A DNA stretch of 64,000 nt, from positions 30,915-94,914 of the forward strand of contig JAMPFQ010000006.1 in assembly GCA_023664345.1 (NCBI GenBank). Direction: 5' to 3'. The DNA comes from Lachnospiraceae bacterium. GTDB taxonomy: Bacteria > Bacillota > Clostridia > Lachnospirales > Lachnospiraceae. The notes under the pieces are model-generated. The model did not search any database. It was not told the DNA's origin and was given only the letters and a program-made list of their open reading frames with translations. Of this stretch, positions 1 through 64,000 are shown piece after piece (the first letter of the stretch is position 1; the number at the start of each line of letters is the position of its first letter). Position numbers and translations under genes: made by a program.

Positions 1-1133
1 GACAATCTCGGGCTGCCTGTCCCACACTTATCAATGACATTCAGGCGCTTTGCCAGCTGCATGGGCTTGATATCCTGATGTATCGGCAGCACAAGGATAT
101 TTCTGGAAAGAATCCTTGCTGTTTCCGCACTTTCCAACCTCTCCACATCCGGATGCAGGTCTGGCCAGAATGTCATGGGAATCCCCAGTTTATGTATGGT
201 ATCAATCACCTTGTCCTTATCAGCTACATTTTCCAGGCTGTAAGCCGCCACATAAGGACAAAAACTCTCTTTCGGCAGCAGGGAACAACTTTCCGGCGCA
301 ATCCTTGCCATCAGTGCGTTCATCATGCATAGATTTTTTCTTCTCATATAGGCATATTCCTTCAGTTCCTCATAGGAATAACCCATAAGCCAGGCCTTCG
401 ACTGTTCTGACAGGGATACGCCTGTCTGTGTCTGTTCAGCAGTATCTCCATAATGTTCCGTAAGGCTATAAGTGGACTTTCTGTTTTTCCTCAGGATCTT
501 CTGGAAAATTTTTTTACATTTCCAAGAAAAGAAAGCGGAAGAATGAACAGGCGTTGATATATCCTTCTCCATAAGTTCCACTATGGATCTTGTGCGCTCA
601 TCCACAACATTCCATTTGATGATACCACCCTCAGGGATCGGCAGGCTTTTATGCGGACTGAACAGGACAAAATCTCCTCTTTCCCGCAATATATTTCCAC
701 CAAGAAGCATGTGCTCACAATCTTCTATAAATACCGCTTTATTTTTATTGCAGAATTCCCTGGCAGTTCCGGTATCATGAATACTGCCAAAATAATGAAC
801 CTGCAAAAAAATATCGACCTTGTTTTCTTTCGCTTCATTCCTGATCCATTTCCAGTCCGGATCCAGTGTTTTCGTAACCGGGTATCTCAAAACGGATACA
901 AAGGAAAGCCAAAAAAGGTTTTCTGTTGTCGCGCTGAAAAAATCGGGGAGCCAGATCATGACCTTTTCCTGGCATGCTACCGTCTGAAACTTCTGAAGAA
1001 TCAGCCGGATGGATTCTCCGCTTCCGCGCGTCCAGATCATATTTTCATCATTCCAATATGGATCAGATGCTTTTTTCTTTCTGCCTGTCAGCTGCTTCCA
1101 TGAGGGAAGCGCATTGTCCGAAATATGATCCAT
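1..1133 (-). CDS. DegT/DnrJ/EryC1-like PLP-dependent aminotransferase, C-terminus beyond window
   Basis: An open frame runs from the ATG at 1133 to the window edge, giving about 377 residues and no stop. It contains VFIEDCEH (about 134-141) and FSPHKSLPIPEGG (about 158-170), the pattern of DegT-like sugar aminotransferases in which an Asp contacts PLP nitrogen and the Lys (about K162) forms the Schiff base. The start lies 4 bp after the stop of the neighbouring gene, so it is co-transcribed as a distal member of the capsule operon. An amino-sugar-forming or related PLP role is inferred from the family. The N-terminal part is diverged from typical NDP-sugar aminotransferases, so the substrate is open. 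Confidence 0.72.
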   Translation of the reverse strand, partial: MDHISDNALPSWKQLTGRKKKASDPYWNDENMIWTRGSGESIRLILQKFQTVACQEKVMIWLPDFFSATTENLFWLSFVSVLRYPVTKTLDPDWKWIRNEAKENKVDIFLQVHYFGSIHDTGTAREFCNKNKAVFIEDCEHMLLGGNILRERGDFVLFSPHKSLPIPEGGIIKWNVVDERTRSIVELMEKDISTPVHSSAFFSWKCKKIFQKILRKNRKSTYSLTEHYGDTAEQTQTGVSLSEQSKAWLMGYSYEELKEYAYMRRKNLCMMNALMARIAPESCSLLPKESFCPYVAAYSLENVADKDKVIDTIHKLGIPMTFWPDLHPDVERLESAETARILSRNILVLPIHQDIKPMQLAKRLNVIDKCGTGSPRL

Positions 1134-1137
1134 CACG

Positions 1138-2265
1138 TCATATCCTTTCCATTTGTTCCTTAAATTGATCAAAATCCGATACCATCTGGATATTCATGCA
1201 TTTCCCTTTAGAATGCAGCTGCTTTACCACTTCATCCATCTCTGTGATAAGTTCCAGATCAACTTCTTGGTTTTTGCCCCTTACCATAGGGGAAAGGAAA
1301 AAACCTTTTACATCATCTCCCAATATCGCTGTAGCACTTAGTACGCTGTTAGAACTCAGACTGATAAATATATGCCCTGAAAAGTCATGATTAAGTTGAA
1401 CCACTTCCCAAGGGATAGCCGATTCCCGGCTGACGATCAATCCGTTGTCTTCATATATTGTCCTATCATCACGAGGATGCATTTTTACCAGAAGATTCTC
1501 CTTTCCCACAAGGTCTGCAATCCTCAGCACGATCTCCGTTTCTCCTACAGGTTTTCCATCAATATCCGTCGAAGTAGCAAAATAGATATACTTTTGTGGA
1601 AATATATGTTTCTCAGGAATATACACAAAAATGTAATTTAATATATCTCTTAACTTTTGATCTTCCCGGCTCCACGCTGTGATCTGCCTGCACTCCAATC
1701 CATATTCCGCTGGGACACATTCAGGATAATAACAGTAAAACTTATGGTAACATTCTGACATATCTTTACGCGGAATCATCTTCCTCAGAAGCTTTGTAAG
1801 CCAAATTCTCTTACCCGGATTCCGCAGTATGACATCTGCATAACTGCTTATCGCCTCTTCATAAAAGATACATTCTGGTTGCTTATTTTTTTCCTGATTC
1901 ATATCAAAAATGGTATATGTCAAAACCCCATACTGAAAACTGAATATCATGTCATATATCATATCATCCCACAGAAGCGACCTGTACTTTTGGTTTTTTC
2001 CAAAATTTAATGCCATGACATCAAAAAAATCCCTGATTATGCCTTGTGTGTAAGTATATTCTTTTATCTTCACTTCTTTAACGCGCCTGAACATATGCAG
2101 TTCCTCAAGCTTTTTTGCAACTGCCTCCGTATTGCGAGAGTAGTCCGACAAAAGCAGGTCAACCTCGTATTTTTCTGAATGATCATTATCAAAACCACTA
2201 ATTTTTATTTGGATGGCATTGATCAGCTGCAAATATGTATTGCAGATAAACAATACTTTTTTCAC
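1138..2265 (-). CDS. GT52/sialyltransferase-like glycosyltransferase
   Basis: A 375-residue protein starting MKKVLFICNTYLQLINA, the typical N-terminus of GT52 and polysialyltransferase-like GT-B enzymes (LOS/capsule sialyltransferase clan). It has an HP-type motif KMHPRDD at about 261-267 and a serine motif SLSSNS at about 302-307, both in the positions where these enzymes bind CMP-sugar. No signal peptide or TM segment is seen, so it should act at the inner face of the membrane on a lipid-linked oligosaccharide. It lies between the deacetylase and aminotransferase genes with short gaps. Sialic-acid specificity is not proven: no CMP-sialate synthesis genes are in view, though the operon continues past the window. 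Confidence 0.7.
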   Translation of the reverse strand: MKKVLFICNTYLQLINAIQIKISGFDNDHSEKYEVDLLLSDYSRNTEAVAKKLEELHMFRRVKEVKIKEYTYTQGIIRDFFDVMALNFGKNQKYRSLLWDDMIYDMIFSFQYGVLTYTIFDMNQEKNKQPECIFYEEAISSYADVILRNPGKRIWLTKLLRKMIPRKDMSECYHKFYCYYPECVPAEYGLECRQITAWSREDQKLRDILNYIFVYIPEKHIFPQKYIYFATSTDIDGKPVGETEIVLRIADLVGKENLLVKMHPRDDRTIYEDNGLIVSRESAIPWEVVQLNHDFSGHIFISLSSNSVLSATAILGDDVKGFFLSPMVRGKNQEVDLELITEMDEVVKQLHSKGKCMNIQMVSDFDQFKEQMERI

Positions 2266-2289
2266 TTTCCATTTACCTCCGGTTTTTAA

Positions 2290-3075
2290 CTATTTCACCA
2301 TTTCCCTTGTAAGACAGACGTTAAGTTCACCTCTATCCGACAACTTGCTGAGCCACTCGCACAAATTTTTGAAATCATCATAATCCCAGCTGAACAGATC
2401 CTCGTAAAACGCTTCTCCTCGTTTCAAGATACTGTGGAACATCAATATACAGGAAACAGAATCCCCGCTTTCCATCAGACGTTCTATAAAATATCTGACT
2501 TCTTTCAATCTGTTATCACGCAATACGGGCACCCTGTACAGCCAGAAAGTATCCTCCCTGTCCAAAACAGATACTTTATTTATCCAGTAATACAACCAGG
2601 GTACATGTATCATTCTGTTAATCCGTCTTACACATCTCCTGAAAAATGTAAATACCTGTTTTCTGTCTCCCAATGCCATGTAAAGTATCCCGTTTTTTTT
2701 GAACACCTCAACCGCCTGAACCATATTTCCCCTATCAAAAGCCGAACTTGGACTTGCCATCCCTAATGACATATCCGGTTCATGCATATATCTGTTCCGT
2801 ATTTCCTCTATGCCTGTCAGGAGATTCTGAATATCATTATCATGCCTGTGCCCATGACCTGCGATTTCTACCAATGGACTCTGCGCCAATTCCATTACTT
2901 CTTTTTCGGACAATGGCTGCACCCCACAGGGTTTATCACTCTCAGCTATAGTACTGTCGATATATCCAGTGGTGATATTCAATGTAAATGGCATTCCAAG
3001 GGGTTTTAAAATATCCTTATGCACACGGTAGGCATCCCACCTTCCATCATCAAAAGACAACACTAATCTGACCAT
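2290..3075 (-). CDS. polysaccharide deacetylase (NodB-like) family protein
   Basis: A 261-residue protein beginning MVRLVLSFDDGRWDAY. LSFDDG is the first NodB motif with the catalytic base and metal-binding Asp. GHGHRHDND at about 73-81 resembles the second, metal-binding His motif. Later NodB motifs are weak. No signal peptide is visible, which suggests action on cytoplasmic lipid-linked sugars or a noncanonical carbohydrate esterase. It is embedded in the capsule operon, 10 bp downstream of the wzy-like gene, so de-N-acetylation of a repeat-unit sugar is the best inference. Confidence 0.7.
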   Translation of the reverse strand: MVRLVLSFDDGRWDAYRVHKDILKPLGMPFTLNITTGYIDSTIAESDKPCGVQPLSEKEVMELAQSPLVEIAGHGHRHDNDIQNLLTGIEEIRNRYMHEPDMSLGMASPSSAFDRGNMVQAVEVFKKNGILYMALGDRKQVFTFFRRCVRRINRMIHVPWLYYWINKVSVLDREDTFWLYRVPVLRDNRLKEVRYFIERLMESGDSVSCILMFHSILKRGEAFYEDLFSWDYDDFKNLCEWLSKLSDRGELNVCLTREMVK

Positions 3076-3085
3076 ATCATCCTCC

Positions 3086-4267
3086 TCATATATTTCTTAT
3101 ACTTTTTTCTTCCATCCTGTTTCTGCCAGATAAAACAAAATAGAACGCAAGCACTAAGAACATTAACGGATCTTTCAGAGTCGTCTGAAAGAATCCTTGA
3201 AATGCATAGAGAAGCAGAAACATCCCACAGGGATCTGAAAATCTGTTTTTTAACTGTCTACACACAAGTTTAAATATTCCCCCTATAAGCATAGAAAATC
3301 CTACTATGTTATTTTCCAAAAGACATTGTAAATAAATATTATGTACATTTGACTCTGAACGATGAAGATTGTATGCACTGCTCAGAAAATCCATCGCATT
3401 ACCACACCCTACACCCAATGGATTATCAAAAATTCCCCTTAAGGAAGCTTCCCACATAATCAGCCTTGCACGACTGCCAGCCTCGTTGCCTATATTAGAA
3501 AATCTTTTCAAAACATTATCCAGCAACCCTATACTATATGAAACAGAAAATATCATCCCCACCAAAACCAACACTACCAGAATCCGTTTGAATAATTGCT
3601 GCCGGTTATCTTGATACAGATATATAAGAATCAGCAATACATTAAGCATCATTCCTGTTCTGGATATATACACTACCGACAGCAAACTGGAAAACAACCA
3701 ATATTTATATTTCCACTTATCCCTGAAAAACACACCAAACATAGCCATCCAAGTAGCTTCCAGATTAACGCCGCCCCCAAAAAAAACTGTAATAGTGGGG
3801 TGTGCCCATCCATTTCTTAATGCCCTCACAATATCCTGCATATGAATCAATATATTACTCATGATCAAAACCGCTACTACAAGTGCAACTGATTCAAATA
3901 TGCGTTTTATCACTTTTTCATCGATACAGTCAGACAGACCTGCAACACACGCCATGATAACGATTCCGTATACAGTAGAAATATATCCGGAATTTACGCC
4001 ATATTTAGACAAATTTATCAGCCAGATCAACGTCATCTCAATAAAAAAGAGGAAGACATAAATATATCCTTTAGGAAATTTCCATTCTTTCCTGCTTAAC
4101 GCAAGCAATATGAGAAATATGGCTAAAATATTATGTATATGCAGACTGGAATTAGTACCTTTCAACCTCAAGAACAAATCAGCATCAAGTCCCGTAAAGC
4201 AATTAGTAAAAATCCACAGCCAAAGCACGAAATAAACAATTCCATTTAATTTTATTTTCAGCCTCAA
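3086..4267 (-). CDS. O-antigen/capsule polymerase (Wzy/O-antigen ligase family)
   Basis: A 393-residue, very hydrophobic protein with about ten predicted membrane segments and a large extracellular loop near residues 260-310 (GSRARLIMWEAS, then NPLGVGCGNA and VHNIYLQ). The H-N-x-Y/L and G-G-N pattern in that loop is typical of the O-antigen ligase/polymerase family (PF04932). It should polymerise undecaprenyl-linked repeat units outside the cell. The first codon is TTG at 4267, with AGGA about 11 nt upstream. No Wzx flippase lies in the window, so it is expected further downstream (left of position 1). Confidence 0.8.
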   Translation of the reverse strand: MRLKIKLNGIVYFVLWLWIFTNCFTGLDADLFLRLKGTNSSLHIHNILAIFLILLALSRKEWKFPKGYIYVFLFFIEMTLIWLINLSKYGVNSGYISTVYGIVIMACVAGLSDCIDEKVIKRIFESVALVVAVLIMSNILIHMQDIVRALRNGWAHPTITVFFGGGVNLEATWMAMFGVFFRDKWKYKYWLFSSLLSVVYISRTGMMLNVLLILIYLYQDNRQQLFKRILVVLVLVGMIFSVSYSIGLLDNVLKRFSNIGNEAGSRARLIMWEASLRGIFDNPLGVGCGNAMDFLSSAYNLHRSESNVHNIYLQCLLENNIVGFSMLIGGIFKLVCRQLKNRFSDPCGMFLLLYAFQGFFQTTLKDPLMFLVLAFYFVLSGRNRMEEKSIRNI

Positions 4268-4318
4268 AAATTGATCCGTCCTTTCATTTCCTGTTCATTA
4301 CAGATCCAATATGTGTTT

Positions 4319-5320
4319 TTATCGGTACATCGTCCCTTTCTGTCCAAATCTGCGCCCCGCACGATATAGGACATCTTTTCCAAGAAGAGACGCCATTGCA
4401 CCTATCCTGTCCTTTCGGCGAAGATATGGGCTGAGATCAAACAAAACCATCATCCTGCTTTCTTTTATCCTGTTCCAAAACAATTCCCTGCTTTCTTTTT
4501 CTCTTTCGGGTATCTGTAAAAAAACAGTGCACATACTGGAAAACTTCCTGGCATAAAATGCTTTTTTTAATGTTGGATCATAGGACAATATATCTTTCTC
4601 CACCTGTTCCATCACAGACAACATGGTCAGTTTCCTCGAATCGTATTTCTGCCGTATAATGCTGTCCGCCCTTTTTCTATATGCATAGAGCGGCGCTTCA
4701 ACAACTGCTATACGCCTTGAACTCTGTAGCATTTTATAAGTAGTTGCCACATCCTCATATAGCCACCCTACAGGGAACCGGATGTCGCCTAATATTTCCC
4801 GCTTCAAGAACTTAAACGGCGCCCCTGTATTGATATCCCGATAAAACATACGTTCCAATGCATCGTGGGGATTTAGAATACTTATCCTGATATCTTCGTT
4901 CATTTCCCTTAACAGAGGCACACTGTCCTCCAGCTGTTCACCATCCCAAAAGGGTACTTCCTTTTTTATCATTGACATATCCGCCTGATTATCCTGTAAC
5001 GCATTTAGCATTACTTCCACAAAAAGATTGGATACAAAATCATCTGAATCTATAAATGCTATGTATTGCCCTGTTGCTGCCTCTATCCCGGCATTTCTGG
5101 CATCAGACAATCCGCCGTTCTGTTTATGAATCACCCTGATTCTGCGATCAAGGTCTGCATATTCGTCACAGACTCTTTCCGAACCATCTGTGGAACCGTC
5201 ATCAACTAATAGGATCTCAAGTTGTCCATATGTCTGCTTCCTGATCGAATCAATGCATCTTTTCAGATATGCCATCACATTATAAACAGGCACTATCACA
5301 CTGACTATTGGTTTTTCCAT
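4319..5320 (-). CDS. glycosyltransferase family 2
   Basis: A 333-residue GT-A fold enzyme: VSVIVPVYN at the N-terminus, LLVDDGSTDGS at about 36-46, then FIDSDDF (about 90-96) holding the DxD metal/nucleotide-sugar site. The C-terminal third is basic and probably lies against the membrane. It should add one sugar of the capsule repeat. The start is 3 bp from the stop of the FeS protein gene, so translation is probably coupled. The donor sugar cannot be read from the sequence. Confidence 0.88.
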   Translation of the reverse strand: MEKPIVSVIVPVYNVMAYLKRCIDSIRKQTYGQLEILLVDDGSTDGSERVCDEYADLDRRIRVIHKQNGGLSDARNAGIEAATGQYIAFIDSDDFVSNLFVEVMLNALQDNQADMSMIKKEVPFWDGEQLEDSVPLLREMNEDIRISILNPHDALERMFYRDINTGAPFKFLKREILGDIRFPVGWLYEDVATTYKMLQSSRRIAVVEAPLYAYRKRADSIIRQKYDSRKLTMLSVMEQVEKDILSYDPTLKKAFYARKFSSMCTVFLQIPEREKESRELFWNRIKESRMMVLFDLSPYLRRKDRIGAMASLLGKDVLYRAGRRFGQKGTMYR

Positions 5321-5322
5321 AT

Positions 5323-6528
5323 TTAATACTTCCTCAAGATTCTGACAAACATTTTTTTAATCAGGCTGTAAATACCCAGCTTATAACAGACCTGTCTGCC
5401 CATTCGTTCTATTTTGACACGTACTGTATCCGGAAAATATTTCTGGAATAATTCTTTTCCCGCCATATTTTCTGCATCCTGGAAAAATCCTTCTCGCTTA
5501 CGATTGTATTCAACGCTTTCATACATTTCTTTCACCTTATCCGTGATCATTTCAGGAGTCGTCTGGAAGATTCTGAAATGATCCTGTATCTGCTCAAAAA
5601 TCCTTCTTCCCTTTGATGTATGTACAAGTACACGAGTTGCTCCCAGATCATTATCCAGTTCCTTGGAAAATCTCCCCACATTGAATGCATCCCACATTGT
5701 AAAATCACTGACACGGTACTGTTTTTTAAAGGAACATTTATAGCAGGATGGCCGTACACTGACATTTGTGAAAAAGGCTCGGAGATAAGGATCCGATTCT
5801 ACACCACACTGATAAATTCTCCCATTTTTGTTATCCAGGGCAGTAATCACACTATACTTATATCCGTAAACGGATTTATCTCTGAAAACCAGATCAGCCA
5901 TCCGATTTTTTTTCTTCTCTTCTATATAATCGATATATTTTTTCAGTATCAGCGGCGATGGAACAGCCCGACAAACAACATCGCAGGTGATCAGATTTTC
6001 GTAATCTTTTCCCAGATATTTCTTGAATCCTTCAATCTGGCAGGGCGTTCCGGAATAACACACCATCCTTCCCTTTTCCAATTCATGTCTGGCCTCCCTG
6101 TATGTGTTGGCAGTGCTGCTCTGTACATACTTGCTTTTTCTGAACCGTCCAAGTTGGTCTGTATTGCAGACCCCAATATGCCTTGCCTGCAGCTTCTCGT
6201 TCATAGCAGCACCATAGACAATGCCGCCCTTTGATATTACATATTCGGCCAATGCGGTGAAAAAACCGCCGGAAGTGCTATCCTTTAGCACATCCAGGTT
6301 TTTATTCTGTATAAAGTATGCCTCCTGCTCAAACGGCTCTTCCCTGACAGGATTCTGAATCGGACAGACCGCTTTACATAAACCGCATTTAACACATTTA
6401 TCTTCATCTATGGACGGATATAAAAATCCTTCCGAATCAGTTTTCATGATGATGCAGTTTTTCGGACATATGTTCTCACAGGCCCCACACCCACAACATT
6501 GCGTTTTTAACTTAAAGTCATCCGTCAT
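5323..6528 (-). CDS. F420H2 dehydrogenase beta-subunit-like iron-sulfur protein of a polysaccharide locus
   Basis: A 401-residue protein. It starts with two ferredoxin-type clusters, CCGCGACENICP (about 11-22) and CVKCGLCKAVCP (about 45-56), followed by the Coenzyme F420 hydrogenase/dehydrogenase beta-subunit N and C domains (TSGGFFTALAEYVISKGG, then YSGTPCQIEGFKKYL). Such genes are commonly paired with polysaccharide pyruvyl transferase genes in capsule loci, exactly as here (6 bp apart). The real reaction in that context is not established. F420 itself is not expected in this taxon, so a flavin-linked redox or ketal/acid modification role is inference only. Confidence 0.82.
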   Translation of the reverse strand: MTDDFKLKTQCCGCGACENICPKNCIIMKTDSEGFLYPSIDEDKCVKCGLCKAVCPIQNPVREEPFEQEAYFIQNKNLDVLKDSTSGGFFTALAEYVISKGGIVYGAAMNEKLQARHIGVCNTDQLGRFRKSKYVQSSTANTYREARHELEKGRMVCYSGTPCQIEGFKKYLGKDYENLITCDVVCRAVPSPLILKKYIDYIEEKKKNRMADLVFRDKSVYGYKYSVITALDNKNGRIYQCGVESDPYLRAFFTNVSVRPSCYKCSFKKQYRVSDFTMWDAFNVGRFSKELDNDLGATRVLVHTSKGRRIFEQIQDHFRIFQTTPEMITDKVKEMYESVEYNRKREGFFQDAENMAGKELFQKYFPDTVRVKIERMGRQVCYKLGIYSLIKKMFVRILRKY

Positions 6529-6534
6529 AATCCG

Positions 6535-7701
6535 TCACCTTAGCGCTCTTTCCACAAATTTCCAAGAAGATTCGCACATTCCCTTTAATAAATCATTTAT
6601 CTTATCATATTCCAATTCTCTTTTTTCGATTTCAAGCATATCCGATGTCCGCGTAAGCAGCCTGGCCTTGTCTATATGTAATGTGTCAAACAGCGAATCC
6701 ATCCTTGTATTTGTAGACCCTTTAATTTGATCTCCGTATCTTTTGAATGCAAAAAAATTTTTATTTTCTATCAAAGAAAATGACGTGCCATGAAAAGAAT
6801 CCGTAATGATCACTTCCGCATGCCGGATCAGATTGATAAAGTCGCACGGACTTGCATCTACCAATTTCACATCATAATAGCATTCATCATACTTTATGTA
6901 TTGTTCCAGATGAATGATTGCAACCGTCTTAAGTCCGCGGCGGTTCGCATACCCGGCGATCATTTCCCTCTGCCATCTGTTATCTCCCAGCAAATATACA
7001 AAAATATATGGCTCAGTGTACAAAACATTATCAGGTATTTCTTGAAGCCATTCCTGCCTGCTGAGCATATACACTGGATCAGCCGTTACTTCACAGCTTA
7101 ATCCGCTGACTTCTTTCACTATTTTTGCTCCGCTCTCTTCCCTTACGGACAAATACCGAAAGCCCATCAACATTTGCTTATACTTTTCCCAATATTTGCG
7201 TGGTATTGCTTTCAGCCCGAAACTGGGCGCATAAGCGATCTTAGTCTGCCCCTCAGGTACAAATGCAAGAGTGTATATATCCGTCATGACACTGGACGGC
7301 AGCCATACCTGGTCGCTTCCTATCGCCACCGCATCGTACTTTCCAGCCAGCACGGACGCGTCATCCCAGTCTTTAACCTCTGTGCTTAATCTTAGATTCC
7401 CACTTATATAAGAATCAAATTCCCTATGTCTCGCCTCTAATTTATGTCTGTAATCTTTGTTGATCTTTTCGATTATTTTGCTAAAATAAACACCGCCTTT
7501 TCGACTTATCAATTCCATTATCTCTGCATTTTTCAGATAAAATATAACTCTTTTTTTTCTGGTGGAGTGCCACAGCAATTCCATATTCAGGATTTCTACT
7601 GTCACACCCAACTTCTCAAACATTTTTTGAGTTGCATATGTCTGCAAGACAGTGCCATAATTGACCGTTTTGTATGTAACTACCAAAAGAATCTTTTTCA
7701 T
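6535..7701 (-). CDS. polysaccharide pyruvyl transferase family protein
   Basis: A 388-residue protein beginning MKKILLVVTYKTVNYGTVLQTYA, the N-terminal signature of the polysaccharide pyruvyl transferase family (PF04230). A conserved C-terminal half contains VITDSFHGTSFSLIENKNF, the D-S-F-H-G motif. It should place a pyruvate ketal on a capsule sugar using PEP. I choose the ATG at 7701 over the one at 7716: a GGAG lies 9 nt before the former, whereas the latter overlaps that GGAG. It is adjacent to the FeS partner gene. Upstream is Rpn unit 1, which separates it from the earlier capsule genes. Confidence 0.83.
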   Translation of the reverse strand: MKKILLVVTYKTVNYGTVLQTYATQKMFEKLGVTVEILNMELLWHSTRKKRVIFYLKNAEIMELISRKGGVYFSKIIEKINKDYRHKLEARHREFDSYISGNLRLSTEVKDWDDASVLAGKYDAVAIGSDQVWLPSSVMTDIYTLAFVPEGQTKIAYAPSFGLKAIPRKYWEKYKQMLMGFRYLSVREESGAKIVKEVSGLSCEVTADPVYMLSRQEWLQEIPDNVLYTEPYIFVYLLGDNRWQREMIAGYANRRGLKTVAIIHLEQYIKYDECYYDVKLVDASPCDFINLIRHAEVIITDSFHGTSFSLIENKNFFAFKRYGDQIKGSTNTRMDSLFDTLHIDKARLLTRTSDMLEIEKRELEYDKINDLLKGMCESSWKFVERALR

Positions 7702-7792
7702 ACCGTCATTCTCCATGTCTGCATTTTATTCCTCGTTATTGCTTTATAAAAACAGTCACATAAACTGACTACCTGCCAGCATCTTTCTCCAA

Positions 7793-7839
7793 CAAAAAAC
7801 TCCTTCTGTAAGACAATCACATACCTTACATCAGGAGTT
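7793..7839 (-). terminator. Rpn unit 1 intrinsic terminator
   Basis: A 15-bp near-perfect stem (AACTCCTTCTGTAAG against CTTACATCAGGAGTT) with a run of six T on the minus strand lies downstream of the Rpn-1 gene. Its loop and inner arm (7812-7829) also form the left inverted end of the unit. Confidence 0.7.
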
Positions 7840-9045
7840 TCCTTTCCTTTTTATTCAGTTATCGTTACCCGTCCGCCGTTATCTCGCAGCGGTCACTTCT
7901 TCCTTTGTGCAGTTCAGGATGTTCATGATCAGGGACTCTTCCAGTCCTGCCTGGAGCATCTTACGCAGCACCCTTTCTTTTTCCTGTTTTGCTCCCTGCT
8001 TTGTGCCTTCCTGCCTGCCAATCTCTCTTTCTCTTTTACTCAAGTCTTCCAATGCTTTGCACATAAGCACTCCCTCCTCTACCTGTTGGAACAGTCTCCT
8101 GTCTCCCAGATGCGCCGAGATGACCAACTCGGTTTCATGGTTGAGTTTCTCCCTGCCTTCCTTATGGAACAGTTCTTCTAATCGGGACAGATTCCCGCGG
8201 CATTGCATTGCCTGGAAAAACTCCCTCAGGTCTGTATCATAATTTTTCGGGTCAACACAGTCTGCTTCTATAAGCGGAAACTCATAATCTTGAAATCGGC
8301 TGCCCAGCTGCTTCCTTAGTTCTGGCGAAATCCGAAGCAATTCCAACAGTCCCCGCTTCCCTTTCCATTGTCCCTCTCCCAGATACAAGACCATAGTCAG
8401 CACTGGGATCAGAAAATCATCCTGCTGCATTCGGCTTTTCCTGGAACGGTAATCCACATATTCCCCTTTTTCTTTGTGGATTTTATGTATCTCCCGGATC
8501 TGATGTTCATACTCGCTGGCATCATAGACCATGACCCTCTGCGGCATGCTGTAATCCGACTCGGTCTCTATCTCCAGACCGTAGCAGATATCATGTTTTC
8601 TGTCCCGCATCAGAACATCCCTTGTCTTTTCACCTGAAACAGTCCCAAGGGACGGATAGCTTCTCCTTAAAGATTCCAGTTCGTGCGGAACCAATATCCT
8701 CTCTCCACGATAGATCTCTGTGTTGACCAACTCCGCAAAACGCGTTCTGTCTTCAAAAAATCTCTTATCTAGTATGTCAATCTTCCCCATACATCCCTTT
8801 CCGGCCATACATAAGATGCAGCGTCAGCTTTCTCCTGTCAGCCATTTTTATGATTATGTGAAATATGGCTGATAACGCCGGAACCGGATATATCCGGTAA
8901 GCAACCCCGAACAGGATTAGAATTTCACAATGAAAGAAATGTTCTTTCGTTAAATGTATTGTAACAGATTCATTCTCTACTGTCAACAGGATCCTTTTTC
9001 CGCTTACTCTGTCTTCTGATATAAGGTATGTAATTGTCAAGGTAC
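7798..9045 (-). mobile_element. Rpn unit 1 (Rpn gene between inverted ends)
   Basis: A unit with the same plan as units 2 and 3. The left end (7812-7829) and right end (9021-9038) are inverted copies matching at 16 of 18 positions, and both are followed outward by related sequence (right: GTCAAGGTAC). The Rpn gene between them reads on the minus strand like the capsule genes. The 230 bp between the Rpn start and the right end (8791-9020) hold no convincing gene. Mobility is inferred from the three-fold recurrence of the structure. Exact borders and target duplications are not resolved. Confidence 0.55.
7879..8790 (-). CDS. Rpn-family PD-(D/E)XK nuclease / putative transposase (copy 1)
   Basis: About 303 residues, MGKIDILDKRFFEDRTRFAE at the start, related to the Rpn/YhgA-like family (recombination-promoting nuclease). 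The expected core is present: RKHDICYGLEIETESDYSMPQR, with the acidic residue of the E-x-Q/E motif retained, then YDASEYEHQ. The C-terminus has the Q/E/K-rich helical stretch that precedes the tail in this family. GGAAAGGG 4 nt before the ATG at 8790 supports that start over 8808. E. coli Rpn proteins are DNA endonucleases with reported roles in recombination and phage defence; the role here is unknown. It is clearly diverged from copies 2 and 3. Confidence 0.75.
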   Translation of the reverse strand: MGKIDILDKRFFEDRTRFAELVNTEIYRGERILVPHELESLRRSYPSLGTVSGEKTRDVLMRDRKHDICYGLEIETESDYSMPQRVMVYDASEYEHQIREIHKIHKEKGEYVDYRSRKSRMQQDDFLIPVLTMVLYLGEGQWKGKRGLLELLRISPELRKQLGSRFQDYEFPLIEADCVDPKNYDTDLREFFQAMQCRGNLSRLEELFHKEGREKLNHETELVISAHLGDRRLFQQVEEGVLMCKALEDLSKREREIGRQEGTKQGAKQEKERVLRKMLQAGLEESLIMNILNCTKEEVTAAR

Positions 9046-9063
9046 AGATACCGTCCAGCACCA

Positions 9064-9110
9064 ATAAAAACTCCCGGTATAAGACAACTGCATATCTTAC
9101 ACCGGGAATT
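9064..9110 (-). terminator. Rpn unit 2 intrinsic terminator
   Basis: A stem of AACTCCCGGTATAAG with CTTACACCGGGAATT, followed on the minus strand by TTTTTATT. It closes transcription of the second Rpn gene and contains the left inverted end 9083-9100. Confidence 0.7.
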
Positions 9111-9141
9111 ATATTCCTTCTACTATTCTATTATCTGGCGG

Positions 9142-10089
9142 TCACTGCCAGTACAACGCCATGCTTTCCTTTACCCTGGAATCATCCAGCGCATATTTTT
9201 CCTTTACCTTGTCCGCTGTCGTTTCAAAAGTTGCCCCTAGTTCACGGCATGTGGAGATCAGCGCCCTTATGCCCTTTTGACGCTCCTCCTGATGTCCCTG
9301 CTGGAGGCCTTCCTGCCGTCCCTGCTGGAGACCGCCTCCCCAATACTTATCCATCAGCTTGCACACGGTCCATTTCCCTCCTTCCTTCGTTTTCTCCTCT
9401 CTCATGAGGTTGTCTATCACTGTTCCATACCGATCATCCCCCGACAATGCCTGCATGACTTCCAGCAGCGCCTCCGGATGGCTGACTTCATGTTCCAGCT
9501 TATCCACGCTTTCCTCATCCGCTAGGTATTCCAAGATAATCCGCATGTCACTCCGGAATCTCCCTATGATATCCCTAGACAGGTGGCGCATCTCAAATAC
9601 ATGGAGTCTTTCATTGTCTATGTACCTCCACGCCGTAGGGTGGATAGCTTTTCTCTTGAAAAACTCCCGCATGGAGCGTGAAGTCCTCCAGCGTTTCTTT
9701 CCCCAGTACAGCACCAGTTCCATGACCGGGCAGATCTCTTTCATCTGCTGTTCATACTGCCCCCTGTAACAGCCGCCGACATAGCCACACTTCCTCAACA
9801 ACATCCTGCTGTCTGTCCGCGACTGGTTGGCTAGCAGGTACAGTATCCTCGCATGGCCTTCCTCATCTGTCTCATACCTGCCCAGATCTTCATATTGGTT
9901 CCTCAGCCTACGTTCCTGGTCCCTGTAACGGGTCTCCGTACCTGCCTGACTGAGATGCCGCAGATCTACCACCTGCTCTCCCCCGTACACCAATGCGTTC
10001 AGGATGTCCGCGAACACATCCGGATACGATTCCAGTTCCTTTTGTGGGATGTCATAGCCGCCCTGCTGTGAATCTTGTGGTCTTTCCAT
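9142..10089 (-). CDS. Rpn-family PD-(D/E)XK protein (copy 2)
   Basis: 315 residues starting MERPQDSQQGGYDIPQKELES with AGGAGG 7 nt upstream. It has the layout of the Rpn/YhgA family, but the usual I/L-E-N-Q motif reads YLLANQSRTDSRMLLR (about 105-120), so the acidic residue is replaced by Ala, which may cripple the nuclease. The C-terminal region carries a glycine/glutamine-rich repeat (GLQQGRQEGLQQGHQEE, DNA about 9268-9330), longer than in copy 3. The tail KVKEKYALDDSRVKESMALYW is nearly shared with copy 3. It sits between the pyruvyl transferase side and the radical SAM gene of the capsule operon, in the same direction. Confidence 0.72.
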   Translation of the reverse strand: MERPQDSQQGGYDIPQKELESYPDVFADILNALVYGGEQVVDLRHLSQAGTETRYRDQERRLRNQYEDLGRYETDEEGHARILYLLANQSRTDSRMLLRKCGYVGGCYRGQYEQQMKEICPVMELVLYWGKKRWRTSRSMREFFKRKAIHPTAWRYIDNERLHVFEMRHLSRDIIGRFRSDMRIILEYLADEESVDKLEHEVSHPEALLEVMQALSGDDRYGTVIDNLMREEKTKEGGKWTVCKLMDKYWGGGLQQGRQEGLQQGHQEERQKGIRALISTCRELGATFETTADKVKEKYALDDSRVKESMALYWQ

Positions 10090-10424
10090 CTATTTTCCTC
10101 CTTCTGCCTTTCCAGCGGCGGAAAAAGATGGTTCCTGCCGTCCCTAGTTCCGCCACTATCTTTTTAAAAAGTTGAATCTGTGGCGAAATGCCTGAACATG
10201 CACTTTGAACCGTGGATCTCCACGAAAATGCGACTGATTCTCCCTCTTTATAGCATAAGTCTACCACAAGACGCCGCAATGTGCAATCATTTTTTCAATA
10301 CTCCGTTTTATTTTTCACGATGTAAGATATGCAGTTGTCAAGGTACATGGTTCCATTTATCTACACGGGCTTTCGCCCGATGTATTCATATTTTTCCCGT
10401 TTTAGAGCCCGGTCTGTGGCTTTC

Positions 10425-12077
10425 TCACATCACCCGGTTCTTCACTTTCTGAACAGTAAGCTTCACTCCATACTTCTGGACGATCCTTATCCCATATCCG
10501 ATTGAGCGAGCCATGCCATACTGTTTTATAAATTTGCCCACTAACCGTCTGCCATTATTGATGCGGCGCTTTCTGACTGATCTTTCATTCGAACGGTCGT
10601 AAACTCCCAGCATAAGTTCATCCATCTCCTGTGAAAGGCATACCTGTTTATCCACATCCCATCCTGTCCGCAATTCCCCCAACAAAGAAGTATCGATCCG
10701 CAGAAATTCTCCTTTATTTCCATCAAGTCCCATCCTTTCAAAAATGTTTGTGAGCGAAAGCGCGTCCCTATTGACCAGAGTGCACCAGCCTGCTGTAAGT
10801 TCGGAACCATTATCTATGTATGGATTGCGTCCTTCTACCGGAAAATCTATCCAGTGCAATGTTCCCGGGTTTACCGCACAATGCTTCAATTTTTCAAATC
10901 CCTCACCCATACGGATCCCGGCAGTCATAAACACGATATATGCATGGGCAGGCAGATCCTCCATGAGATGCTGCCAACTCACAGGATCTGTTTCCAGGAC
11001 AGTCTGCAATACCTTAAGGTGTTTTCCGTTCCATTCCCGGGTTTCCCCATCCCTGTCCCTCTCCGCCTCATCCCGGTATATCATGACGCCACACAGGTTC
11101 CTTGCGTAGATTGGAGTGCTTCCCGATACACGATCCTGCGCATCCTCCATATAGGTAACACCATGATATTCTGCGGCGGATCTCCTGCTTTTTTCTGAAA
11201 TGATGCCATCCTTGATCTCTACTCGGTTTATCTTCTGGTCCACCAATCGGACATTATCCATTGCTGACATCACAGCATAATTTGTATCAGAAATATCATC
11301 TATGCCCTCTCTGGCATCCCTGGCGAAAGTCTCCAACGGAATACCACAGTATTCGCACCATTGGAATTGCTCCGCAAAATCCTCGATCGGGCGTTTCCAC
11401 CATCCTTTTTCGACCGGAAGTCCTCCCGGCCCGTTATACATGAAATCCAATGCAGCTGCCACTTCGCAGAAAAAACACCCTTTAGGCGTCACCGAACTGC
11501 TCCACTGCTGATTCACCCAGCAGTTTTCCCTCAACCGAAGCCATTCCTTATCGCCGATCCCCATATCTTTTCTGGAGATCAATACCGGCTGATGAAAAGA
11601 AATATTCTGATGATCATTCAGATTTTGAAAATTAAATACGTCTTGGATGATCTCATAATTTTCCAGATACTTTGGCGTCATGGATGTCCATAACCCGGCT
11701 CCCCGGATTATAGGCCTGGGCCCATCCTCATATGGATAAATTTCGTATTTATTTAATTCCAGTTCCCGTCTTACTTCAATGAAGCTGTCCGTAGGAAGCT
11801 TCATACCCCCTCTGTCAGGTTTTGATCCCTCAGGCAGTTTATCCGCCAGGTACATGCACATCCGCTTAAAATCCGGATGGATGGTCGGCTCGCCTCCCAT
11901 CACGCCGATCAGGCCGGGATGATCCATCACGGAATCTACCGCCTTACAAAAGAAATCATAGTCCATAAAAAAAGGCTTTTTATGGTGTCCGCAAAAGCGT
12001 GTACAGTTGGAGCAGGTATGGATACAGGCGTTTGTCACTTCTATCTGGATGACCCAGTGGTCTTTCGGTGGTTTCAC
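10425..12077 (-). CDS. radical SAM protein of the capsule locus
   Basis: 550 residues. CIHTCSNCTRFCGHH at about 17-31 carries the CxxxCxxC cluster motif for the SAM-cleaving 4Fe-4S centre, and VMGGEPTIHPDF is the GGE motif that binds SAM methionine. Additional cysteines (KGCFFCE at about 199-205, CEYCG at about 240) could bind an auxiliary cluster. The C-terminal 250 residues are not typical of a known class and may be a glycan-recognition or glycosyltransferase-like domain. The gene lies immediately downstream of a GT2 gene (9 bp). A radical modification of a capsule sugar is the natural inference; the reaction is unknown. Confidence 0.78.
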   Translation of the reverse strand: MKPPKDHWVIQIEVTNACIHTCSNCTRFCGHHKKPFFMDYDFFCKAVDSVMDHPGLIGVMGGEPTIHPDFKRMCMYLADKLPEGSKPDRGGMKLPTDSFIEVRRELELNKYEIYPYEDGPRPIIRGAGLWTSMTPKYLENYEIIQDVFNFQNLNDHQNISFHQPVLISRKDMGIGDKEWLRLRENCWVNQQWSSSVTPKGCFFCEVAAALDFMYNGPGGLPVEKGWWKRPIEDFAEQFQWCEYCGIPLETFARDAREGIDDISDTNYAVMSAMDNVRLVDQKINRVEIKDGIISEKSRRSAAEYHGVTYMEDAQDRVSGSTPIYARNLCGVMIYRDEAERDRDGETREWNGKHLKVLQTVLETDPVSWQHLMEDLPAHAYIVFMTAGIRMGEGFEKLKHCAVNPGTLHWIDFPVEGRNPYIDNGSELTAGWCTLVNRDALSLTNIFERMGLDGNKGEFLRIDTSLLGELRTGWDVDKQVCLSQEMDELMLGVYDRSNERSVRKRRINNGRRLVGKFIKQYGMARSIGYGIRIVQKYGVKLTVQKVKNRVM

Positions 12078-12086
12078 TTTTTTCTC

Positions 12087-13163
12087 CTATCTTCTGCTTT
12101 TCAGTTTGTGGAACAATGCCGGATCTGATCTGCGGATATGATATACCATCCCATACATCAAATAGGCCAGCAGCGTGTTCCGCATTTTTATCGGGAAAAC
12201 TAACAACCTCATTTTCCTGCTTCTGCATCTGGCATAACTTACCGCCTCACGCACATCTTCATGTCTGATGATATCCCCGATCCTCATGTATTTTTCTTTG
12301 GCGCTCAGCTGCTTTTCCGCATGGAAAATATTCTCCAGGCAGCCGCTGATGCGCTCCGTAAATTCCCGACAGGTATATTCTCTTGCCTTGTCATCCCATA
12401 TCCCCAGTTTCTTGAAATGATCCTGAAACTCGTGGTATTCCTTATATCTGATCAGGAAATAATCATCCCTATATTTCTCCGTTGTTGAACCTGTCCTCTC
12501 CCTGACATAGTAATAAAGACACTGTTCCGTAACGGCCAGGCTGCCACAATTTTCGATGAACTGTCTGTTAAATACTCTGTCCTCCGTATAAACATGGCCA
12601 TTCCTATAGTACAGATCTTTTTCCCTTATCAAACTCAGCTTATACATCTTGTTCCAGACATTGGATAAAATATCGGAATCCCACATATCCACCAGATGCT
12701 CTCTGATCTGCTCTGGTGTCCTGTAATGTACGGATGGGTACTTTTTTTCTTCAAGGTACGTCGTCTGCACCTTTCCTTTTTTTATCTGTTCTACCTTAAA
12801 ATAGAACCCGCATACTCCCAGATCGATACCTGTATCTTCCATAAGAGAAACCATTTTTTCATACATGTCCGAAGCGAGTTCATCATCGGCATCCAGAAAA
12901 GTGATATATCTGCCCGACGCGGCTTCTATGCCTTTATTTCTGGCGCTGGCTGTTCCACCATTCTCTTTATGGATAACTTTATATTTATCTTTTCCGCTCA
13001 GTAATCGATCTAACTGCCCGCCTGTTCCGTCTGTAGAACCGTCATTGACAAAGATGGCTTCCCACTCTGAAAAAGTCTGGTTTTCAAGATTATCAATACA
13101 AAGCTGTATGTACTCCTGCGCATTATAGCAAGGTATGACAATAGAAAGTAATGTTTTTTCCAT
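12087..13163 (-). CDS. glycosyltransferase family 2
   Basis: A 358-residue GT-A enzyme starting MEKTLLSIVIPCYNAQEY, with IFVNDGSTDGTG (about 35-46) and FLDADDEL (about 88-95) as the nucleotide-sugar and DxD motifs. The start at 13163 is favoured over the longer frame from 13244. AGAGGGGCG precedes it by 5 nt, and its ATG overlaps a TGA in TGATG. That TGA and ribosome binding site are a leftover copy of the 3' end of the sugar-transferase gene, separated from its parent by Rpn unit 3. It probably adds the second or third sugar. Confidence 0.87.
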   Translation of the reverse strand: MEKTLLSIVIPCYNAQEYIQLCIDNLENQTFSEWEAIFVNDGSTDGTGGQLDRLLSGKDKYKVIHKENGGTASARNKGIEAASGRYITFLDADDELASDMYEKMVSLMEDTGIDLGVCGFYFKVEQIKKGKVQTTYLEEKKYPSVHYRTPEQIREHLVDMWDSDILSNVWNKMYKLSLIREKDLYYRNGHVYTEDRVFNRQFIENCGSLAVTEQCLYYYVRERTGSTTEKYRDDYFLIRYKEYHEFQDHFKKLGIWDDKAREYTCREFTERISGCLENIFHAEKQLSAKEKYMRIGDIIRHEDVREAVSYARCRSRKMRLLVFPIKMRNTLLAYLMYGMVYHIRRSDPALFHKLKSRR

Positions 13164-13199
13164 CAGTACGCCCCTCTGCCCGGATATACTTAAGATCCA
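13161..13199. repeat. decayed duplicate of the sugar-transferase 3' end
   Basis: 13161-13180 is identical to 14537-14556 (CATCAGTACGCCCCTCTGCC), the last codons of the sugar-transferase gene plus the TGATG overlap. 13181-13199 matches about 14614-14632, so the copy has lost about 57 bp in the middle. The two copies bracket Rpn unit 3. The kept part supplies the ribosome binding site and start of the GT2 gene. Confidence 0.75.
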
Positions 13200-13242
13200 A
13201 TATACTTCTGACATTTTCCAAATAGAAATCTTTTCTCCAACC

Positions 13243-13286
13243 AAAAACTCCCGGTATAAGACAACTGCATATCTTACACCGGGAAT
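13243..13286 (-). terminator. Rpn unit 3 intrinsic terminator
   Basis: The same hairpin as in unit 2 (ACTCCCGGTATAAG paired with CTTACACCGGGAAT) with a short T run on the minus strand. It may reduce read-through from the early capsule genes into the GT2 gene. Confidence 0.65.
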
Positions 13287-13318
13287 CCTATCCTCTCTGC
13301 TATTCTGTTATCTGGCGG

Positions 13319-14242
13319 TCATTGCCAGTACAACGCCATGCTTTCCTTTACCCTGGCATCATCCAGCGCATATTTTTCCTTTACCTTGCTCGCTGTTGTT
13401 TCAAAGGTTGCCCCTAATTCATGGCATGTGGATATCAGCACCCTTATGCCCTCCTGACGCCCTTGCTGGAGCCCTTCCTGTTTTCCGCCTCCCCAATACT
13501 TATCCATCAACTTGCACACAGTCCATTTCCCTCCTTCCTCCGTTCCCTCTCCGCTCATGAGGCTTTCCATCACTGTTCCATACCGGTCATCCCCTGACAG
13601 CGCCCACATGAGTTCCATCAGCGCTGCCGGATGGCTGACTTTCTGCTCCAGCCTATCCGCGCCTTCCTCGTCCGCCAGGTATTCCAGGATGATTCGCATG
13701 TCGCTCCGAAACCTCTCTATGACTTTCCTGGGCAGATGGCGCATCTCAAACACATGAATCCTCTCATCGTCTATGTACTTCCATGCCTTGGGATGAAGAT
13801 CCTTTCTCTTGAAGAGTTCCCGCATCGAGCGTGATGTCCGCCACCGCTTTCTTCCCCAGTACAGCACCAGTTCCATGACCGGGCAGCTTTCTCTCATCTG
13901 CTGCTCATACTGTCCCCTGTAATAGCCGCCGACATAGCCGCATTTCCTCAGCAGCATCCTGCTGTCTGTCTGCGACTGGTTGGACACCAGGTACAGTATC
14001 TTCACATTTCCCTCCCTGCCTGTCTCATATCTGCCCAAATCCTCATACTGATTTCTCAGCCTGCGCTTCTGATCCCTGTAGCGGGTCTCTGTCTCAGCCT
14101 GACTGAGACGCTGAAAGTCTACCACCTGCTCTCCCTCATACACCAGCGCGTTCAGGATATCCGCGAACACATCCGGGGACGATTCCAGTTCCTTTTGCGG
14201 GATGTCATAGCCGCCTTGCTGTGAATCCTGTGGTCTTCCCAT
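13319..14242 (-). CDS. Rpn-family PD-(D/E)XK protein (copy 3)
   Basis: 307 residues, a close paralogue of copy 2 along its entire length, with the ribosome binding site GGAGG about 6 nt upstream. As in copy 2, the motif expected to read E-N-Q reads VSNQSQTDSRMLLR, so the acidic residue is missing. The glycine/glutamine repeat (GKQEGLQQGRQEG) is one unit shorter than in copy 2, which shows repeat-number variation. It lies between the sugar-transferase and GT2 genes, in the capsule direction. Confidence 0.72.
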   Translation of the reverse strand: MGRPQDSQQGGYDIPQKELESSPDVFADILNALVYEGEQVVDFQRLSQAETETRYRDQKRRLRNQYEDLGRYETGREGNVKILYLVSNQSQTDSRMLLRKCGYVGGYYRGQYEQQMRESCPVMELVLYWGRKRWRTSRSMRELFKRKDLHPKAWKYIDDERIHVFEMRHLPRKVIERFRSDMRIILEYLADEEGADRLEQKVSHPAALMELMWALSGDDRYGTVMESLMSGEGTEEGGKWTVCKLMDKYWGGGKQEGLQQGRQEGIRVLISTCHELGATFETTASKVKEKYALDDARVKESMALYWQ

Positions 14243-14538
14243 CCATTTCCTCCTTCTGCCTTTACAGTGGCGGGAACAGATGATTCCCTACAGGTCTCCG
14301 CCACTATCCTTTTTTAAAAAGTTGAATCTGTGGCGAACTGCCCGAACATGCACTTTGAACCGTGAATCCCCACGAAAATGCGACTGATTCTTCCTCTTTA
14401 CGGCATAAGTTTATCACAGGATGACGTAATGTGCAATCCCTTTTTTAAGAATCCGTTCTGTTTTTCACGATGTAAGATATGCAGTTGTCAAGGTACATGA
14501 TTCCATTTATCTACACGGGCTTTCGCCCAGTGTATTCA

Positions 14539-15285
14539 TCAGTACGCCCCTCTGCCGCCGATCACACTGCCCACCGTCCTGAGGATGATCCTGAGGTCGG
14601 TCAGGATGCCCGCTTCCCGGATATACTTAAGATCCAGTTCCACCCACTCATCGAACGGGATATCATTTCTGCCACTGCACTGCCAATAGCAGGTAAGTCC
14701 CGGCTTGACGAGCATCCTCTGTCTCTGGTACGCATTGCATTGTTCCGTTTCGTATGTAGGCAGCGGCCTTGGGCCGACCACGCTCATTTCTCCCTTTAAT
14801 ATGTTCAAAAGCTGCGGCAGTTCATCGATGCTGGTCCTTCTCAGTACTTTCCCCACTTTAGTGAGCCGAGGATCGTTCTTCATCTTGAATGCCGGGCCGT
14901 CCAGTTCATTTTGGTCAAGAAGGCTCTGATGCATTTTCTCCGCATCCGTACACATGCTCCGAAATTTGTACATCCGGAATACTTTGCCGTTTATCCCATT
15001 TCTTTCCTGTACGAAAAAGACCGGGCCGCGATCCTCTATCTTGATAGCCAGAGCCACAAGCAGAAATATCGGTAAAAGTAATATCATGCCCACCAGAGAT
15101 GCCACAATGTCAAACACCCTCTTTACTATCCTGTATCCGATCTTCCCTCCGGGAATCTCCCGCGCCTGCCGCCCGGGATCAGCGGTGCCGTCTATCACAT
15201 AAAAGGCAGCCGGTTTCTTTTCCGGTTCCGCACCGGAACCCGCTATTCCCAGATCCATTGCATTCGCGCCGTAGCTGTTCTCCAT
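14539..15285 (-). CDS. undecaprenyl-phosphate sugar phosphotransferase (bacterial sugar transferase family)
   Basis: 248 residues. A variable N-terminus of about 50 residues is followed by RIVKRVFDIVASLVGMILLLPIFLLVALAIKI (membrane re-entrant helix, about 53-84). Then come KFRSMCTDAE, RRTSIDELPQLLNILKGEMSVVGPRP and a C-terminal PGLTCYWQCSGRND, the set of motifs of PF02397 phosphoglycosyl transferases. It starts the repeat unit by moving a hexose-1-P type group to undecaprenyl phosphate. It lacks the N-terminal four-TM domain of WbaP/WcaJ and is the short monotopic form. It follows the CpsBCD regulators, the usual order in Gram-positive capsule operons. Confidence 0.9.
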   Translation of the reverse strand: MENSYGANAMDLGIAGSGAEPEKKPAAFYVIDGTADPGRQAREIPGGKIGYRIVKRVFDIVASLVGMILLLPIFLLVALAIKIEDRGPVFFVQERNGINGKVFRMYKFRSMCTDAEKMHQSLLDQNELDGPAFKMKNDPRLTKVGKVLRRTSIDELPQLLNILKGEMSVVGPRPLPTYETEQCNAYQRQRMLVKPGLTCYWQCSGRNDIPFDEWVELDLKYIREAGILTDLRIILRTVGSVIGGRGAY

Positions 15286-15319
15286 ACACGCACCTCTCTG
15301 GCCTTATCTCTGACACGCC

Positions 15320-16042
15320 CTACTCGTTCCCATAATTCCCGTAATACTTTCCATAGTATTTCCCGTAGTATTTTCCGTAATATTTTCCATAGTATTTTCC
15401 GTAGTATCCCTTTCCGGTCATATCCACCTTATTGAGCACTACGCCCAGGATCTTCGCGTTGGCCACTTCCAGCTGTTCCTTTATCCTCCTGGCAAACTGG
15501 TAGCTGATCGCCCCCATCTCCATGACAACGGCAACGCCGTCGCAGTGCTTGGATATAATCGCCGCATCGATCACGCTCCCTACAGGCGGCGTGTCGATGA
15601 TCACTATATCGAACACTTTCCTACACTCCTCTATCATCGCGCTGAACCTGCTGTTGCCCAGCAGTTCGCTGGGGTTCGGCGGTACGGGCCCGGCGAACAC
15701 CATATAGAAATTTGGAACGTCCGTGGTACAGGTCACATTCGAGAATTCCTGTTTCCCGGCCAGATAGTTCGTCAGCCCGTATTTGATCTTTCCCCTCTTA
15801 TATCTGGACCTCATCACTGATTTGCGCAGATCCGCGTCTATCAGGATGGTCTTCTTGCCCGCCTGGGCAAAGGACAGCGCCAGTTCAAAACTCACGGAGG
15901 ATTTTCCCTCGTTGGGCGTCGCGGACGTCAGCGCGACCACTTTGATGTCGTCCCCCGAGAACTCTATGTTTGTCCTTAAAGTCTTAAATGCTTCTCTCGC
16001 CCTGAAATCCAGGTTTGTCTGTCTGATCTCAAATTCCTGCAT
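15320..16042 (-). CDS. capsule tyrosine kinase (CpsD/CapB/EpsB type)
   Basis: 240 residues. Walker A TSATPNEGKSS (about 39-49), Walker A' ILIDADLRKS (about 70-79) and Walker B IVIIDTPPVGS (about 146-156) identify a BY-kinase. The last 30 residues are a tyrosine cluster of repeated Y-Y-G-K units, the autophosphorylation tail. It should work with the CpsC-like protein encoded just upstream, whose gene it overlaps by 14 bp, and be dephosphorylated by the PHP-type phosphatase. The tail is unusually regular (see the repeat feature). Confidence 0.92.
   Translation of the reverse strand: MQEFEIRQTNLDFRAREAFKTLRTNIEFSGDDIKVVALTSATPNEGKSSVSFELALSFAQAGKKTILIDADLRKSVMRSRYKRGKIKYGLTNYLAGKQEFSNVTCTTDVPNFYMVFAGPVPPNPSELLGNSRFSAMIEECRKVFDIVIIDTPPVGSVIDAAIISKHCDGVAVVMEMGAISYQFARRIKEQLEVANAKILGVVLNKVDMTGKGYYGKYYGKYYGKYYGKYYGKYYGNYGNE
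15329..15409. repeat. 12-bp coding tandem repeat (YYGK tail of the capsule kinase)
   Basis: About six copies of a 12-bp unit of the form TACTATGGAAAA on the minus strand, with small silent differences, encode repeated Y-Y-G-K. Such a repeat can change copy number by slippage without breaking the frame. Confidence 0.85.
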
Positions 16043-16838
16043 GACTGTCTTTCCTGTCCTTCCTCTGGTCTATCGCTCCCGCATCCTTTGTCCTGACCGG
16101 AGCGGGCCTCTTTTTGACTGCATGCTTCCCTGCTGTACTCTTCTCATCGGCTTCTTCCTCTATCACCGGAATCAGCGCCAGCGTTCCCCATCCAAGGTAC
16201 TTATCCACATCCTCGGAGGATTTGATCGTATCATCCGCCACATATTGGATGACCAGGACCAACAGACTCAAAAGCACCCCTAAAGCTGCTCCCAGGACCG
16301 TCCACATCAGGACGGATGGCTCAGATGGTTCTTTCGGCAGGTTTGCCAGATCGACCACATTCACCGCTTCCACATCCGTGACCGCCGTGATGTGCTCGGA
16401 CGCCACTTCCCTGATGCTGTTGGCTATGTACTGCGCCATCGCGGGATTGGTATCCTTCACTGTGATATATATGATCCTTGTGTCCGTGGTGTTCTCCACC
16501 GTGACACGCTTTTTCAAGTCCTCAAACCCATCCGGCAGGCTGCACTGTTCTATCACGGTCTCCAGCACATACCTGCAAGTGATCAGTTCCTCATAATCCT
16601 TGGTGAGCAGCGTGGAGAACTGCGCGTCACTGTAGGAAAAATTGGAATTGTCCTGCCTGCTCATGACGTAGATGCCTGTCGTTGATTCATATTTAGGCGT
16701 GATAAGGAAAGCGCTCACCGCGAACGCCGCCAGTCCTGCGACCGCGCCGCACAGCAGTATCAGCCACAGCCGATGCAGCACCAACCCTAAAAGTTCTTCC
16801 AGATCGATCTCGATCATATTGTTGTTCTGTTCCTGCAT
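16029..16838 (-). CDS. capsule chain-length/kinase-activator protein (CpsC/Wzz family)
   Basis: 269 residues with an N-terminal membrane segment (about 29-51: LWLILLCGAVAGLAAFAVSAFLI) after IDLEELLGLVLHR. A Wzz-type extracellular domain follows, with a second membrane segment at about 180-203 (VLMWTVLGAALGVLLSLLVLVIQYV). The C-terminal cytoplasmic tail is long and basic (KHAVKKRPAPVR), suited to contact the separate kinase. This is the split arrangement of Firmicutes, unlike the fused Wzc. It controls polymer length and kinase activity. Confidence 0.88.
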   Translation of the reverse strand: MQEQNNNMIEIDLEELLGLVLHRLWLILLCGAVAGLAAFAVSAFLITPKYESTTGIYVMSRQDNSNFSYSDAQFSTLLTKDYEELITCRYVLETVIEQCSLPDGFEDLKKRVTVENTTDTRIIYITVKDTNPAMAQYIANSIREVASEHITAVTDVEAVNVVDLANLPKEPSEPSVLMWTVLGAALGVLLSLLVLVIQYVADDTIKSSEDVDKYLGWGTLALIPVIEEEADEKSTAGKHAVKKRPAPVRTKDAGAIDQRKDRKDSHAGI

Positions 16839-16845
16839 ATCCCTT

Positions 16846-17586
16846 TTACTCCGCGTTTATTATTGTTGATGCGTTCTCATGGAAGATTTCATCCATATAG
16901 GATTCCCCATATCTTTTTACCAGCGCCTGGTAACATTTCTGGAACTGCGGCGCCCTGCCCCGGGCATCGTGGGCATCCGTTCCCACATAATCGACCAGGT
17001 TTTCCTGTAAGATATCATGGATGAACCTCTGGATCTGTTTCCCCAGCTGGCCGACGGCACTGGCGGCATTGATCTGGATCTCCGCGTCCATCTGCTTCAG
17101 TTCCCTCACACGCTTCCAATCCCGGACCATGCATCCATACCGTTCCACATGGGCAAGGATCGGCACATATCCCACCGCCCTGACGCTGTCAAGCGCATTG
17201 CGGATGTATGTATGATCCTCCGTGGGAGAGAACTCCACCAGCACACGATCCGTGTGGTTCAGGCTCAGGACTTCGTTATTTTCCAGCCGCTCCGGCAAGC
17301 CGTCAAAATAGAAGACCTCATTTCCCGGATACAGCGGGATGAAGATGCCTTGTCTTTCCGCTTCCTCCTGCACTTTCCCGATTCTTTCCATGATGGTGGC
17401 AGGACTGGCGTTATGGCGGCCTTCCTTATAGTGCGGGGTCACAATCATCGCCGTTATCCCCTCGCTCTGCGCGATCCGGAGCATATCCATCGTCTGTTCC
17501 ATGCTCCTGGAGCCATCATCCACCGCAGGCAGGATATGGCAGTGCATGTCCGTCATTTTTCCCGATCTTTTTTCCCTGAAAAGCAT
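16846..17586 (-). CDS. CpsB/CapC-type tyrosine phosphatase (PHP domain)
   Basis: 246 residues. DMHCHILPAVDDGS (PHP motif I) and YVGTDAHDARGRAPQF at the C-terminal metal site define a manganese-dependent protein tyrosine phosphatase that resets the CpsD-type kinase. It is the first gene of the capsule operon. Either the ATG at 17586 or the one at 17556 (MTDMHCHIL) could be the start: the first has GGGAG 3 nt upstream, the second only a weak purine run. The left inverted repeat of the recombinase segment lies 78 bp upstream of 17586, so its expression depends on what is placed there. Confidence 0.88.
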   Translation of the reverse strand: MLFREKRSGKMTDMHCHILPAVDDGSRSMEQTMDMLRIAQSEGITAMIVTPHYKEGRHNASPATIMERIGKVQEEAERQGIFIPLYPGNEVFYFDGLPERLENNEVLSLNHTDRVLVEFSPTEDHTYIRNALDSVRAVGYVPILAHVERYGCMVRDWKRVRELKQMDAEIQINAASAVGQLGKQIQRFIHDILQENLVDYVGTDAHDARGRAPQFQKCYQALVKRYGESYMDEIFHENASTIINAE

Positions 17587-17663
17587 ATTCTCCCTGATCC
17601 AGGACCACTGTTGTCCTTTGTAAATTTTCCATGATCTTCTTGTGATATTTGGGTCATAATGTA

Positions 17664-17691
17664 TTCGTAGATTTTTATAATCTGCGAAAAT
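17664..17691 (+). repeat. left inverted repeat / recombinase core site
   Basis: Two 10-bp imperfectly inverted arms, TTCGTAGATT (17664-17673) and AATCTGCGAA (17679-17688), surround the 5-bp spacer TTTAT. The 28-bp block is the inverse of 19045-19072 with one mismatch. The spacer is asymmetric and matches the other site only in inverted orientation, which predicts inversion rather than excision. Confidence 0.82.
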
Positions 17692-17720
17692 GACAGTCTG
17701 TCATATCGATTTCAAAGGAT

Positions 17721-18848
17721 CTATATACAGTCTTGACCACTATATTGACCATAAATAAGAGCCAGTGTGTTCATATGCTGGCGTTTTATTTCGGTTGTGG
17801 GATGCACGTATCTGTTTAATGTGATCCTCACATCGGAATGTCCCAGGATCTCGCTCAGACTCTTGATGTCCGTTCCGCTGTCTATGCAGTTTGTCGCAAA
17901 AGTATGGCGCAGGATATGAAAATTGGTCTTTTCTATTCCGGCAGCTTCCAGATACTTGATAAACCTGTTCTGGTATGTCCTTGGTTCCATGGGCTTACTT
18001 CCATACAGTACATAGCCGGTATCTTCGCGATAGGGCTGCAGCAGTCTGACCATGTCATCGGTGATGGGGATCTCACGCTTTGAAAAGCAGCTTTTGGGGG
18101 CGCTTTCCATCAGGGCCGTCCTCGTCTTTCGGTTCTGTACGGAAATTCTTTGGACGGTCCGATTGACATACAGGATCCGGTTCTCAAAATCGATATCTTC
18201 CCATTTCAGCGAACAGATCTCTCCAAGTCTCAGCCCGGTGGACAGACATAAGAGGATCCCTGTTTTGCTGACATCCGGGAAACTGTACAGATATCGTATG
18301 AGTTTTGCCTGTTCTGATCTGGAAAGCGCTTCTATCGGTTTGCGCATCTTTTTGTTCCCGTCGCACACAACAGAGTGACAGGCTATCTGATAACGATCCG
18401 CCGTATATTTTATGATCTGGTTCGTGACGCATGAAATGCTTCTGAGTATACTGCAAGATTTCTCGATATTATGAGGGAATACGGAATTGACCATGTCCTG
18501 CGAGATCTCGCTGATCCGAATATTTCCAATGATGGGTTTTATATAGATATCATAGATATTTCGATATTTGACACATGTGGAATGCTTTCTTTTCCCTTCT
18601 ATATATCCAAACCATTCCATGGCACTGTCATTAAATGTTATGCTATTTTGTTCGTCCCATGTTTTTTCAACCGACTGATCCGGCTCTCCGCACTTTATTT
18701 TTGCCACGGATAACTTTGCTTTCACATCTCTGTATGTCCTTGCGTAAACCGACCGGGAACGGACGATTCCGGCACTGTCTGCATATCGGTATCGCCCCTC
18801 CCATCGACCGTCTTTTCGTTTTCTGATGTTTTCTCCTCTTCTTGGCAT
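17721..18848 (-). CDS. tyrosine recombinase (phage-integrase family), likely invertase
   Basis: 375 residues from the ATG at 18848, which has AAGGAGG 7 nt upstream (the frame is open back to 18908). An N-terminal AP2-like arm-binding region (GENIRKRKDGRWEGRYRYAD) and a SAM-like core-binding domain are followed by the catalytic domain. Its motifs are TGLRLGEICSLKWEDI with the first Arg, HILRHTFAT (HxxR), LGHSDVRITL and the nucleophile Tyr in NRYVHPTTE. It is the only gene inside the inverted repeats. There are no excisionase, replication or conjugation genes nearby, so an integrated element is less likely than a dedicated DNA-inversion enzyme. In this orientation it is co-directional with the capsule genes. 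Confidence 0.9.
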   Translation of the reverse strand: MPRRGENIRKRKDGRWEGRYRYADSAGIVRSRSVYARTYRDVKAKLSVAKIKCGEPDQSVEKTWDEQNSITFNDSAMEWFGYIEGKRKHSTCVKYRNIYDIYIKPIIGNIRISEISQDMVNSVFPHNIEKSCSILRSISCVTNQIIKYTADRYQIACHSVVCDGNKKMRKPIEALSRSEQAKLIRYLYSFPDVSKTGILLCLSTGLRLGEICSLKWEDIDFENRILYVNRTVQRISVQNRKTRTALMESAPKSCFSKREIPITDDMVRLLQPYREDTGYVLYGSKPMEPRTYQNRFIKYLEAAGIEKTNFHILRHTFATNCIDSGTDIKSLSEILGHSDVRITLNRYVHPTTEIKRQHMNTLALIYGQYSGQDCI

Positions 18849-18949
18849 GTTCTTTCCTCCTTGACCATTTTTTTGACCATTAATAGCTTTTGTAAAAGCC
18901 GGGATCACATATATTGAACGGATATTTCACACAATTTTTTCAAGTACTG

Positions 18950-18978
18950 TTGACAAAAACTGAAAAAGGAACTATACT
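18950..18978 (+). promoter_or_regulatory. consensus sigma-70 promoter inside the invertible segment
   Basis: TTGACA (18950-18955), 17 bp, TATACT (18973-18978). It reads rightward, with a predicted start near 18985. No gene lies on the plus strand before the terminator at 19073-19106. The strong match without a target gene is what makes the inversion model attractive. Confidence 0.8.
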
Positions 18979-19044
18979 TTCATAGTTGATATCTGGTAAA
19001 AGTGTATCTGTACATTGTAACAGGGCATACACATGCGGTTTTGT

Positions 19045-19072
19045 ATTTTCGCAGATTATAAAAATCCACGAA
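19045..19072 (-). repeat. right inverted repeat / recombinase core site
   Basis: Arms TTCGCAGATT (19048-19057) and AATCCACGAA (19063-19072) with spacer ATAAA. It is the inverse of 17664-17691 with a single mismatch in 28 bp. Confidence 0.82.
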
Positions 19073-19106
19073 AAAAGGCATTCGAAAAATTTCGAATGCC
19101 ATTTTT
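19073..19106. terminator. bidirectional terminator between the capsule switch and the DUF3021 operon
   Basis: A perfect stem GGCATTCGAAA / TTTCGAATGCC (19078-19101) is flanked by AAAAAA on the left and ATTTTT on the right. It therefore ends both rightward transcripts from 18950 and leftward transcripts of the LytTR-DUF3021 operon. Confidence 0.85.
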
Positions 19107-19138
19107 CATGGATCTGAAGCTGTCACGCTTTCGCTCTG

Positions 19139-19600
19139 TCAAAGCTGGCTTCCCGCATGATCTCTCTCTCTACTCTTTTCTTTCTGATACTCCTCCAGAC
19201 GTTTATTCATCTTATCCGCTTCCTTTATCCCTTTTCTCCAGGAAATGGCCGTTATGACCCCGAAGATAATGGCGATGGAAAGCATCATGGCGGCCACACT
19301 GCTGAACTCAGAGGGATTGTACCAGTCAAACAGCACCCCGCTGCCCAGCACTACCGCATTGATCAGGGCATAATGAACTATCGTCCTGACGATGGCTTCC
19401 ACCTTGCCCATCTCCCTGCGCCATGGATAAACGACCAGCGACATCAAGGTACACATTCCCGACACCAGCGACATCTGCCACAGGAGCGCTGATTCCACCC
19501 GCTCTATGGGATTGACGACGGTGGTGAACACTGCCACCGCGAACACAACGCCGGTCAGCACCATGGTATAGATTTGAAATAAATATCTCAGCCTGCTCAC
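19139..19600 (-). CDS. DUF3021-family membrane protein
   Basis: About 153 residues with four predicted membrane helices (around 9-30, 39-58, 73-93 and 104-123) and a charged C-terminus (KEADKMNKRLEEYQKEKSRE). DUF3021 proteins are typically encoded next to LytTR regulators, as here. They are thought to be membrane partners that inhibit the regulator. I choose the GTG at 19600, which has GGAGAGG 8 nt upstream, over the GTG at 19609, which abuts the same site. It is the last gene of a four-gene operon. Confidence 0.85.
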   Translation of the reverse strand: MSRLRYLFQIYTMVLTGVVFAVAVFTTVVNPIERVESALLWQMSLVSGMCTLMSLVVYPWRREMGKVEAIVRTIVHYALINAVVLGSGVLFDWYNPSEFSSVAAMMLSIAIIFGVITAISWRKGIKEADKMNKRLEEYQKEKSRERDHAGSQL

Positions 19601-19633
19601 ATGAACCACCTCTCCTCAATCTGTAAATCCGGT

Positions 19634-20071
19634 CTACAGTCCCAGCTTTGCTTTCAGATCCGGTACATACTGCCTGGACACGATCAGCTTTTCCCCGTTT
19701 TTCATCAGCAGCTCGAACCGGCCATTAAAGGCGGGACTGAAACTCTTTACCCAGGCGAGATTGACAATGGTAGATTTGGTCGCCCTGAAAAAATCCGTTT
19801 CCGCAAACCTCTGCTCCAATTCATACAGCTTAAGCCTGCACTCGTAGACATCCTTTTCCAGATAGACGAACACCTTATTATCCACCGCCTCAAAATAGTA
19901 GATTTCTTTCGGGGGCACCTGTACAAATTTCCCCTCCCTGAGGACAGTCAGTTTCTCCTGCCCTGCTTTCAGGGCATAGATCATTTTCAGCATCCTGTCG
20001 TCCAGATGGCGGCATCGGACAATGATCTCATCCTCCTCGCCATCCGGGCGGTCCTGTATCGTTATCTTCAT
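19634..20071 (-). CDS. LytTR DNA-binding transcriptional regulator
   Basis: 145 residues. An N-terminal region of about 40 residues without a receiver domain is followed by a LytTR domain: VPPKEIYYFEAVDNKVFVYL, then YELEQRFAETDFFRATKSTIVNLAWV and FELLMKNGEKLIVSRQYV. It should bind a pair of direct repeats upstream of a target promoter. The ATTCTACCG pair at 22085-22104, upstream of its own operon, is a candidate. It is 4 bp from the permease gene and paired with DUF3021. Confidence 0.9.
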   Translation of the reverse strand: MKITIQDRPDGEEDEIIVRCRHLDDRMLKMIYALKAGQEKLTVLREGKFVQVPPKEIYYFEAVDNKVFVYLEKDVYECRLKLYELEQRFAETDFFRATKSTIVNLAWVKSFSPAFNGRFELLMKNGEKLIVSRQYVPDLKAKLGL

Positions 20072-20075
20072 GATA

Positions 20076-21002
20076 TCAGTCCGTCCTGTCCTTTAATCTG
20101 CGTCCCTTGTTTAAAATGACCGCGATACATATAGCTATTATACCATATAACAGCAAAATGAAAAGCTGTTCTTTTATAGTTATGATCCTTTCACCCGCCG
20201 TCAGCGTGATCCCCATGTCCTCCTGGAAGATCTCCACCGCCTGAGAGGGCATCCCCTGAAATGTGGTATCCGTGATCCCCTCCAGGCAGACCCTGCGCAT
20301 CAGGGATATCCCCTGTAGCACAGGAAGGCACTTCAACACAGTCTGCAGCCGCTCCGAAAAGGCTGACATGGGCAGGTAAATGCCTCCCGCAAAACCCACC
20401 AGCGTCCCCACGATGGTCAGCATCCCGCCCCAGGCGCTGTAGCTGTGGATGAACATGGCCAACAGATACCCCAGGGCGGCATACACGAATGTATTCAGGA
20501 AGATCATGCCGCACATGGCCGCCAGCACAGATACGGGGAGCAGTCCCCATCCTCTGGCCACCATATAAAGTTCGCCTGCTGCCAGGGTCAGGATACTCAA
20601 GCACGCCCCCGTAAGCCACGCCGCCAGCACATACCCCAGCACCAGCTTCCCCCGCTTCACCGGGGTCACATAGAAACTGGCAAGACGGCTCTGTTCCTCA
20701 TCCTGTACCATGATCCCGATGACCGTCAGCGTGATCGTGACGGAATTGACGATCAGAATCCCCGCCAGCGTCCACAGCTGTATCAGATGTTTCGCGTTCT
20801 CCGCATCCCGGGCCGCGTCCCGCGCTCCCCCATACTGTTCCAGCATGAGCACCAGATTCTCGCTGTTCATGCTGCCCAGGAAAATGACCATCAGCCCCAG
20901 CACGATCAGCATGGACAATATGGAAAAGAAGACCGCTTTCCTGTCCCGAAGATACACCAGACTGTTCCGTTTTGCCAAATATAATATTTCCCTCATCGTC
21001 AT
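20076..21002 (-). CDS. ABC-2 type transporter permease
   Basis: 308 residues with six predicted membrane helices. It has an ABC-2 pattern: an N-terminal cytoplasmic start (YLAKRNSLVYLRDRKAVFFS), a large loop after the first helix, and a central ITLTVIGIMVQDEEQSRLASFYVTPVKRGKL. It should pair with the ATPase encoded upstream, whose stop overlaps this start in ATGA, so translation is coupled. Export of a peptide, drug or lipid-like compound is likely; the substrate is unknown. Confidence 0.88.
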   Translation of the reverse strand: MTMREILYLAKRNSLVYLRDRKAVFFSILSMLIVLGLMVIFLGSMNSENLVLMLEQYGGARDAARDAENAKHLIQLWTLAGILIVNSVTITLTVIGIMVQDEEQSRLASFYVTPVKRGKLVLGYVLAAWLTGACLSILTLAAGELYMVARGWGLLPVSVLAAMCGMIFLNTFVYAALGYLLAMFIHSYSAWGGMLTIVGTLVGFAGGIYLPMSAFSERLQTVLKCLPVLQGISLMRRVCLEGITDTTFQGMPSQAVEIFQEDMGITLTAGERIITIKEQLFILLLYGIIAICIAVILNKGRRLKDRTD

Positions 21003-21928
21003 GCCTCCTCCAGATTCTTTCCCGTGATATTCAGGAAAACATCATCCATGGAACCCTGCACCAGTTCAAAGCCTTCCAGCAATTCTTCGGTCTCTTTCAA
21101 AACCGGTATTGCCATCATACTGTCCTGCAGGAAGATGTCATATAAACGCTTTTCTCTGTCCTGCCCTGAAAGGTTGCGGCGCCATCTTTCCAGCCTTTCC
21201 TCCAGCGCGGCGCCCATCCCCGGCCTTGCCATCAGCCGCAGTCTGTCCCTGGAATACTTTTCTTTCAGGGAAAAGGGCGTTCCATACTCCCTGATCTTGC
21301 CGCTGTCCATCACCGCGATATGGCTGCATCTTGCCGCCTCTTCCATATAATGGGTTGTAAGAAAGATGGTCATTCCCTCCTGCCGCAGGTTTTCCAGGCT
21401 TTCCCACACCGTCTTCCTGGTGGCCGGGTCAAGGCCTGTGGTAGGCTCGTCGAGAAAGAGAATCTCCGGCGTGTGGAGCAGGGCCCTTGCAATCTCGCAC
21501 TTTCGTTTCTGTCCGCCGGAAAGCCTGCCAAAATGCCTGTCCAGTGTTTCCTCCAGCCTGAGGCGCCCACAGACCCGCTCTATGTTCCCTTTCAGCTTCC
21601 TGCTGTCTTTCTCGTACAGGCTGCCCCGGATCAGCAGGTTCTCCCGCACGGTCAGCCTGTCGTCCAGACAGTTATTCTGGTATACCACCCCGATCAGATG
21701 CCGGATTGCTTCATCCTCCCTGCCCAGCACATTGCCGCCGATCCTGATCTCCCCGGCAGTGGGCTGAAAGAGCGTGCACAGCATGTTGATGGTGGTGGAT
21801 TTGCCTGCGCCGTTCACCCCCAGGAATCCGAACAGCTCCCCCCTCTCCACGGAAAAACTGATATCATCCACCGCCCTCACTTTCCCGAAATATTTCTTTA
21901 GCCCCTTTACCTGAATCACCTGTTCCAT
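20999..21928 (-). CDS. ABC transporter ATP-binding protein (DrrA/CcmA type)
   Basis: About 309 residues. Walker A GVNGAGKST, Q-loop VVYQNN, signature LSGGQKRK, Walker B ILFLDEPTTGLD and the H-loop in TTHYMEE are all intact. The C-terminal 80 residues are the extension usual for ABC-2 exporter ATPases. The ATG at 21928 has AGGGAGG 5 nt upstream and gives MEQVIQVKGLKKYFG; the frame is open to 21967 but without a site there. It is the first gene of the ABC/LytTR/DUF3021 operon. Confidence 0.9.
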   Translation of the reverse strand: MEQVIQVKGLKKYFGKVRAVDDISFSVERGELFGFLGVNGAGKSTTINMLCTLFQPTAGEIRIGGNVLGREDEAIRHLIGVVYQNNCLDDRLTVRENLLIRGSLYEKDSRKLKGNIERVCGRLRLEETLDRHFGRLSGGQKRKCEIARALLHTPEILFLDEPTTGLDPATRKTVWESLENLRQEGMTIFLTTHYMEEAARCSHIAVMDSGKIREYGTPFSLKEKYSRDRLRLMARPGMGAALEERLERWRRNLSGQDREKRLYDIFLQDSMMAIPVLKETEELLEGFELVQGSMDDVFLNITGKNLEEA

Positions 21929-22163
21929 ATGCTCCTCCCTGTGTCTTTTTTCGATATCATAAGCCAAAGGTTCATGATCGCCATTGGCTGCTCATTGCAT
22001 CATAGACAAAAAAACAGCCCTCCGCAAGCAAATTGCGGTAAGCTGCTTTTTCAGGCAGGTAAGCTGCATGACGGGGCGCCTGCGATTCTACCGCAATTCT
22101 ACCGTCAGTAGGTTCCTTTTTGTTTCATAAAAGTTTATAATAGTCCTGAAAGGAGCGGGTAAA
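21929..22163. promoter_or_regulatory. divergent control region between the ABC operon and the XRE regulator
   Basis: It holds a hairpin at about 22015-22045 (CCGCAA / TTGCGG core within CAGC / GCTG), followed by T runs on both strands, which could act as a leader terminator for the ABC operon. A 9-bp direct repeat ATTCTACCG lies at 22085-22093 and 22096-22104, one helical turn apart. A -10 TATAAT at 22136-22141 is followed 9 nt later by GGAG for the XRE gene. The repeat is a candidate LytTR site by its spacing; this is inference. Confidence 0.5.
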
Positions 22164-22706
22164 ATGGATCGGAATAAAACAGGGAATTTCATAGCGGCGC
22201 GCCGGAAAGCGCAGGGCATGACGCAGGTTCAGTTCGCCGAAAAACTTGGCGTGACCAATAAGGCTGTCTCCAAATGGGAGACTGGCAGATGCCTGCCTGA
22301 CACCGCCCTGATCGATGACATCTGCTTCCTGCTGGATATCACGGCCGCGGAGTTTTTCGCAGGGGAGAAACTGGCGGAACTTTCTTCAGAAACCGCTGAC
22401 GGTAAGCCGGACTTCAAGAGAAGCCGGCTGCTCAAACCGGCAAAAATCATTTCCCTGGCCGCGCTTGCCGTCAGCCTTTTATGCACTGTGGACCTGGGCA
22501 TCAATTACGCCAACGCGTTGCTGGTCGATTACCATGACGGCATCGTACTGACTGGCGTTTTAGGACGCTTCCTGTACGGCGACAGAGGATGGTCCCTGCC
22601 TGCGTTCTTTCAGTCGTTCCACAGGATGCTGGTCATCACGGCAGTACTTGCTGTTGAAAACATTGTCCTCCAGTGCGTTTCCATTGCCAAAAGCGAGCGG
22701 ACATAG
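22164..22706 (+). CDS. XRE-family HTH regulator with C-terminal membrane segments
   Basis: 180 residues. An N-terminal HTH (MTQVQFAEKLGVTNKAVSKWETGRCLPD, about 19-46) is followed by a short linker. Two hydrophobic stretches lie near residues 93-113 and 151-170, so it is probably anchored in the membrane. The start has AAAGGAG 9 nt upstream. It is divergent from the ABC/LytTR operon and could sense a membrane signal and control it. The family is common in Firmicutes; the signal is unknown. Confidence 0.85.
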   Translation: MDRNKTGNFIAARRKAQGMTQVQFAEKLGVTNKAVSKWETGRCLPDTALIDDICFLLDITAAEFFAGEKLAELSSETADGKPDFKRSRLLKPAKIISLAALAVSLLCTVDLGINYANALLVDYHDGIVLTGVLGRFLYGDRGWSLPAFFQSFHRMLVITAVLAVENIVLQCVSIAKSERT

Positions 22707-22754
22707 CCAATCCCCCGCCGCAGGCACGCACCTGACTCATTGCCCGCGGGGCAT

Positions 22755-24050
22755 TCAGATGCAGAAAGCCGCATAAAGGGGAACCGTTTTCTTTCCGTCC
22801 TCCATGCCGAAATTTTTCGCGGAAAGCTTGATGGCGTAGTCGGGCCTGTAGGTTTCCATATAGACTTTCAGGCTCTTGGCTCTCGTGTTGTCGGCGGACT
22901 TGACCTCAATGGGGATCAGCCTGCCCTCCCGCTGGATCACGAAATCGATCTCCGCCCCCCGCTGGGACTCCCAATAGTAAGTCTGATAGCCGTTGGCGGT
23001 CAGCTGCACCTGGACATAATTTTCCGTCATTCCGCCCTTAAAGTCGTTCAGTTCCTCCCCCATATAAAGCACGTCGTTGGCCGTCAGGGCTTTCTTTGCA
23101 CAGAGCAGGCCCAGGTCGGAAACATAAACCTTGAACGCGTCAATATCGCGATAATTCTCCAGAGGCTTCTTTACCTGCTCCACCTTGTACACACGGGAAA
23201 CGATACCGGAGAGGCAGAGCCATTCGATGGCATTCTCAAATTCCGAGGCACGCCCGCCTTTCTTGATCAGCTTATACTGGAAGCGGGTATTTTTCCTGGA
23301 CAGCTGGACGGTGATATTATCGTAGGTAAGCCTTGTCTTCTTGATTTCGTTTAAGTTATTATACTTGCTCATATCATTCAGGTAACTTGCCAGAATGGTG
23401 TCCTGCGTGTGGCGCACAAGGATATAGTCCCCGGTCTGCACAAACTGCAGTACGCATTCCGGCATTCCCCCCACTACAAGGAACTGGCGGTAAAGCTGCA
23501 TTGCCGCGTCATGCAGCGCGGACGGGAGCGGCGTATCCGTCCGAAAACACTCTTTGATCCGCTCCACCAGAATATCCTCGCCCAGAGCCAGCATAAATTC
23601 CTCCATATCCATGGGGTAGAGGGTCTTCATATCCACCTTGCCCACCGGGAAGGAGAACTGCTTCCTGTTCACCGCGACTCCCAGCAGGCTGCCCGCCACA
23701 ATGATGTGATATCCGGGCGCATCCTCACAGAAATATTTCAGCGATGTCAGCGCCCGCTCGCAAAGCTGCACCTCGTCAAAGACGATCAGCGTCTTCTCCC
23801 GCACGATCGTCTGCCCAGCGATACGGGACAGGACCGGGATCAAGTGATCCGGGCTGATGTCTTCGTTGAAAGTCTCGTTTAGCCTGGGATTCGTCTCAAA
23901 ATTAAAGTAAGCCACATTCTCATAATATGTGCGCCCGAACTCCAGCATGGAATAAGTCTTGCCAACCTGCCTTGCGCCCTGCAGGATAAGGGGCTTGCGG
24001 TGCTCGTTTTCTTTCCATTCCCTTAAATAATCCATAATCTTGCGATACAT
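22755..24050 (-). CDS. AAA ATPase with DUF4143 (archaeal-ATPase-like family)
   Basis: About 431 residues. Walker A LQGARQVGKTYS at about 21-32, Walker B TLIVFDEVQLCERA and a sensor AGSLLGV belong to the AAA_14 domain. The C-terminal half is DUF4143 with AEIDFVIQREGRLIPIEVKS, a PD-(D/E)XK-like nuclease fold. The start at 24050 has AGGGAGG 7 nt upstream; the longer frame to 24098 lacks a site. These proteins are widespread in anaerobes and often stand alone, as here. Their function is unknown. It is convergent with the XRE gene. Confidence 0.85.
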   Translation of the reverse strand: MYRKIMDYLREWKENEHRKPLILQGARQVGKTYSMLEFGRTYYENVAYFNFETNPRLNETFNEDISPDHLIPVLSRIAGQTIVREKTLIVFDEVQLCERALTSLKYFCEDAPGYHIIVAGSLLGVAVNRKQFSFPVGKVDMKTLYPMDMEEFMLALGEDILVERIKECFRTDTPLPSALHDAAMQLYRQFLVVGGMPECVLQFVQTGDYILVRHTQDTILASYLNDMSKYNNLNEIKKTRLTYDNITVQLSRKNTRFQYKLIKKGGRASEFENAIEWLCLSGIVSRVYKVEQVKKPLENYRDIDAFKVYVSDLGLLCAKKALTANDVLYMGEELNDFKGGMTENYVQVQLTANGYQTYYWESQRGAEIDFVIQREGRLIPIEVKSADNTRAKSLKVYMETYRPDYAIKLSAKNFGMEDGKKTVPLYAAFCI

Positions 24051-24205
24051 AAGCAGCCCTCCCTGAAGAATGTCACTTATAGTATAGCAGATATTCATGT
24101 AAAATCAAGCGATATTAGTGCGTGTTTTCGCATCAAATTGCATGAATATTTTTCAAAAATTTACACTGTTTGACACGAATAGCCATCTGTTATTTCCTGT
24201 CCAAA

Positions 24206-24238
24206 CAAAAAACCTGCAGATCTTTACGTCTGCAGGTT
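24206..24238 (-). terminator. intrinsic terminator after the membrane-anchored protein gene
   Basis: A 10-bp stem AACCTGCAGA / TCTGCAGGTT (24211-24220 with 24229-24238) with a T run on the minus strand, 14 bp after the stop at 24252. Confidence 0.85.
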
Positions 24239-24251
24239 ATCACTCATGATA

Positions 24252-24839
24252 CTATCCCAAAGGTTTTAATGGTTTTCCTGAAACCTTCACCTGACGATAT
24301 CCATTGACATCATCCATAAATTCTTTCGCAAACGCGGCAAACGCCACCTGCTCTTCCTTCTGCTGGATATTGACAGGATGATACTTATCTGATTTTGTAT
24401 TGTAGAACATCACTGCAACTGATACAATTTCCTTTCCTTCCAGATCATAGAAAGACGCCCAGCTTTCACCTTCCTTTGCGTTCACCATGCCCACATTCTC
24501 CCTGGTAAGACAGATGGGCTCTCCATGGCTCACAGCGTTTCCATTATAAGTGAGTGGAATCACATAAATCGTTCCCGGCTTAAACGCTACGGCATAATAC
24601 CAATAACGGGTGGTCGTGGTAACAGTTCTTCCGCCGCCGCCATAATTTTTCAGTTCCCAGGTCGCGTACGCCGCCGTATATTCTTCCGCACCAGGCACCA
24701 GTTTGTTTACAATATCCCTGATTGCCTGTTTGTCCGCGCTGTCTACTCCCTTTTTCTCGTTGATCGACTCCCTGATATACATCACAATAAACAGAAGCAC
24801 TAATACAATTACGCCAATCACAATATAACTTGGTTTCAT
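24252..24839 (-). CDS. membrane-anchored protein of unknown function
   Basis: 195 residues. One N-terminal membrane helix (YIVIGVIVLVLLFIVMYI, about 5-22) is followed by a soluble domain rich in beta-type residues, with a YGGGGRTVTTTTRYWYYAV stretch and a C-terminal helix. The ATG at 24839 has GGAGGAGAGG upstream. I do not recognise the family. It has its own consensus promoter (24882-24910) and terminator, so it is a single-gene unit between trpA and the ATPase gene. Confidence 0.75.
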   Translation of the reverse strand: MKPSYIVIGVIVLVLLFIVMYIRESINEKKGVDSADKQAIRDIVNKLVPGAEEYTAAYATWELKNYGGGGRTVTTTTRYWYYAVAFKPGTIYVIPLTYNGNAVSHGEPICLTRENVGMVNAKEGESWASFYDLEGKEIVSVAVMFYNTKSDKYHPVNIQQKEEQVAFAAFAKEFMDDVNGYRQVKVSGKPLKPLG

Positions 24840-24881
24840 TTTCCCCTCTCCTCCTCCGTACTTTTGAATTTTTATTTTTAA

Positions 24882-24910
24882 AGTATAGCAGTTCAACATG
24901 GCAAAGTCAA
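24882..24910 (-). promoter_or_regulatory. sigma-70 promoter
   Basis: On the minus strand TTGACT (24910-24905), 17 bp, TATACT (24887-24882), upstream of the single gene 24252-24839. It lies in the 91 bp after trpA. Confidence 0.78.
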
Positions 24911-24930
24911 TATTTTAAATCTTTCAGTTA

Positions 24931-25716
24931 CTATACCTGAAGCACCGCCTCTTTCATGCTCTTCACATACTGATAGACTTTCTCCGGCGCATCGTCCCCG
25001 TACTGCGCCACGATCTTCACAATGGCGCTGCCCACAATGGCGCCGTCCGATGCTGCCGCCATCTTCCCTGCCTGTTCGGGCGTGCTGATGCCGAAGCCCA
25101 CGGCACAGGGCACATCCGTCACCTTTCGGATGCTCTCCACGATCGCTCCCACGTCCGTCCTGATCTCGCTCCTGACGCCGGTAACGCCCAGGGAAGATAC
25201 CACATAAATGAACCCTTTCGCCTCGGAAGCAATGGCCTGGATACGGCTCTCCGAGGTGGGCGCGATCATGGACACCAGCGCCACATTGTGGGCATTGGCA
25301 GGCTCCTCCATCTCCCGCTTCTCCTCAAAGGGCAGGTCGGGAATGATGATGGCATCCACCCCCAGTTCCTCACATTTTATAAAGAACTTCTCATATCCAT
25401 AATGGAACACCGGATTGGCATAAGTCATAAAAGCCAGCGGGATCTGGGACTTTTCCCGCACGCGGCGGACGATCTCAAATGCCCCGTCGGTGGTCATGCC
25501 GCCTTTCAGCGCACGGATATTGGCCTCCTGGATCACTACGCCCTCTGCTGTGGGGTCGGAAAAGGGAATGCCGATCTCGATCAGGTCGGCTCCCGCACGC
25601 TCCATCTCAAGAATGCAGTTGACCGTATTGTCCGCTGTGGGATCTCCTGCCGTGATAAAGGCGATAAAGGCCTTGCCGTTTGGCGTGTCAAATACCTTGT
25701 TCAGTTTATTATTCAT
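24931..25716 (-). CDS. trpA: tryptophan synthase alpha subunit
   Basis: 261 residues. Motifs typical of TrpA are [22 protein letters not shown] (catalytic Glu at about 48 and Asp at about 59), and [15 protein letters not shown] in place of the common YLLSRAGVTG. It splits indole-3-glycerol phosphate to indole for TrpB. The start ATG at 25716 overlaps the trpB stop by 8 bp, so translation is coupled. The frame is open upstream to 25842, but that part lies inside trpB. It is the last gene of the trp operon; no clear terminator follows. Confidence 0.95.
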
Positions 25717-26893
25717 GGATATCCACCCCCCTGTATCTTGCGATCGCCGCAACGTCCTTATCTCCCCGCCCCGACAGGCAGATGATGATACTCTGTTCCG
25801 GGCTGTAATCTTTCGCGATCTTCCGCACATAAGCCACCGCATGGGCGCTCTCTATGGCGCAGATGATGCCCTCCGTCCTGGCGATATACTCAAAGGCATC
25901 CACCGCCTCATCATCCGTCACAGGCACATACTGCGCCCTGCCGATATCATGCAGGTAGGCATGTTCCGGCCCGATGCCGGGATAATCCAGGCCTGCGGAA
26001 ATGGAGTACACCGGCGCGATCTGCCCATACTCATCCTGGCAGAAATAAGATTTCATGCCGTGGAAGATGCCCAGACTCCCGGTGGCGATGGTGGCTGCGG
26101 TGAGCGCTGTATCCACACCTTTCCCCGCCGCCTCACAGCCGATCAGTTCCACTTCCCTGTCCTCGATAAAGTTATAAAAAGCCCCCATGGAATTGCTCCC
26201 GCCGCCCACACAGGCTACCACTGCGGCGGGAAGCTTTCCCTCTTTCTCCAGGATCTGCGCCTTCGCCTCACGGCTGATAACGCTCTGGAAGTCCCGGACG
26301 ATCATGGGGAAAGGATGAGGCCCCATGACGGAGCCCAACACATACAGCGTATCGTTCACCCTGCCCGTCCACTCCCGCATACATTCGTTGACAGCATCCT
26401 TCAAGGTCTGTGTGCCGGTCATGACCGGATGCACTTTCGCGCCCAGCAGTTCCATGCGGTATACATTCAGCGCCTGACGCTCCGTGTCCTCTTTCCCCAT
26501 GTAGATCTCGCATTCCATGCCCAGCAGGGCCGCCGCCGTGGCCGTAGCCACACCGTGCTGTCCCGCTCCCGTCTCGGCAATGATGCGGGTCTTTCCCATC
26601 TTTTTTGCCAGCAGCGCCTGGCCTAACACATTGTTGATCTTATGGGAGCCGGTATGGTTTAAATCCTCGCGCTTCAGGTAGATCTTCGCGCCTCCCAGAT
26701 CTTTCGTCATTTTCTCCGCATAATACAGCAGGGACGGCCTGCCTGCGTATTCATTCAGAAGAGTGTTCAGTTCCGCCTGAAACTGCGGGTCATTTTTGTA
26801 GTGCTCGTAACACTCCTCCAGGTGGATCAGTTCATTCATCAGTGTCTCGGAAATATACTGTCCACCGTGTATTCCGTAACGTCCTTTACTCAT
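25709..26893 (-). CDS. trpB: tryptophan synthase beta subunit
   Basis: 394 residues, the usual length of TrpB1. [22 protein letters not shown] contains the PLP lysine (about K86). [20 protein letters not shown] and [12 protein letters not shown] (phosphate loop) follow. It condenses indole and serine to tryptophan in the alpha2-beta2 complex. It is separated by 70 bp from trpF, the largest gap among the distal trp genes; nothing regulatory is obvious there. Confidence 0.96.
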
Positions 26894-26963
26894 GTTGATA
26901 CTCTCCTTTTCTATCCTGCATCATACCAATCTGCTTTCATCGATCATCCCGGACAGTCACAGG

Positions 26964-27569
26964 TTATGTTATCGACCGCACCAGATCTACCGCTTCCTGC
27001 ATCTTGCCCCTATCCTTGACACCGTCTGTCTCCACTCCGGAACTGATGTCCACGGCATAGGGCCTGACTGTCTCCACCGCCTGCCTCAGGTTCTCCGGCC
27101 TTAATCCCCCTGCCAGGAAAAATTCCCTGGGGATATCCTTTAACAGCCCCCAGTCAAAGGCAGCGCCGCTCCCCATGCCGCTGTCGAACAACAGATGATC
27201 CGCAGAAGAGTCCAGCCATGCCTCCACGTCGCGGCGGTTCCTGACTTTGACCGCTTTTATGACCGGCTTTCCGGTCGCCGCCTGCAAATACCGGATATCC
27301 TCCTCCGTCTCCCCGCCGTGAAGCTGCGCCATATCAATCACGCCCTCCCGAAGCAGGGAAAGGATCTCCTCCCTCGGCGCGTCCACGAACACGCCCACCG
27401 CCTGTATCTCCGGCTTCAGCAGCCTGCGCAGCGCCGCCGCCCGCTCAGGGCTGACATACCTGCGGCTGTGCTCCCAGAACACAAACCCGATATAATCCGG
27501 CATGATCTGATCGGCATATTCCATATCCTCTTCACGGGACAGACCGCATATTTTAATCTTAACTGTCAT
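26964..27569 (-). CDS. trpF: phosphoribosylanthranilate isomerase
   Basis: 201 residues, TIM-barrel. VKIKICGLSREEDM holds the catalytic Cys (about C8). DYIGFVFWEHSRRYVSPERA, then LLFDSGMGSGAAFDW (catalytic Asp) and DISSGVETDGVKD are characteristic. It overlaps the trpC end by 11 bp, so translation is coupled. It is separate from TrpC, unlike the fused form of enterobacteria. Confidence 0.95.
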   Translation of the reverse strand: MTVKIKICGLSREEDMEYADQIMPDYIGFVFWEHSRRYVSPERAAALRRLLKPEIQAVGVFVDAPREEILSLLREGVIDMAQLHGGETEEDIRYLQAATGKPVIKAVKVRNRRDVEAWLDSSADHLLFDSGMGSGAAFDWGLLKDIPREFFLAGGLRPENLRQAVETVRPYAVDISSGVETDGVKDRGKMQEAVDLVRSIT

Positions 27570-28350
27570 AATGACCCATCCTTAATTCTCTCAACATCCC
27601 CGCCTTATCCGGGCTTCTCATAAATGTCTCCCCGATCAGCACCGCATCGGTCCCGTTTTCCTCCAGCCGGGCAATATCCTCCCTGGATTTCATGCCGCTC
27701 TCCGACACGAACAGGATATCTCCTGGCACCAGTTCCCGGAGACGGACGGAATTACGGATATCCACCGTAAAATCTTTCAGGTTGCGGTTGTTGACACCGA
27801 TGATTTTCGCCCCTGCCTGCAGCGCCGTCCCGATCTCCGCCTCGTCATGGGCCTCCACCAGCGCCGACAGCCCCAGTTCCCGCGCGATTCCCGCATACTC
27901 GGAAAGCTGCATGGGAGAAAGGATGGCGCAGATCAGGAGCACCGCGTCGGCGCCGATCTTCTTCGCCTCATAGAGCATATATTCGTCCACCGTAAAATCC
28001 TTGCGCAAAAGAGGTATCGACACTTCCCCGCGGATGGCGGTAAGATATGCATTGCTGCCCTGGAAATAGAACGGCTCCGTCAAGATGGAAATGGCATCCG
28101 CGCCTGCCTTTTCATATTCTATTCCGATCTCCACATAGGGGAAATGCTCCGCGATCACTCCTTTTGAGGGGGAGGCCTTCTTCACCTCGCAGATAAAGCT
28201 CATGCCCGGCTTTGCCAGCGCTTTCTCAAAGGGAAAACCTGTGTCACGGTTTAGTTCCGCCGCCTGGGCTTTCAATTCCGCCAGGGGCAGCCTGCGCTTC
28301 TCCGCCTCTATCCGCTCTCTCGTTTTTGCCGCGATCTCATCTAATATCAT
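27559..28350 (-). CDS. trpC: indole-3-glycerol phosphate synthase
   Basis: 263 residues. ICEVKKASPSKGVI (substrate lysines), GADAISILTEPFYFQGS, LLRKDFTVDEYMLYEAKKIGADAVLLI and GVNNRNLKDFTVD are the conserved blocks of the TIM-barrel enzyme. The ATG at 28350 has AAGGAGG 5 nt upstream and is chosen over the one at 28368. A 189-bp gap with a repeat-like hairpin separates it from trpGD. Confidence 0.95.
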   Translation of the reverse strand: MILDEIAAKTRERIEAEKRRLPLAELKAQAAELNRDTGFPFEKALAKPGMSFICEVKKASPSKGVIAEHFPYVEIGIEYEKAGADAISILTEPFYFQGSNAYLTAIRGEVSIPLLRKDFTVDEYMLYEAKKIGADAVLLICAILSPMQLSEYAGIARELGLSALVEAHDEAEIGTALQAGAKIIGVNNRNLKDFTVDIRNSVRLRELVPGDILFVSESGMKSREDIARLEENGTDAVLIGETFMRSPDKAGMLRELRMGHYDS

Positions 28351-28387
28351 ATCAGCCTCCTTATGCATCCTGGCACCCTTTCATCCA

Positions 28388-28430
28388 AAAAGTGGGGTAA
28401 TTCCCCGCTGCTTGCTGCGGGGAGTTTCCT
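28388..28430. repeat. hairpin repeat between trpGD and trpC (family B-like stem)
   Basis: TTCCCCGCTGCTTGCTGCGGGGA forms a GC-rich hairpin. In reverse complement its stem (TCCCCGCAGCAAGCAGCGGGG) resembles the first hairpin of family B copy B2 near 33425-33455. It lies inside the trp operon with no gene in 28351-28539. It could modulate expression of the distal genes. Confidence 0.5.
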
Positions 28431-28539
28431 TCTCAAACAGCTGTCTTTCACTCCCCGCCTCCACATACGCTTTTTCCTGATCGGTACTGTAAATCTGCCG
28501 TCACATTTTCCAAGCATATACCCGCTTCGGGCTTTTGGA

Positions 28540-30255
28540 CTACCTGTTGGAGGCCTCCACAAATTCCTCCAGCTTCCGCAGGGCTTTCCCGCTGTCGATG
28601 GTCTCCTCCGCCAGCTTTACCGCCGCTTTCATGCCGTTTGCCTTCCCTGCCACGAACAGAGCCGCCGCCGCGTTGATCACCGCCGCGTCACGCTTTGCGC
28701 CCCGCTCCTCTCCCGTCAGGATTGCCCTGGTGATTTCCGCATTTTCCTGGGGCGTGCCCCCCAGCAGGTCGCCTGCCTGCCCCCGCTGCAGACCGACGTC
28801 TTCGGGGGTAATCAGGTATTTCTTATACTCGCCGCGATGGAATGCAACGACTTTCGTGGAGCCGCAGATGGAGATTTCATCCAGCTTCTCCTCGCCGTAG
28901 ACCACCATGCCCTTTTTCACCCCAAGGTTGGAAAGGACGTACGCCATGGGCTCCAGCAGGTTCTCGTCATAGACGCCCATGACCTGCATGTTGGCCCTGG
29001 CGGGGTTGGTCAGAGGCCCAAGGATATTGAACACAGTGCGGATGCCCAGTTCCTTACGGATTGGCCCCACGTACTTCATGGCCGTGTGGTATTTCTGTGC
29101 AAAGAGGAAGCAGATACCCGTCTCTTTCAGCAGCTTTGCCGCTTTCTCCGGCTCCACCGAGATGTTAACCCCCAGCGCCTCCAGGCAGTCCGCCGCCCCT
29201 GACCTGGAACTTGCCGCACGGTTGCCGTGTTTTGCCACGGGAACGCCCGCCGCGGATACGATCAGGGCCGCCGTGGTGGAAATGTTAAAGGAATTGGAAC
29301 CGTCCCCGCCGGTGCCCACGATCTCCAGCACATCCATATCGTGTTCCACGGGCAGCGCGTGATTCCGCATTTCTTCCGCAGAGCCGGTGATCTCCTCGAT
29401 GGTCTCCCCTTTCATGGAAAGTCCCATCAGATACGCGCTCTTCTGGATATCCGTGGCCTCGCCGCTCATGATCTCATTCATGACGGCTTTCGCCATCTCG
29501 TACCCGATGTCTTCCTTTTTTGATAATCTGATGATTGCTTCTCCTATCATTTCGCTGTTCTCCCTTATATTTGATTGGTCTGATTCTGTTAAATCTGTTG
29601 CATTTTCTTCTGATTTCATTGCACTATCAGGAGTTTTTCCCCGGAAGCCGGACAGATCAGTCAATGGACTTTTCCTGCCGCCGGCTGTTTCATTCTGCAG
29701 GAAATTCTCCATGATCCTCCGCCCCTTGGGCGTCAGCACGGATTCGGGGTGGAACTGCACGCCGTATATGGGATGCTCCCGGTGCTCCACCGCCATGATC
29801 TCACCGTCCGGCGTCATGGCCGTTACCGACAGTTCCTCCGGCATTGTTTCCGGATCTGCCGCCAGGGAATGGTATCTGGCCACCACCATCTCCCTGTCCA
29901 TGCCCCGGAACAGGGCGCTGGATCTGTCCAGCATCACTGTGGACTGTTTCCCATGCATCAGTTCCCTCGCGTAGGTCACCGTCGCGCCGAACACCTCACA
30001 GATGGCCTGATGTCCCAGACAGATGCCCAGAATGGGGATCTGCCCCTGGAAAGTCCTGATGACCTCCTCGCAGATCCCCGCCTCCGAGGGCCTGCCGGGG
30101 CCGGGCGATAAGATGATGTGGGAGGGCGCCAGCTCACCGATCTCCTCCACTGTCATTTCATCATTCCGGATTACTTTTACATCCGGCTCCACGGAAGCCG
30201 TCAGCTGATATACATTGTAAGAAAAACTGTCATAGTTATCGATCAAAAGTATCAT
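28540..30255 (-). CDS. trpGD: fused anthranilate synthase component II / anthranilate phosphoribosyltransferase
   Basis: 571 residues. Residues 1-190 are the glutamine amidotransferase: [39 protein letters not shown] with the nucleophile Cys, and [13 protein letters not shown]. After a linker of about 45 polar residues, residues 235-571 are Trp[17 protein letters not shown] (the PRPP/Mg site), [21 protein letters not shown] and [11 protein letters not shown]. It supplies ammonia to TrpE and then transfers phosphoribosyl to anthranilate. The ATG overlaps the trpE stop as ATGA. TrpGD fusions are known from other bacteria. Confidence 0.95.
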
Positions 30256-31730
30256 TCTCCCAGCCCCTCCCTTGCGATCTCAATGGCATTCCTGACCGCC
30301 GCCGCTTTCTGGATGCACTCCCTGTATTCCTTTTCCGGCACACTGTCCGCCACGATCCCCGCGCCGGAACGGATGAACACCCTGCCGTTTTTGGAAAAGG
30401 CAAGCCGGATGGCAATGCAGGTGTCCAGATTTCCCGTAAAGGAAACATAGCCGATGGCGCCGCCGTAAATCCCTCTCTTATTGTTTTCCAGTTCGTTGAT
30501 GATCTCGCAGGCCCTGAGTTTCGGCGCTCCCGACAGGGTTCCCGCAGGCAGGATGGCGTCCACCGCATCCAGCGCGTCCTTATCTTCCCGGATGATGCCC
30601 CCCACCGTGGAACCGATATGCATCACATGGGAATACCGTTCTATGGACATATATTTTTCCACTTCCACGGTTCCCACCCTGCTGATCTTGCCGATATCGT
30701 TCCGTCCCAGGTCCACCAGCATATTGTGTTCCGCACGTTCTTTCTCGTCGGCAAGCAGTTCCTTTTCCAGCGCCTGATCCTCCGCCTCCGTCCTGCCCCT
30801 GGGTCTGGTTCCCGCCAGAGGGAACGTGTACAGCTTTTCATTTTCCAGCTTTACCAGCGTCTCCGGGCTGGCTCCGGCAATCTCCCCGTCCGTCCCTGAA
30901 AAATAGAACATATAGGGGGAGGGGTTTGTGGTCCGCAGGACCCTGTAGACATCCAGCAGGCTGCCCTCCATCTCCGCCTCCAGACGGTTGGACAGCACCA
31001 CCTGGAAAATATCACCCTCCCTGATATAATGCTTTCCTTTCCGCACCATCTCACAGTACTCTTCCTCGCTGAAAAGCGGTTTGAAATCCGACTTTAATAC
31101 CAGGGGCGTGCCAGAAGCCTTTTCCCCTTTCCGGATCAGCTGCTTCATGCTTTCCAGTTCCAGCACTGCCCTGTTATAATTCGCTTCCATATCGTCCGTC
31201 TTGATGTTGACAATGAGGATGATTTTCTGCCTGTAATTGTCAAAGGCGATCACCTTGTGGAACAGCATCAGGTTCACATCCTGGAATCCCTCCTCATCCT
31301 CCGCGTCCAGTTTTAATGTGGGCTCGCTGTATTTGATATAATCATAGGAAAAATACCCTACCAGGCCGCCGGTAAAGGAAGGCAGGTATTCCATCCTGGG
31401 GCTACGGTTCTCCTCGATGATATTCCGGATGCAGGCGCGGACATCTTCTGTGGTGGTCTGGGTCGTCAGCTGGTTTTTGATCCTGGTGGTTCCGTTATAA
31501 CAGGTGATTTCCGTCAGGGGATCGTACCCCAGGAAAGAGTACCTGCCCCATTTCTTATCCGCCTCAGCGCTTTCCAGCAGATATACATGGGCGCTGACTT
31601 TCTTTAGGATCTGCAGTACTTCGATGGGCGTGGAGGTATCGGAGAAGATCTCCGTGCTGACGGGGATCACGCCGTAGCTGCCTGTGGCCGCAAGGTTTTT
31701 ACATTCTGCAAGGGTTGGTCGTGTGTTCAT
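30252..31730 (-). CDS. trpE: anthranilate synthase component I
   Basis: 492 residues from the ATG at 31730 (AAGGAGA 7 nt upstream). The N-terminal LLESAE-type feedback element is present as [20 protein letters not shown]. The C-terminal chorismate-binding domain shows [51 protein letters not shown] and [16 protein letters not shown]. It makes anthranilate with the TrpG domain and is probably feedback inhibited by tryptophan. It is the first gene of the operon, behind a T-box and an inserted hairpin repeat. Confidence 0.95.
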
Positions 31731-31799
31731 ATCGTTCTCCTTTCCCTGGTTTCTGAACTTTTTTTGTGTCATGCGCGGCGCGGCGACCTCGCCTGGCTC

Positions 31800-31940
31800 G
31801 CGCGGCATCCTCTGTTGCGCTTTGCGCAACAGAGGATGATGCGGCATTCGCCGCATGTGCCAGGATACAAAAGCAACATTTTGTGAGCAAGCTCCCAAAT
31901 GTTGTTTTTGTATCCTGGCCCGCGCTGCTCATTGCACACA
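31800..31940. repeat. family B repeat, copy B1 (trp leader)
   Basis: Order on the plus strand: a 15-bp perfect stem (31806-31820 with 31824-31838), the linker GCGGCATTCGCC, a long stem-loop 31860-31918 (CCAGGATACAAAA paired with TTTTGTATCCTGG), then the tail CTGCTCATTG. The same order of hairpin, linker, hairpin and tail is seen in B2 and B3 with different stem sequences. It lies between the T-box terminator and trpE, so it is part of the read-through leader. Confidence 0.6.
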
Positions 31941-31942
31941 CA

Positions 31943-32283
31943 AAATCCCGTCCCTGACAAATCATATTTGTCAAGGACGGGATGAACATTTTATCTATCC
32001 ATTATTCCCGCGGTGCCACCTTGCTTCGCTTCCATAAAGAAGCGCCCTTACCGGGATACCATCATACCCCTGACCTCTCACGCGGGTCTAACGTCGCAAT
32101 ATACTTGGAAAAATAAATCCTCAAACATCTCTTCCTTTCCCTGCGCCCTCCGTGGCCCATTTAACAGCTGACGTTCTGACCTTTCTCAGCATCCGGTCTC
32201 TCTGTAAGTGCCTGCGCGATGCTTTCCGCATCACACACTGTTTTTATCTCCACATCTACGGTTTCGGTTCCGCTATTCATTTT
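31943..32283 (-). ncRNA. T-box riboswitch upstream of trpE (probable tryptophan)
   Basis: On the minus strand the leader contains AGAGAG and GCTGAGAAAGGTC (distal stem I features). A likely specifier UGG lies at 32159-32157, in AAATGGGCC. The conserved T-box AGGTGGCACCGCGG follows (about 32022-32009). The terminator stem ATCCCGTCC / GGACGGGAT (31945-31983) is followed by TTTTG. Uncharged tRNA-Trp should stabilise the antiterminator and allow trp transcription. The codon assignment comes from position after the distal loops and from the downstream genes; it has not been folded by program. Confidence 0.9.
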
Positions 32284-32288
32284 TTAAT

Positions 32289-32317
32289 ATATTACTCCCG
32301 ATATAAAAACATGTCAA
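32289..32317 (-). promoter_or_regulatory. trp operon promoter
   Basis: On the minus strand TTGACA (32317-32312), 17 bp, TAATAT (32294-32289), directly upstream of the T-box leader and 8 bp after the GNAT stop. Transcription should start near 32282. Confidence 0.82.
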
Positions 32318-32324
32318 GGATTTT

Positions 32325-32795
32325 CTACAAAATCTTCTCCATCCCCGTCTTATAAGGCGTCAGCCCGCAGCTTTCATAAAATTTCCTTGCCCCGGGATTG
32401 CATTCCCACACGTTCAGCGTTACATTGTAGCAGCCCTGCTCTTTTGCGAACCGCAGCACATATTCATAAAGCTGCTTCCCGATATGCTGTCCTCTGAGCG
32501 TCTCGTCCACGCACAGATCATCGATGTAAAGCGTCTTGATATCGGTGAGGATGTTGTCGTTCACATGCTGCTGGAAAACGCAGAAAGCGTATCCCTGCAC
32601 ATTCCCTTCCTCATCCAGACCTACAAAGATGGGCCTCTCATCATCTTCTATGATGGCGAGCAGTTCCTCGTCCGTATACTTCCGCGTATTGCTCTTGAAC
32701 AGGTCCGGTCTGCCGTTATGGTGCACCATGAGCACCTGGTCCAACAGGTTGTCTATCCCCTGCATGTCCCTTTTTTCCGCTCTTCTGATTTTCAT
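32325..32795 (-). CDS. GNAT family N-acetyltransferase
   Basis: 156 residues. The acetyl-CoA site motif is seen as LYIDDLCVDETLRGQHIGKQLYEYVLRFAKEQG (about 89-121), and the C-terminal part has NVWECNPGARKFYESCGL, both standard for GNAT enzymes. The start at 32795 has GGGGG 7 nt upstream and gives MKIRRAEKRDMQGID. The substrate is unknown. It is followed at once by the trp promoter, without an obvious terminator. Confidence 0.88.
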   Translation of the reverse strand: MKIRRAEKRDMQGIDNLLDQVLMVHHNGRPDLFKSNTRKYTDEELLAIIEDDERPIFVGLDEEGNVQGYAFCVFQQHVNDNILTDIKTLYIDDLCVDETLRGQHIGKQLYEYVLRFAKEQGCYNVTLNVWECNPGARKFYESCGLTPYKTGMEKIL

Positions 32796-32853
32796 GCATA
32801 TACCCCCTTTCGTGCTCCGGCACACATACCGATCAATATTTGAAAGTTTACTT

Positions 32854-33301
32854 TCACACTTCCTGCCATGCCGCTTCTACGGCACAAACCAATCCCACGG
32901 AACCTGATCGGTTCCAAGAAGAACGCTGTCCTTGCGTTCTTCCGTGTGAGACTTAGAATTTCTCCGCGAAGCAGCCTTTGCTGTGAGCGGTTAGAAATTC
33001 TTCTCACACTTCCAGTCATGCCGCCTGCGGCGGCACAAACAATCCATGAATCGGTGCAAGTCTGGAAGAATCGCTGCTCTTGCGATTCTTCCGTGTGAGA
33101 TTTAGAATTTCTCCGCGAAGCAGCCCTTGCTGCGAGCGGTTAGAAATTCTTCTCACACTTCCAGTCATGCCGCCTGCGGCGGCACAAACAATCCATGAAT
33201 CGGTGCAAGTCTGGAAGAATCGCTGCTCTTGCGATTCTTCCGTGTGAGATTTAGAATTTCTCCGCGAAGCAGCCCTTGCTGCGAGCGGTTAGAAATTCTT
33301 C
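32854..33301. repeat. family A repeat: three tandem 149-150 bp units
   Basis: Units A1 32854-33003, A2 33004-33152 and A3 33153-33301. A2 and A3 are identical over 149 bp; A1 differs at many positions. Each unit has (i) GCCGCC-type stem, (ii) GAAGAA(T)CGC / GCG(A)TTCTTC stem, and (iii) a long stem AGAATTTCT / AGAAATTCT enclosing an inner stem. CTCACAC and GTGTGAG occur at the outside of the first half. Differences between A1 and A2 in stem (ii) are compensatory. No plausible coding frame is seen. A fourth copy, inverted, lies at 42086-42237. Confidence 0.85.
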
Positions 33302-33354
33302 TCACACTTTCTTCCGACAAACAGGACACCGCCCCACGGCGATGTCCTATATTC

Positions 33355-33490
33355 CTGCGGGCAATAAGCCACAAGTCCAGGGAATCGTGATTCCCTGGAA
33401 CCTTGGCGAATGCCGCGAGGGTCAAAGCCCCCGTCAGCTTACTGCGGGGACTTTGATCATGCAAAATATTATGCAGGCGCCCAAACATGA
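33355..33490 (-). repeat. family B repeat, copy B2
   Basis: Read on the minus strand: stem 1 (AAAGTCCCCGC ... GGGGGCTTT), TTGACCCTCGCGGCATTCGCC, stem 2 (CCAGGGAATC / GATTCCCTGG), then GTGGCTTATTGCCCGC. It matches B3 outside the stems, while both stems are different but still paired. It fills the gap between family A repeats and the end of gpmI and may serve as the gpmI 3' end. With family A it accounts for the gene-free 32796-33500. Confidence 0.68.
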
Positions 33491-33500
33491 CACTCGTGTC

Positions 33501-35045
33501 TTATTTCTCGACCAGCAGCGATCTTCCCGTCATTTCTTCCGGCTGTTCCCTGCCCATCATCTGGATCAGGGTGGGAACGATGTCCGCCAGGCAGCCGTTC
33601 TCACGGAGGGTATAAGCCTGGTCATAGTTCACCAGGATAAAGGGCACCTGGTTGGTGGTATGGGCGGTAAAGGGATCCCCTGTCTCATAATCGATCAGCT
33701 GCTCCGCATTGCCATGGTCAGCGCAGATAAACATGGCGCCGTCCACTTCCCTGATGGCCTCCACTGCTTTTCCGACACATTCGTCAACTGCTTCCACCGC
33801 CCTGACAGCGGCTTCCAGCACACCGGTATGGCCTACCATATCGGGATTCGCAAAGTTGATGATGATCACATCGTACTTTCCGGAACGGATCGCCTCACAA
33901 AGCTTATCGCAGACCTCGTAAGCGCTCATCTGGGGCTTCAGGTCATAGGTCGCCACGTCCTTGGGGGAATTGACCAGCACTCTGTCCTCTCCCTCGTTAG
34001 GCTCCTCCACGCCGCCGTTGAAGAAGAACGTAACATGAGCGTACTTTTCCGTCTCAGCGATACGCGCCTGCTTCATATGGTTTGCCGCCAGCCACTCGCC
34101 GAAAGTGTTGGTGACAGCCACCTTGTGGAACGCCACCTCCTTGTTGGGGATCGTAGGGTCGTAATCGGAGAAGCACACATAGGTGATGTCCTTTCTCGCC
34201 CCTCTGTCAAAGCCCTTGAAATCATCGTCACAGAAAGCCCTGGTGATCTCCCTTGCACGGTCGGGACGGAAGTTAAAGAAGATAATGGAATCCCCATCCT
34301 GGATCGTAGCCACAGGCTTACCGTTGTCCAAAGCCAGCGTGGGCTTCACAAACTCATCCGTCTCCTCCCTGTCGTAGGACTGCTGGATGCCGCAGATGCC
34401 GCATTCGGCGGTAAGACCCTCGCCCTTTGTCATGGCGTCGTAGGCCAGCTTCACACGATTCCAGTTATTGTCCCTGTCCATCACATAGTAGCGCCCCATC
34501 ACGGAAGCGATCCGTCCCACGCCGATCTTCTCCATCTGGGCAGTCAGCGCCTCCGCAAACTCCTTACCGCTGGCAGGAGGCGTGTCACGTCCGTCCAGGA
34601 AGCAGTGCACGTACACTTTCTCCAGACCGTTTCTCTTCGCCAGTTCCAGCAGTCCGTAAAGATGGGTGTTATGGCTGTGCACGCCGCCGTCGGACAAAAG
34701 CCCCATGAGGTGCAGTGCGCTGTTATTTTTCTTACAATTCTCCACCGCTTTCAGCAGCGCGGGATTTTCAAAAAAGGTGCCGTCCTGGATCTCCTTTGTG
34801 ATCCTGGTCAGTTCCTGGTATACGATACGTCCTGCGCCCATATTCAGGTGCCCTACCTCGGAATTGCCCATCTGCCCGTCGGGAAGACCCACCGCCATGC
34901 CGCTGGCGTTGCCCCGCACAAAGGGGCACTCTTCCATCAGTTTGTCCATCACCGGGGTCTTCGCCTGCGCCACCGCGTTGCCCTCGGTTTTCTCGTTGAG
35001 GCCGTAGCCATCAAGGATCATCAATACTACCGGTTTCTTGCTCAT
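33501..35045 (-). CDS. gpmI: 2,3-bisphosphoglycerate-independent phosphoglycerate mutase
   Basis: 514 residues, the usual length. VVLMILDGYGLN (first metal Asp), MGNSEVGHLNMGAGR with the phosphoserine nucleophile, LLSDGGVHSHNTHLYGLLELA and the C-terminal TADHGNAEQ-like ICADHGNAEQ are all present. It interconverts 3- and 2-phosphoglycerate in glycolysis and needs Mn. The ATG at 35045 has AAGGAG 8 nt upstream. The consensus promoter at 35105-35133 precedes it. Confidence 0.97.
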   Translation of the reverse strand: MSKKPVVLMILDGYGLNEKTEGNAVAQAKTPVMDKLMEECPFVRGNASGMAVGLPDGQMGNSEVGHLNMGAGRIVYQELTRITKEIQDGTFFENPALLKAVENCKKNNSALHLMGLLSDGGVHSHNTHLYGLLELAKRNGLEKVYVHCFLDGRDTPPASGKEFAEALTAQMEKIGVGRIASVMGRYYVMDRDNNWNRVKLAYDAMTKGEGLTAECGICGIQQSYDREETDEFVKPTLALDNGKPVATIQDGDSIIFFNFRPDRAREITRAFCDDDFKGFDRGARKDITYVCFSDYDPTIPNKEVAFHKVAVTNTFGEWLAANHMKQARIAETEKYAHVTFFFNGGVEEPNEGEDRVLVNSPKDVATYDLKPQMSAYEVCDKLCEAIRSGKYDVIIINFANPDMVGHTGVLEAAVRAVEAVDECVGKAVEAIREVDGAMFICADHGNAEQLIDYETGDPFTAHTTNQVPFILVNYDQAYTLRENGCLADIVPTLIQMMGREQPEEMTGRSLLVEK

Positions 35046-35104
35046 AATTCTCTCCTTATCTATGTTATCTGTTTTCATGCCACTTCTTTCCAAATCTGTT
35101 AGTC

Positions 35105-35133
35105 ATTATACACTGAAAATCGCCCTCTTGCAA
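35105..35133 (-). promoter_or_regulatory. gpmI promoter
   Basis: On the minus strand TTGCAA (35133-35128), 17 bp, TATAAT (35110-35105). It is divergent from the CDF transporter promoter 11 bp away. Confidence 0.8.
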
Positions 35134-35143
35134 CACTAACCTG

Positions 35144-35171
35144 TTGCCTTTTCCCTCAAATATGCTATACT
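35144..35171 (+). promoter_or_regulatory. CDF transporter promoter
   Basis: TTGCCT (35144-35149), 16 bp, TATACT (35166-35171), 61 bp upstream of the CDF start. No metal-sensor operator is obvious. Confidence 0.65.
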
Positions 35172-35231
35172 GAAATAACGTCCGCGGACATAGAATCAAT
35201 ATGGAATTTATCAGAAACCCGGAGAGGATAC

Positions 35232-36398
35232 ATGATCACATTATTATCTAAAATATTTATTCGTGAAAACAGCGATATCAAAAGTCCTGCCACACGCCAG
35301 GCCTATGGCATGCTCTGCGGGGCGGTGGGCATCTTCCTGAACCTGTGCCTGTTCGCCGGGAAATTTTTTGCCGGTCTGGTCAGCCATTCCATCGCCATCA
35401 CCGCCGACGCTTTCAACAACCTGTCCGACGCGGGGTCTTCCATCATCACACTGATCGGCTTTAAAATGGCGGGACAGAAGCCCGACCCCCACCACCCTTT
35501 CGGGCATGGCAGGATCGAGTATATCTCAGGACTCCTGGTAGCCATCCTCATCCTGCTGATGGGCGTGGAACTGCTGGAAACCTCCGTGTCGAAGATCTTT
35601 CATCCGGAAGAACTTTCCTTTTCCCCTCTCATCCTGGTCATCCTGGTCGTCTCCATCCTTGTGAAATGCTATATGTCCTACTATAACCGAACGCTGGGCA
35701 AAAAGCTGGATTCCGCCGCCATGCTGGCCACCGCCGCGGATTCTTTCAGCGATTCCCTTGCCACCGCCGTGGTCCTGCTCTCCACCCTGATATCCCATTT
35801 CACGGGGCTGGCGATCGACGGCTGGTGCGGTATCCTGGTGGGGCTGTTCATCTGCTATTCCGGCTACAGCGCGGCAAAAGATACCATCAGCCCCCTGCTG
35901 GGCCAGGCGCCGGATTCGGAATTTGTACAGCAGGTAAACGATATCGTCATGGACCACCGGACCATCCTGGGGATCCACGACCTGATTGTCCACAATTACG
36001 GCCCTGGGCGGACGCTGATCTCCCTCCATGCGGAGGTGCCTGCGGACGGCGATATCCTGGAACTTCACGACCTGATCGACACCATAGAGCACGAACTTCG
36101 GAACACCTTAAACTGCCATGCCGTGATCCATATGGATCCCGTCTGCGTGGGGGATGAGGAGACCCTGCGGCTGAAAGAACTGGTAAAGGGATATCTGGCG
36201 GAGATTGACGGACAGATCACCATGCACGACTTCCGCATCGTCACAGGCCCCACCCACACCAACCTGATCTTCGATGTGGTGGTTCCCTACGGTTTTCCCA
36301 TGGAGGATGAGGCACTGATCTCCGCCATCAGTGAGCGCGTCCGGCGTGACAACCCTGACTATTTTACGGTGATCGAGGTGGACCAGGCGATGGTGTAG
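35232..36398 (+). CDS. cation diffusion facilitator (CDF) metal transporter
   Basis: 388 residues. Six predicted membrane helices lie in the first 220 residues. SIAITADAFNNLSDAGSSIITLIGFKMA and HHPFGHGRIEYISGLLVAILI are the family metal-site motifs in helices II and after. A cytoplasmic C-terminal domain with HAEVPADGDILELHDLID follows. It should export Zn, Mn, Fe or a similar divalent cation using the proton gradient. The extra C-terminal about 90 residues (HDFRIVTGPTHTNLIFDVVVPYG) form a second ferredoxin-like domain found in a CDF subgroup. A GC-rich hairpin (36409-36436) follows the stop. Confidence 0.93.
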   Translation: MITLLSKIFIRENSDIKSPATRQAYGMLCGAVGIFLNLCLFAGKFFAGLVSHSIAITADAFNNLSDAGSSIITLIGFKMAGQKPDPHHPFGHGRIEYISGLLVAILILLMGVELLETSVSKIFHPEELSFSPLILVILVVSILVKCYMSYYNRTLGKKLDSAAMLATAADSFSDSLATAVVLLSTLISHFTGLAIDGWCGILVGLFICYSGYSAAKDTISPLLGQAPDSEFVQQVNDIVMDHRTILGIHDLIVHNYGPGRTLISLHAEVPADGDILELHDLIDTIEHELRNTLNCHAVIHMDPVCVGDEETLRLKELVKGYLAEIDGQITMHDFRIVTGPTHTNLIFDVVVPYGFPMEDEALISAISERVRRDNPDYFTVIEVDQAMV

Positions 36399-36472
36399 GA
36401 CGGCAAAAAGCAGCCTCCTGAAAACAGGCGGCTGCTCCATCACATCAGACTATGCTTGTCTCTTACACCCGG

Positions 36473-36667
36473 TCATTCTTTGATCTCATCGATATCGGTA
36501 AGATTGACACCCGCTATTGTAAGAAAGCTTTTAAGATATAAATACTCTTTTTTCAATTTGGCATATGTTTTTGTAGAATTTTCTTCTTTTGCCAATAGCA
36601 TATACTCCTGGATCTTTTTAAAATCTTCCATTGCTTTTTGGGTTATCTCCAAATTTGTATTCGGCAT
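36473..36667 (-). CDS. small hypothetical protein
   Basis: 64 residues, start MPNTNLEITQKAMEDFKKIQEYM, with GGGAGG about 8 nt upstream of the ATG at 36667. It is predicted mainly helical and charged; I do not recognise a family. An upstream TTAGAC-18-TATACT element on the minus strand may be its promoter. The strong ribosome binding site makes it a believable gene. Confidence 0.65.
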   Translation of the reverse strand: MPNTNLEITQKAMEDFKKIQEYMLLAKEENSTKTYAKLKKEYLYLKSFLTIAGVNLTDIDEIKE

Positions 36668-36761
36668 TTTGTCACCTCCCAATCATAGACAGTCATCCGT
36701 TTACATTCAGTATAACATAACTGGAATACAAAGTCTAATATAATTGATTTGAATTTTACAG

Positions 36762-36790
36762 TTGACAATTCATGGAAGTTGTTGTAGTGT
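36762..36790 (+). promoter_or_regulatory. possible promoter of a short transcript
   Basis: TTGACA (36762-36767) followed after 17 bp by TAGTGT. The -35 is perfect, the -10 weak. Downstream are repeat B3, a 30-codon frame and a strong terminator, a short unit of about 330 nt. Confidence 0.4.
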
Positions 36791-36814
36791 AGATTACAGT
36801 TATTCATGCATCGC

Positions 36815-36935
36815 GCAAAAGCCCAGTCAGCGGACGCGCAAGTCAATCCCCGTTGCAAACAACGTGGATTGACCCTCGCGACATTCGCCAAATGTCCGTG
36901 CAAGCACGGCACTTGGCTCATTGTTTGCGGGAATA
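36815..36935 (+). repeat. family B repeat, copy B3
   Basis: Stem 1 (TCAATCC-CGTTG / CAACG-GGATTGA), CCCTCGCGACATTCGCC, stem 2 (CCGTGC / GCACGG), then ACTTGGCTCATTGTTTGCGGG. It is the best match to B2 outside the stems. It lies in the leader of the 30-codon frame at 36956. Confidence 0.68.
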
Positions 36936-36955
36936 TGAAAGAAGGAGGTAACGCT

Positions 36956-37048
36956 ATGTTTAACAGATTGACTAAGATTACTTATGTTGCATTCCATCAT
37001 GCATCAAACGCAGTTACCTCAGGAAAGGGTCGGAAGTTCAGCGCCTGA
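36956..37048 (+). CDS. possible 30-residue peptide
   Basis: ATG at 36956 with GAAGGAGGTAACGCT directly upstream, ending TGA at 37048. The peptide starts MFNRLTKITYVAFHHASNAV and ends KGRKFSA: basic, not clearly membrane-spanning, family unknown. A strong terminator follows at 37091. The ribosome binding site is as good as any in the window, which supports translation. It could also be a leader peptide or a spurious frame in a small RNA. Confidence 0.5.
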   Translation: MFNRLTKITYVAFHHASNAVTSGKGRKFSA

Positions 37049-37090
37049 AAAGCAGTTTCATGCTTTCAGGCTCAATCTTACGCTGATCAG

Positions 37091-37121
37091 AGTCCATGGT
37101 ATGCTGCCATGGACTTTTTTT
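37091..37121 (+). terminator. strong intrinsic terminator
   Basis: A perfect stem AGTCCATGG / CCATGGACT (37091-37099 with 37107-37115) followed by TTTTTTT. It ends the short unit 36790-37121 before the ABC exporter genes. Confidence 0.85.
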
Positions 37122-37254
37122 GGTTTTCCACGCCCTCCCCGTCTATGGCAGTTCGCCCGTACTCCCTACAATCAGTGCAGACCTGGAAGAACGCTGTCCC
37201 TGCGTCCTGAGTGCGGCCCGCGCGGTCCGTTATCCGTGCAGAAACGAGGCAATC

Positions 37255-38997
37255 TTGAAAAAAGTATCAAGCTATATCATGGAACATTTCTGGGGATACC
37301 TGGTGGCTGTGCTCTGCCTGATCGTAGGCGTGGCGCTGGATATGCTCTCTCCCCAGCTGACAAAGCTGATGATAGACGACGTGATCACCGGCGGGCGGCT
37401 GGAGATCTTAAGCTATCTGCTTTTGGGCTTCCTCATCATCGGCCTGGGAAAGTGCGTGTTCATGTACACCAAGGAATTCCTCTTCGACCTTATCAGCGCC
37501 AAGATCTGCGCCCAGATGCGCCGGAACCTGTTCCGCCATCTCCAAGGGCTTTCCGCGGATTTTTACGACAGGAACAACACCGGGGAACTGATGGCCAGGG
37601 TAAAGGAGGACGTGGATCATATCTGGGACGCCTTAAGCTACGTAGGGATGCTTTTGATCGAGGTGGCAGTCCATACCACCCTGGTGCTGACCTGCATGTA
37701 TCGCTTAAGCCCGAAGCTTGCCCTGATTCCCACCGCGGCAATGCTCTTCTGCGGCATCCTGGCTATCTTTCTGGAGCGCAGGCTGGATCAGGTCTACGAC
37801 GAGATCAGCGAGGAAAACGCGAAGCTGAACACCGTGGCGGAGGAAAACCTGGCGGGCGTCCGCACCGTGCGGGCTTTTGCCAGGGAGAAATTTGAGATCA
37901 AAAAATTCCTCTCCCACAACAAACGCTACTACGAACTGAATATGAAGCAGTCCAGGGTCTTTGTGAGATACCACCCGTTGTTCACCCTGGTCACCAAGCT
38001 GCTGCCCCTCACCGTGCTCCTTGCAGGCGGCATTATGGTCATGCGGGGCGACACGGTGGGAGGCGTGCCTTTTACGCTGGGTTCCCTGGGCGCCTTTGTG
38101 GAGTACTCCAACAATATCGTATGGCCCATGGAAATGCTGGGCTGGCTCACCAACAGCTTCTCTTCCGCCGTGGCATCCAACCGCAAGCTGAAAAGGATCT
38201 ATCGGGAAACGCCCACCATCCGGGAGGAAGAAACGCCGAAACTGCTGGATAAAGTAAAAGGTGATATCGCCTTTGAACAGGTAGGCTTCAAGCGGGATAA
38301 CACGGAAATCCTGCAGGACATCAGCTTCCATGTATCTCCCGGCTCCACCCTTGGCATCATGGGCGCCACCGGCTCCGGCAAGACCTCCATGGTGCAGCTG
38401 CTGCAGCGGCTCTACGATTGCAGTTCGGGGCGTATCCTGCTGGACGGCACGGATATCCGCAGGCTCTCCCTGGGACAGCTGCGGGAGAATATTTCCGTGG
38501 TGACCCAGGATGTATTCCTGTTCTCCGACACCATCTCCGACAACGTGCGCCTTGGGAAACAGGCCCTCACCGACTTTGAACAGGTGAAAAACGCCTCCCA
38601 GGCGGCACAGGCTTCGGAATTTATCGAGAAGCTGGAAGCCCGCTATGACACCGTGATCGGGGAACGGGGCGTGGGACTCTCCGGCGGCCAGAAGCAGCGC
38701 ATCAGCATTGCCCGCGCCCTGGCGAAGCGGAATCCCATTTTGATAATGGACGACTCCACTTCCGCCCTGGATATGGAGACGGAAGCCGCCATCCAGCAGA
38801 CCCTGAACGAACTGCCGGATACCACCAAGATTATCATTGCCCACCGGATCAGTTCCGTATGCCATGCGGACGAGATCCTGTTTTTGGAGAACGGCCGGAT
38901 CGCGGAGCGGGGCACACACGAAGAATTACTGGCCAGGAAAGGGCTTTACTATGAAACCTGGCAATTACAGATGGGAGGTGCCATTTATGCCGATTAA
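37255..38997 (+). CDS. ABC exporter half-transporter, degenerate-site subunit
   Basis: About 580 residues from a TTG at 37255 (LKKVSSYIMEHFWGYL, with GAGG 5 nt upstream); ATG 37279 is the alternative. Six membrane helices come first, then the ATPase domain with Walker A GATGSGKTS, signature LSGGQKQR and Walker B LIMDDSTSALD. In Walker B the catalytic Glu is replaced by Asp. This is the pattern of one half of heterodimeric exporters (BmrC/D, TM287/288 type). It overlaps the partner gene by 11 bp. The substrate (drug, lipid or peptide) is unknown. Confidence 0.9.
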   Translation: MKKVSSYIMEHFWGYLVAVLCLIVGVALDMLSPQLTKLMIDDVITGGRLEILSYLLLGFLIIGLGKCVFMYTKEFLFDLISAKICAQMRRNLFRHLQGLSADFYDRNNTGELMARVKEDVDHIWDALSYVGMLLIEVAVHTTLVLTCMYRLSPKLALIPTAAMLFCGILAIFLERRLDQVYDEISEENAKLNTVAEENLAGVRTVRAFAREKFEIKKFLSHNKRYYELNMKQSRVFVRYHPLFTLVTKLLPLTVLLAGGIMVMRGDTVGGVPFTLGSLGAFVEYSNNIVWPMEMLGWLTNSFSSAVASNRKLKRIYRETPTIREEETPKLLDKVKGDIAFEQVGFKRDNTEILQDISFHVSPGSTLGIMGATGSGKTSMVQLLQRLYDCSSGRILLDGTDIRRLSLGQLRENISVVTQDVFLFSDTISDNVRLGKQALTDFEQVKNASQAAQASEFIEKLEARYDTVIGERGVGLSGGQKQRISIARALAKRNPILIMDDSTSALDMETEAAIQQTLNELPDTTKIIIAHRISSVCHADEILFLENGRIAERGTHEELLARKGLYYETWQLQMGGAIYAD

Positions 38998-40777
38998 TTC
39001 CTTTAAAGAAGACGAACGCACCGCAGAACAGAGCAAGTTAAAAACCCTGCTGCGGCTGTTCTCCTACCTTCTTGCCTATAAAAAAGAAATCCTGCTGGTG
39101 CTCTGCATCATGCTGTTCTGCGTGGGCGTGTCCCTGGTGAACCCGCTGTTCATAGAGACCGCCATCGACGGTCATATCGGCGCGGGGAACCTGACCGGGC
39201 TGGTGAAACTGATCCTCTTTGCCCTGGGGCTGAACATAGGTATGGTACTTTTCACCAAACTGCGGATGCACATTATGAACCGGGTATGCAACAGCATCCT
39301 CATGACCATCAGGCAGGAACTATACACCCACATCCAGACGCTGGACTTTCACTTTTTTGACAGCCGCCCTACGGGCAAGATCCTCTCCCGCATCATCGGG
39401 GATGTGAACTCCTTAAAGGATGTGCTGGGGAACTGCGTGACCACCCTGATCCCTGACTTTATCACCATCTGCGCGGTCATTGCGATCATGCTGGTGAAAA
39501 GCCCGGCACTGACGGCGGCGTCCCTCTGCGCCCTGCCGCTCCTGATTGCGGGGGTCTGCTATATCCAGAGCCGATCCCACAGCAGATGGCAGCTGTTCCG
39601 GAAAAAGGCCTCCAACATGAACGCTTTTGTCCATGAGGATCTGTCCGGTATGCGCATTATCCAGAGTTTCCATGCGGAAAAGGAGACGGACGATACCTTT
39701 TACCAGCTGACGGAGGAGCACAGGAAGGCCTTCACCAGCGCCTGCCGCATCAACGATGCCATCGGCTCCGTGATCGACTTTTGCTGGGGGCTGAGCACTG
39801 CCGCCCTCTACTATACCGGGATCGTGATCCTGGGCACGGATCGGGTGTCCGTGGGCACACTGCTGGCTTTCGGAAGCTACATTGGCATGTTCTGGCATCC
39901 CATCATGAACCTCAGCGACTTCTACAAGCAGCTGATCACCAATCTGGCGGCGGCGGAGCGTGTCTTTGAGGTGCTGGATACCCCCTCGGAGATCACGGAC
40001 GAACATGCCACGGGGAAACTTTCCTCCATACAGGGCGAAGTGGTCTTCGATCAGGTTTCCTTCGCCTACTCGGACGCCCCTGATGTTATGGTGCTGGAGG
40101 ATGTCTCCTTCCGTATCAAGCCCGGTGAGACCATCGCTCTGGTGGGGCCTACAGGCGCAGGCAAGACCACCATTGTCAATCTGGTCAGCAGGTTTTATAA
40201 TGCTACCCAAGGGCGTGTGCTCATAGACGGCAAAGACGTGCAGGAAGTGACCTTGCACTCTCTCCGCTCCCAGATGGGGATCATGACCCAGGATAATTTC
40301 CTCTTTACCGGGACGGTGATGGAAAATATCCGTTACGGGCGACTGGATGCCACCGACGAGGAGTGTATCGCAGCAGCAAAGGCGGTGAACGCCCATGATT
40401 TTATCATGAAGCTGGAAAAGGGGTATGACACGGAACTTTCGGAGCGGGGCGGCGGCCTATCCGTGGGACAGAAACAGCTGCTGGCCTTTGCAAGGACGTT
40501 TGTTTCCATGCCAAGGGTCCTGATATTGGATGAGGCCACTTCCAGCATTGATACGAAGACGGAGGCGCTGGTGCAGAACGGGATCGAGGCGCTGCTGGCG
40601 GGGCGGACTTCCTTTGTGATCGCGCACAGGCTGTCCACGATCCAGAAAGCGGACAGGATCTTTGTGATCGATAATGGGGGAATCCTGGAGGAAGGGAGCG
40701 CCAGGGAATTGATGCAGAAGAAAGGGGCTTATTATAGGCTTTATATGGCGCAGTTTACGCAGGGGAGGATGGTTTAA
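38987..40777 (+). CDS. ABC exporter half-transporter, consensus-Glu subunit
   Basis: 596 residues from the ATG at 38987 (GGGAGG 8 nt upstream); the frame is open upstream inside the partner gene. Six membrane helices precede Walker A GPTGAGKTT, a variant signature LSVGQKQ and Walker B LILDEATSSID with the catalytic Glu. The changes are complementary to the partner: one composite site pairs LSGGQ with DE, the other pairs LSVGQ with DD. This supports an asymmetric heterodimer. Confidence 0.92.
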   Translation: MPINSFKEDERTAEQSKLKTLLRLFSYLLAYKKEILLVLCIMLFCVGVSLVNPLFIETAIDGHIGAGNLTGLVKLILFALGLNIGMVLFTKLRMHIMNRVCNSILMTIRQELYTHIQTLDFHFFDSRPTGKILSRIIGDVNSLKDVLGNCVTTLIPDFITICAVIAIMLVKSPALTAASLCALPLLIAGVCYIQSRSHSRWQLFRKKASNMNAFVHEDLSGMRIIQSFHAEKETDDTFYQLTEEHRKAFTSACRINDAIGSVIDFCWGLSTAALYYTGIVILGTDRVSVGTLLAFGSYIGMFWHPIMNLSDFYKQLITNLAAAERVFEVLDTPSEITDEHATGKLSSIQGEVVFDQVSFAYSDAPDVMVLEDVSFRIKPGETIALVGPTGAGKTTIVNLVSRFYNATQGRVLIDGKDVQEVTLHSLRSQMGIMTQDNFLFTGTVMENIRYGRLDATDEECIAAAKAVNAHDFIMKLEKGYDTELSERGGGLSVGQKQLLAFARTFVSMPRVLILDEATSSIDTKTEALVQNGIEALLAGRTSFVIAHRLSTIQKADRIFVIDNGGILEEGSARELMQKKGAYYRLYMAQFTQGRMV

Positions 40778-40940
40778 GGGGAGGGCGGCTCCCCTGCCCC
40801 GCCGCCTGTATCCTGCATTTTGATGGGATGCTGCACTTTGATGGGATTCTTTGACAGATTGGGGAACAGGTTACTGGAAATTTGTGTGTTTAAAGTATTG
40901 ATTCTGGCGGCAAAACGAGGCTTATCGGGAGGGTAAAATA

Positions 40941-42104
40941 TTGCGGATGGAAAAGGTATTTATCAACCCTGATACGGGGAAAGAATGGCTGATTGAAGTG
41001 AATGGCCACACAGTAAGGAGTTGTCTGAACCATGGGAAAATAAAGGAAGCTGTTTATGACAGTGATTTTGATACGAAAAACAAGACCGCGCAGGCGATCA
41101 TGGAGAAGATGCGCAAGGGGTTTGTGTATCGGGATTCAAATGCCGGATTTGGCGAGGCAAGGTGTCATCAGTTTGTTGGTAAAGCTTACAATGGTTTTCT
41201 GCCGATCGCTGCTTCTGTGGCAAGGGATGATTTCTATATTACCAGGATCGTGGGTGACTTTGAAGATGAGGTACTTTATCATTTTGATGAAAATGGTCAT
41301 GTGATGGAGCGGGTGTCGCTGGGCGCGGGAAGAATGACTTATAAGCAGGTTCTTTGCGCAGATGGCAAGCTGTTGATGAATAACAGTTATCTCATTGAAA
41401 GATATTTGCCCGAAAGCGGTGAGATCGTTCCATTTGCAAATCATAGGGACAGTATGAATTCCATGCTTGATTCCAAAGAAAATCTGGCCTTATGGTATAC
41501 GGGGGAGAAAATTGTCGTTTTTGATTTTAAGAATCATGCGGAGGTATGGTCAGAGGAAGTCCAATGTCAGAAAACAGGGGAACATTTTAAGACATATTAT
41601 TGCGAAGGGTTGCTCTCCCCACAGCAGACCAGGGCGGCATATCGCACAGAGCAGAGAGGTTATGTGATCGTTGACCTCAGGTCTTCTGAAAAGGTTTTCA
41701 TTGAAAATAACGGCTGGCATCCGTTTTTCTCACCGGACGATGAGTTCTTTTCTGTCGGCGGGAAATTTTATGTCTGTGCAACCGGAAAGGAGACCGAGAA
41801 TCCGTTTCCGTTTTCTGTCAGACCCGATCTGACATATTACAGTACCTGCACGGTGAAGACCAACGGACGGCTCATGGCTGTCCAGCAGAGCAACGGCGGG
41901 AAAAAGCCTGTGGAAATATGGGATTATGGCAGCGGCAAACTGCTTACGGAGATTGACGACTTACTGACAGTCAAAAAATGCTGTTTTGAGTTTTCCAAAA
42001 GCAATTTGATCTTACACACGGATTACGGTGTTGTCAGTGTCTATGATTGCATCATGGCCGATATTCATGACCTGGTACCGAAAAAGTGTGAGAAGAATTT
42101 CTAA
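40941..42104 (+). CDS. WGR-like domain protein with C-terminal beta-rich region
   Basis: 387 residues from the TTG at 40941 (GGAGGG 7 nt upstream); ATG 40947 is the alternative. Residues 3-65 (VFINPDTGKEWLIEVNGHTVRSCLNHGKI, then MEKMRKGFVYRD) resemble the WGR fold seen in the MolR/YehF group. The rest looks like a beta-propeller, with repeated short blocks such as EKIVVFDFKNHAEVWSEE. The function is unknown. The last residues (KCEKNF) are encoded by the inverted family A repeat, so the natural C-terminus may have been replaced. Confidence 0.68.
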   Translation: MRMEKVFINPDTGKEWLIEVNGHTVRSCLNHGKIKEAVYDSDFDTKNKTAQAIMEKMRKGFVYRDSNAGFGEARCHQFVGKAYNGFLPIAASVARDDFYITRIVGDFEDEVLYHFDENGHVMERVSLGAGRMTYKQVLCADGKLLMNNSYLIERYLPESGEIVPFANHRDSMNSMLDSKENLALWYTGEKIVVFDFKNHAEVWSEEVQCQKTGEHFKTYYCEGLLSPQQTRAAYRTEQRGYVIVDLRSSEKVFIENNGWHPFFSPDDEFFSVGGKFYVCATGKETENPFPFSVRPDLTYYSTCTVKTNGRLMAVQQSNGGKKPVEIWDYGSGKLLTEIDDLLTVKKCCFEFSKSNLILHTDYGVVSVYDCIMADIHDLVPKKCEKNF

Positions 42105-42237
42105 TGCTCATGCCAGAGGGCATTTCGCAAAGAAATTCTAAATCTCACACGGAAGAACGCAAGGGCAGCGTTCTTCCCGGAACCGGTCAGGTTCCGTGGG
42201 GTTGGTTTGTGCCGCCAGAGGCGGCATGACTGGAAGT
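42086..42237 (-). repeat. family A repeat, copy A4 (inverted)
   Basis: Read on the minus strand it follows A1 closely (CGGAACCTGA / GGTTCC, then GAAGAACGC / GCGTTCTTC). Its third stem has ATGCC / GGCAT where A2 has GCAGC / GCTGC, another compensatory change. It overlaps the 3' end of the WGR-like gene. Confidence 0.8.
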
Positions 42238-42305
42238 TTGACAATTCCCACATGGAGCCGTTATGGCAGCTTACCGATGAGGAGATTGCACCCATATTCT
42301 TTTGG

Positions 42306-42334
42306 TTGCATGTCTTTCCGATATATGCTATGAT
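42306..42334 (+). promoter_or_regulatory. promoter of the Hol_Tox-like gene
   Basis: TTGCAT (42306-42311), 17 bp, TATGAT (42329-42334). It reads to the small toxin-like gene at 42421 through a leader of about 80 nt containing the hairpin GCGTGAATCGCAAGATTC. With repeat A4 it fills the gene-free 42105-42420. Confidence 0.72.
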
Positions 42335-42420
42335 TCAGTCATGGAGCAATCGTGTTACAGGGTGGTAGCCTCCCGCACTTGCGTGAATCGCAAGATTCAT
42401 ATAAGAAGGGAGGTGATGCG

Positions 42421-42516
42421 ATGAGTACTTATGAAATTTTATGCCTGTTGTTTTTGGGCGGTACATTTTTAATCGCATTGCTTACCTATATTGATAGGAA
42501 TCATAAGCAAAAATAA
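42421..42516 (+). CDS. putative holin-like toxin (Hol_Tox family mini-protein)
   Basis: 31 residues: MSTYEILCLLFLGGTFLIAL at the start and a charged YIDRNHKQK end. One membrane helix covers residues 6-23. The M-S-T-Y-E start is the hallmark of the TxpA/Hol_Tox type I toxin group of Firmicutes. AAGGGAGGTGATGCG precedes the ATG. A stem at 42519-42554 follows. On the other strand that stem is followed by TTATTTATTTTT, so an antisense RNA ending there is possible. Toxicity is inferred from the family. Confidence 0.75.
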   Translation: MSTYEILCLLFLGGTFLIALLTYIDRNHKQK

Positions 42517-42518
42517 AT

Positions 42519-42554
42519 AAGCCTACCTTGTACTTTGCCGAGACAGGTAGGCTT
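42519..42554. terminator. 3' hairpin of the Hol_Tox-like gene
   Basis: AAGCCTACCT paired with AGGTAGGCTT, followed by a T-rich run on the minus strand. It may end both the toxin mRNA and an antisense antitoxin RNA. Confidence 0.6.
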
Positions 42555-42631
42555 TAACTACGCTGGGAGGTAAACCACTTTGTGGGCGATTACTCCTCTT
42601 TCATTTTTAGGATAACACATAAAAGAAAAAA

Positions 42632-43102
42632 ATGCAAGTTTCATATTCCAAAAAGGATAATGATCAGATCATGCCCACGCAAAAGAACACCATTTACCTC
42701 ACCCAGGCGGAGGCAAAACGCCTGCAGACACTGGAAAAACGATACAAGAACGCCGCCCGGGCCCAGTTTGAAGCCCGGACGGCCTATTACCATTCCATCA
42801 CGGGAGGCCATTACACCTCCATCACGATCCGCGACCAGAAGACCCGCTGGGGCAGCTGTTCCTCCCGGGGGACGCTGTCATTTAACTACCGCCTGATCTT
42901 CGCCCCTCCCAGGGTGCTGGACTATGTGGTAGTCCATGAACTCTGCCATCTGACCCACATGAACCATTCCAAAGATTTCTGGAACATGGTGGCCTCCGTC
43001 ATGCCCGATTACAGACTCTGCAAGAACTGGCTGAAAGAACACGGTCACGAACTGACCCTGGAAAACCATCTGCAAAAGCAGGGCATTCCCATCACCCTGT
43101 AA
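42632..43102 (+). CDS. YgjP-like (SprT/M48-type) zinc metallopeptidase domain protein
   Basis: 156 residues. TRWGSCSSRGTLSFNYRLIFAPP and VVHELCHLTHMNHSKDFW (HExxH with a downstream His) are diagnostic of the YgjP-like DUF45 family. The family is usually about 230 residues; the N-terminal half is short here. Neither ATG 42632 nor 42671 has a clear ribosome binding site, so the start is uncertain. It converges on the solute-binding protein gene with a 2-bp gap. Substrates of this family are unknown. Confidence 0.85.
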   Translation: MQVSYSKKDNDQIMPTQKNTIYLTQAEAKRLQTLEKRYKNAARAQFEARTAYYHSITGGHYTSITIRDQKTRWGSCSSRGTLSFNYRLIFAPPRVLDYVVVHELCHLTHMNHSKDFWNMVASVMPDYRLCKNWLKEHGHELTLENHLQKQGIPITL

Positions 43103-43104
43103 CT

Positions 43105-45594
43105 TTAGCGGTTCTCGTCCACATAGATCTGAACCCTGCTCTGGATCACGTTTGCCGTATCCTGGGCGCTCTTCTGTCCGCTGTAGAACGCGCCCATCTC
43201 CTCGTTGATGATATTGAGCACATTGTCGTTGTAATAGTATCCCTGGTTCACGGACATCACGAAGTCCACGATCTGATCCACCTGCTCCTGGGACAGCGGC
43301 GGCAGAGGAATCTCCTCGTCATTGATCCAATACGTTTCTTCATATTCCACTTCATTTCCGTCCTCATCAATGTAGGTCGGTTTCTTGGTGGCCTCCTGGG
43401 CTTCCTCCAGGAACATCTGCTTATTCACAGGTATTCCCCAATCCATCGTACTCTGGTACTCGTCTGTCAGATAATAACGGATGAACTCCCACGCGCCGTC
43501 CAGGTTCGCGGATTTTGCGGAAAGCGCAAAGGACTGGATAGCGTTCACATAGGAACCCTGTCCTTCCTCCGTGGGGAAGCCGATAAATGTCACAGGTTCG
43601 CCAAAATTACCATTCAGCTGATAATTCAGGTTACTGATCCTGCTGATATACATCATCATCAGCAGAGTCCTGTTGTCGCGGTACTGCGTCTCCTGGGTCG
43701 TCCAGTAATCTCCCGCACTATACAGGGAATCCCAGTCGATCTCCTCCGGCAGTGTCTTCGCATACTCCATCATGCTGATAAAGTTCTCTGTGTTAAAAGA
43801 ACACTTTCCCGACTTCACATCCACAAAATCGGGGCCGCAGAACTGCATCGCCAGGCTCATGAAGCCGTCCCTTGTGGTCTCGCCGATAGCCTGGGCATCC
43901 TCTCCCATGGATGCCACGATCTGCTGCATCTCCTCCAGCGTCCAGTCGGTCTTATCCCCTACCAGGGAGGTCTTTGCGATCATGGTGACCACGTTGAAAT
44001 TCGGGATCACATAATACAGCGTTCCGTCCACGGAATACGCGTCAAATACATTCTGCATAAATTCCACCTGGGACAGTTCCGGATCCTCCGCGATCAGTTT
44101 GCCCACATCCGCGATCAGTCCCTTGGCAATATAATTCTCCACGGGCAGACCGCCCGTGATCAGGATATCCGGCATACCGCCCGTGACGATATCATTGTTC
44201 AGCTTTGTAATGCCTGCGGTATAATCATCATAGGTATTGTAGCTTTCATACTCCTTGAGCACGATCCTGTAGTTGTCGTTTGCCCTGTTGAATTCCACCA
44301 CCCTCTGGCGCATGTCGCTGTTGATCCAGTTACCGGCAAGCACAACCACGGCCTTATCAGGAATATCAGCGGGATCCCGGTAGGTAAATACGGCTCCCTT
44401 GATCTCATCGCCGTAATTCTCGCTGAAAACACCCACAAATCTGTTCTCATCCAGTTCCACCAGGCCAAGGAAGTTGGAAATGTTCACATCGGAGTTGACA
44501 AAGTCCATCTTTTTGGTCACTTCCGTGTCCCCACAGTTTAAGGAATAGATACCGTTGTTCATGACAAAAACAAGGTCGCTGGCAACGCCCGCGCTCAAGG
44601 AACCGTAACCGCTGTACCACAGGGATGCCGGCATCTCTGCAGGCTCGCCTAAGGTGTCTGTCTCGAAATCATAGGTCGTGATGTAATTCTTCGTCCAGTC
44701 ATTCTCGTCCGAGTAGATCACCAGAAACGTGCCGTCCGCCTGTCTGATCAGATTCTGGCTGTTGGCGAATATGGAATTTGTTTCCTCGGACAGCCGCTGT
44801 CTCTCGGAAGCCTCCCCCTCGCTACTGATATCCATTTTATACATGTTATCGCCGCCAAGCAGCAGTCTCGCGCTGCCGTCCTTCCCGGCGATCAGGTCAT
44901 TGACATAGATCCATTCCGCGCCCTCCTCGTAAGACTGCAGCCCTTCCAGTTCCGATTCCCATATGCGGCTCCCGTCCTCATTCCAGCAGCAAAGGTAAAC
45001 ATGTCTCTCACTGATGGGATCTTCCTGGTTACTGTAATCCTCATAACTGTAGTTCTTGATGCCGAAGATTTTTCCGTCTGAAGCTATCCTGAAAGTCCCA
45101 TAGTTGGTATACTCCCAGATGTCGAAATTCTCCTCCTGATCCGCCTCCGCGCCGTCAAGGGGCGATCCCTCCGTCGGTTCGGAAGCGCTTCCCTCCCCGT
45201 CACCGTTATCCTCCTCACCGTCAGAGGTATCCAGTTCTACCACCTGCAGGTCGGATCCATCCGGATCCATGGATATGATGTTATATTGGGAGTCATCGTC
45301 TCCTGTTGACCAGTCATAGCATTCCGCCACCATATAGATCCTGTCATTTTGGTATACGGTATTGTATATATTTACGTAACCGTTCTGCTGGTCCACAAGC
45401 TGGGGAAAATCAAATTCCTCCACTTTATAGACATTCTCTTTTGCCAGCTGGGAATTGGCGGAACTGTTCCCTCCGCCGGAATTTCCGCCGCCTCCGCCAC
45501 CACTGCTGTCGTCAGATCCGCCGCAGGCGGCCAGTCCTGCCGTCATGGCACATACAAGCCCCACTGCCAATGACTTTTTCAACCACTTTTTCAT
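43105..45594 (-). CDS. large lipoprotein solute-binding protein (copy 1)
   Basis: 829 residues. A lipoprotein signal peptide with lipobox LAAC (Cys about 24) is followed by a Gly/Ser/Asn spacer. About 370 residues are probably beta-rich (repeated short strands, acidic). The C-terminal half is a family 1-type extracellular solute-binding domain: VVLAGNWINSDMRQRVVEFNRAND, DWTLEEMQQIVASMGED and AWEFIRYYL. It is homologous to the protein at 50587-52929. The double-domain length is about twice that of normal sugar-binding lipoproteins. It is the last gene of the operon, behind a palindromic spacer. Confidence 0.83.
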   Translation of the reverse strand: MKKWLKKSLAVGLVCAMTAGLAACGGSDDSSGGGGGGNSGGGNSSANSQLAKENVYKVEEFDFPQLVDQQNGYVNIYNTVYQNDRIYMVAECYDWSTGDDDSQYNIISMDPDGSDLQVVELDTSDGEEDNGDGEGSASEPTEGSPLDGAEADQEENFDIWEYTNYGTFRIASDGKIFGIKNYSYEDYSNQEDPISERHVYLCCWNEDGSRIWESELEGLQSYEEGAEWIYVNDLIAGKDGSARLLLGGDNMYKMDISSEGEASERQRLSEETNSIFANSQNLIRQADGTFLVIYSDENDWTKNYITTYDFETDTLGEPAEMPASLWYSGYGSLSAGVASDLVFVMNNGIYSLNCGDTEVTKKMDFVNSDVNISNFLGLVELDENRFVGVFSENYGDEIKGAVFTYRDPADIPDKAVVVLAGNWINSDMRQRVVEFNRANDNYRIVLKEYESYNTYDDYTAGITKLNNDIVTGGMPDILITGGLPVENYIAKGLIADVGKLIAEDPELSQVEFMQNVFDAYSVDGTLYYVIPNFNVVTMIAKTSLVGDKTDWTLEEMQQIVASMGEDAQAIGETTRDGFMSLAMQFCGPDFVDVKSGKCSFNTENFISMMEYAKTLPEEIDWDSLYSAGDYWTTQETQYRDNRTLLMMMYISRISNLNYQLNGNFGEPVTFIGFPTEEGQGSYVNAIQSFALSAKSANLDGAWEFIRYYLTDEYQSTMDWGIPVNKQMFLEEAQEATKKPTYIDEDGNEVEYEETYWINDEEIPLPPLSQEQVDQIVDFVMSVNQGYYYNDNVLNIINEEMGAFYSGQKSAQDTANVIQSRVQIYVDENR

Positions 45595-45606
45595 ACTATC
45601 TCCTCC

Positions 45607-45777
45607 ATTCCAGTTCCGTCTCTTTTATTCCAGTTCCGTCTCTTCACTTCAACGCCCTGGGCGGGGAAGAAATTTCCATCTGCAAAATACGCAGCTGGAA
45701 ATTCCTTCCGGGCGTTTCCGTTCCGAGACTGTTTTTTGATTCCAGTTCCGTCTCTTTTATTCCAGTTCCTGTTTACA
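45607..45777. repeat. 20-bp direct repeats flanking a palindrome inside the transport operon
   Basis: ATTCCAGTTCCGTCTCTTTT starts at 45607, 45627 (last bases differ), 45739 and 45759 (partial). Between them, 45650-45720 folds as a long imperfect palindrome (AACGCCC / GGGCGTT outside, GGAAATTTCCA-like arms inside). It occupies the gap between the MacB-like and the distal solute-binding protein genes and may adjust expression or mRNA stability of the latter. Confidence 0.7.
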
Positions 45778-46845
45778 GGAACTTGTTCCGCTCTTTCTTC
45801 CTGACCGCCGCTTCTCCCTCATGTGTTCCACCAGGCGCTCCAGCTTATCCTTGGCTTTCAGACGCACATCCCGCAGGGTCCAGCCCTTGTGCCGCCACCA
45901 ATAGATGAAAGCGATCAGCAGCAGGACCGTGGGATACAAAAGAGCGATCAGCATCACCAGCGTGAGCGCTGTCAGGATATCTTCATAGCCTCTCGCCATA
46001 TTTTCCCAGTAGGGATAGATAATGCCCTTTCCGTTCATGGAACGGATCCCGAACTGCCCGATCATCTTCAGGCGTGACACCAGGGAATAACGGGCGCTGT
46101 TCTCCACCACTTCCGTAGTCTTCTCGTCAGAGCCCAGGTTCTCTTTTACATACTTATATGCAAAACCAGTGACCGGATCCGGCATGACAATCTCATAGTG
46201 ATTGATCCCATAGCTGGTTCCCAGCGTCTCCAGCGTCTCCAGGGAAACATAGACCAGCGTGCTCTCCAGTCCGGCGGATTCCGCCAGACGGCCGGAGGGA
46301 CGTTCTATCACCCCGGTGACGATATGGGGAATCCCGGAAATGTACACTGTCATGCCCGCCACATCGGAGGAACCGAAAAGCTGCCACGCGGCGTCCTCGT
46401 CGATCACGCAGTAATCCTGCATCAGGTCATTTCCCGAAAAGTAGGAACCGTACAGCAGTCTCAGGGGATGGAACAGGAAGAAATCCCCGCCGATCCCTAT
46501 GGCGTCCGCGGAAACCGAAGCCTTATTGTTCGTCAGGGTGATCTTGCCGTCCGCGCTGTAGGCATCCGCCCACAGCCTGGCCCCGGGATTCTCCGACTCC
46601 TGCACCACGGAGGCCTCCGTCAGAGCGCTGTCTATGCCGTGCTCGAACATCAGGATGGTATCCTCCGTGGTTCCCGCATCCGTGGCGAAGAAACAGCTGA
46701 CCTGGGCCGCATTCTTCTGGTCGCTCCATCTCTCCGCCATCTGCTGGGACTCCTGTGCGCCTATGATATGATTTGTCGTAAAAAGCAGGATCAGAAAAAT
46801 CAGGAACGAGATTCCGCCGCTTATTCCCAACACAATTTTTTTCAT
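45757..46845 (-). CDS. MacB-core-like membrane protein (incomplete ABC permease)
   Basis: About 362 residues. One N-terminal helix (KIVLGISGGISFLIFLILLF) is followed by an extracellular domain of about 260 residues similar to the MacB periplasmic core (VSADAIGIGGDFFLFHPLRLLYG, DEDAAWQLFGSSDVAGMTVYISGIPHIVTGVI). One more strong helix (ALTLVMLIALLYPTVLLLIAFIYWW) precedes a basic tail. A standard MacB/FtsX permease has four helices, so this is a shortened form. The ATG at 46845 (GAGG 6 nt upstream) is preferred over 46857. It lies next to an HlyD-like adaptor gene, as in MacAB, but no ATPase gene is present. Confidence 0.75.
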   Translation of the reverse strand: MKKIVLGISGGISFLIFLILLFTTNHIIGAQESQQMAERWSDQKNAAQVSCFFATDAGTTEDTILMFEHGIDSALTEASVVQESENPGARLWADAYSADGKITLTNNKASVSADAIGIGGDFFLFHPLRLLYGSYFSGNDLMQDYCVIDEDAAWQLFGSSDVAGMTVYISGIPHIVTGVIERPSGRLAESAGLESTLVYVSLETLETLGTSYGINHYEIVMPDPVTGFAYKYVKENLGSDEKTTEVVENSARYSLVSRLKMIGQFGIRSMNGKGIIYPYWENMARGYEDILTALTLVMLIALLYPTVLLLIAFIYWWRHKGWTLRDVRLKAKDKLERLVEHMREKRRSGRKSGTSSCKQELE

Positions 46846-46862
46846 AGTCTGCCTCATTTCCC

Positions 46863-48719
46863 TTAATTCTCCGCCAGCCTTACCAGCCTGCCTGCCTCCA
46901 CCGGCTTGGTGGAAGTGGTGATCACGGGATCGTAGCCTGTGAGCATTCCCGAACTTACCGCAGACTGGCTGTCATCGCTGGCAAGCACCTCCACATCCAC
47001 GCGGGTGGCATAATAGCGGGTTCCCAGAGGACTGGACTTGGATGTGACCACCAGAATGAACTTGCCGTTATTGTCCTCCCGGATCGAATTATTGGGCACG
47101 ATATAGTCGTAGTTTGCGCTCTTCTGTCCCACGGAAATGTTCAGGGTCTGTCCCGCGGTGACCGCGCCTGTGACGTCAAAGGTGAGCAACTTCTTCTGTC
47201 CCGGATCGTCAGGATCGGGCTTGATGCTGGCCAGCGTCACTTCCACATCGTCAAACCGCCACGCGTTGACCAGATCCGCCTTGTCCCCCACGGCCAGACG
47301 CTTCGCCTGTTCGTTGGTCACGGAGAAACTCATGGTAAAGCCCTTGCCCTCGGGCTGTAATACTGCCACAGGGGTTGCAGCCGAGGTGGTCGCGCCCGCG
47401 GTGACATTCAGGGCGGTGATGGTGCCGGAGATATCGGCAGTGATGGTTGCGCCGACGGATTTCGCCGTCAGTTCATCCACCTTTTCCTGGGCCTTGTTGA
47501 TGATATCCATCTGGTTGCTCAATGAAACTGCACTGTTGACCGTTCCTATCAGTTGTTCCAGGGCTGCTTGTTTTTCCGCCAGGTCGGTCTTTGCATGCGC
47601 AAGGTCGATACCAACTGCTGCCTGCTGGAGTTTCAGGTTTTCTATGGTTCCGGAAGTATCTCCTGCAGCTTTTCTATCATCATATGCCCTTTTTGCGTTA
47701 TCATAAGCAAGCTGGGCATTTGCTTTCGCCGCAACCGCGTTATTATAAGTCTGTGTGGCTGTCTGGATCTGATCCCAAAGCTTGGCCAGCTTCTCGTTTA
47801 TCTCTGCAATCTTCCGTTCTGCTTCCTCCTTTGCGGGATCTGTCGTTGATGTATCCGCCGCAGGACTTGCTGCAGAAACATCTGTTTGCACAGCCGTATC
47901 ACTTGATCCGTCTGCATTCTCTTCCTCTCCTGCCTCAGCCTGTGTCGTCAGTTCCATCGCCTGGGATTCCTGTGTTGAATCATCATTTCCAGAACCAGGA
48001 TTGACAATCTTCTGGTAATACGCCAGTTGAGCCTGGTACATAGTCTGCTCATTCTTTAGCGCATTCAGTTTATTCAGCGCCGCCTGTTCCGTGCTGGTCG
48101 CATTGTTCAGATTGGTCTGTGCATCATTCAGCTGTTTCTCCAGATCATCCCATTCTTCCCCACTCTTATCAGTGCTGGGTGTTACCGCAATCTGCAGCGT
48201 AAACGCATCATACCATTCCTGCAGTTCATCCACCTTTTTCTGGGCTGCTGTCACCGCGTTCTGGGCATTGGTGATCTGCTGCCTGAAAGTGTTGGTAGAA
48301 GTATTATTATTCGCCGCCTGGATACCAGCCGCAGTGGTGCTGTCTGCCAGCAGCAGCTTCTCATACTCTTTCCACGCCTGGTCCAACGCCTCCTGGGCCG
48401 CCGCCAGTTCCTCGCTCTCCTCGTCCGCCAGGTACAGGATCACATCTCCCTGTTCCACGAAGTCGCCCACACGGACTGCCACACTGGCCACCTTACGGGA
48501 TTCCTTGACCTCGATATTATAGGGATCGCCGCTCTCCACCACGCCTGAACCGCGGATCTTCGCCGTGACGGTTCCCGACTGCACGTACTGGATCGCCACC
48601 TCCGGCAGGGAATAGTTCATGATCGTATTGGAGAAAAAGGTCAGCACCAGCATCACCGACAGGAAAATGATCGCCGCCGTCTTGACCCATTCTCTTTTCT
48701 TCCTGGAATTCTCGTTCAT
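46863..48719 (-). CDS. HlyD/MacA-type efflux adaptor
   Basis: 618 residues. An N-terminal membrane anchor (VKTAAIIFLSVMLVLTFF) is followed by the first half of a biotinyl-lipoyl domain (VRVGDFVEQGDVILYLAD). Two long coiled-coil arms span about residues 95-390, separated by a Gln/Asp/Ser-rich insert (DDSTQESQAMELTTQ). The second half of the lipoyl domain (ATITADISGTITALNVTAGATTSA) and a beta-barrel end the protein. It is longer than MacA because of the insert. In a Gram-positive cell it would bridge the membrane and wall for export, together with the MacB-like protein. Confidence 0.88.
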   Translation of the reverse strand: MNENSRKKREWVKTAAIIFLSVMLVLTFFSNTIMNYSLPEVAIQYVQSGTVTAKIRGSGVVESGDPYNIEVKESRKVASVAVRVGDFVEQGDVILYLADEESEELAAAQEALDQAWKEYEKLLLADSTTAAGIQAANNNTSTNTFRQQITNAQNAVTAAQKKVDELQEWYDAFTLQIAVTPSTDKSGEEWDDLEKQLNDAQTNLNNATSTEQAALNKLNALKNEQTMYQAQLAYYQKIVNPGSGNDDSTQESQAMELTTQAEAGEEENADGSSDTAVQTDVSAASPAADTSTTDPAKEEAERKIAEINEKLAKLWDQIQTATQTYNNAVAAKANAQLAYDNAKRAYDDRKAAGDTSGTIENLKLQQAAVGIDLAHAKTDLAEKQAALEQLIGTVNSAVSLSNQMDIINKAQEKVDELTAKSVGATITADISGTITALNVTAGATTSAATPVAVLQPEGKGFTMSFSVTNEQAKRLAVGDKADLVNAWRFDDVEVTLASIKPDPDDPGQKKLLTFDVTGAVTAGQTLNISVGQKSANYDYIVPNNSIREDNNGKFILVVTSKSSPLGTRYYATRVDVEVLASDDSQSAVSSGMLTGYDPVITTSTKPVEAGRLVRLAEN

Positions 48720-48747
48720 CGTATTCCTCTCCTCACAAAAGATATAA

Positions 48748-49701
48748 TTAGCCTTTCACACCGCCCTGATAAGTAATGCCGTCCACCAGGTATTCCTCGC
48801 CGTACAGGAAGATCAGCAGGCTGGGTACCATGTAAATGGTAGCCACGGCAAACGCCAGTCCGATCTCGCCCGAATTGATCTTGCTCAAAAACACGGACAG
48901 CGGGTGCGTCTCCCCGTCCGACAGCAGGATCAGCGGCTGTTCCACCATGTTCCAGTAATCGATGAACACCAGGATGGCCGTGGAGCAGATCGCGCCCTTG
49001 CACAGGGGCAGGCATATCTTGCGATAGATCTGCCACTCTCCCGCGCCGTCTATCTGCGCCGCCTCGATCACGCCGTCAGGAATACGCCGCATGAACTTGG
49101 TCAGCAGGTACACCGCAAAGGGGGAGAAGATTCCCGGCAGCCAGATGGCCCAATAGGTATCCAGCAGGTTCATCCAGTCGCTGACCAGATAGTTGGGCAC
49201 CAGCGTCACCTGATAGGGCATCAGCATCAGGATGATATATGCAAAAAAGATGATCGTCCTTATCTTCCCGCTGTACCTGGCAAAGCCGAATGAGGCGAAT
49301 GAGGCCGTCAGCAGCTGGAAGAACACGATGGGGCCCACCAGGATAACGGAATTCCAGAATTTCAGCAGGTAGTCGGGGCTCTTGAAGAGCACCGTGGCGT
49401 ACTGGCTGAAAGACACCATATCAGGAATGAACTTCAGGTTGACTTTCTCCGATATGTACACCTTTCCCCCGGTCTCTGTGGTGGCAAACACGGAGCCGTA
49501 ATTGGACGAGATCTCCGACGCCGCCATGAAAGAATTTGTCATTGTCAATATGATGGGCATCAGGAACAGGATGGCAAAGGACGCCGCCACAAGGGTCCCC
49601 AGGGTAATCTTGGCGGTACGGAGGATCTTCTTTTTCCTGGCCGCGCCCGGCTTTCTCTTCGTTTTTTCCTGTTCCTGCACTGCCGCACTCTGTCCGCTCA
49701 A
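48748..49701 (-). CDS. sugar-type ABC transporter permease (MalG/CUT1 type)
   Basis: 317 residues with six membrane helices. The EAA loop EAAQIDGAGEWQIYRKICLPLCKG (about 214-237) is the ATPase contact of importer permeases. The start is written at the TTG of 49701 overlapping the partner stop, but GGAGGG directly touches it, so the true start is uncertain. The N-terminal 30 residues are Lys-rich. It pairs with the permease encoded just upstream. Confidence 0.9.
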   Translation of the reverse strand: MSGQSAAVQEQEKTKRKPGAARKKKILRTAKITLGTLVAASFAILFLMPIILTMTNSFMAASEISSNYGSVFATTETGGKVYISEKVNLKFIPDMVSFSQYATVLFKSPDYLLKFWNSVILVGPIVFFQLLTASFASFGFARYSGKIRTIIFFAYIILMLMPYQVTLVPNYLVSDWMNLLDTYWAIWLPGIFSPFAVYLLTKFMRRIPDGVIEAAQIDGAGEWQIYRKICLPLCKGAICSTAILVFIDYWNMVEQPLILLSDGETHPLSVFLSKINSGEIGLAFAVATIYMVPSLLIFLYGEEYLVDGITYQGGVKG

Positions 49702-50585
49702 CCCTCCACATCCTTTCCGAAACGGTCTTCAGCCACAAACAGAATACCGATGATCACCACCATCACCAGCGACATCAGGATAGCCGCCGCCGACAATGTC
49801 TGGTAATCCAGTGACTTGAACTTGTTATTCATAAAATGCTGCAGCATGTAAATGGTATCGTAAGGGTAATCCCCCGTCAGCAGGTAAACCTCCCGGAACA
49901 CCTTGAAGGAGTTGATCAGCGACATGATCGTCACAAACAGCAGGGTGGAGGAAAGATACCGGATCTTGATGTAAAAAAAGGTCTGCAGCGGCGTGGCACT
50001 CTCCAGATCCGCCACCTCCAGGATATCCTTGGGGATGCTGGCCAGCGCCGCCATGAACAGGATCATGTTATAACCCAGGTTCTTCCACAAAAAGAGGATC
50101 ACCACCACCACCTGGGCGTAATTCGATTTCAGCCAGTCGATCTTGGCAGCGCCAAATACCGCCAGGAGATCGTTGACCGCGCCGTTATAATGGAACAATA
50201 CCTGCCAGATCAGCACGATGGACGCCACGGGCACCATCATGGGGCTTAAGAGGAACGTCCGAAACTGACTCCTGAAAGGCAGTTCCTGCTCCAGCACAAT
50301 GGCCATCAGCAGAGGCAGCACCACCGCCAGGGGAACCGCCACCGCCGAGAACGTCAGGGTATTGTGCACCGCCTTGCGGAACGCCGAGTTTCCGATAATG
50401 CTCTTGAAATTCTCCAAAAACACAAAGTTCCCGCTGATCGGATTGTCGATCAGGGAGTAATAGATAACCACCAGAAAAGGCAGGATAAAAAACAAAAGGA
50501 CGCCAAGAAAGCTGGGGGCTATGAACAGCCCCGAGCTCCTCTTGATCCTTTTTGTCCTTTTGCTTAGTTTGGTACGTGTTTTCAT
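49698..50585 (-). CDS. sugar-type ABC transporter permease (MalF/CUT1 type)
   Basis: 295 residues with six membrane helices. The EAA loop is LEVADLESATPLQTFFYIKIRYLSS near 193-217. The N-terminus is basic (RTKLSKRTKRIKR). It directly follows the large solute-binding protein gene (1-bp gap) and overlaps the second permease gene by 4 bp. An ATPase such as a shared MsmX-type protein must come from elsewhere. Confidence 0.9.
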   Translation of the reverse strand: MKTRTKLSKRTKRIKRSSGLFIAPSFLGVLLFFILPFLVVIYYSLIDNPISGNFVFLENFKSIIGNSAFRKAVHNTLTFSAVAVPLAVVLPLLMAIVLEQELPFRSQFRTFLLSPMMVPVASIVLIWQVLFHYNGAVNDLLAVFGAAKIDWLKSNYAQVVVVILFLWKNLGYNMILFMAALASIPKDILEVADLESATPLQTFFYIKIRYLSSTLLFVTIMSLINSFKVFREVYLLTGDYPYDTIYMLQHFMNNKFKSLDYQTLSAAAILMSLVMVVIIGILFVAEDRFGKDVEG

Positions 50586-50586
50586 T

Positions 50587-52929
50587 TCAACTGTTCTCGC
50601 TCACATAGATGTTGATACGGCTCTGGATGATGTTCGTCACCTCATCCACACTCTTCTGTCCCTGGAAGTAGGCCGCCGCCTCTTCCATGATGATGTTCTG
50701 TATCTGATCGTTACCGCCGCTGTCGGAGACAGGTCTTGCCTTCTCGATCAGTTCCATGACGATATCCACCTCATCCTGGGTGGGGATCCGGTAATCATAA
50801 CTCCATCCGTCCTCATAGCCGATGCCATGGCCCGCCCCGATCACAATCGGCTCGCCGTCCTCGTCATTCACGACTTCGCCATTCTCATCTGTCAGATACT
50901 CGACCTTGACCGCTTCCTCCGCCATCTTCTGAAGCTGCTCTTTGTTATTGGGGAAGTTCCAGTATCCCCCTCTCCTGCTGGTCTCTTCCTCGTCCTTCGG
51001 CGTCAGCATGCTCTCGATGAATTCCCATGCCCCTTCCTTATAATTGGACTTGCTGGTAATGGCATATGCCTCATATGCCGTCAGGCCGGTGCCGCAGCCT
51101 CCGTCCGTGGTAGGGAATCCGATGCAGGCGATATCTCCCTCAAAGATCTCCTTGTAAAGCTGTATCTCGTCAAAATCCGAAATGTAGACCATATCCAGCA
51201 GGATCTCCCCATTCTGGATCCTGGTGGGCGTGGACGCCATGCCGTCCTCATACTGATACTCGTCCGGGAAACGGTTCACGAACTCCAGCAGGCTCTTGAA
51301 CTCCGGCGTGTCAAATTTGCATTCTCCCGTGGTCCAGTCTATGAACGCGTTCTCATTGAACATCATGCACATCTGCAGGATGTAATCCTTGCTGGAATAA
51401 TCAAAGATCTGCGCGTCAGGGTGGGAGTCCGCATAGGCGATCATCTCGTCTATGGTCCAGCCGTCCTTATCCCCCAGTTCGGAGCCCTTTCCCATGATGG
51501 TCCTGAGGGAAAAGGTGACGGGGATGCTGACCTGGACGCCGTCATATGTGTACGCGTCCATCACATTGGGGATAAAATCCTCCCTGCTGAAATGGCTGCT
51601 GCCATCCAGGAAAGGATTCAGATCCTCGAACACGCCCTTCGCCGCCAGCTGCTGTACATTGAGCCCGCTCAGGTCCAGGATATCGGGGCAGTTATTGGAG
51701 GTGATGTCATTGTTCAGGTTCGTCAGCGCGTCAGACCAGGAGTTCTCCGTCCAGTTCGTATAATCCACATAGGTCTTGATGCTGATATGGTACTTGTCAC
51801 TGCCCTTATTGAACTTCACCGCTGCCGCCTGCAGGGTGGAGTCACTGTACATGGCCCCGACAAGGATCGTTTCCTTCTGCGCCACCTCGGAAGCCTTGGT
51901 CTTAGTCAGCAGCGCCAGGCCGTTCTCATTGGTCTCCCAGTCGTTGATCACCGCCAGGAGCCTGCCGTCCTCCAACTGGCCCACACAGGTGGCGTTGACG
52001 CCGTTGATGTCGCTGTCCAGCCAGTCGAACAGCTTCTCGTTCTCCTGGGACTCCAGGTCGTAAGCATAGACGGAAGTACCGTCACCAACCAGGAAATCAT
52101 ATTCCACGCCTGTGTACAGGCCGTTCCCGTTGCCGCTGAGGAACCCTTTATAGGCCGCCCCCACCGCTTTCTTGTCAAAATCCACCTCCGCCAGCACATA
52201 GCTGTTTCCCTGGGCAGCATCATCGTAATAGCTGAAATACATCTTACCGTCCCTGCCGCCGCCCATGCCGCTGATCCAGTTCGCGCTGGTCTCCACCGCG
52301 CCCTGAGAATTGCCTTCCGCATCCATGAGGTAGATCTTGTTGTCAATATTGATGTAACTCCGCCCCTCGCCGTCCATCGCGAAGTTCCGGACATACGCAT
52401 TGTCCTCATCCAGCCCCAGCGTCTCCACCAGGTCGATGGAAAATACGATCTCTCCCTCCGCATCGAACCTGCACAGCGTCCTCTTGGGCTGCACATAGCC
52501 CTCAGGCCCCGGCTCGCCGGAGTAGTCATAGCACACCGCCACGATGCTTCCGTCAGCCGCCACCACGTAGTCGCTGAGACTCACATTTTCTCCCAGCTTC
52601 AGGGGCAGGGTCGTGGAAGAGCCGTCCGCCAGCGAATACCTGATAATGCTCTCGCCGCCCACTCCCGTGGCCTCATCATAATGATAGCTGTCATAATAAA
52701 GGGCATCCCCCATATATTTCATATTGTAGTAGGATATGTTTTCCCCTTCGATCTCCTGGAATTCCGGCACATAGACGAACTCTTTTTCCTCCGCGCCGTT
52801 TCCCGTATTTCCGCCCTGGTTCCCGCTGCTGTCGCTATCCCCCTGGGGACCGCCGCAGGCTGCCAGGGACAGCGCCATGGCGGAGGCAAGTCCCAATGCC
52901 ATCAGTTTTTTCATTTTAATGCTTTTCAT
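50587..52929 (-). CDS. large lipoprotein solute-binding protein (copy 2)
   Basis: About 780 residues from the ATG at 52929 (AGAGGGAAAG upstream; the frame is open to 52971). A lipoprotein signal with LAAC (Cys about 25) and an Asn/Gly-rich spacer are followed by an N-terminal beta-rich region of about 330 residues (repeated blocks such as YNMKYMGDALYYDSYHYDE). The C-terminal solute-binding domain has AAVKFNKGSDKYHISIKTY, GWTIDEMIAYADSHPDA and AWEFIESML. It is the first gene of the operon and homologous to the last one. A large glycan or glycopeptide ligand is possible. Confidence 0.84.
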   Translation of the reverse strand: MKSIKMKKLMALGLASAMALSLAACGGPQGDSDSSGNQGGNTGNGAEEKEFVYVPEFQEIEGENISYYNMKYMGDALYYDSYHYDEATGVGGESIIRYSLADGSSTTLPLKLGENVSLSDYVVAADGSIVAVCYDYSGEPGPEGYVQPKRTLCRFDAEGEIVFSIDLVETLGLDEDNAYVRNFAMDGEGRSYINIDNKIYLMDAEGNSQGAVETSANWISGMGGGRDGKMYFSYYDDAAQGNSYVLAEVDFDKKAVGAAYKGFLSGNGNGLYTGVEYDFLVGDGTSVYAYDLESQENEKLFDWLDSDINGVNATCVGQLEDGRLLAVINDWETNENGLALLTKTKASEVAQKETILVGAMYSDSTLQAAAVKFNKGSDKYHISIKTYVDYTNWTENSWSDALTNLNNDITSNNCPDILDLSGLNVQQLAAKGVFEDLNPFLDGSSHFSREDFIPNVMDAYTYDGVQVSIPVTFSLRTIMGKGSELGDKDGWTIDEMIAYADSHPDAQIFDYSSKDYILQMCMMFNENAFIDWTTGECKFDTPEFKSLLEFVNRFPDEYQYEDGMASTPTRIQNGEILLDMVYISDFDEIQLYKEIFEGDIACIGFPTTDGGCGTGLTAYEAYAITSKSNYKEGAWEFIESMLTPKDEEETSRRGGYWNFPNNKEQLQKMAEEAVKVEYLTDENGEVVNDEDGEPIVIGAGHGIGYEDGWSYDYRIPTQDEVDIVMELIEKARPVSDSGGNDQIQNIIMEEAAAYFQGQKSVDEVTNIIQSRINIYVSENS

Positions 52930-52993
52930 ACTTTCCCTCTTTCTACAGTAGCCCGGACAACAGGCTGCCATTTCTGACTCTGCTCATTCGCGA

Positions 52994-53038
52994 AAAAAAT
53001 ACTCAACATGCAGTGCATACCACTACATATTGAGTATT
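52994..53038 (-). terminator. terminator after the PHP-domain gene
   Basis: AATACTCAACATG (52998-53010) pairs with CATATTGAGTATT (53026-53038) and is followed by seven T on the minus strand. It lies 86 bp after the PHP-domain gene and 65 bp before the solute-binding protein gene, and separates the two units. Confidence 0.8.
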
Positions 53039-53123
53039 ATATCACAGTATATGGTGCTTGTGTCTTAAGATTTTATGAATTCCAATAGAAGAATAGTTAA
53101 AAATGCAAAGATTTTGTAATAAT

Positions 53124-53915
53124 TTATTTAATTCTGATATACATTTTCTTTAACTCGATCCGTCTCTTCCGGTGGCGCAGCATACTGCAGATGCGGTTGT
53201 AAAACCAGAAAGACTGCACCAGGAGATTGTTGGCTTTCCCGATCCGCTCTTTTGTAGTGCCCCTGTAGTACTCTCCCCCGCAGGCGCAGGCCTCCACGCC
53301 TTTCTTTTTCAGCAGGCCTATGAGATCCGACTCGCAGCTGACATCCCCCTGGAATTCCGTATAAGCCAGCCCCACGCAGTCCGCCTTGTGGGCATCGCTG
53401 CCGCCGAAAGTGGGAAGCCCGTGCTCCGCCGCGATCTCCATGGCCCTGGCGTTGCTCTCCTCGCTCTCACAGGCGTTGAAGCCCTCCAGGAAGTCAAACC
53501 TGTCCATCACCGCCAGGCGATTGCGGAACTGCCTGGTATTGGTGATGCTCAGGTATTTTTCCCCGCAGGGATGGGCCGGCCCCAAGATCCCGCCGTTCTT
53601 ATGCACGATCTCGATCAGGAAATTCACGGGCAGCCCCCGCAGTTCCAATATCTTTAATTTGACGCCCTCTGGCATGATCACAAGGATATGCCCCGCGTCA
53701 ATGGTGTCGTATTCTATCCCTTTCAGCACCACGAACTTCCCCGCCCAGGCCTTGTTGGCGCTGTTCTTCCACGCCCTGTAGCCGTTGTAGGAATTATGGT
53801 CGCTGACCAGCATCCCGTCAAAATCTCTGTCTATCAAAGCCTGTATGAATTCCTCCACAGGCACTTTGCCGTCCAAGGATCCCTCCTTTGTATGGCAATG
53901 CATATCAAACTTCAT
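53124..53915 (-). CDS. PHP-domain metal-dependent phosphoesterase
   Basis: 263 residues from the ATG at 53915 (GGAGG 6 nt upstream). MKFDMHCHTKEGS, VSDHNSY, GIEYDTIDAGHILVI, GPAHPCGEK and GGSDAHKAD are the metal-binding blocks of the PHP superfamily, close to the YciV/TrpH-like phosphoesterases. The C-terminus is basic (LRHRKRRIELKKMYIRIK). It probably acts on a nucleotide or phosphodiester. It is divergent from the PMT-type glycosyltransferase gene and shares a region with repeated GGTATACTAAA. Confidence 0.85.
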   Translation of the reverse strand: MKFDMHCHTKEGSLDGKVPVEEFIQALIDRDFDGMLVSDHNSYNGYRAWKNSANKAWAGKFVVLKGIEYDTIDAGHILVIMPEGVKLKILELRGLPVNFLIEIVHKNGGILGPAHPCGEKYLSITNTRQFRNRLAVMDRFDFLEGFNACESEESNARAMEIAAEHGLPTFGGSDAHKADCVGLAYTEFQGDVSCESDLIGLLKKKGVEACACGGEYYRGTTKERIGKANNLLVQSFWFYNRICSMLRHRKRRIELKKMYIRIK

Positions 53916-53940
53916 CCTTACCTCCATCCGCCTCATAAGA

Positions 53941-54011
53941 TTTAGTATACCGCTTTTTAGTATACCACAATATATCCGCTTTTCCTATCAAAAATTTTCT
54001 GGTATACTAAA
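53941..54011. promoter_or_regulatory. divergent promoter region with three GGTATACTAAA elements
   Basis: TTTAGTATACC occurs at 53941-53951 and 53956-53966, and its inverse GGTATACTAAA at 54001-54011. Each contains TATACT as a possible -10, two toward the PHP gene and one toward the glycosyltransferase. TG precedes the box at 54003-54008 (extended -10). They could be promoters, operators or both. Confidence 0.5.
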
Positions 54012-54059
54012 ATTAAGAATCGTAACATGAAAACTATTGTTTGCGTTTGGGAGGATTTT

Positions 54060-55892
54060 ATGCCTGTGATCCATCTGACCGTCCTGTTCGGTGTATTGCT
54101 GTCCGTCTGCTGTTATCAGGGTTTTCTGTGGGGAAAAAAAGAATCCAAAGATAAAAATGGCAGAGAAGCCGCATTTCTGCTGTTCCTCGCCGCGCTGCTG
54201 CTGCGTCTTCTGGCGGCGGCACGGTCAGAGGGCTTTGACACGGATATATCCTGTTTCGCAGCCTGGGCGGAAAGGATGCATACCGTGGGGGCGGCCGGCT
54301 TTTATTCCCCGGAGGTCTTCACCGACTATCCTCCCGGCTATATGTATGTGCTGGGCATCATCGGGTGGCTGCGCTCCACGCTGGATATCCCTTATTTTTC
54401 CGCTCTTCATCTGATCCTCCTGAAGCTGCCCGCCATGGTCTGTGACCTGATATGCGGATGGCTGCTGTACCGGGAGGCCGGAGAAAGATACTCCGAAAGA
54501 CAGGCGCTGTTCCTCTGCGGCGCATATCTGTTCAACCCTGTGATCATTTTAAATTCCGCCGTCTGGGGGCAGGTGGACTCGGTCTTTACGCTGGCACTGC
54601 TGCTTTTGTGCCTTTTCCTGGCAAAGGGCCGTCTGTTCCCCGCGTATCTTGCTTTCTGCGGAGGGCTTCTGTTAAAGCCTCAGATGCTGCTCTTTTCTCC
54701 CATCCTTCTGGCAGGGGTGGCGGACCAGGCTTTCCCGGACGGTCTCAGCCTGCGCAGGCTGGGGCGGAATCTGCTTTACGGCCTGCTCTCCCTGGGAGGC
54801 TTTGTATGCCTCTGCGTCCCTTTCGGTCTGGAAAATGTCTGGACACAGTATTTCTCCACTGTGGAATCTTATCCCTACGCGGCGGTCAACGCCTGCAATC
54901 TCTGGGGGATGCTGGGGCTGAACTGGGTCAGCCAGGATGTGTTGTTCCTGGGGATCCCCTACAAGTTCTATGGATATGCTTTCATCCTGCTGATCGTTGT
55001 CATGGTGTTTGCCATGAGCCTGCTCCACAGAGAAAACAGGGAAAAATATCCTTTTCTCGCTGCCGTACTGATTCTGACGCTGTTCGTCTTTTCCGTGCGG
55101 ATGCACGAACGGTATCTGTATCCGGGGCTGGCGCTGCTCCTGCTGGCTTTCATCTATAAGCCCGTAAAGTCCGTGTGGCTCTGTTATGGCGGCTTTTCCG
55201 CCCTGCACTTTTACAATACGGCCTTTGTGCTGTTCTTTTACGATCCCCAGAACTACGACCGCAGAGCGCCGCTGCTGATGCTTGTGTCCATGGGGATGGT
55301 GCTTATGGTGTATGTGCTGCACCGGTTTGGGGTGCCGCAGTATTTTTCCCATGAAGAGGAGAATGCCTCTCCCGCCCGTTATGCTCCGCGCCCATCCCGC
55401 AGGCCTGTGCCCGTGAACCGGGCAGACCTGTTCTGGATGGCGCTCATCACCCTGGCCTACAGCTGCTTCGCCCTGTACGACCTGGGCGATACCGCCGCCC
55501 CAAAGAGCCGTTATGACATGCAGTACGGCGACACCATCACTCTGCGCTTTGAGGGGGCGGAGCCTGCTTCCATGGCCTATTATATCGCCCCCGCCCACAA
55601 CCGGATCTTTACCGTGGCCACCGGGAAACGGGACGGCGGAGAATGGTCCTGCCATACGCAGGAGATCACCTTTGCCAATGTTTTCACCTGGCAGACGATC
55701 TCCCTGGAGGAACCCGGCAGCAAGCTGTGCCTGACCCTCACGGAGGATGCCGCTTCCCTGCTGGAGCTGGTCTTTCTTGATGGGGGGGGGCAATGTGCTG
55801 GCTCCCGCCAACGCTTCCGACTATCCCGCCCTGTTCGACGAGCAGTCCCTTTACCCGGAGCGTGCCAGTTTCCGGAACAGCATGTATTTTGA
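54060..55892 (+). CDS. PMT-type membrane glycosyltransferase, N-terminal part (frame broken at G9)
   Basis: About 610 residues in this frame, of which the first about 575 are natural. GGGAGG lies 5 nt before the ATG at 54060, which is preferred over 54027. At least ten membrane helices are seen, with SEGFDTDISCFAAWAERMH and VWGQVDSVFTLALLLL, typical of GT-C mannosyltransferase-like enzymes. After residue 572 (LELVFLDGGG) the frame leaves the natural sequence at the G9 tract 55782-55790 and ends at 55892 in a short junk tail. Removing one G restores a single protein of about 1040 residues with the next entry. It likely moves sugars from a polyprenyl carrier to protein or wall glycan. Confidence 0.8.
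   Translation: MPVIHLTVLFGVLLSVCCYQGFLWGKKESKDKNGREAAFLLFLAALLLRLLAAARSEGFDTDISCFAAWAERMHTVGAAGFYSPEVFTDYPPGYMYVLGIIGWLRSTLDIPYFSALHLILLKLPAMVCDLICGWLLYREAGERYSERQALFLCGAYLFNPVIILNSAVWGQVDSVFTLALLLLCLFLAKGRLFPAYLAFCGGLLLKPQMLLFSPILLAGVADQAFPDGLSLRRLGRNLLYGLLSLGGFVCLCVPFGLENVWTQYFSTVESYPYAAVNACNLWGMLGLNWVSQDVLFLGIPYKFYGYAFILLIVVMVFAMSLLHRENREKYPFLAAVLILTLFVFSVRMHERYLYPGLALLLLAFIYKPVKSVWLCYGGFSALHFYNTAFVLFFYDPQNYDRRAPLLMLVSMGMVLMVYVLHRFGVPQYFSHEEENASPARYAPRPSRRPVPVNRADLFWMALITLAYSCFALYDLGDTAAPKSRYDMQYGDTITLRFEGAEPASMAYYIAPAHNRIFTVATGKRDGGEWSCHTQEITFANVFTWQTISLEEPGSKLCLTLTEDAASLLELVFLDGGGQCAGSRQRFRLSRPVRRAVPLPGACQFPEQHVF
55782..55790 (+). repeat. G9 homopolymer at the frameshift point
   Basis: Nine consecutive G. 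With eight, the reading is LELVFLDGGGNVLAPANASDYP, joining the two frames exactly. With nine, both halves are out of frame with each other. It is the longest homopolymer of G that I noticed in the window. Confidence 0.85.
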
Positions 55893-57192
55893 CGAGATCT
55901 ACCACGGGCGCACCGCCTATGAATTTCTGAACGGGCTGACTACTTATGAGACCACTCATCCGCCCCTGGGGAAGATCTTCATCGCGGCGGGCGTGGCGCT
56001 GTTCGGCATGAATCCTTTCGGCTGGCGCATTGCGGGCACTGTCCTGGGTATCCTGATGGTTCCTGTCATTTACCTGTTCGGGAAAAAGCTGACAGAGAAC
56101 ACCCCGGCGGCGGCTCTCTCCTGCGTGCTCTTTGCCTTTGATTTCATGCACTTTACCCAGACCAGGATCGCCACCATCGACGTGTATGTGACCTTTTTCG
56201 TCCTGCTGATGTATTTCTTCCTGTACTGTTACAGCCGGATAAGCTTTTATGACACCCCGCTTTCCAAAACCTTTCTCCCGCTGGGCGCCTGCGGCGTCTG
56301 CATGGGACTGGGGATCGCCTGCAAGTGGACGGGCATTTACGCGGGCGCGGGCCTTGCCCTGATCTTCTTTGCCGTGCTCTTTCGCAGATACCGGGAATAC
56401 CGCTATGCGAGATCCGCACCGGAGGATATCAGCAACGGGATCTCACACCGGCACATCCTGAAAGTTTTTCTCCCCTGTACGGTAAGGACCCTGGCTTTCT
56501 GCGTGCTCTTTTTCGTGGGGATCCCCGCCCTGATCTATCTGCTGTCCTACCTGCCCTTCAGAGGCTACGCGGAGGAGGGGCTGTTTGCCCGCATGCTGCA
56601 CAGCCAGACCGCCATGTTCCACTATCACAGCACCCTGGACGCCACCCATCCCTATTCCTCGCCCTGGTATCAGTGGCCCGTCATGAAACGGCCCGTCTGG
56701 TACTATTCCTCCATTGTCAGCGGAACCCCTGGCGCAGGCGGGCTCAGGGAGGGCATCAGCGCTTTCGGCAATCCCCTGGTGTGGTGGCCCGGGATCCCTG
56801 CCGCCCTGTATATGCTCCGGCTCTGGATCCTGAAAAAGGACAGAAACGCCGCTTTCCTGCTGACCGGATATCTGGCTCAATATCTGCCCTGGTCCTTTGT
56901 CACACGGATCACTTTCACCTATCATTATTTTCCCAGCGTGGCCTTTGTGACGCTGATGATCGTCTACGGCCTGCTGCAGGCAAAACAATGGGCAGCACGC
57001 TCCGCGAACTGCCCTTATGTTAAGAAAAGACTGCCCGCCCGGGGATTCCCCGCACTGGCAGTCCTCTACGGCACAGCCGTTTTCCTGTTATTCCTGTTGT
57101 TTTATCCCGTGCTGTCCGGTCAGGCAGTGGATGCCGCCTATGTGGCCCACTGGCTGCGCTGGTCTGACAGCTGGGTGCTGACAGCCCCTTAA
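55783..57192 (+). CDS. PMT-type membrane glycosyltransferase, C-terminal GT39-like part
   Basis: About 469 residues after the shift point. SMYFDEIYHGRTAYEFLNGLTTYETTHPPLGK holds the acidic motif of GT39/PMT proteins. FDFMHFTQTRIATIDVYVTFFVLLMYFF, GIACKWTGIYAGAGL and YHYFPSVAFVTLMIV are also characteristic. About nine membrane helices are predicted. No ribosome binding site or start is found near the junction, so it is not an independent gene. It ends at 57192 in a TTAA shared with the stop of the opposite response regulator gene. Confidence 0.82.
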   Translation, partial: GGGNVLAPANASDYPALFDEQSLYPERASFRNSMYFDEIYHGRTAYEFLNGLTTYETTHPPLGKIFIAAGVALFGMNPFGWRIAGTVLGILMVPVIYLFGKKLTENTPAAALSCVLFAFDFMHFTQTRIATIDVYVTFFVLLMYFFLYCYSRISFYDTPLSKTFLPLGACGVCMGLGIACKWTGIYAGAGLALIFFAVLFRRYREYRYARSAPEDISNGISHRHILKVFLPCTVRTLAFCVLFFVGIPALIYLLSYLPFRGYAEEGLFARMLHSQTAMFHYHSTLDATHPYSSPWYQWPVMKRPVWYYSSIVSGTPGAGGLREGISAFGNPLVWWPGIPAALYMLRLWILKKDRNAAFLLTGYLAQYLPWSFVTRITFTYHYFPSVAFVTLMIVYGLLQAKQWAARSANCPYVKKRLPARGFPALAVLYGTAVFLLFLLFYPVLSGQAVDAAYVAHWLRWSDSWVLTAP

Positions 57193-57599
57193 CGCATCAG
57201 GTCAAGGGGGATCAGATCCGGAACCACTCCCGCTTTCCGCAGCGCACGCTCGATCCTCATGTGGAGATCCTGGGCGTCAAAGGGCTTCACCACATAGTCC
57301 ACGATGCCAAGCTTGGTGCCCTCGATCACGGTTTCCCTGTCCTTCCTGGCAGTCAGCATGATCACGGGGATATCCGCGCCGTTCTTCAGTTCCCGGATCT
57401 TGCGCAGGGTCTCCAGTCCATCCATGGCCGACATCTGGATATCGAGAAGCACCAGGACCGGCTTCTCCCTGCTCAGGAACCGGATGGCGCGGGCGCCGGA
57501 ATTCACGGTGATGACCTCATATTTTGATTTTAACTCCTGTTCGATGGTGGCAAGATTGATGATATTATCGTCAACCGCCAGAATACGCAATTTAGCCAT
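57189..57599 (-). CDS. single-domain response regulator
   Basis: 136 residues from the ATG at 57599 (AGGAGG 5 nt upstream). A CheY-like receiver: ILAVDDNIINL (acidic pocket), VLLDIQMSAMDG with the phospho-Asp, VIMLTARKD and YVVKPFDAQDL with the conserved Lys. A short C-terminal tail carries no output domain. It lies 16 bp downstream of the hybrid kinase gene and most likely receives phosphate from its Hpt domain or acts in trans. Confidence 0.92.
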   Translation of the reverse strand: MAKLRILAVDDNIINLATIEQELKSKYEVITVNSGARAIRFLSREKPVLVLLDIQMSAMDGLETLRKIRELKNGADIPVIMLTARKDRETVIEGTKLGIVDYVVKPFDAQDLHMRIERALRKAGVVPDLIPLDLMR

Positions 57600-57615
57600 T
57601 CTATCTGTCCTCCTG

Positions 57616-60489
57616 TTATGATTCTTCTTCCAGCCATTGCAGTAATTCCCGCAACAGGCTCTCCACGACATCGTCCTCGTACATCTGCAGCTGTTCCTGG
57701 ACTTCTTTCAGCCTGGCTTCAACACCCTGATCCAGATCGTATTTCAGCAGTTCCTCCACCCTGCGGGCGCATTCCTTGGAACGGAAATTCTCCACGCTGT
57801 CCAGCGCCGCCCTGATCTCCCTGAGGAGCGCACTGTGGTCGATGCCCGCACCCATATCCGTCTCCTGCTCTTCCACATGGGTGACCGTGTTTCTGGTATC
57901 CAGGTATCTTTGGATCTGGTCAACCTGTCGCTCATAGCAGGAGATCAGTTCCTCGAAATGTTTCCTCACAAAACCGATGTCTCCCCTTTTCACAGCCTGC
58001 TCGTGCTCCCTGGCCTGAGCGGACAGTTCCATGGCGCCTATGTTGGCGGAAGCGCTTTTCAGCCCGTGGACCTCGATGCCGTAATTGGTATGATCTTCTT
58101 TTTGGATCAGTTCCTTCAAGAGGGCGATCTTCCGCTTCCCGTCCAGGCAGTACAGGTGCAGCAGTTCCAGAAAGTCCTCCGTTCCGCCGGAATGGTGCTT
58201 CACGGCTTCCCTGATATCAATGCCCTCGATCACAATGTCCTCATACTCGATCTGGGGCTTCAGCACCGCTTCTTTGTCCTCCGGCTTCCGCATCTTCTTG
58301 TAGGCGCTGGGGATCCATTTTGACAGGACATCGTTTAACTGCTTCCTGTCAAGGGGCTTGGCGATGAAGTCCTGAAAACCGTTCTTTAAGAACATTTCCC
58401 TGACGCCGCCCATGGCGTTGGCGGTCAGGGCGATGATCACCGGCGCCCTGCCGTTGGCCCCGCACTCGTTCCTTATGATCTGTACCGCTTCCACGCCGTC
58501 CATCTCCGGCATCATGTGATCCATGAAGATCAGGTTGTATTTCGTTTTCCTCACAAGGTCGATGGCTTCCTGCCCGCTTCCCGCTTCCGTCATTTCAAAC
58601 TCGTAATTTTTCAGAAAGCCCAGAGCAACTTTCCGGTTGATCACATTATCGTCCACCACCAGCACTTTGTAGTTGCTGACCACGAAAGTCTCCACATGTT
58701 CCTGGGCCTTTCCGGGCATTTCCGGCATCTCCGACAGGGGATGGGGATCTACGATCTTCTGGGGGATGGTGACGGTGAAAGTAGTACCCTCGCCATACAC
58801 GCTCTCCACCTCGATGGTGCCCTTCATCAGCTCCACCAGCTTCCTGGTGATGGCAAGCCCCAGCCCGGTGCCTTCCACGCCCCGGTTCCGCTTGGAATCC
58901 ACCTGTTTGAAATCCTCGAAGATCTTCTGGAGGTTTTCCGGCTTGATGCCCACGCCGGTGTCCTGTACTTTCAAGATCAGGTCAATGGTGCTCTTCTTCT
59001 CCGTGGGCTGGCCGCCTATCGTGACCTTGACGAACCCTTTCTGGGTAAATTTCACCGCATTGTTCATGATATTGATGAGGATCTGCTTGATCCGCCCGTC
59101 GTCGCCGTGCAGCTGGCAGGGCAGGCTCATATCATATTCGCACTGCAGCAGCAGCTTACGCTGGGACGCGGCGATATCCATCATGTTCACCACCTCGTCC
59201 ACGGCGGCTTTCAGGTAGTAATTGACAGGCACGATCTCCATCCTGCCTGCCTCCACCTTGGACAGATCTAGGATATCGTTGATCAGCGCCAGCAGGTTCT
59301 TGGAAGCGGACTGGATATCGGAAGCGTAATTATAGACCCTTCGGCCCCGGCTCTCCTCCATGATGATATCGCTGAGCCCTATGATGGCGTTCATGGGCGT
59401 CCGGATCTCATGGGACACATTGGCAAGGAACTCGCTCTTGGCCGTGTTAGCTCTCTCCGCCTGCTCGCTGACGCACTTGATCTCCTCCAGGTAATTCCTG
59501 GTCTCCGTCACATCCAGGACCAGGATCACATAGCCTTGCAGCCGTCCTTTCTGTCCCAGGATACGCCGCACATGGCTCTCGTAATAATGGCCGTTCAGGC
59601 TGAACTCGCTCTTGACATCTTCATTCAGGATATCCTCCGGGAAATCCTCCATATCCTCTATGCTGTCACCCATGGTCTGAAAACTCAGTTCCGTAAACAC
59701 CTCCGCCGCCGCGGGATTATAGCTGACGATCTGCTTCTGGTCGTTCACCATGATCACGCCGTCGTCCATGGCCCTCAGGACCACTTCCGCCGCCATGCGC
59801 CCGAAGTCATAATTTCTCCGGCTCCATATGAGCAGCACCACCACCGACAGCATAACTCCCAGAGCCAGAGGAGTCAGGTCATACTCCACCATATATTTTG
59901 ATGTATAGGCCCACAGGGATGCCACCGGAAGCAGGGAGAGCAAAAAGAAGACCTTGTACCGCCTGCCCAGCATTTTATTTGGTTTGTTGATCAGGGCATG
60001 GGTCAGGGCGTACACCGATAATATATACGGAATCACGCAGGAAAAAGCCCAGAAGAGCACGAATCCCGGCCCATAACTCAGTTCCAGGTGGGGATGGCTC
60101 GCGCCATCCGTGACCCATTCGATCTTTTGATAGAAAAAGGTGTGGCGATCGCAGGTAAGCACGGAGATCAGCACAAAAATGTTGACGTAAGAAACGATCC
60201 GCAGTAAGACCTCCGGCTCCTTTTCATAGCAGTAGCTGAACATAAACCTGCAGTAAAGCAGGGCTATGAAAGTGGAACCCAAATATTCCATCTTAGTGGC
60301 GGTGACCGCCGCCTCCATGGTGGTCGATGTCAGTTCGAACAGATATGCCACATTCTGTACCAGGGAGCCGCTGATAAAAAGGATCATCAGTTTCTGCTCT
60401 TTGGAGCCGTCCCCGCTGATCAGCGCTCCCAGAGCAAAAAAAACAAGACATATAACGATCACCTGCATTGTCAGAAACAAATAAAACAC
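57616..60489 (-). CDS. hybrid sensor histidine kinase with receiver and Hpt domains
   Basis: About 957 residues. The GTG at 60489 has GGGAGG 7 nt upstream and is preferred over the ATG at 60504. Seven N-terminal membrane helices (about 1-225, 7TM histidine-kinase-type sensor) are followed by a PAS domain (about 235-335). HisKA has SHEIRTPMNAIIGLSD, and the ATPase has IMNNAVKF, DTGVGIKPENL and GTGLGLAI. A receiver domain (VLVVDDNVINRKV, FMDHMMPEMDG) and a C-terminal Hpt (VHGLKSASANIGAMEL) complete a full phosphorelay. The ligand is unknown. Confidence 0.92.
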   Translation of the reverse strand: MFYLFLTMQVIVICLVFFALGALISGDGSKEQKLMILFISGSLVQNVAYLFELTSTTMEAAVTATKMEYLGSTFIALLYCRFMFSYCYEKEPEVLLRIVSYVNIFVLISVLTCDRHTFFYQKIEWVTDGASHPHLELSYGPGFVLFWAFSCVIPYILSVYALTHALINKPNKMLGRRYKVFFLLSLLPVASLWAYTSKYMVEYDLTPLALGVMLSVVVLLIWSRRNYDFGRMAAEVVLRAMDDGVIMVNDQKQIVSYNPAAAEVFTELSFQTMGDSIEDMEDFPEDILNEDVKSEFSLNGHYYESHVRRILGQKGRLQGYVILVLDVTETRNYLEEIKCVSEQAERANTAKSEFLANVSHEIRTPMNAIIGLSDIIMEESRGRRVYNYASDIQSASKNLLALINDILDLSKVEAGRMEIVPVNYYLKAAVDEVVNMMDIAASQRKLLLQCEYDMSLPCQLHGDDGRIKQILINIMNNAVKFTQKGFVKVTIGGQPTEKKSTIDLILKVQDTGVGIKPENLQKIFEDFKQVDSKRNRGVEGTGLGLAITRKLVELMKGTIEVESVYGEGTTFTVTIPQKIVDPHPLSEMPEMPGKAQEHVETFVVSNYKVLVVDDNVINRKVALGFLKNYEFEMTEAGSGQEAIDLVRKTKYNLIFMDHMMPEMDGVEAVQIIRNECGANGRAPVIIALTANAMGGVREMFLKNGFQDFIAKPLDRKQLNDVLSKWIPSAYKKMRKPEDKEAVLKPQIEYEDIVIEGIDIREAVKHHSGGTEDFLELLHLYCLDGKRKIALLKELIQKEDHTNYGIEVHGLKSASANIGAMELSAQAREHEQAVKRGDIGFVRKHFEELISCYERQVDQIQRYLDTRNTVTHVEEQETDMGAGIDHSALLREIRAALDSVENFRSKECARRVEELLKYDLDQGVEARLKEVQEQLQMYEDDVVESLLRELLQWLEEES

Positions 60490-60526
60490 GATCCCGCCTC
60501 CCATCCGTTCGATACTTTCCCATATT

Positions 60527-60555
60527 ATGATATCAATTCCTGCATCTTTTGTCTA
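60527..60555 (-). promoter_or_regulatory. promoter of the hybrid kinase gene
   Basis: On the minus strand TAGACA (60555-60550), 17 bp, TATCAT (60532-60527), 38 bp before the GTG start. Confidence 0.62.
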
Positions 60556-60597
60556 CAAAATATTACGTTGTCAGCCTGACGAATGGACCGTAAACGA

Positions 60598-60632
60598 CAA
60601 AATCCCACAGTTATCCTGCGATAACTGTGGGA
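60598..60632 (-). terminator. rpsB-tsf terminator
   Basis: A 13-bp perfect stem TCCCACAGTTATC / GATAACTGTGGGA with loop CTGC, followed by TTTT on the minus strand, 17 bp after the tsf stop. Confidence 0.85.
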
Positions 60633-60648
60633 CATGAAATGATCTGTC

Positions 60649-61584
60649 TTAGCCTAACTGTGCCGCAACTTCAGCAGCGAAGTCCTCGTTCTTCTTCTCC
60701 AGGCCCTCTCCGGTCTCAAAACGAACGAACCTCTTAACGCTCAGTTCCGTACCGTTCTCTTTTGCAACCTGCGCAAGATACTGCGATACGGTCTGCTTGC
60801 CGTCCTCTGCCTTTACATATACCTGCTCCAACAGGCAGAACTCTTTCAGTTCCTTGTTCAGACGTCCGTTGACAGCGCCCTCTATCACCTTTTCAGGCTT
60901 TCCTGCCATCTTGGGATCCTGCGCGATCTGTGCCGCGAGGATCTCTCTCTCATGCGCCTTGAATTCCTCGGACACATCAGAGGTTGCCACATACTTGGGG
61001 CTCAGAGCCGCCACCTGCATGGCGATATTGGTCAGCGCTCCTTTCACCGCGTCATTGACCACAGCAGTCTTAGCCTCCACGATAACGCCGATCCTGCCGC
61101 CGCCGTGCACATAGGAAACCACACAGCCTTCTGCAGCCTCTACTTTTTCAAATCTTCTGATGCTCAGCTTCTCACCGATCACCGCGATCTTGTCCACCAG
61201 GACCTCTTTCACGGTCTTGGAAGCATCCTCGTTCCACTTCTCCGCCAGAAACGCGTCCATATCCGCCGCGTCAGAGTTCACAGCCTGCTCTGCAACAGCC
61301 TCTACGAACTGCTGGAACGTCTCATTCTTCGCAACGAAATCTGTCTCGGAGTTGACCTCCACCACCGCCGCAACGGTATCTCCCTTTCTTGCGATGCGGC
61401 AGATACCCTCCGCCGCGATCCTGCCTTCTTTCTTGATTGCTTTCGCCTGGCCGTTCTTTCTCAGAACCTCAACAGCCTCCTCCATATTTCCATTGGTCTC
61501 GTTCAGAGCCCTCTTACAATCCATCATGCCGGCGCCGGTCTGCTCACGCAGTTCTTTCACCATAGCCGCAGTCACTTCTGCCAT
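60649..61584 (-). CDS. tsf: elongation factor Ts
   Basis: 311 residues. MAEVTAAMVKELREQTGAGMMDCKRALNETNGNMEEAVEVLRKNG is the UBA-like N-terminal domain, and SETDFVAKNETFQ is the core EF-Tu contact block. The C-terminal dimerisation region contains LLEQVYVKAEDGKQTV. It exchanges GDP for GTP on EF-Tu. The ATG at 61584 has GGAGG 8 nt upstream. It is co-transcribed with rpsB, 59 bp apart. Confidence 0.98.
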   Translation of the reverse strand: MAEVTAAMVKELREQTGAGMMDCKRALNETNGNMEEAVEVLRKNGQAKAIKKEGRIAAEGICRIARKGDTVAAVVEVNSETDFVAKNETFQQFVEAVAEQAVNSDAADMDAFLAEKWNEDASKTVKEVLVDKIAVIGEKLSIRRFEKVEAAEGCVVSYVHGGGRIGVIVEAKTAVVNDAVKGALTNIAMQVAALSPKYVATSDVSEEFKAHEREILAAQIAQDPKMAGKPEKVIEGAVNGRLNKELKEFCLLEQVYVKAEDGKQTVSQYLAQVAKENGTELSVKRFVRFETGEGLEKKNEDFAAEVAAQLG

Positions 61585-61643
61585 AATCATACCTCCATTA
61601 TAGTTCCGCTTCAAAGCTGTGTTATTTTTATTATCTGTCTATT

Positions 61644-62396
61644 TTATTCTTCCGCCGCTACTTCTTCGATGTCCTCGGCTCTGGTCTCCACGTCGGCTTC
61701 GGTGTAGACAGCCTCTCCCTGGTTTGCCTCGATAACGGCGTCAGCCATCTTGGCCACGATCAGCTTAACGGCCCTGATAGCGTCGTCATTGCCGGGAATG
61801 ATATAATCCAGTTCATCGGGATCGCAGTTCGTATCACCGATACCGATCAGGGTGATGCCCAGAGTGTGGGCTTCCTGCACGCAGATCCGCTCTTTCTTGG
61901 GATCTACCACAAAGATTGCGTCAGGAACCCTGGTCATATTCCTGATACCGCCAAGGTTCTTCTCCAATTTCTCCCATTCCTTCTTCAGCTGGATAACTTC
62001 CTTCTTGGGCAGAACATCAAAAGTTCCGTCCTCAGACATCCTCTCGATGGCATGAAGCCTCGCGATACGGGACTGGATCGTCTTGAAATTGGTGAGCATG
62101 CCGCCCAGCCATCTTTCGTTCACATAATACATGCCACAGCGTTCCGCTTCGGTCTTCACAGCATCCTGGGCCTGCTTCTTGGTCCCTACGAACAGGATAG
62201 TGCCTCCCTGCGCCGCGATCTCGGAAACTGCTCTGTAAGCCTCGTCCACCTTGCCCACAGACTTCTGCAGATCGATGATGTGGATGCCGTTCCTCTCGGT
62301 GAAGATATAGGGAGCCATCTTGGGGTTCCATCTTCTGGTCTGATGTCCGAAATGGACACCTGCTTCAAGCAACTGCTTCATAGAAATAACGCTCAT
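61644..62396 (-). CDS. rpsB: 30S ribosomal protein S2
   Basis: 250 residues. [32 protein letters not shown], then [19 protein letters not shown] and [24 protein letters not shown] are conserved S2 blocks. The acidic C-terminal tail ([17 protein letters not shown]) is common in Clostridia. The ATG at 62396 has GGAGG 7 nt upstream; the open frame upstream to 62561 lies in the leader. The leader of about 165 nt could fold as an autoregulatory S2 site, but I do not recognise a known class. Confidence 0.98.
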
Positions 62397-62570
62397 GTTC
62401 CTACCTCCGTTTGGTTGAATCCTTCCGCCCTGCCTTACAGGAACCTCATCGATCCCGTGCCGGATCTGCGTCGATATCCGGCAAGCTCCGGCAACGACCC
62501 TCCGTATGATACACGATACGCGGGCACCATTGCCGAATTGGCATGCGTGTTTTTTAGTCACAGCGAATGC

Positions 62571-62599
62571 ATTATAACATAATAAAGCCCCTCTTGCAA
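62571..62599 (-). promoter_or_regulatory. rpsB-tsf promoter
   Basis: On the minus strand TTGCAA (62599-62594), 17 bp, TATAAT (62576-62571). The -35 lies inside the terminator stem of the preceding gene. Confidence 0.83.
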
Positions 62600-62607
62600 G
62601 GGGTTTT
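62584..62607 (-). terminator. terminator of the YceG-like gene
   Basis: On the minus strand the stem CCCCTTGC / GCAAGAGGGG with CTTTATT following, starting at the stop codon of the upstream gene. It overlaps the rpsB -35 box. Confidence 0.6.
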
Positions 62608-63190
62608 ATCTGCTTCTGGTAATTATTTTAGCAATTTCTTCCTCTGTGGCATTGACCGGGATCTCATATGTTCCCGTGCTGATCCTTTTAGAATATCCGT
62701 TGGCCTCCAGATATCGGTCAAATTCGGAAGCGTCCTCCACCAGTCCCGCCTCCGCCAGGGACTTGCTTACCGTATAGGAACTCTGTCCAGACTGGATCAC
62801 AAAGGTCACGCTCTCCTGCTGTTCAGGCGTTGGCTCATCCATCGGCGTCGGTATGGATACATCGACCTCCGGCTCGGGTGTCGTCGGCGGCTTCAGCGTC
62901 ACCATAGGCAATGGTTTCAGCGGATCAGGCGTTGGCGACGGCGTCGGTTCCGGCGTAGCTGTCGATGTCACCTCCGGCGTACCGTCCGGCACATTGGAGA
63001 TGCCTGACGACTGTGAATCCTGAACAGCCGTCAGCGTGCGGGAATCTCCGCTCACCATGCCAAGTTCCATGGCCCTCACCCTGATCTCCGCATCCGATAA
63101 AGGCTGATCATTTCTCAAAGCTACTCCCATGAGTAAAGCTGTGACGATCATACCGATGCCCAGCCCTCGTAAATAATATCGCAACTTCAC
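62606..63190 (-). CDS. membrane-anchored YceG/MltG-like domain protein without catalytic part
   Basis: About 194 residues. One N-terminal helix ([17 protein letters not shown]) is followed by a Pro/Thr/Glu-rich linker ([12 protein letters not shown]). The last 70 residues resemble the LysM-like start of YceG/MltG proteins ([37 protein letters not shown], then [21 protein letters not shown]). The catalytic transglycosylase domain is absent. The GTG at 63190 with GGAG 11 nt upstream is preferred to that at 63202. It directly follows the DUF6115-like gene and may bind wall glycan. Confidence 0.7.
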
Positions 63191-63191
63191 T

Positions 63192-64000
63192 TTACTTCTC
63201 ACTCCGATTTTTATACAGATCGATCACCAGCTTCACTTCACCTACGCCCAGATTCAATTCTCTGGCAATCGCTACATTCGATCTGCCGTTCTGATACATT
63301 TCCATGATCAGGTCATTATAATTGCGTCCCTGCCCGTCCGTTTCCTGTGTAAAACTGATGGCTCCAGGCGGAAGAGGGGATCCAAATTCCGAAACCGGCT
63401 CCGTCAGCGGCGGTGCTGCATACGGCTGCGATGCCGCATAGGACTGCGGTGCAACAGGGATCTGGACTGCCACAGGCGTTGGAGCCGACGCAAAGACCGG
63501 CGGCGCGGCGATTGCCTGCGGAGGAACCACCATAGCCTCCTGTGGCCTGGCAGGTTCCGGCGCCATCACAGGAATCGGCATCTTTGCGGCCTCCTGTGGC
63601 CTGGCAGACTGTTCCCGCATCACGACAGGCTTCGGCACTGTAACCGAAGCTGTTGGTATGACAGGCTCCGGCACTACGGGCTGCACTGTCGGCATGACAG
63701 GTTCCAGCATCACAGGCTGTGCCGCCGCCCTGACGGACTCTTGCAGCACGGGCTGTACTGCCGACATGACAGGCTCCGGCACTACGGGCTGCGCCGTCGG
63801 CCTGACGGGTTCCTGCACTACGGGCTGCACTGCCGACATGACAGGCTCCGCCATCACAGGCTTCTGTACTACGGGCTGCACTGCCGACACGACAGGCTCC
63901 TGCATCACAGGCTTCTGTACTACAGGCTGCACTGCCGACATGACGGGCTCCGCCATCACAGGCTTCTGTACTACGGGCTGCACTGCCGACACGACAGGCT
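63192..64000 (-). CDS. repeat-rich protein with C-terminal DUF6115-like helix-turn-helix, N-terminus beyond window
   Basis: The frame stays open to the right window edge, so the 5' end is missing. Visible are many Pro/Val/Gln-rich units of about 13-17 residues (SAVQPVVQKPVMAEPV and variants; DNA near-repeats over about 63640-64000), then a Pro/Ala-rich region. The last 45 residues are NYNDLIMEMYQNGRSNVAIARELNLGVGEVKLVIDLYKN-like, matching the DUF6115/SwrB-type C-terminus found upstream of rpsB in Firmicutes. It probably has a membrane anchor outside the window. Its role is unknown. Confidence 0.72.
   Translation of the reverse strand, partial: PVVSAVQPVVQKPVMAEPVMSAVQPVVQKPVMQEPVVSAVQPVVQKPVMAEPVMSAVQPVVQEPVRPTAQPVVPEPVMSAVQPVLQESVRAAAQPVMLEPVMPTVQPVVPEPVIPTASVTVPKPVVMREQSARPQEAAKMPIPVMAPEPARPQEAMVVPPQAIAAPPVFASAPTPVAVQIPVAPQSYAASQPYAAPPLTEPVSEFGSPLPPGAISFTQETDGQGRNYNDLIMEMYQNGRSNVAIARELNLGVGEVKLVIDLYKNRSEK

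Follow-up and report, generated by a model that had tools for sequence, protein, structure and literature searches.

Phase variation of the capsule in gut commensals has been documented mainly in Bacteroides, where the recombinase can act in trans. The locus described here lies in the window, i.e., the whole 64,000-nucleotide stretch of Lachnospiraceae DNA which was analysed, and resembles the Bacteroides capsule invertons (Mpi) in that inverted repeats surround a promoter beside a surface polysaccharide operon, for which phase variation is predicted. However, the tyrosine recombinase of the window sits inside its own 1.4-kb segment and one pair of sites was found, whereas Mpi is a serine recombinase acting on at least 13 regions scattered over the genome (PMC5903667); the Bacteroides capsule invertons are also treated in PMC11892184.

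The Hin flagellar switch of Salmonella shares with the window a recombinase gene placed inside the bounded, inverting segment. Hin, a serine recombinase, works with hix sites and an enhancer, whereas the recombinase domain of the window is of the tyrosine and not the serine type, and is accompanied by spacer-type core sites and putative arm sites. Recombinases are usually encoded near the invertible segment and occasionally inside it, Hin being the example named (PMC5903667). The RecV switches of Clostridioides difficile are alike in having a tyrosine recombinase, surface genes and a host within the Clostridia. The gene for RecV lies outside its invertible segments. RecV acts on more than one separate switch (PMC5903667). 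Also in the Clostridia, inverton group 139 has been linked to a tyrosine recombinase/integrase (invertase group 35), and two examples of the group span approximately 255 bp and thus cannot contain a recombinase gene (PMC11892184). These are possibly the nearest published relatives of the window switch, which, at 1409 bp including the gene, is set apart from them by the length of those two examples.

The integrases of Tn916 and Tn1549 are alike to the window recombinase in sequence and in catalytic residues. The Tn916 integrase has arm sites. In contrast to these elements, the window segment has no transposon genes among its scanned neighbours and its sites are inverted; we infer that the recombinase inverts DNA instead of excising it. 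That a capsule switch carrying its own recombinase is little described in Lachnospiraceae, as an earlier note on this DNA had it, agrees with the open-licence PMC literature in the portions available: no self-contained tyrosine-recombinase capsule switch was found described for this family, including in the accessible parts of PMC10939037, PMC11868660, PMC12413058 and PMC13418256.

Anatomy of the segment upstream of cpsB

The segment and its immediate surroundings contain the following features, in window coordinates:

17664..17691, 28 nt: left recombination site (cpsB side), inverted repeat arm
17721..18848, minus strand: tyrosine recombinase gene inside the segment, with PF00589 and PF14659 matches
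17732..17757, plus strand: putative arm-type site in the 3' end of the recombinase gene, with two TTGACCA units spaced 12 bp apart
18860..18885, plus strand, 26 nt: putative arm-type site, direct repeat of 17732-17757 (85%)
18950..18978, plus strand: outward promoter TTGACA-17-TATACT, 11/12 consensus bases
19045..19072, 28 nt: right recombination site, inverted repeat arm
19077..19100, both strands: two-way intrinsic terminator beyond the right site, towards which the outward promoter points; its stem has T-runs on either strand
19139..19609, minus strand: DUF3021 gene, not a target, with its 3' end towards the switch
19634..20071, minus strand: LytTR regulator gene, a neighbour

The earlier note had claimed two 28-bp inverted repeats with one mismatch, and these are real: the arms are 27/28 complementary (96%) with 1353 nt between them, giving a whole segment of 1409 bp, and the pair scores 25.5 against a maximum of 14.0 in the shuffled flanks of 164 recombinase matches. 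The core-site form which it proposed, 10-bp arms around a 5-bp spacer, was also found. The left 25-bp core is TTCGTAGATT-TTTAT-AATCTGCGAA and the right TTCGTGGATT-TTTAT-AATCTGCGAA, so that the spacer TTTAT is present in both sites and their sole mismatch lies in the outer arm. The segment is thus bounded by near-identical inverted repeats and, judged from the sequence alone, holds an internal promoter which points out across one of them; by this anatomy the switch is an inverton, a known kind. We consider it a new variant on two counts: the gene for the tyrosine recombinase is contained within the switch itself, and the clade to which the switch belongs is largely built in the same way.

The recombinase ORF, claimed to lie with the promoter between the repeats, is intact and extends over 17721-18908 (395 aa counted from GTG), with a probable ATG start at 18848 behind AAGGAGG. 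It matches Phage_integrase (PF00589, E = 1.7e-30) and the SAM-like Phage_int_SAM_3 (PF14659), and the catalytic residues R207, K252, H311, R314, H337 and Y347 are all present. At the N-terminus there was no Pfam match to an arm-binding domain, and the window's genome holds no close paralogue, the next match being 33% identical over part of its length. The closest solved proteins, ranking first, are the ‘Int protein’ chains 6en0, 6emy and 6emz, which we take to be the Tn1549 integrase.

Such transposon integrase chains as best solved relatives would fit a reading in which the gene is the integrase end of a mobile element using distant att sites, the inverted repeats being merely its binding sites. 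However, when the genome of the window (3,882,407 bases in 47 contigs) was searched for TTCGYRGATT-N5-AATCYRCGAA with at most two mismatches, no copies were found besides the two window sites, which are inverted; there is thus no sign of distant att sites, and these were rejected, in keeping with the earlier note's view of the recombinase. There is, furthermore, no transfer or phage gene among the scanned neighbours, the same compact unit recurs beside unrelated genes, and two related loci show inversion (see below), so that we give the mobile-element reading next to no credence.

The two putative arm-type sites have a counterpart in the nearest relative, L007, where the direct repeat is 18 nt long and has the same 1128-base spacing as in the window. 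Among the repeat-flanked relatives introduced below, direct repeats scoring at least 14 between the ends of the recombinase gene occur in 33/86 members, as compared with 2/258 shuffled sequences and 5/86 in the inverted sense, and many are GTCA doublets. As a word TTGACCA is common (13 in the window, 8.9 expected), and it is the paired, spaced arrangement which is the notable part. We regard the GTCA doublets next to the recombinase gene as probable arm-type sites bound by the N-terminal part of the recombinase.

On the cpsB side of the segment lies a run of capsule genes, all on the minus strand:

16846..17586, minus strand: cpsB (CpsB/CapC family), heading the operon predicted as target; CpsB_CapC, E = 1.8e-91
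16029..16838, minus strand: Wzz-type chain-length determinant (cpsC), Pfam match
15320..16042, minus strand: CpsD-type ATPase (AAA_31), Pfam match; the name CpsD is assigned by position
14539..15285, minus strand: priming sugar transferase (Bac_transf), Pfam match
1138..13244, minus strand: further same-strand genes, including GT2, pyruvyl transferase, Wzy_C and polysaccharide deacetylase

The last stretch also contains a weak polysialyltransferase match and interspersed YhgA-like ORFs. Two similar YhgA-like (Transposase_31) genes were observed inside the capsule run, at 9142-10089 and 13319-14242; another ORF of about their size, at 7879-8808, gave no Pfam match.

The segment is directly upstream of cpsB, as claimed. 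The further description of a switch in front of the capsule operon holds with a correction: the segment adjoins cpsB, but as assembled its promoter aims right, away from cpsB, whilst the recombinase gene on the minus strand aims towards it. The terminator begins 5 bases beyond the end of the right repeat and is also conserved in L007. With the promoter directed away from cpsB into this terminator, and the DUF3021 and LytTR genes pointing at the switch, the assembled orientation is predicted to be OFF. By arithmetic, inversion would carry the start of the -35 box to 17786 and the end of the -10 box to 17758, leaving a leader of approximately 165 nt to the cpsB start at 17586.

In the mechanism proposed, the Tn916/Tn1549-type tyrosine recombinase would recombine the two inverted core sites and flip the 1409-bp segment, including its own gene and the strong outward promoter. 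As assembled, the promoter would fire away from the capsule genes into the terminator (OFF), a state which is perhaps leaky through weak read-through from the recombinase gene; once flipped, the promoter would lie approximately 165 nt upstream of cpsB and drive the capsule operon (ON). We consider it very probable that the segment is a self-contained, cis-encoded capsule phase switch, and a phase-variable capsule is predicted for this strain. A leader RNA or riboswitch was considered and rejected: Rfam yielded four matches with E values up to 1, all far under their gathering scores, and the best of them was CsrC, at 24.8 bits as against a gathering score of 61, over the terminator region.

Recombinases flanked by their own repeats

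Homologues were gathered from genome collections and plasmids, the first set consisting of 80 loci kept out of 125 relatives. Later searches gave 99 distinct places besides the window, with wide stretches for 60, a sample which is not random as these were picked roughly by rank with some choice; 15 further wide stretches came from an earlier search. Two loci seen in the early scan (L095, L096) had no repeat there, the viral loci L119-L130 entered the first repeat scan only, and the narrow loci L140-L191 stand outside the analysis. For each match the best inverted repeat was sought from 700 bases upstream to 400 downstream, with a cut-off score of at least 17.

An inverted repeat at this cut-off was found for 86/172 recombinase matches and for 0/164 controls shuffled in two-base blocks. 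This figure is an undercount, as at least five of the loci counted as having no repeat (L031, L038, L114, L116 and L117) had one in an earlier scan and lost it when their gene start was estimated to lie further upstream than the repeat; eight of the 86 matches without a repeat had too little flank, and L131, L132 and L139 scored 16.0-16.5, just under the cut-off. Among the 86 rows are the window itself, the near copies L210/L212 and L039/L046, and three loci (L109, L112, L246) where the best repeat is a longer repeat of the flanking genes. Taking the best match per locus, repeats accompany 20/25 recombinases with at least 45% identity to the window protein, 43/58 at 37-45%, 21/37 at 32-37% and 1/35 below 32%, with 1/10 for partial matches. 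In a tree of 148 proteins, built by a quick method and rooted for drawing only, one branch (SH-aLRT 99) sets 117 rows, comprising all 83 with flanking repeats and 34 lacking one at the cut-off, apart from the other 31, none of which has a repeat. Three of the 86 recombinase reads had in-frame stops as cut and were left out of both the tree and the catalytic alignment, in which the six residues R-K-H-R-H-Y are invariant in 83/83 members.

Across 68 site pairs with a clear dyad, a set from which the three long-repeat rows, the rows without a clear dyad and duplicate pairs are left out, 0/379 spacer positions differ within a pair, although 55 distinct spacers are represented. Outer-arm positions differ in up to 15/68 pairs and inner-arm positions in up to 13/68. 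A looser first pass over 81 pairs, some with off-centre cores, gave 1/438 mismatches and identical spacers in 80/81 pairs. Within-pair spacer identity is what site-specific strand exchange demands; the figures should be considered with caution, as the pairs were picked on overall similarity, a criterion favouring agreement around the centre. The recombinase of L007 is 80% identical in amino acids to that of the window, the locus has the same CpsB and LytTR neighbours, and the two 25-bp cores differ from those of the window by one spacer base only, changed in both sites, each locus retaining the same difference between its two outer arms. As a separate observation, locus L012 has sites (4763-4790 and 6186-6213) with several arm mismatches around a similar centre, scoring 15.5, and is perhaps a decaying or locked switch.

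Promoters were scanned between the repeat and the start of the recombinase gene, with scores from a hand-entered matrix. An outward promoter scoring at least 12 was found in 69/86 members (median 14.3), the remaining 17/86 falling below 12, whilst towards the recombinase gene the same score was reached in 14/86 (median 9.95), as compared with 9/86 (median 9.1) in shuffled sequence. The promoter hexamers are conserved between the window and L007; at L108, which also lies at cpsB, the outward promoter is weak (10.3).

Inversion and orientation among relatives

The earlier note had looked to related genomes for the opposite orientation, and this was found in L195 and L196, two paralogous loci of one genome (G427) of the same bacterial family, the recombinases of which are 53% identical to that of the window. 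Their segments are 95.0% identical when read in one direction, and the flanks are exchanged: the 5' flank of L195 matches the reversed 3' flank of L196 (90.8% over 2003 bases), its 3' flank matches the reversed 5' flank of L196 (92.8% over 222 bases), and no match was found between like flanks of the two loci. The breakpoints lie inside the 26-bp repeats; the difference between the outer arms has remained attached to the flank. The segment has thus inverted naturally between L195 and L196 relative to both flanks. Homologous target genes were also found on opposite sides of the switch between species, e.g., in L008 and L192, where two genes are approximately 70% identical. Among Enterococcus loci with alignable flanks, all alignments of at least 150 bases were on the same strand and collinear, and further Enterococcus comparisons, in which pieces were joined by strand and which do not amount to a strict test, gave no opposite orientation. 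For the window itself, the flipped orientation had 0 matches in a pattern scan of viral contigs, and a DNA search among plasmids gave one distant record only; viral relatives of the recombinase are at most 29% identical, and the best listed relative from the phage collection is 42.4% identical.

The three cpsB-linked loci (the window, L007 and L108) all share one orientation. This, along with the degenerate sites of L012, would be expected of a fossil or locked switch, in which inversion occurred in the past and the window copy no longer flips. However, the recombinase is intact with its catalytic residues, the sites are 27/28 matched, and since the split from L007, over which the gene itself has diverged, the same spacer base has changed in both sites. 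Such a concerted change would not be expected of inert sites and therefore counts against a fossil, which we hold to be improbable.

If an outgoing gene is defined as one of at least 100 aa within 400 bases of the switch, such genes are present on the 3' side of the recombinase only in 51 members (one near a contig end), on the 5' side only in 11 and on both sides in 17, with seven unclear; these orientation classes are approximate as the ORF calls are mechanical. In 14/50 members of the 3'-only class a terminator faces the promoter, as against 1/50 with one on the target side (2 and 0 in shuffled sequence). The 5'-only class has 0/11 on the promoter side and 2/11 on the other side, the class with genes on both sides has 4 and 3 of 17, and the unclear class 2 and 0 of 6. 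Where the target is clear, the predicted promoter thus mostly faces away from it in the assembled genomes. The 51:11 skew may reflect OFF as the commoner state, or biased flipping, and a freely flipping switch might give orientations nearer to even. The skew weighs against the phase-switch reading, as do the single orientation of the cpsB-linked loci, the collinear Enterococcus pairs, the weak promoter of L108 and the matches which lack a repeat or a promoter at the cut-off.

The same skew could be read in another way. As the recombinase gene is directed towards the sole nearby outgoing gene in 51 members as against 11, the assembled orientation might instead be ON, with the recombinase gene's own promoter reading through the left site and co-transcribing the recombinase and capsule genes; the outward promoter would then be incidental or drive something else. 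A scan of 17500-19300 gave no minus-strand terminator between the recombinase stop and cpsB, which is consistent with this reading. However, the gene-ward promoter median is barely above that of shuffled sequence and well short of the outward one, the outward hexamers and the facing terminator are both conserved in the window and L007, and the terminators of the 3'-only class are mostly on the non-target side. An ON state driven by the recombinase transcript is, in our judgement, unlikely, and less likely than the OFF assignment, which we retain.

Target genes and a proposed origin of the cassette

The first gene beside the switch differs widely between loci. Besides CpsB at the three cpsB-linked loci, it encodes a sortase (L009, L105, L200), a pilin (L027), a WxL lectin-type protein (L025), Trans_reg_C regulators (L028, L030, L036), an FHA protein (L014), PP2C phosphatases (L211, L218) or a UDP-GlcNAc 2-epimerase (L230); helicases with HA repeats and a TnpB-like protein also occur. 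First genes with other functions include an Hsp70 (L107), an FtsK-type protein (L045) and a condensation/AMP-binding enzyme (L239), and others have no Pfam match. In the subset of members scanned, surface functions thus appear frequent among the targets, though others occur too.

We favour, with some confidence, the view that the Tn1549-type integrases of a whole clade have become domesticated as part of a promoter cassette which inverts itself, sits beside varied genes and escapes short-segment surveys. The cassette would have the layout site, outward promoter, recombinase, site, with paired arm-type sites; its neighbours would be capsule, sortase, pilin, adhesin, regulator and sugar-modification genes, and its hosts Lachnospiraceae-type Clostridia, relatives of Ruminococcus, and Enterococcus. 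The inverton finder in common use accepts repeats only if they lie well under 1.4 kb apart, and this limit could explain why the switch family was missed; a length of approximately 1.4-1.6 kb would hide the cassette from read-based inverton surveys tuned to short segments. The window thus offers a self-contained switch in a Firmicute, the nearest relative found being in a Blautia MAG, with approximately 80 other repeat-flanked relatives of one architecture. Heterogeneity of capsule, pilus, adhesin and glycan in Clostridia and enterococci becomes directly testable from sequence, as each family member predicts two junctions and, given a clear target, the ON state as well. In addition, the family forms a natural series for how a core-and-arm-site integrase became an inverter.

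Several observations on individual loci were made alongside. One homologous family of first genes is shared by 14 loci (L008, L010, L106, L113, L192, L193, L197, L202, L205, L206, L207, L209, L221, where it is a 181-aa piece, and L223). Of these, five were scanned with Pfam and gave a TnpB/Cas12f-like TNB match (PF07282), with L113 just under the cut-off, and 3/3 scanned with NCBIfam fall under the TnpB cut-off. In 13 aligned proteins the Zn-ribbon cysteines are kept and the RuvC acidic residues, judged by eye, are not; these genes resemble relatives of TnpB with a dead nuclease, placed at the head of switched operons. In six further switched operons the first gene encodes one of a set of homologous helicase-like proteins with helicase-associated (HA) repeats, identified by profile scan in L110, L115 and L194 and by homology in L195, L196 and L199; in L195 the next gene is a LegC/PseC-type aminotransferase, under the curated cut-offs.

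Two loci, L109 and L246, have inverted repeats of at least 166 bp with homologous sequence on both sides, and L109 (L092 in the early scan) has sugar-transferase matches on both flanks, which suggests a switch between two operons. Megaplasmid loci were found in Enterococcus raffinosus (L134, L136) and Enterococcus gilvus (L135). L136 lies before accessory Sec genes, the E. raffinosus plasmid locus leading into secA2/secY2 by annotation, and L135 lies before WxL genes, with a repeat score of 13.0, under the cut-off. L134 and L136 share 78% identity over the cassette region and 99% over the upstream flank, which suggests that the cassette has been exchanged. Finally, L210 and L212, from genomes assigned to different genera, are 99.99% identical over 8.8 kb and 100% over 4.1 kb, switch included, a near-identity which would point to either recent transfer or mis-binning.
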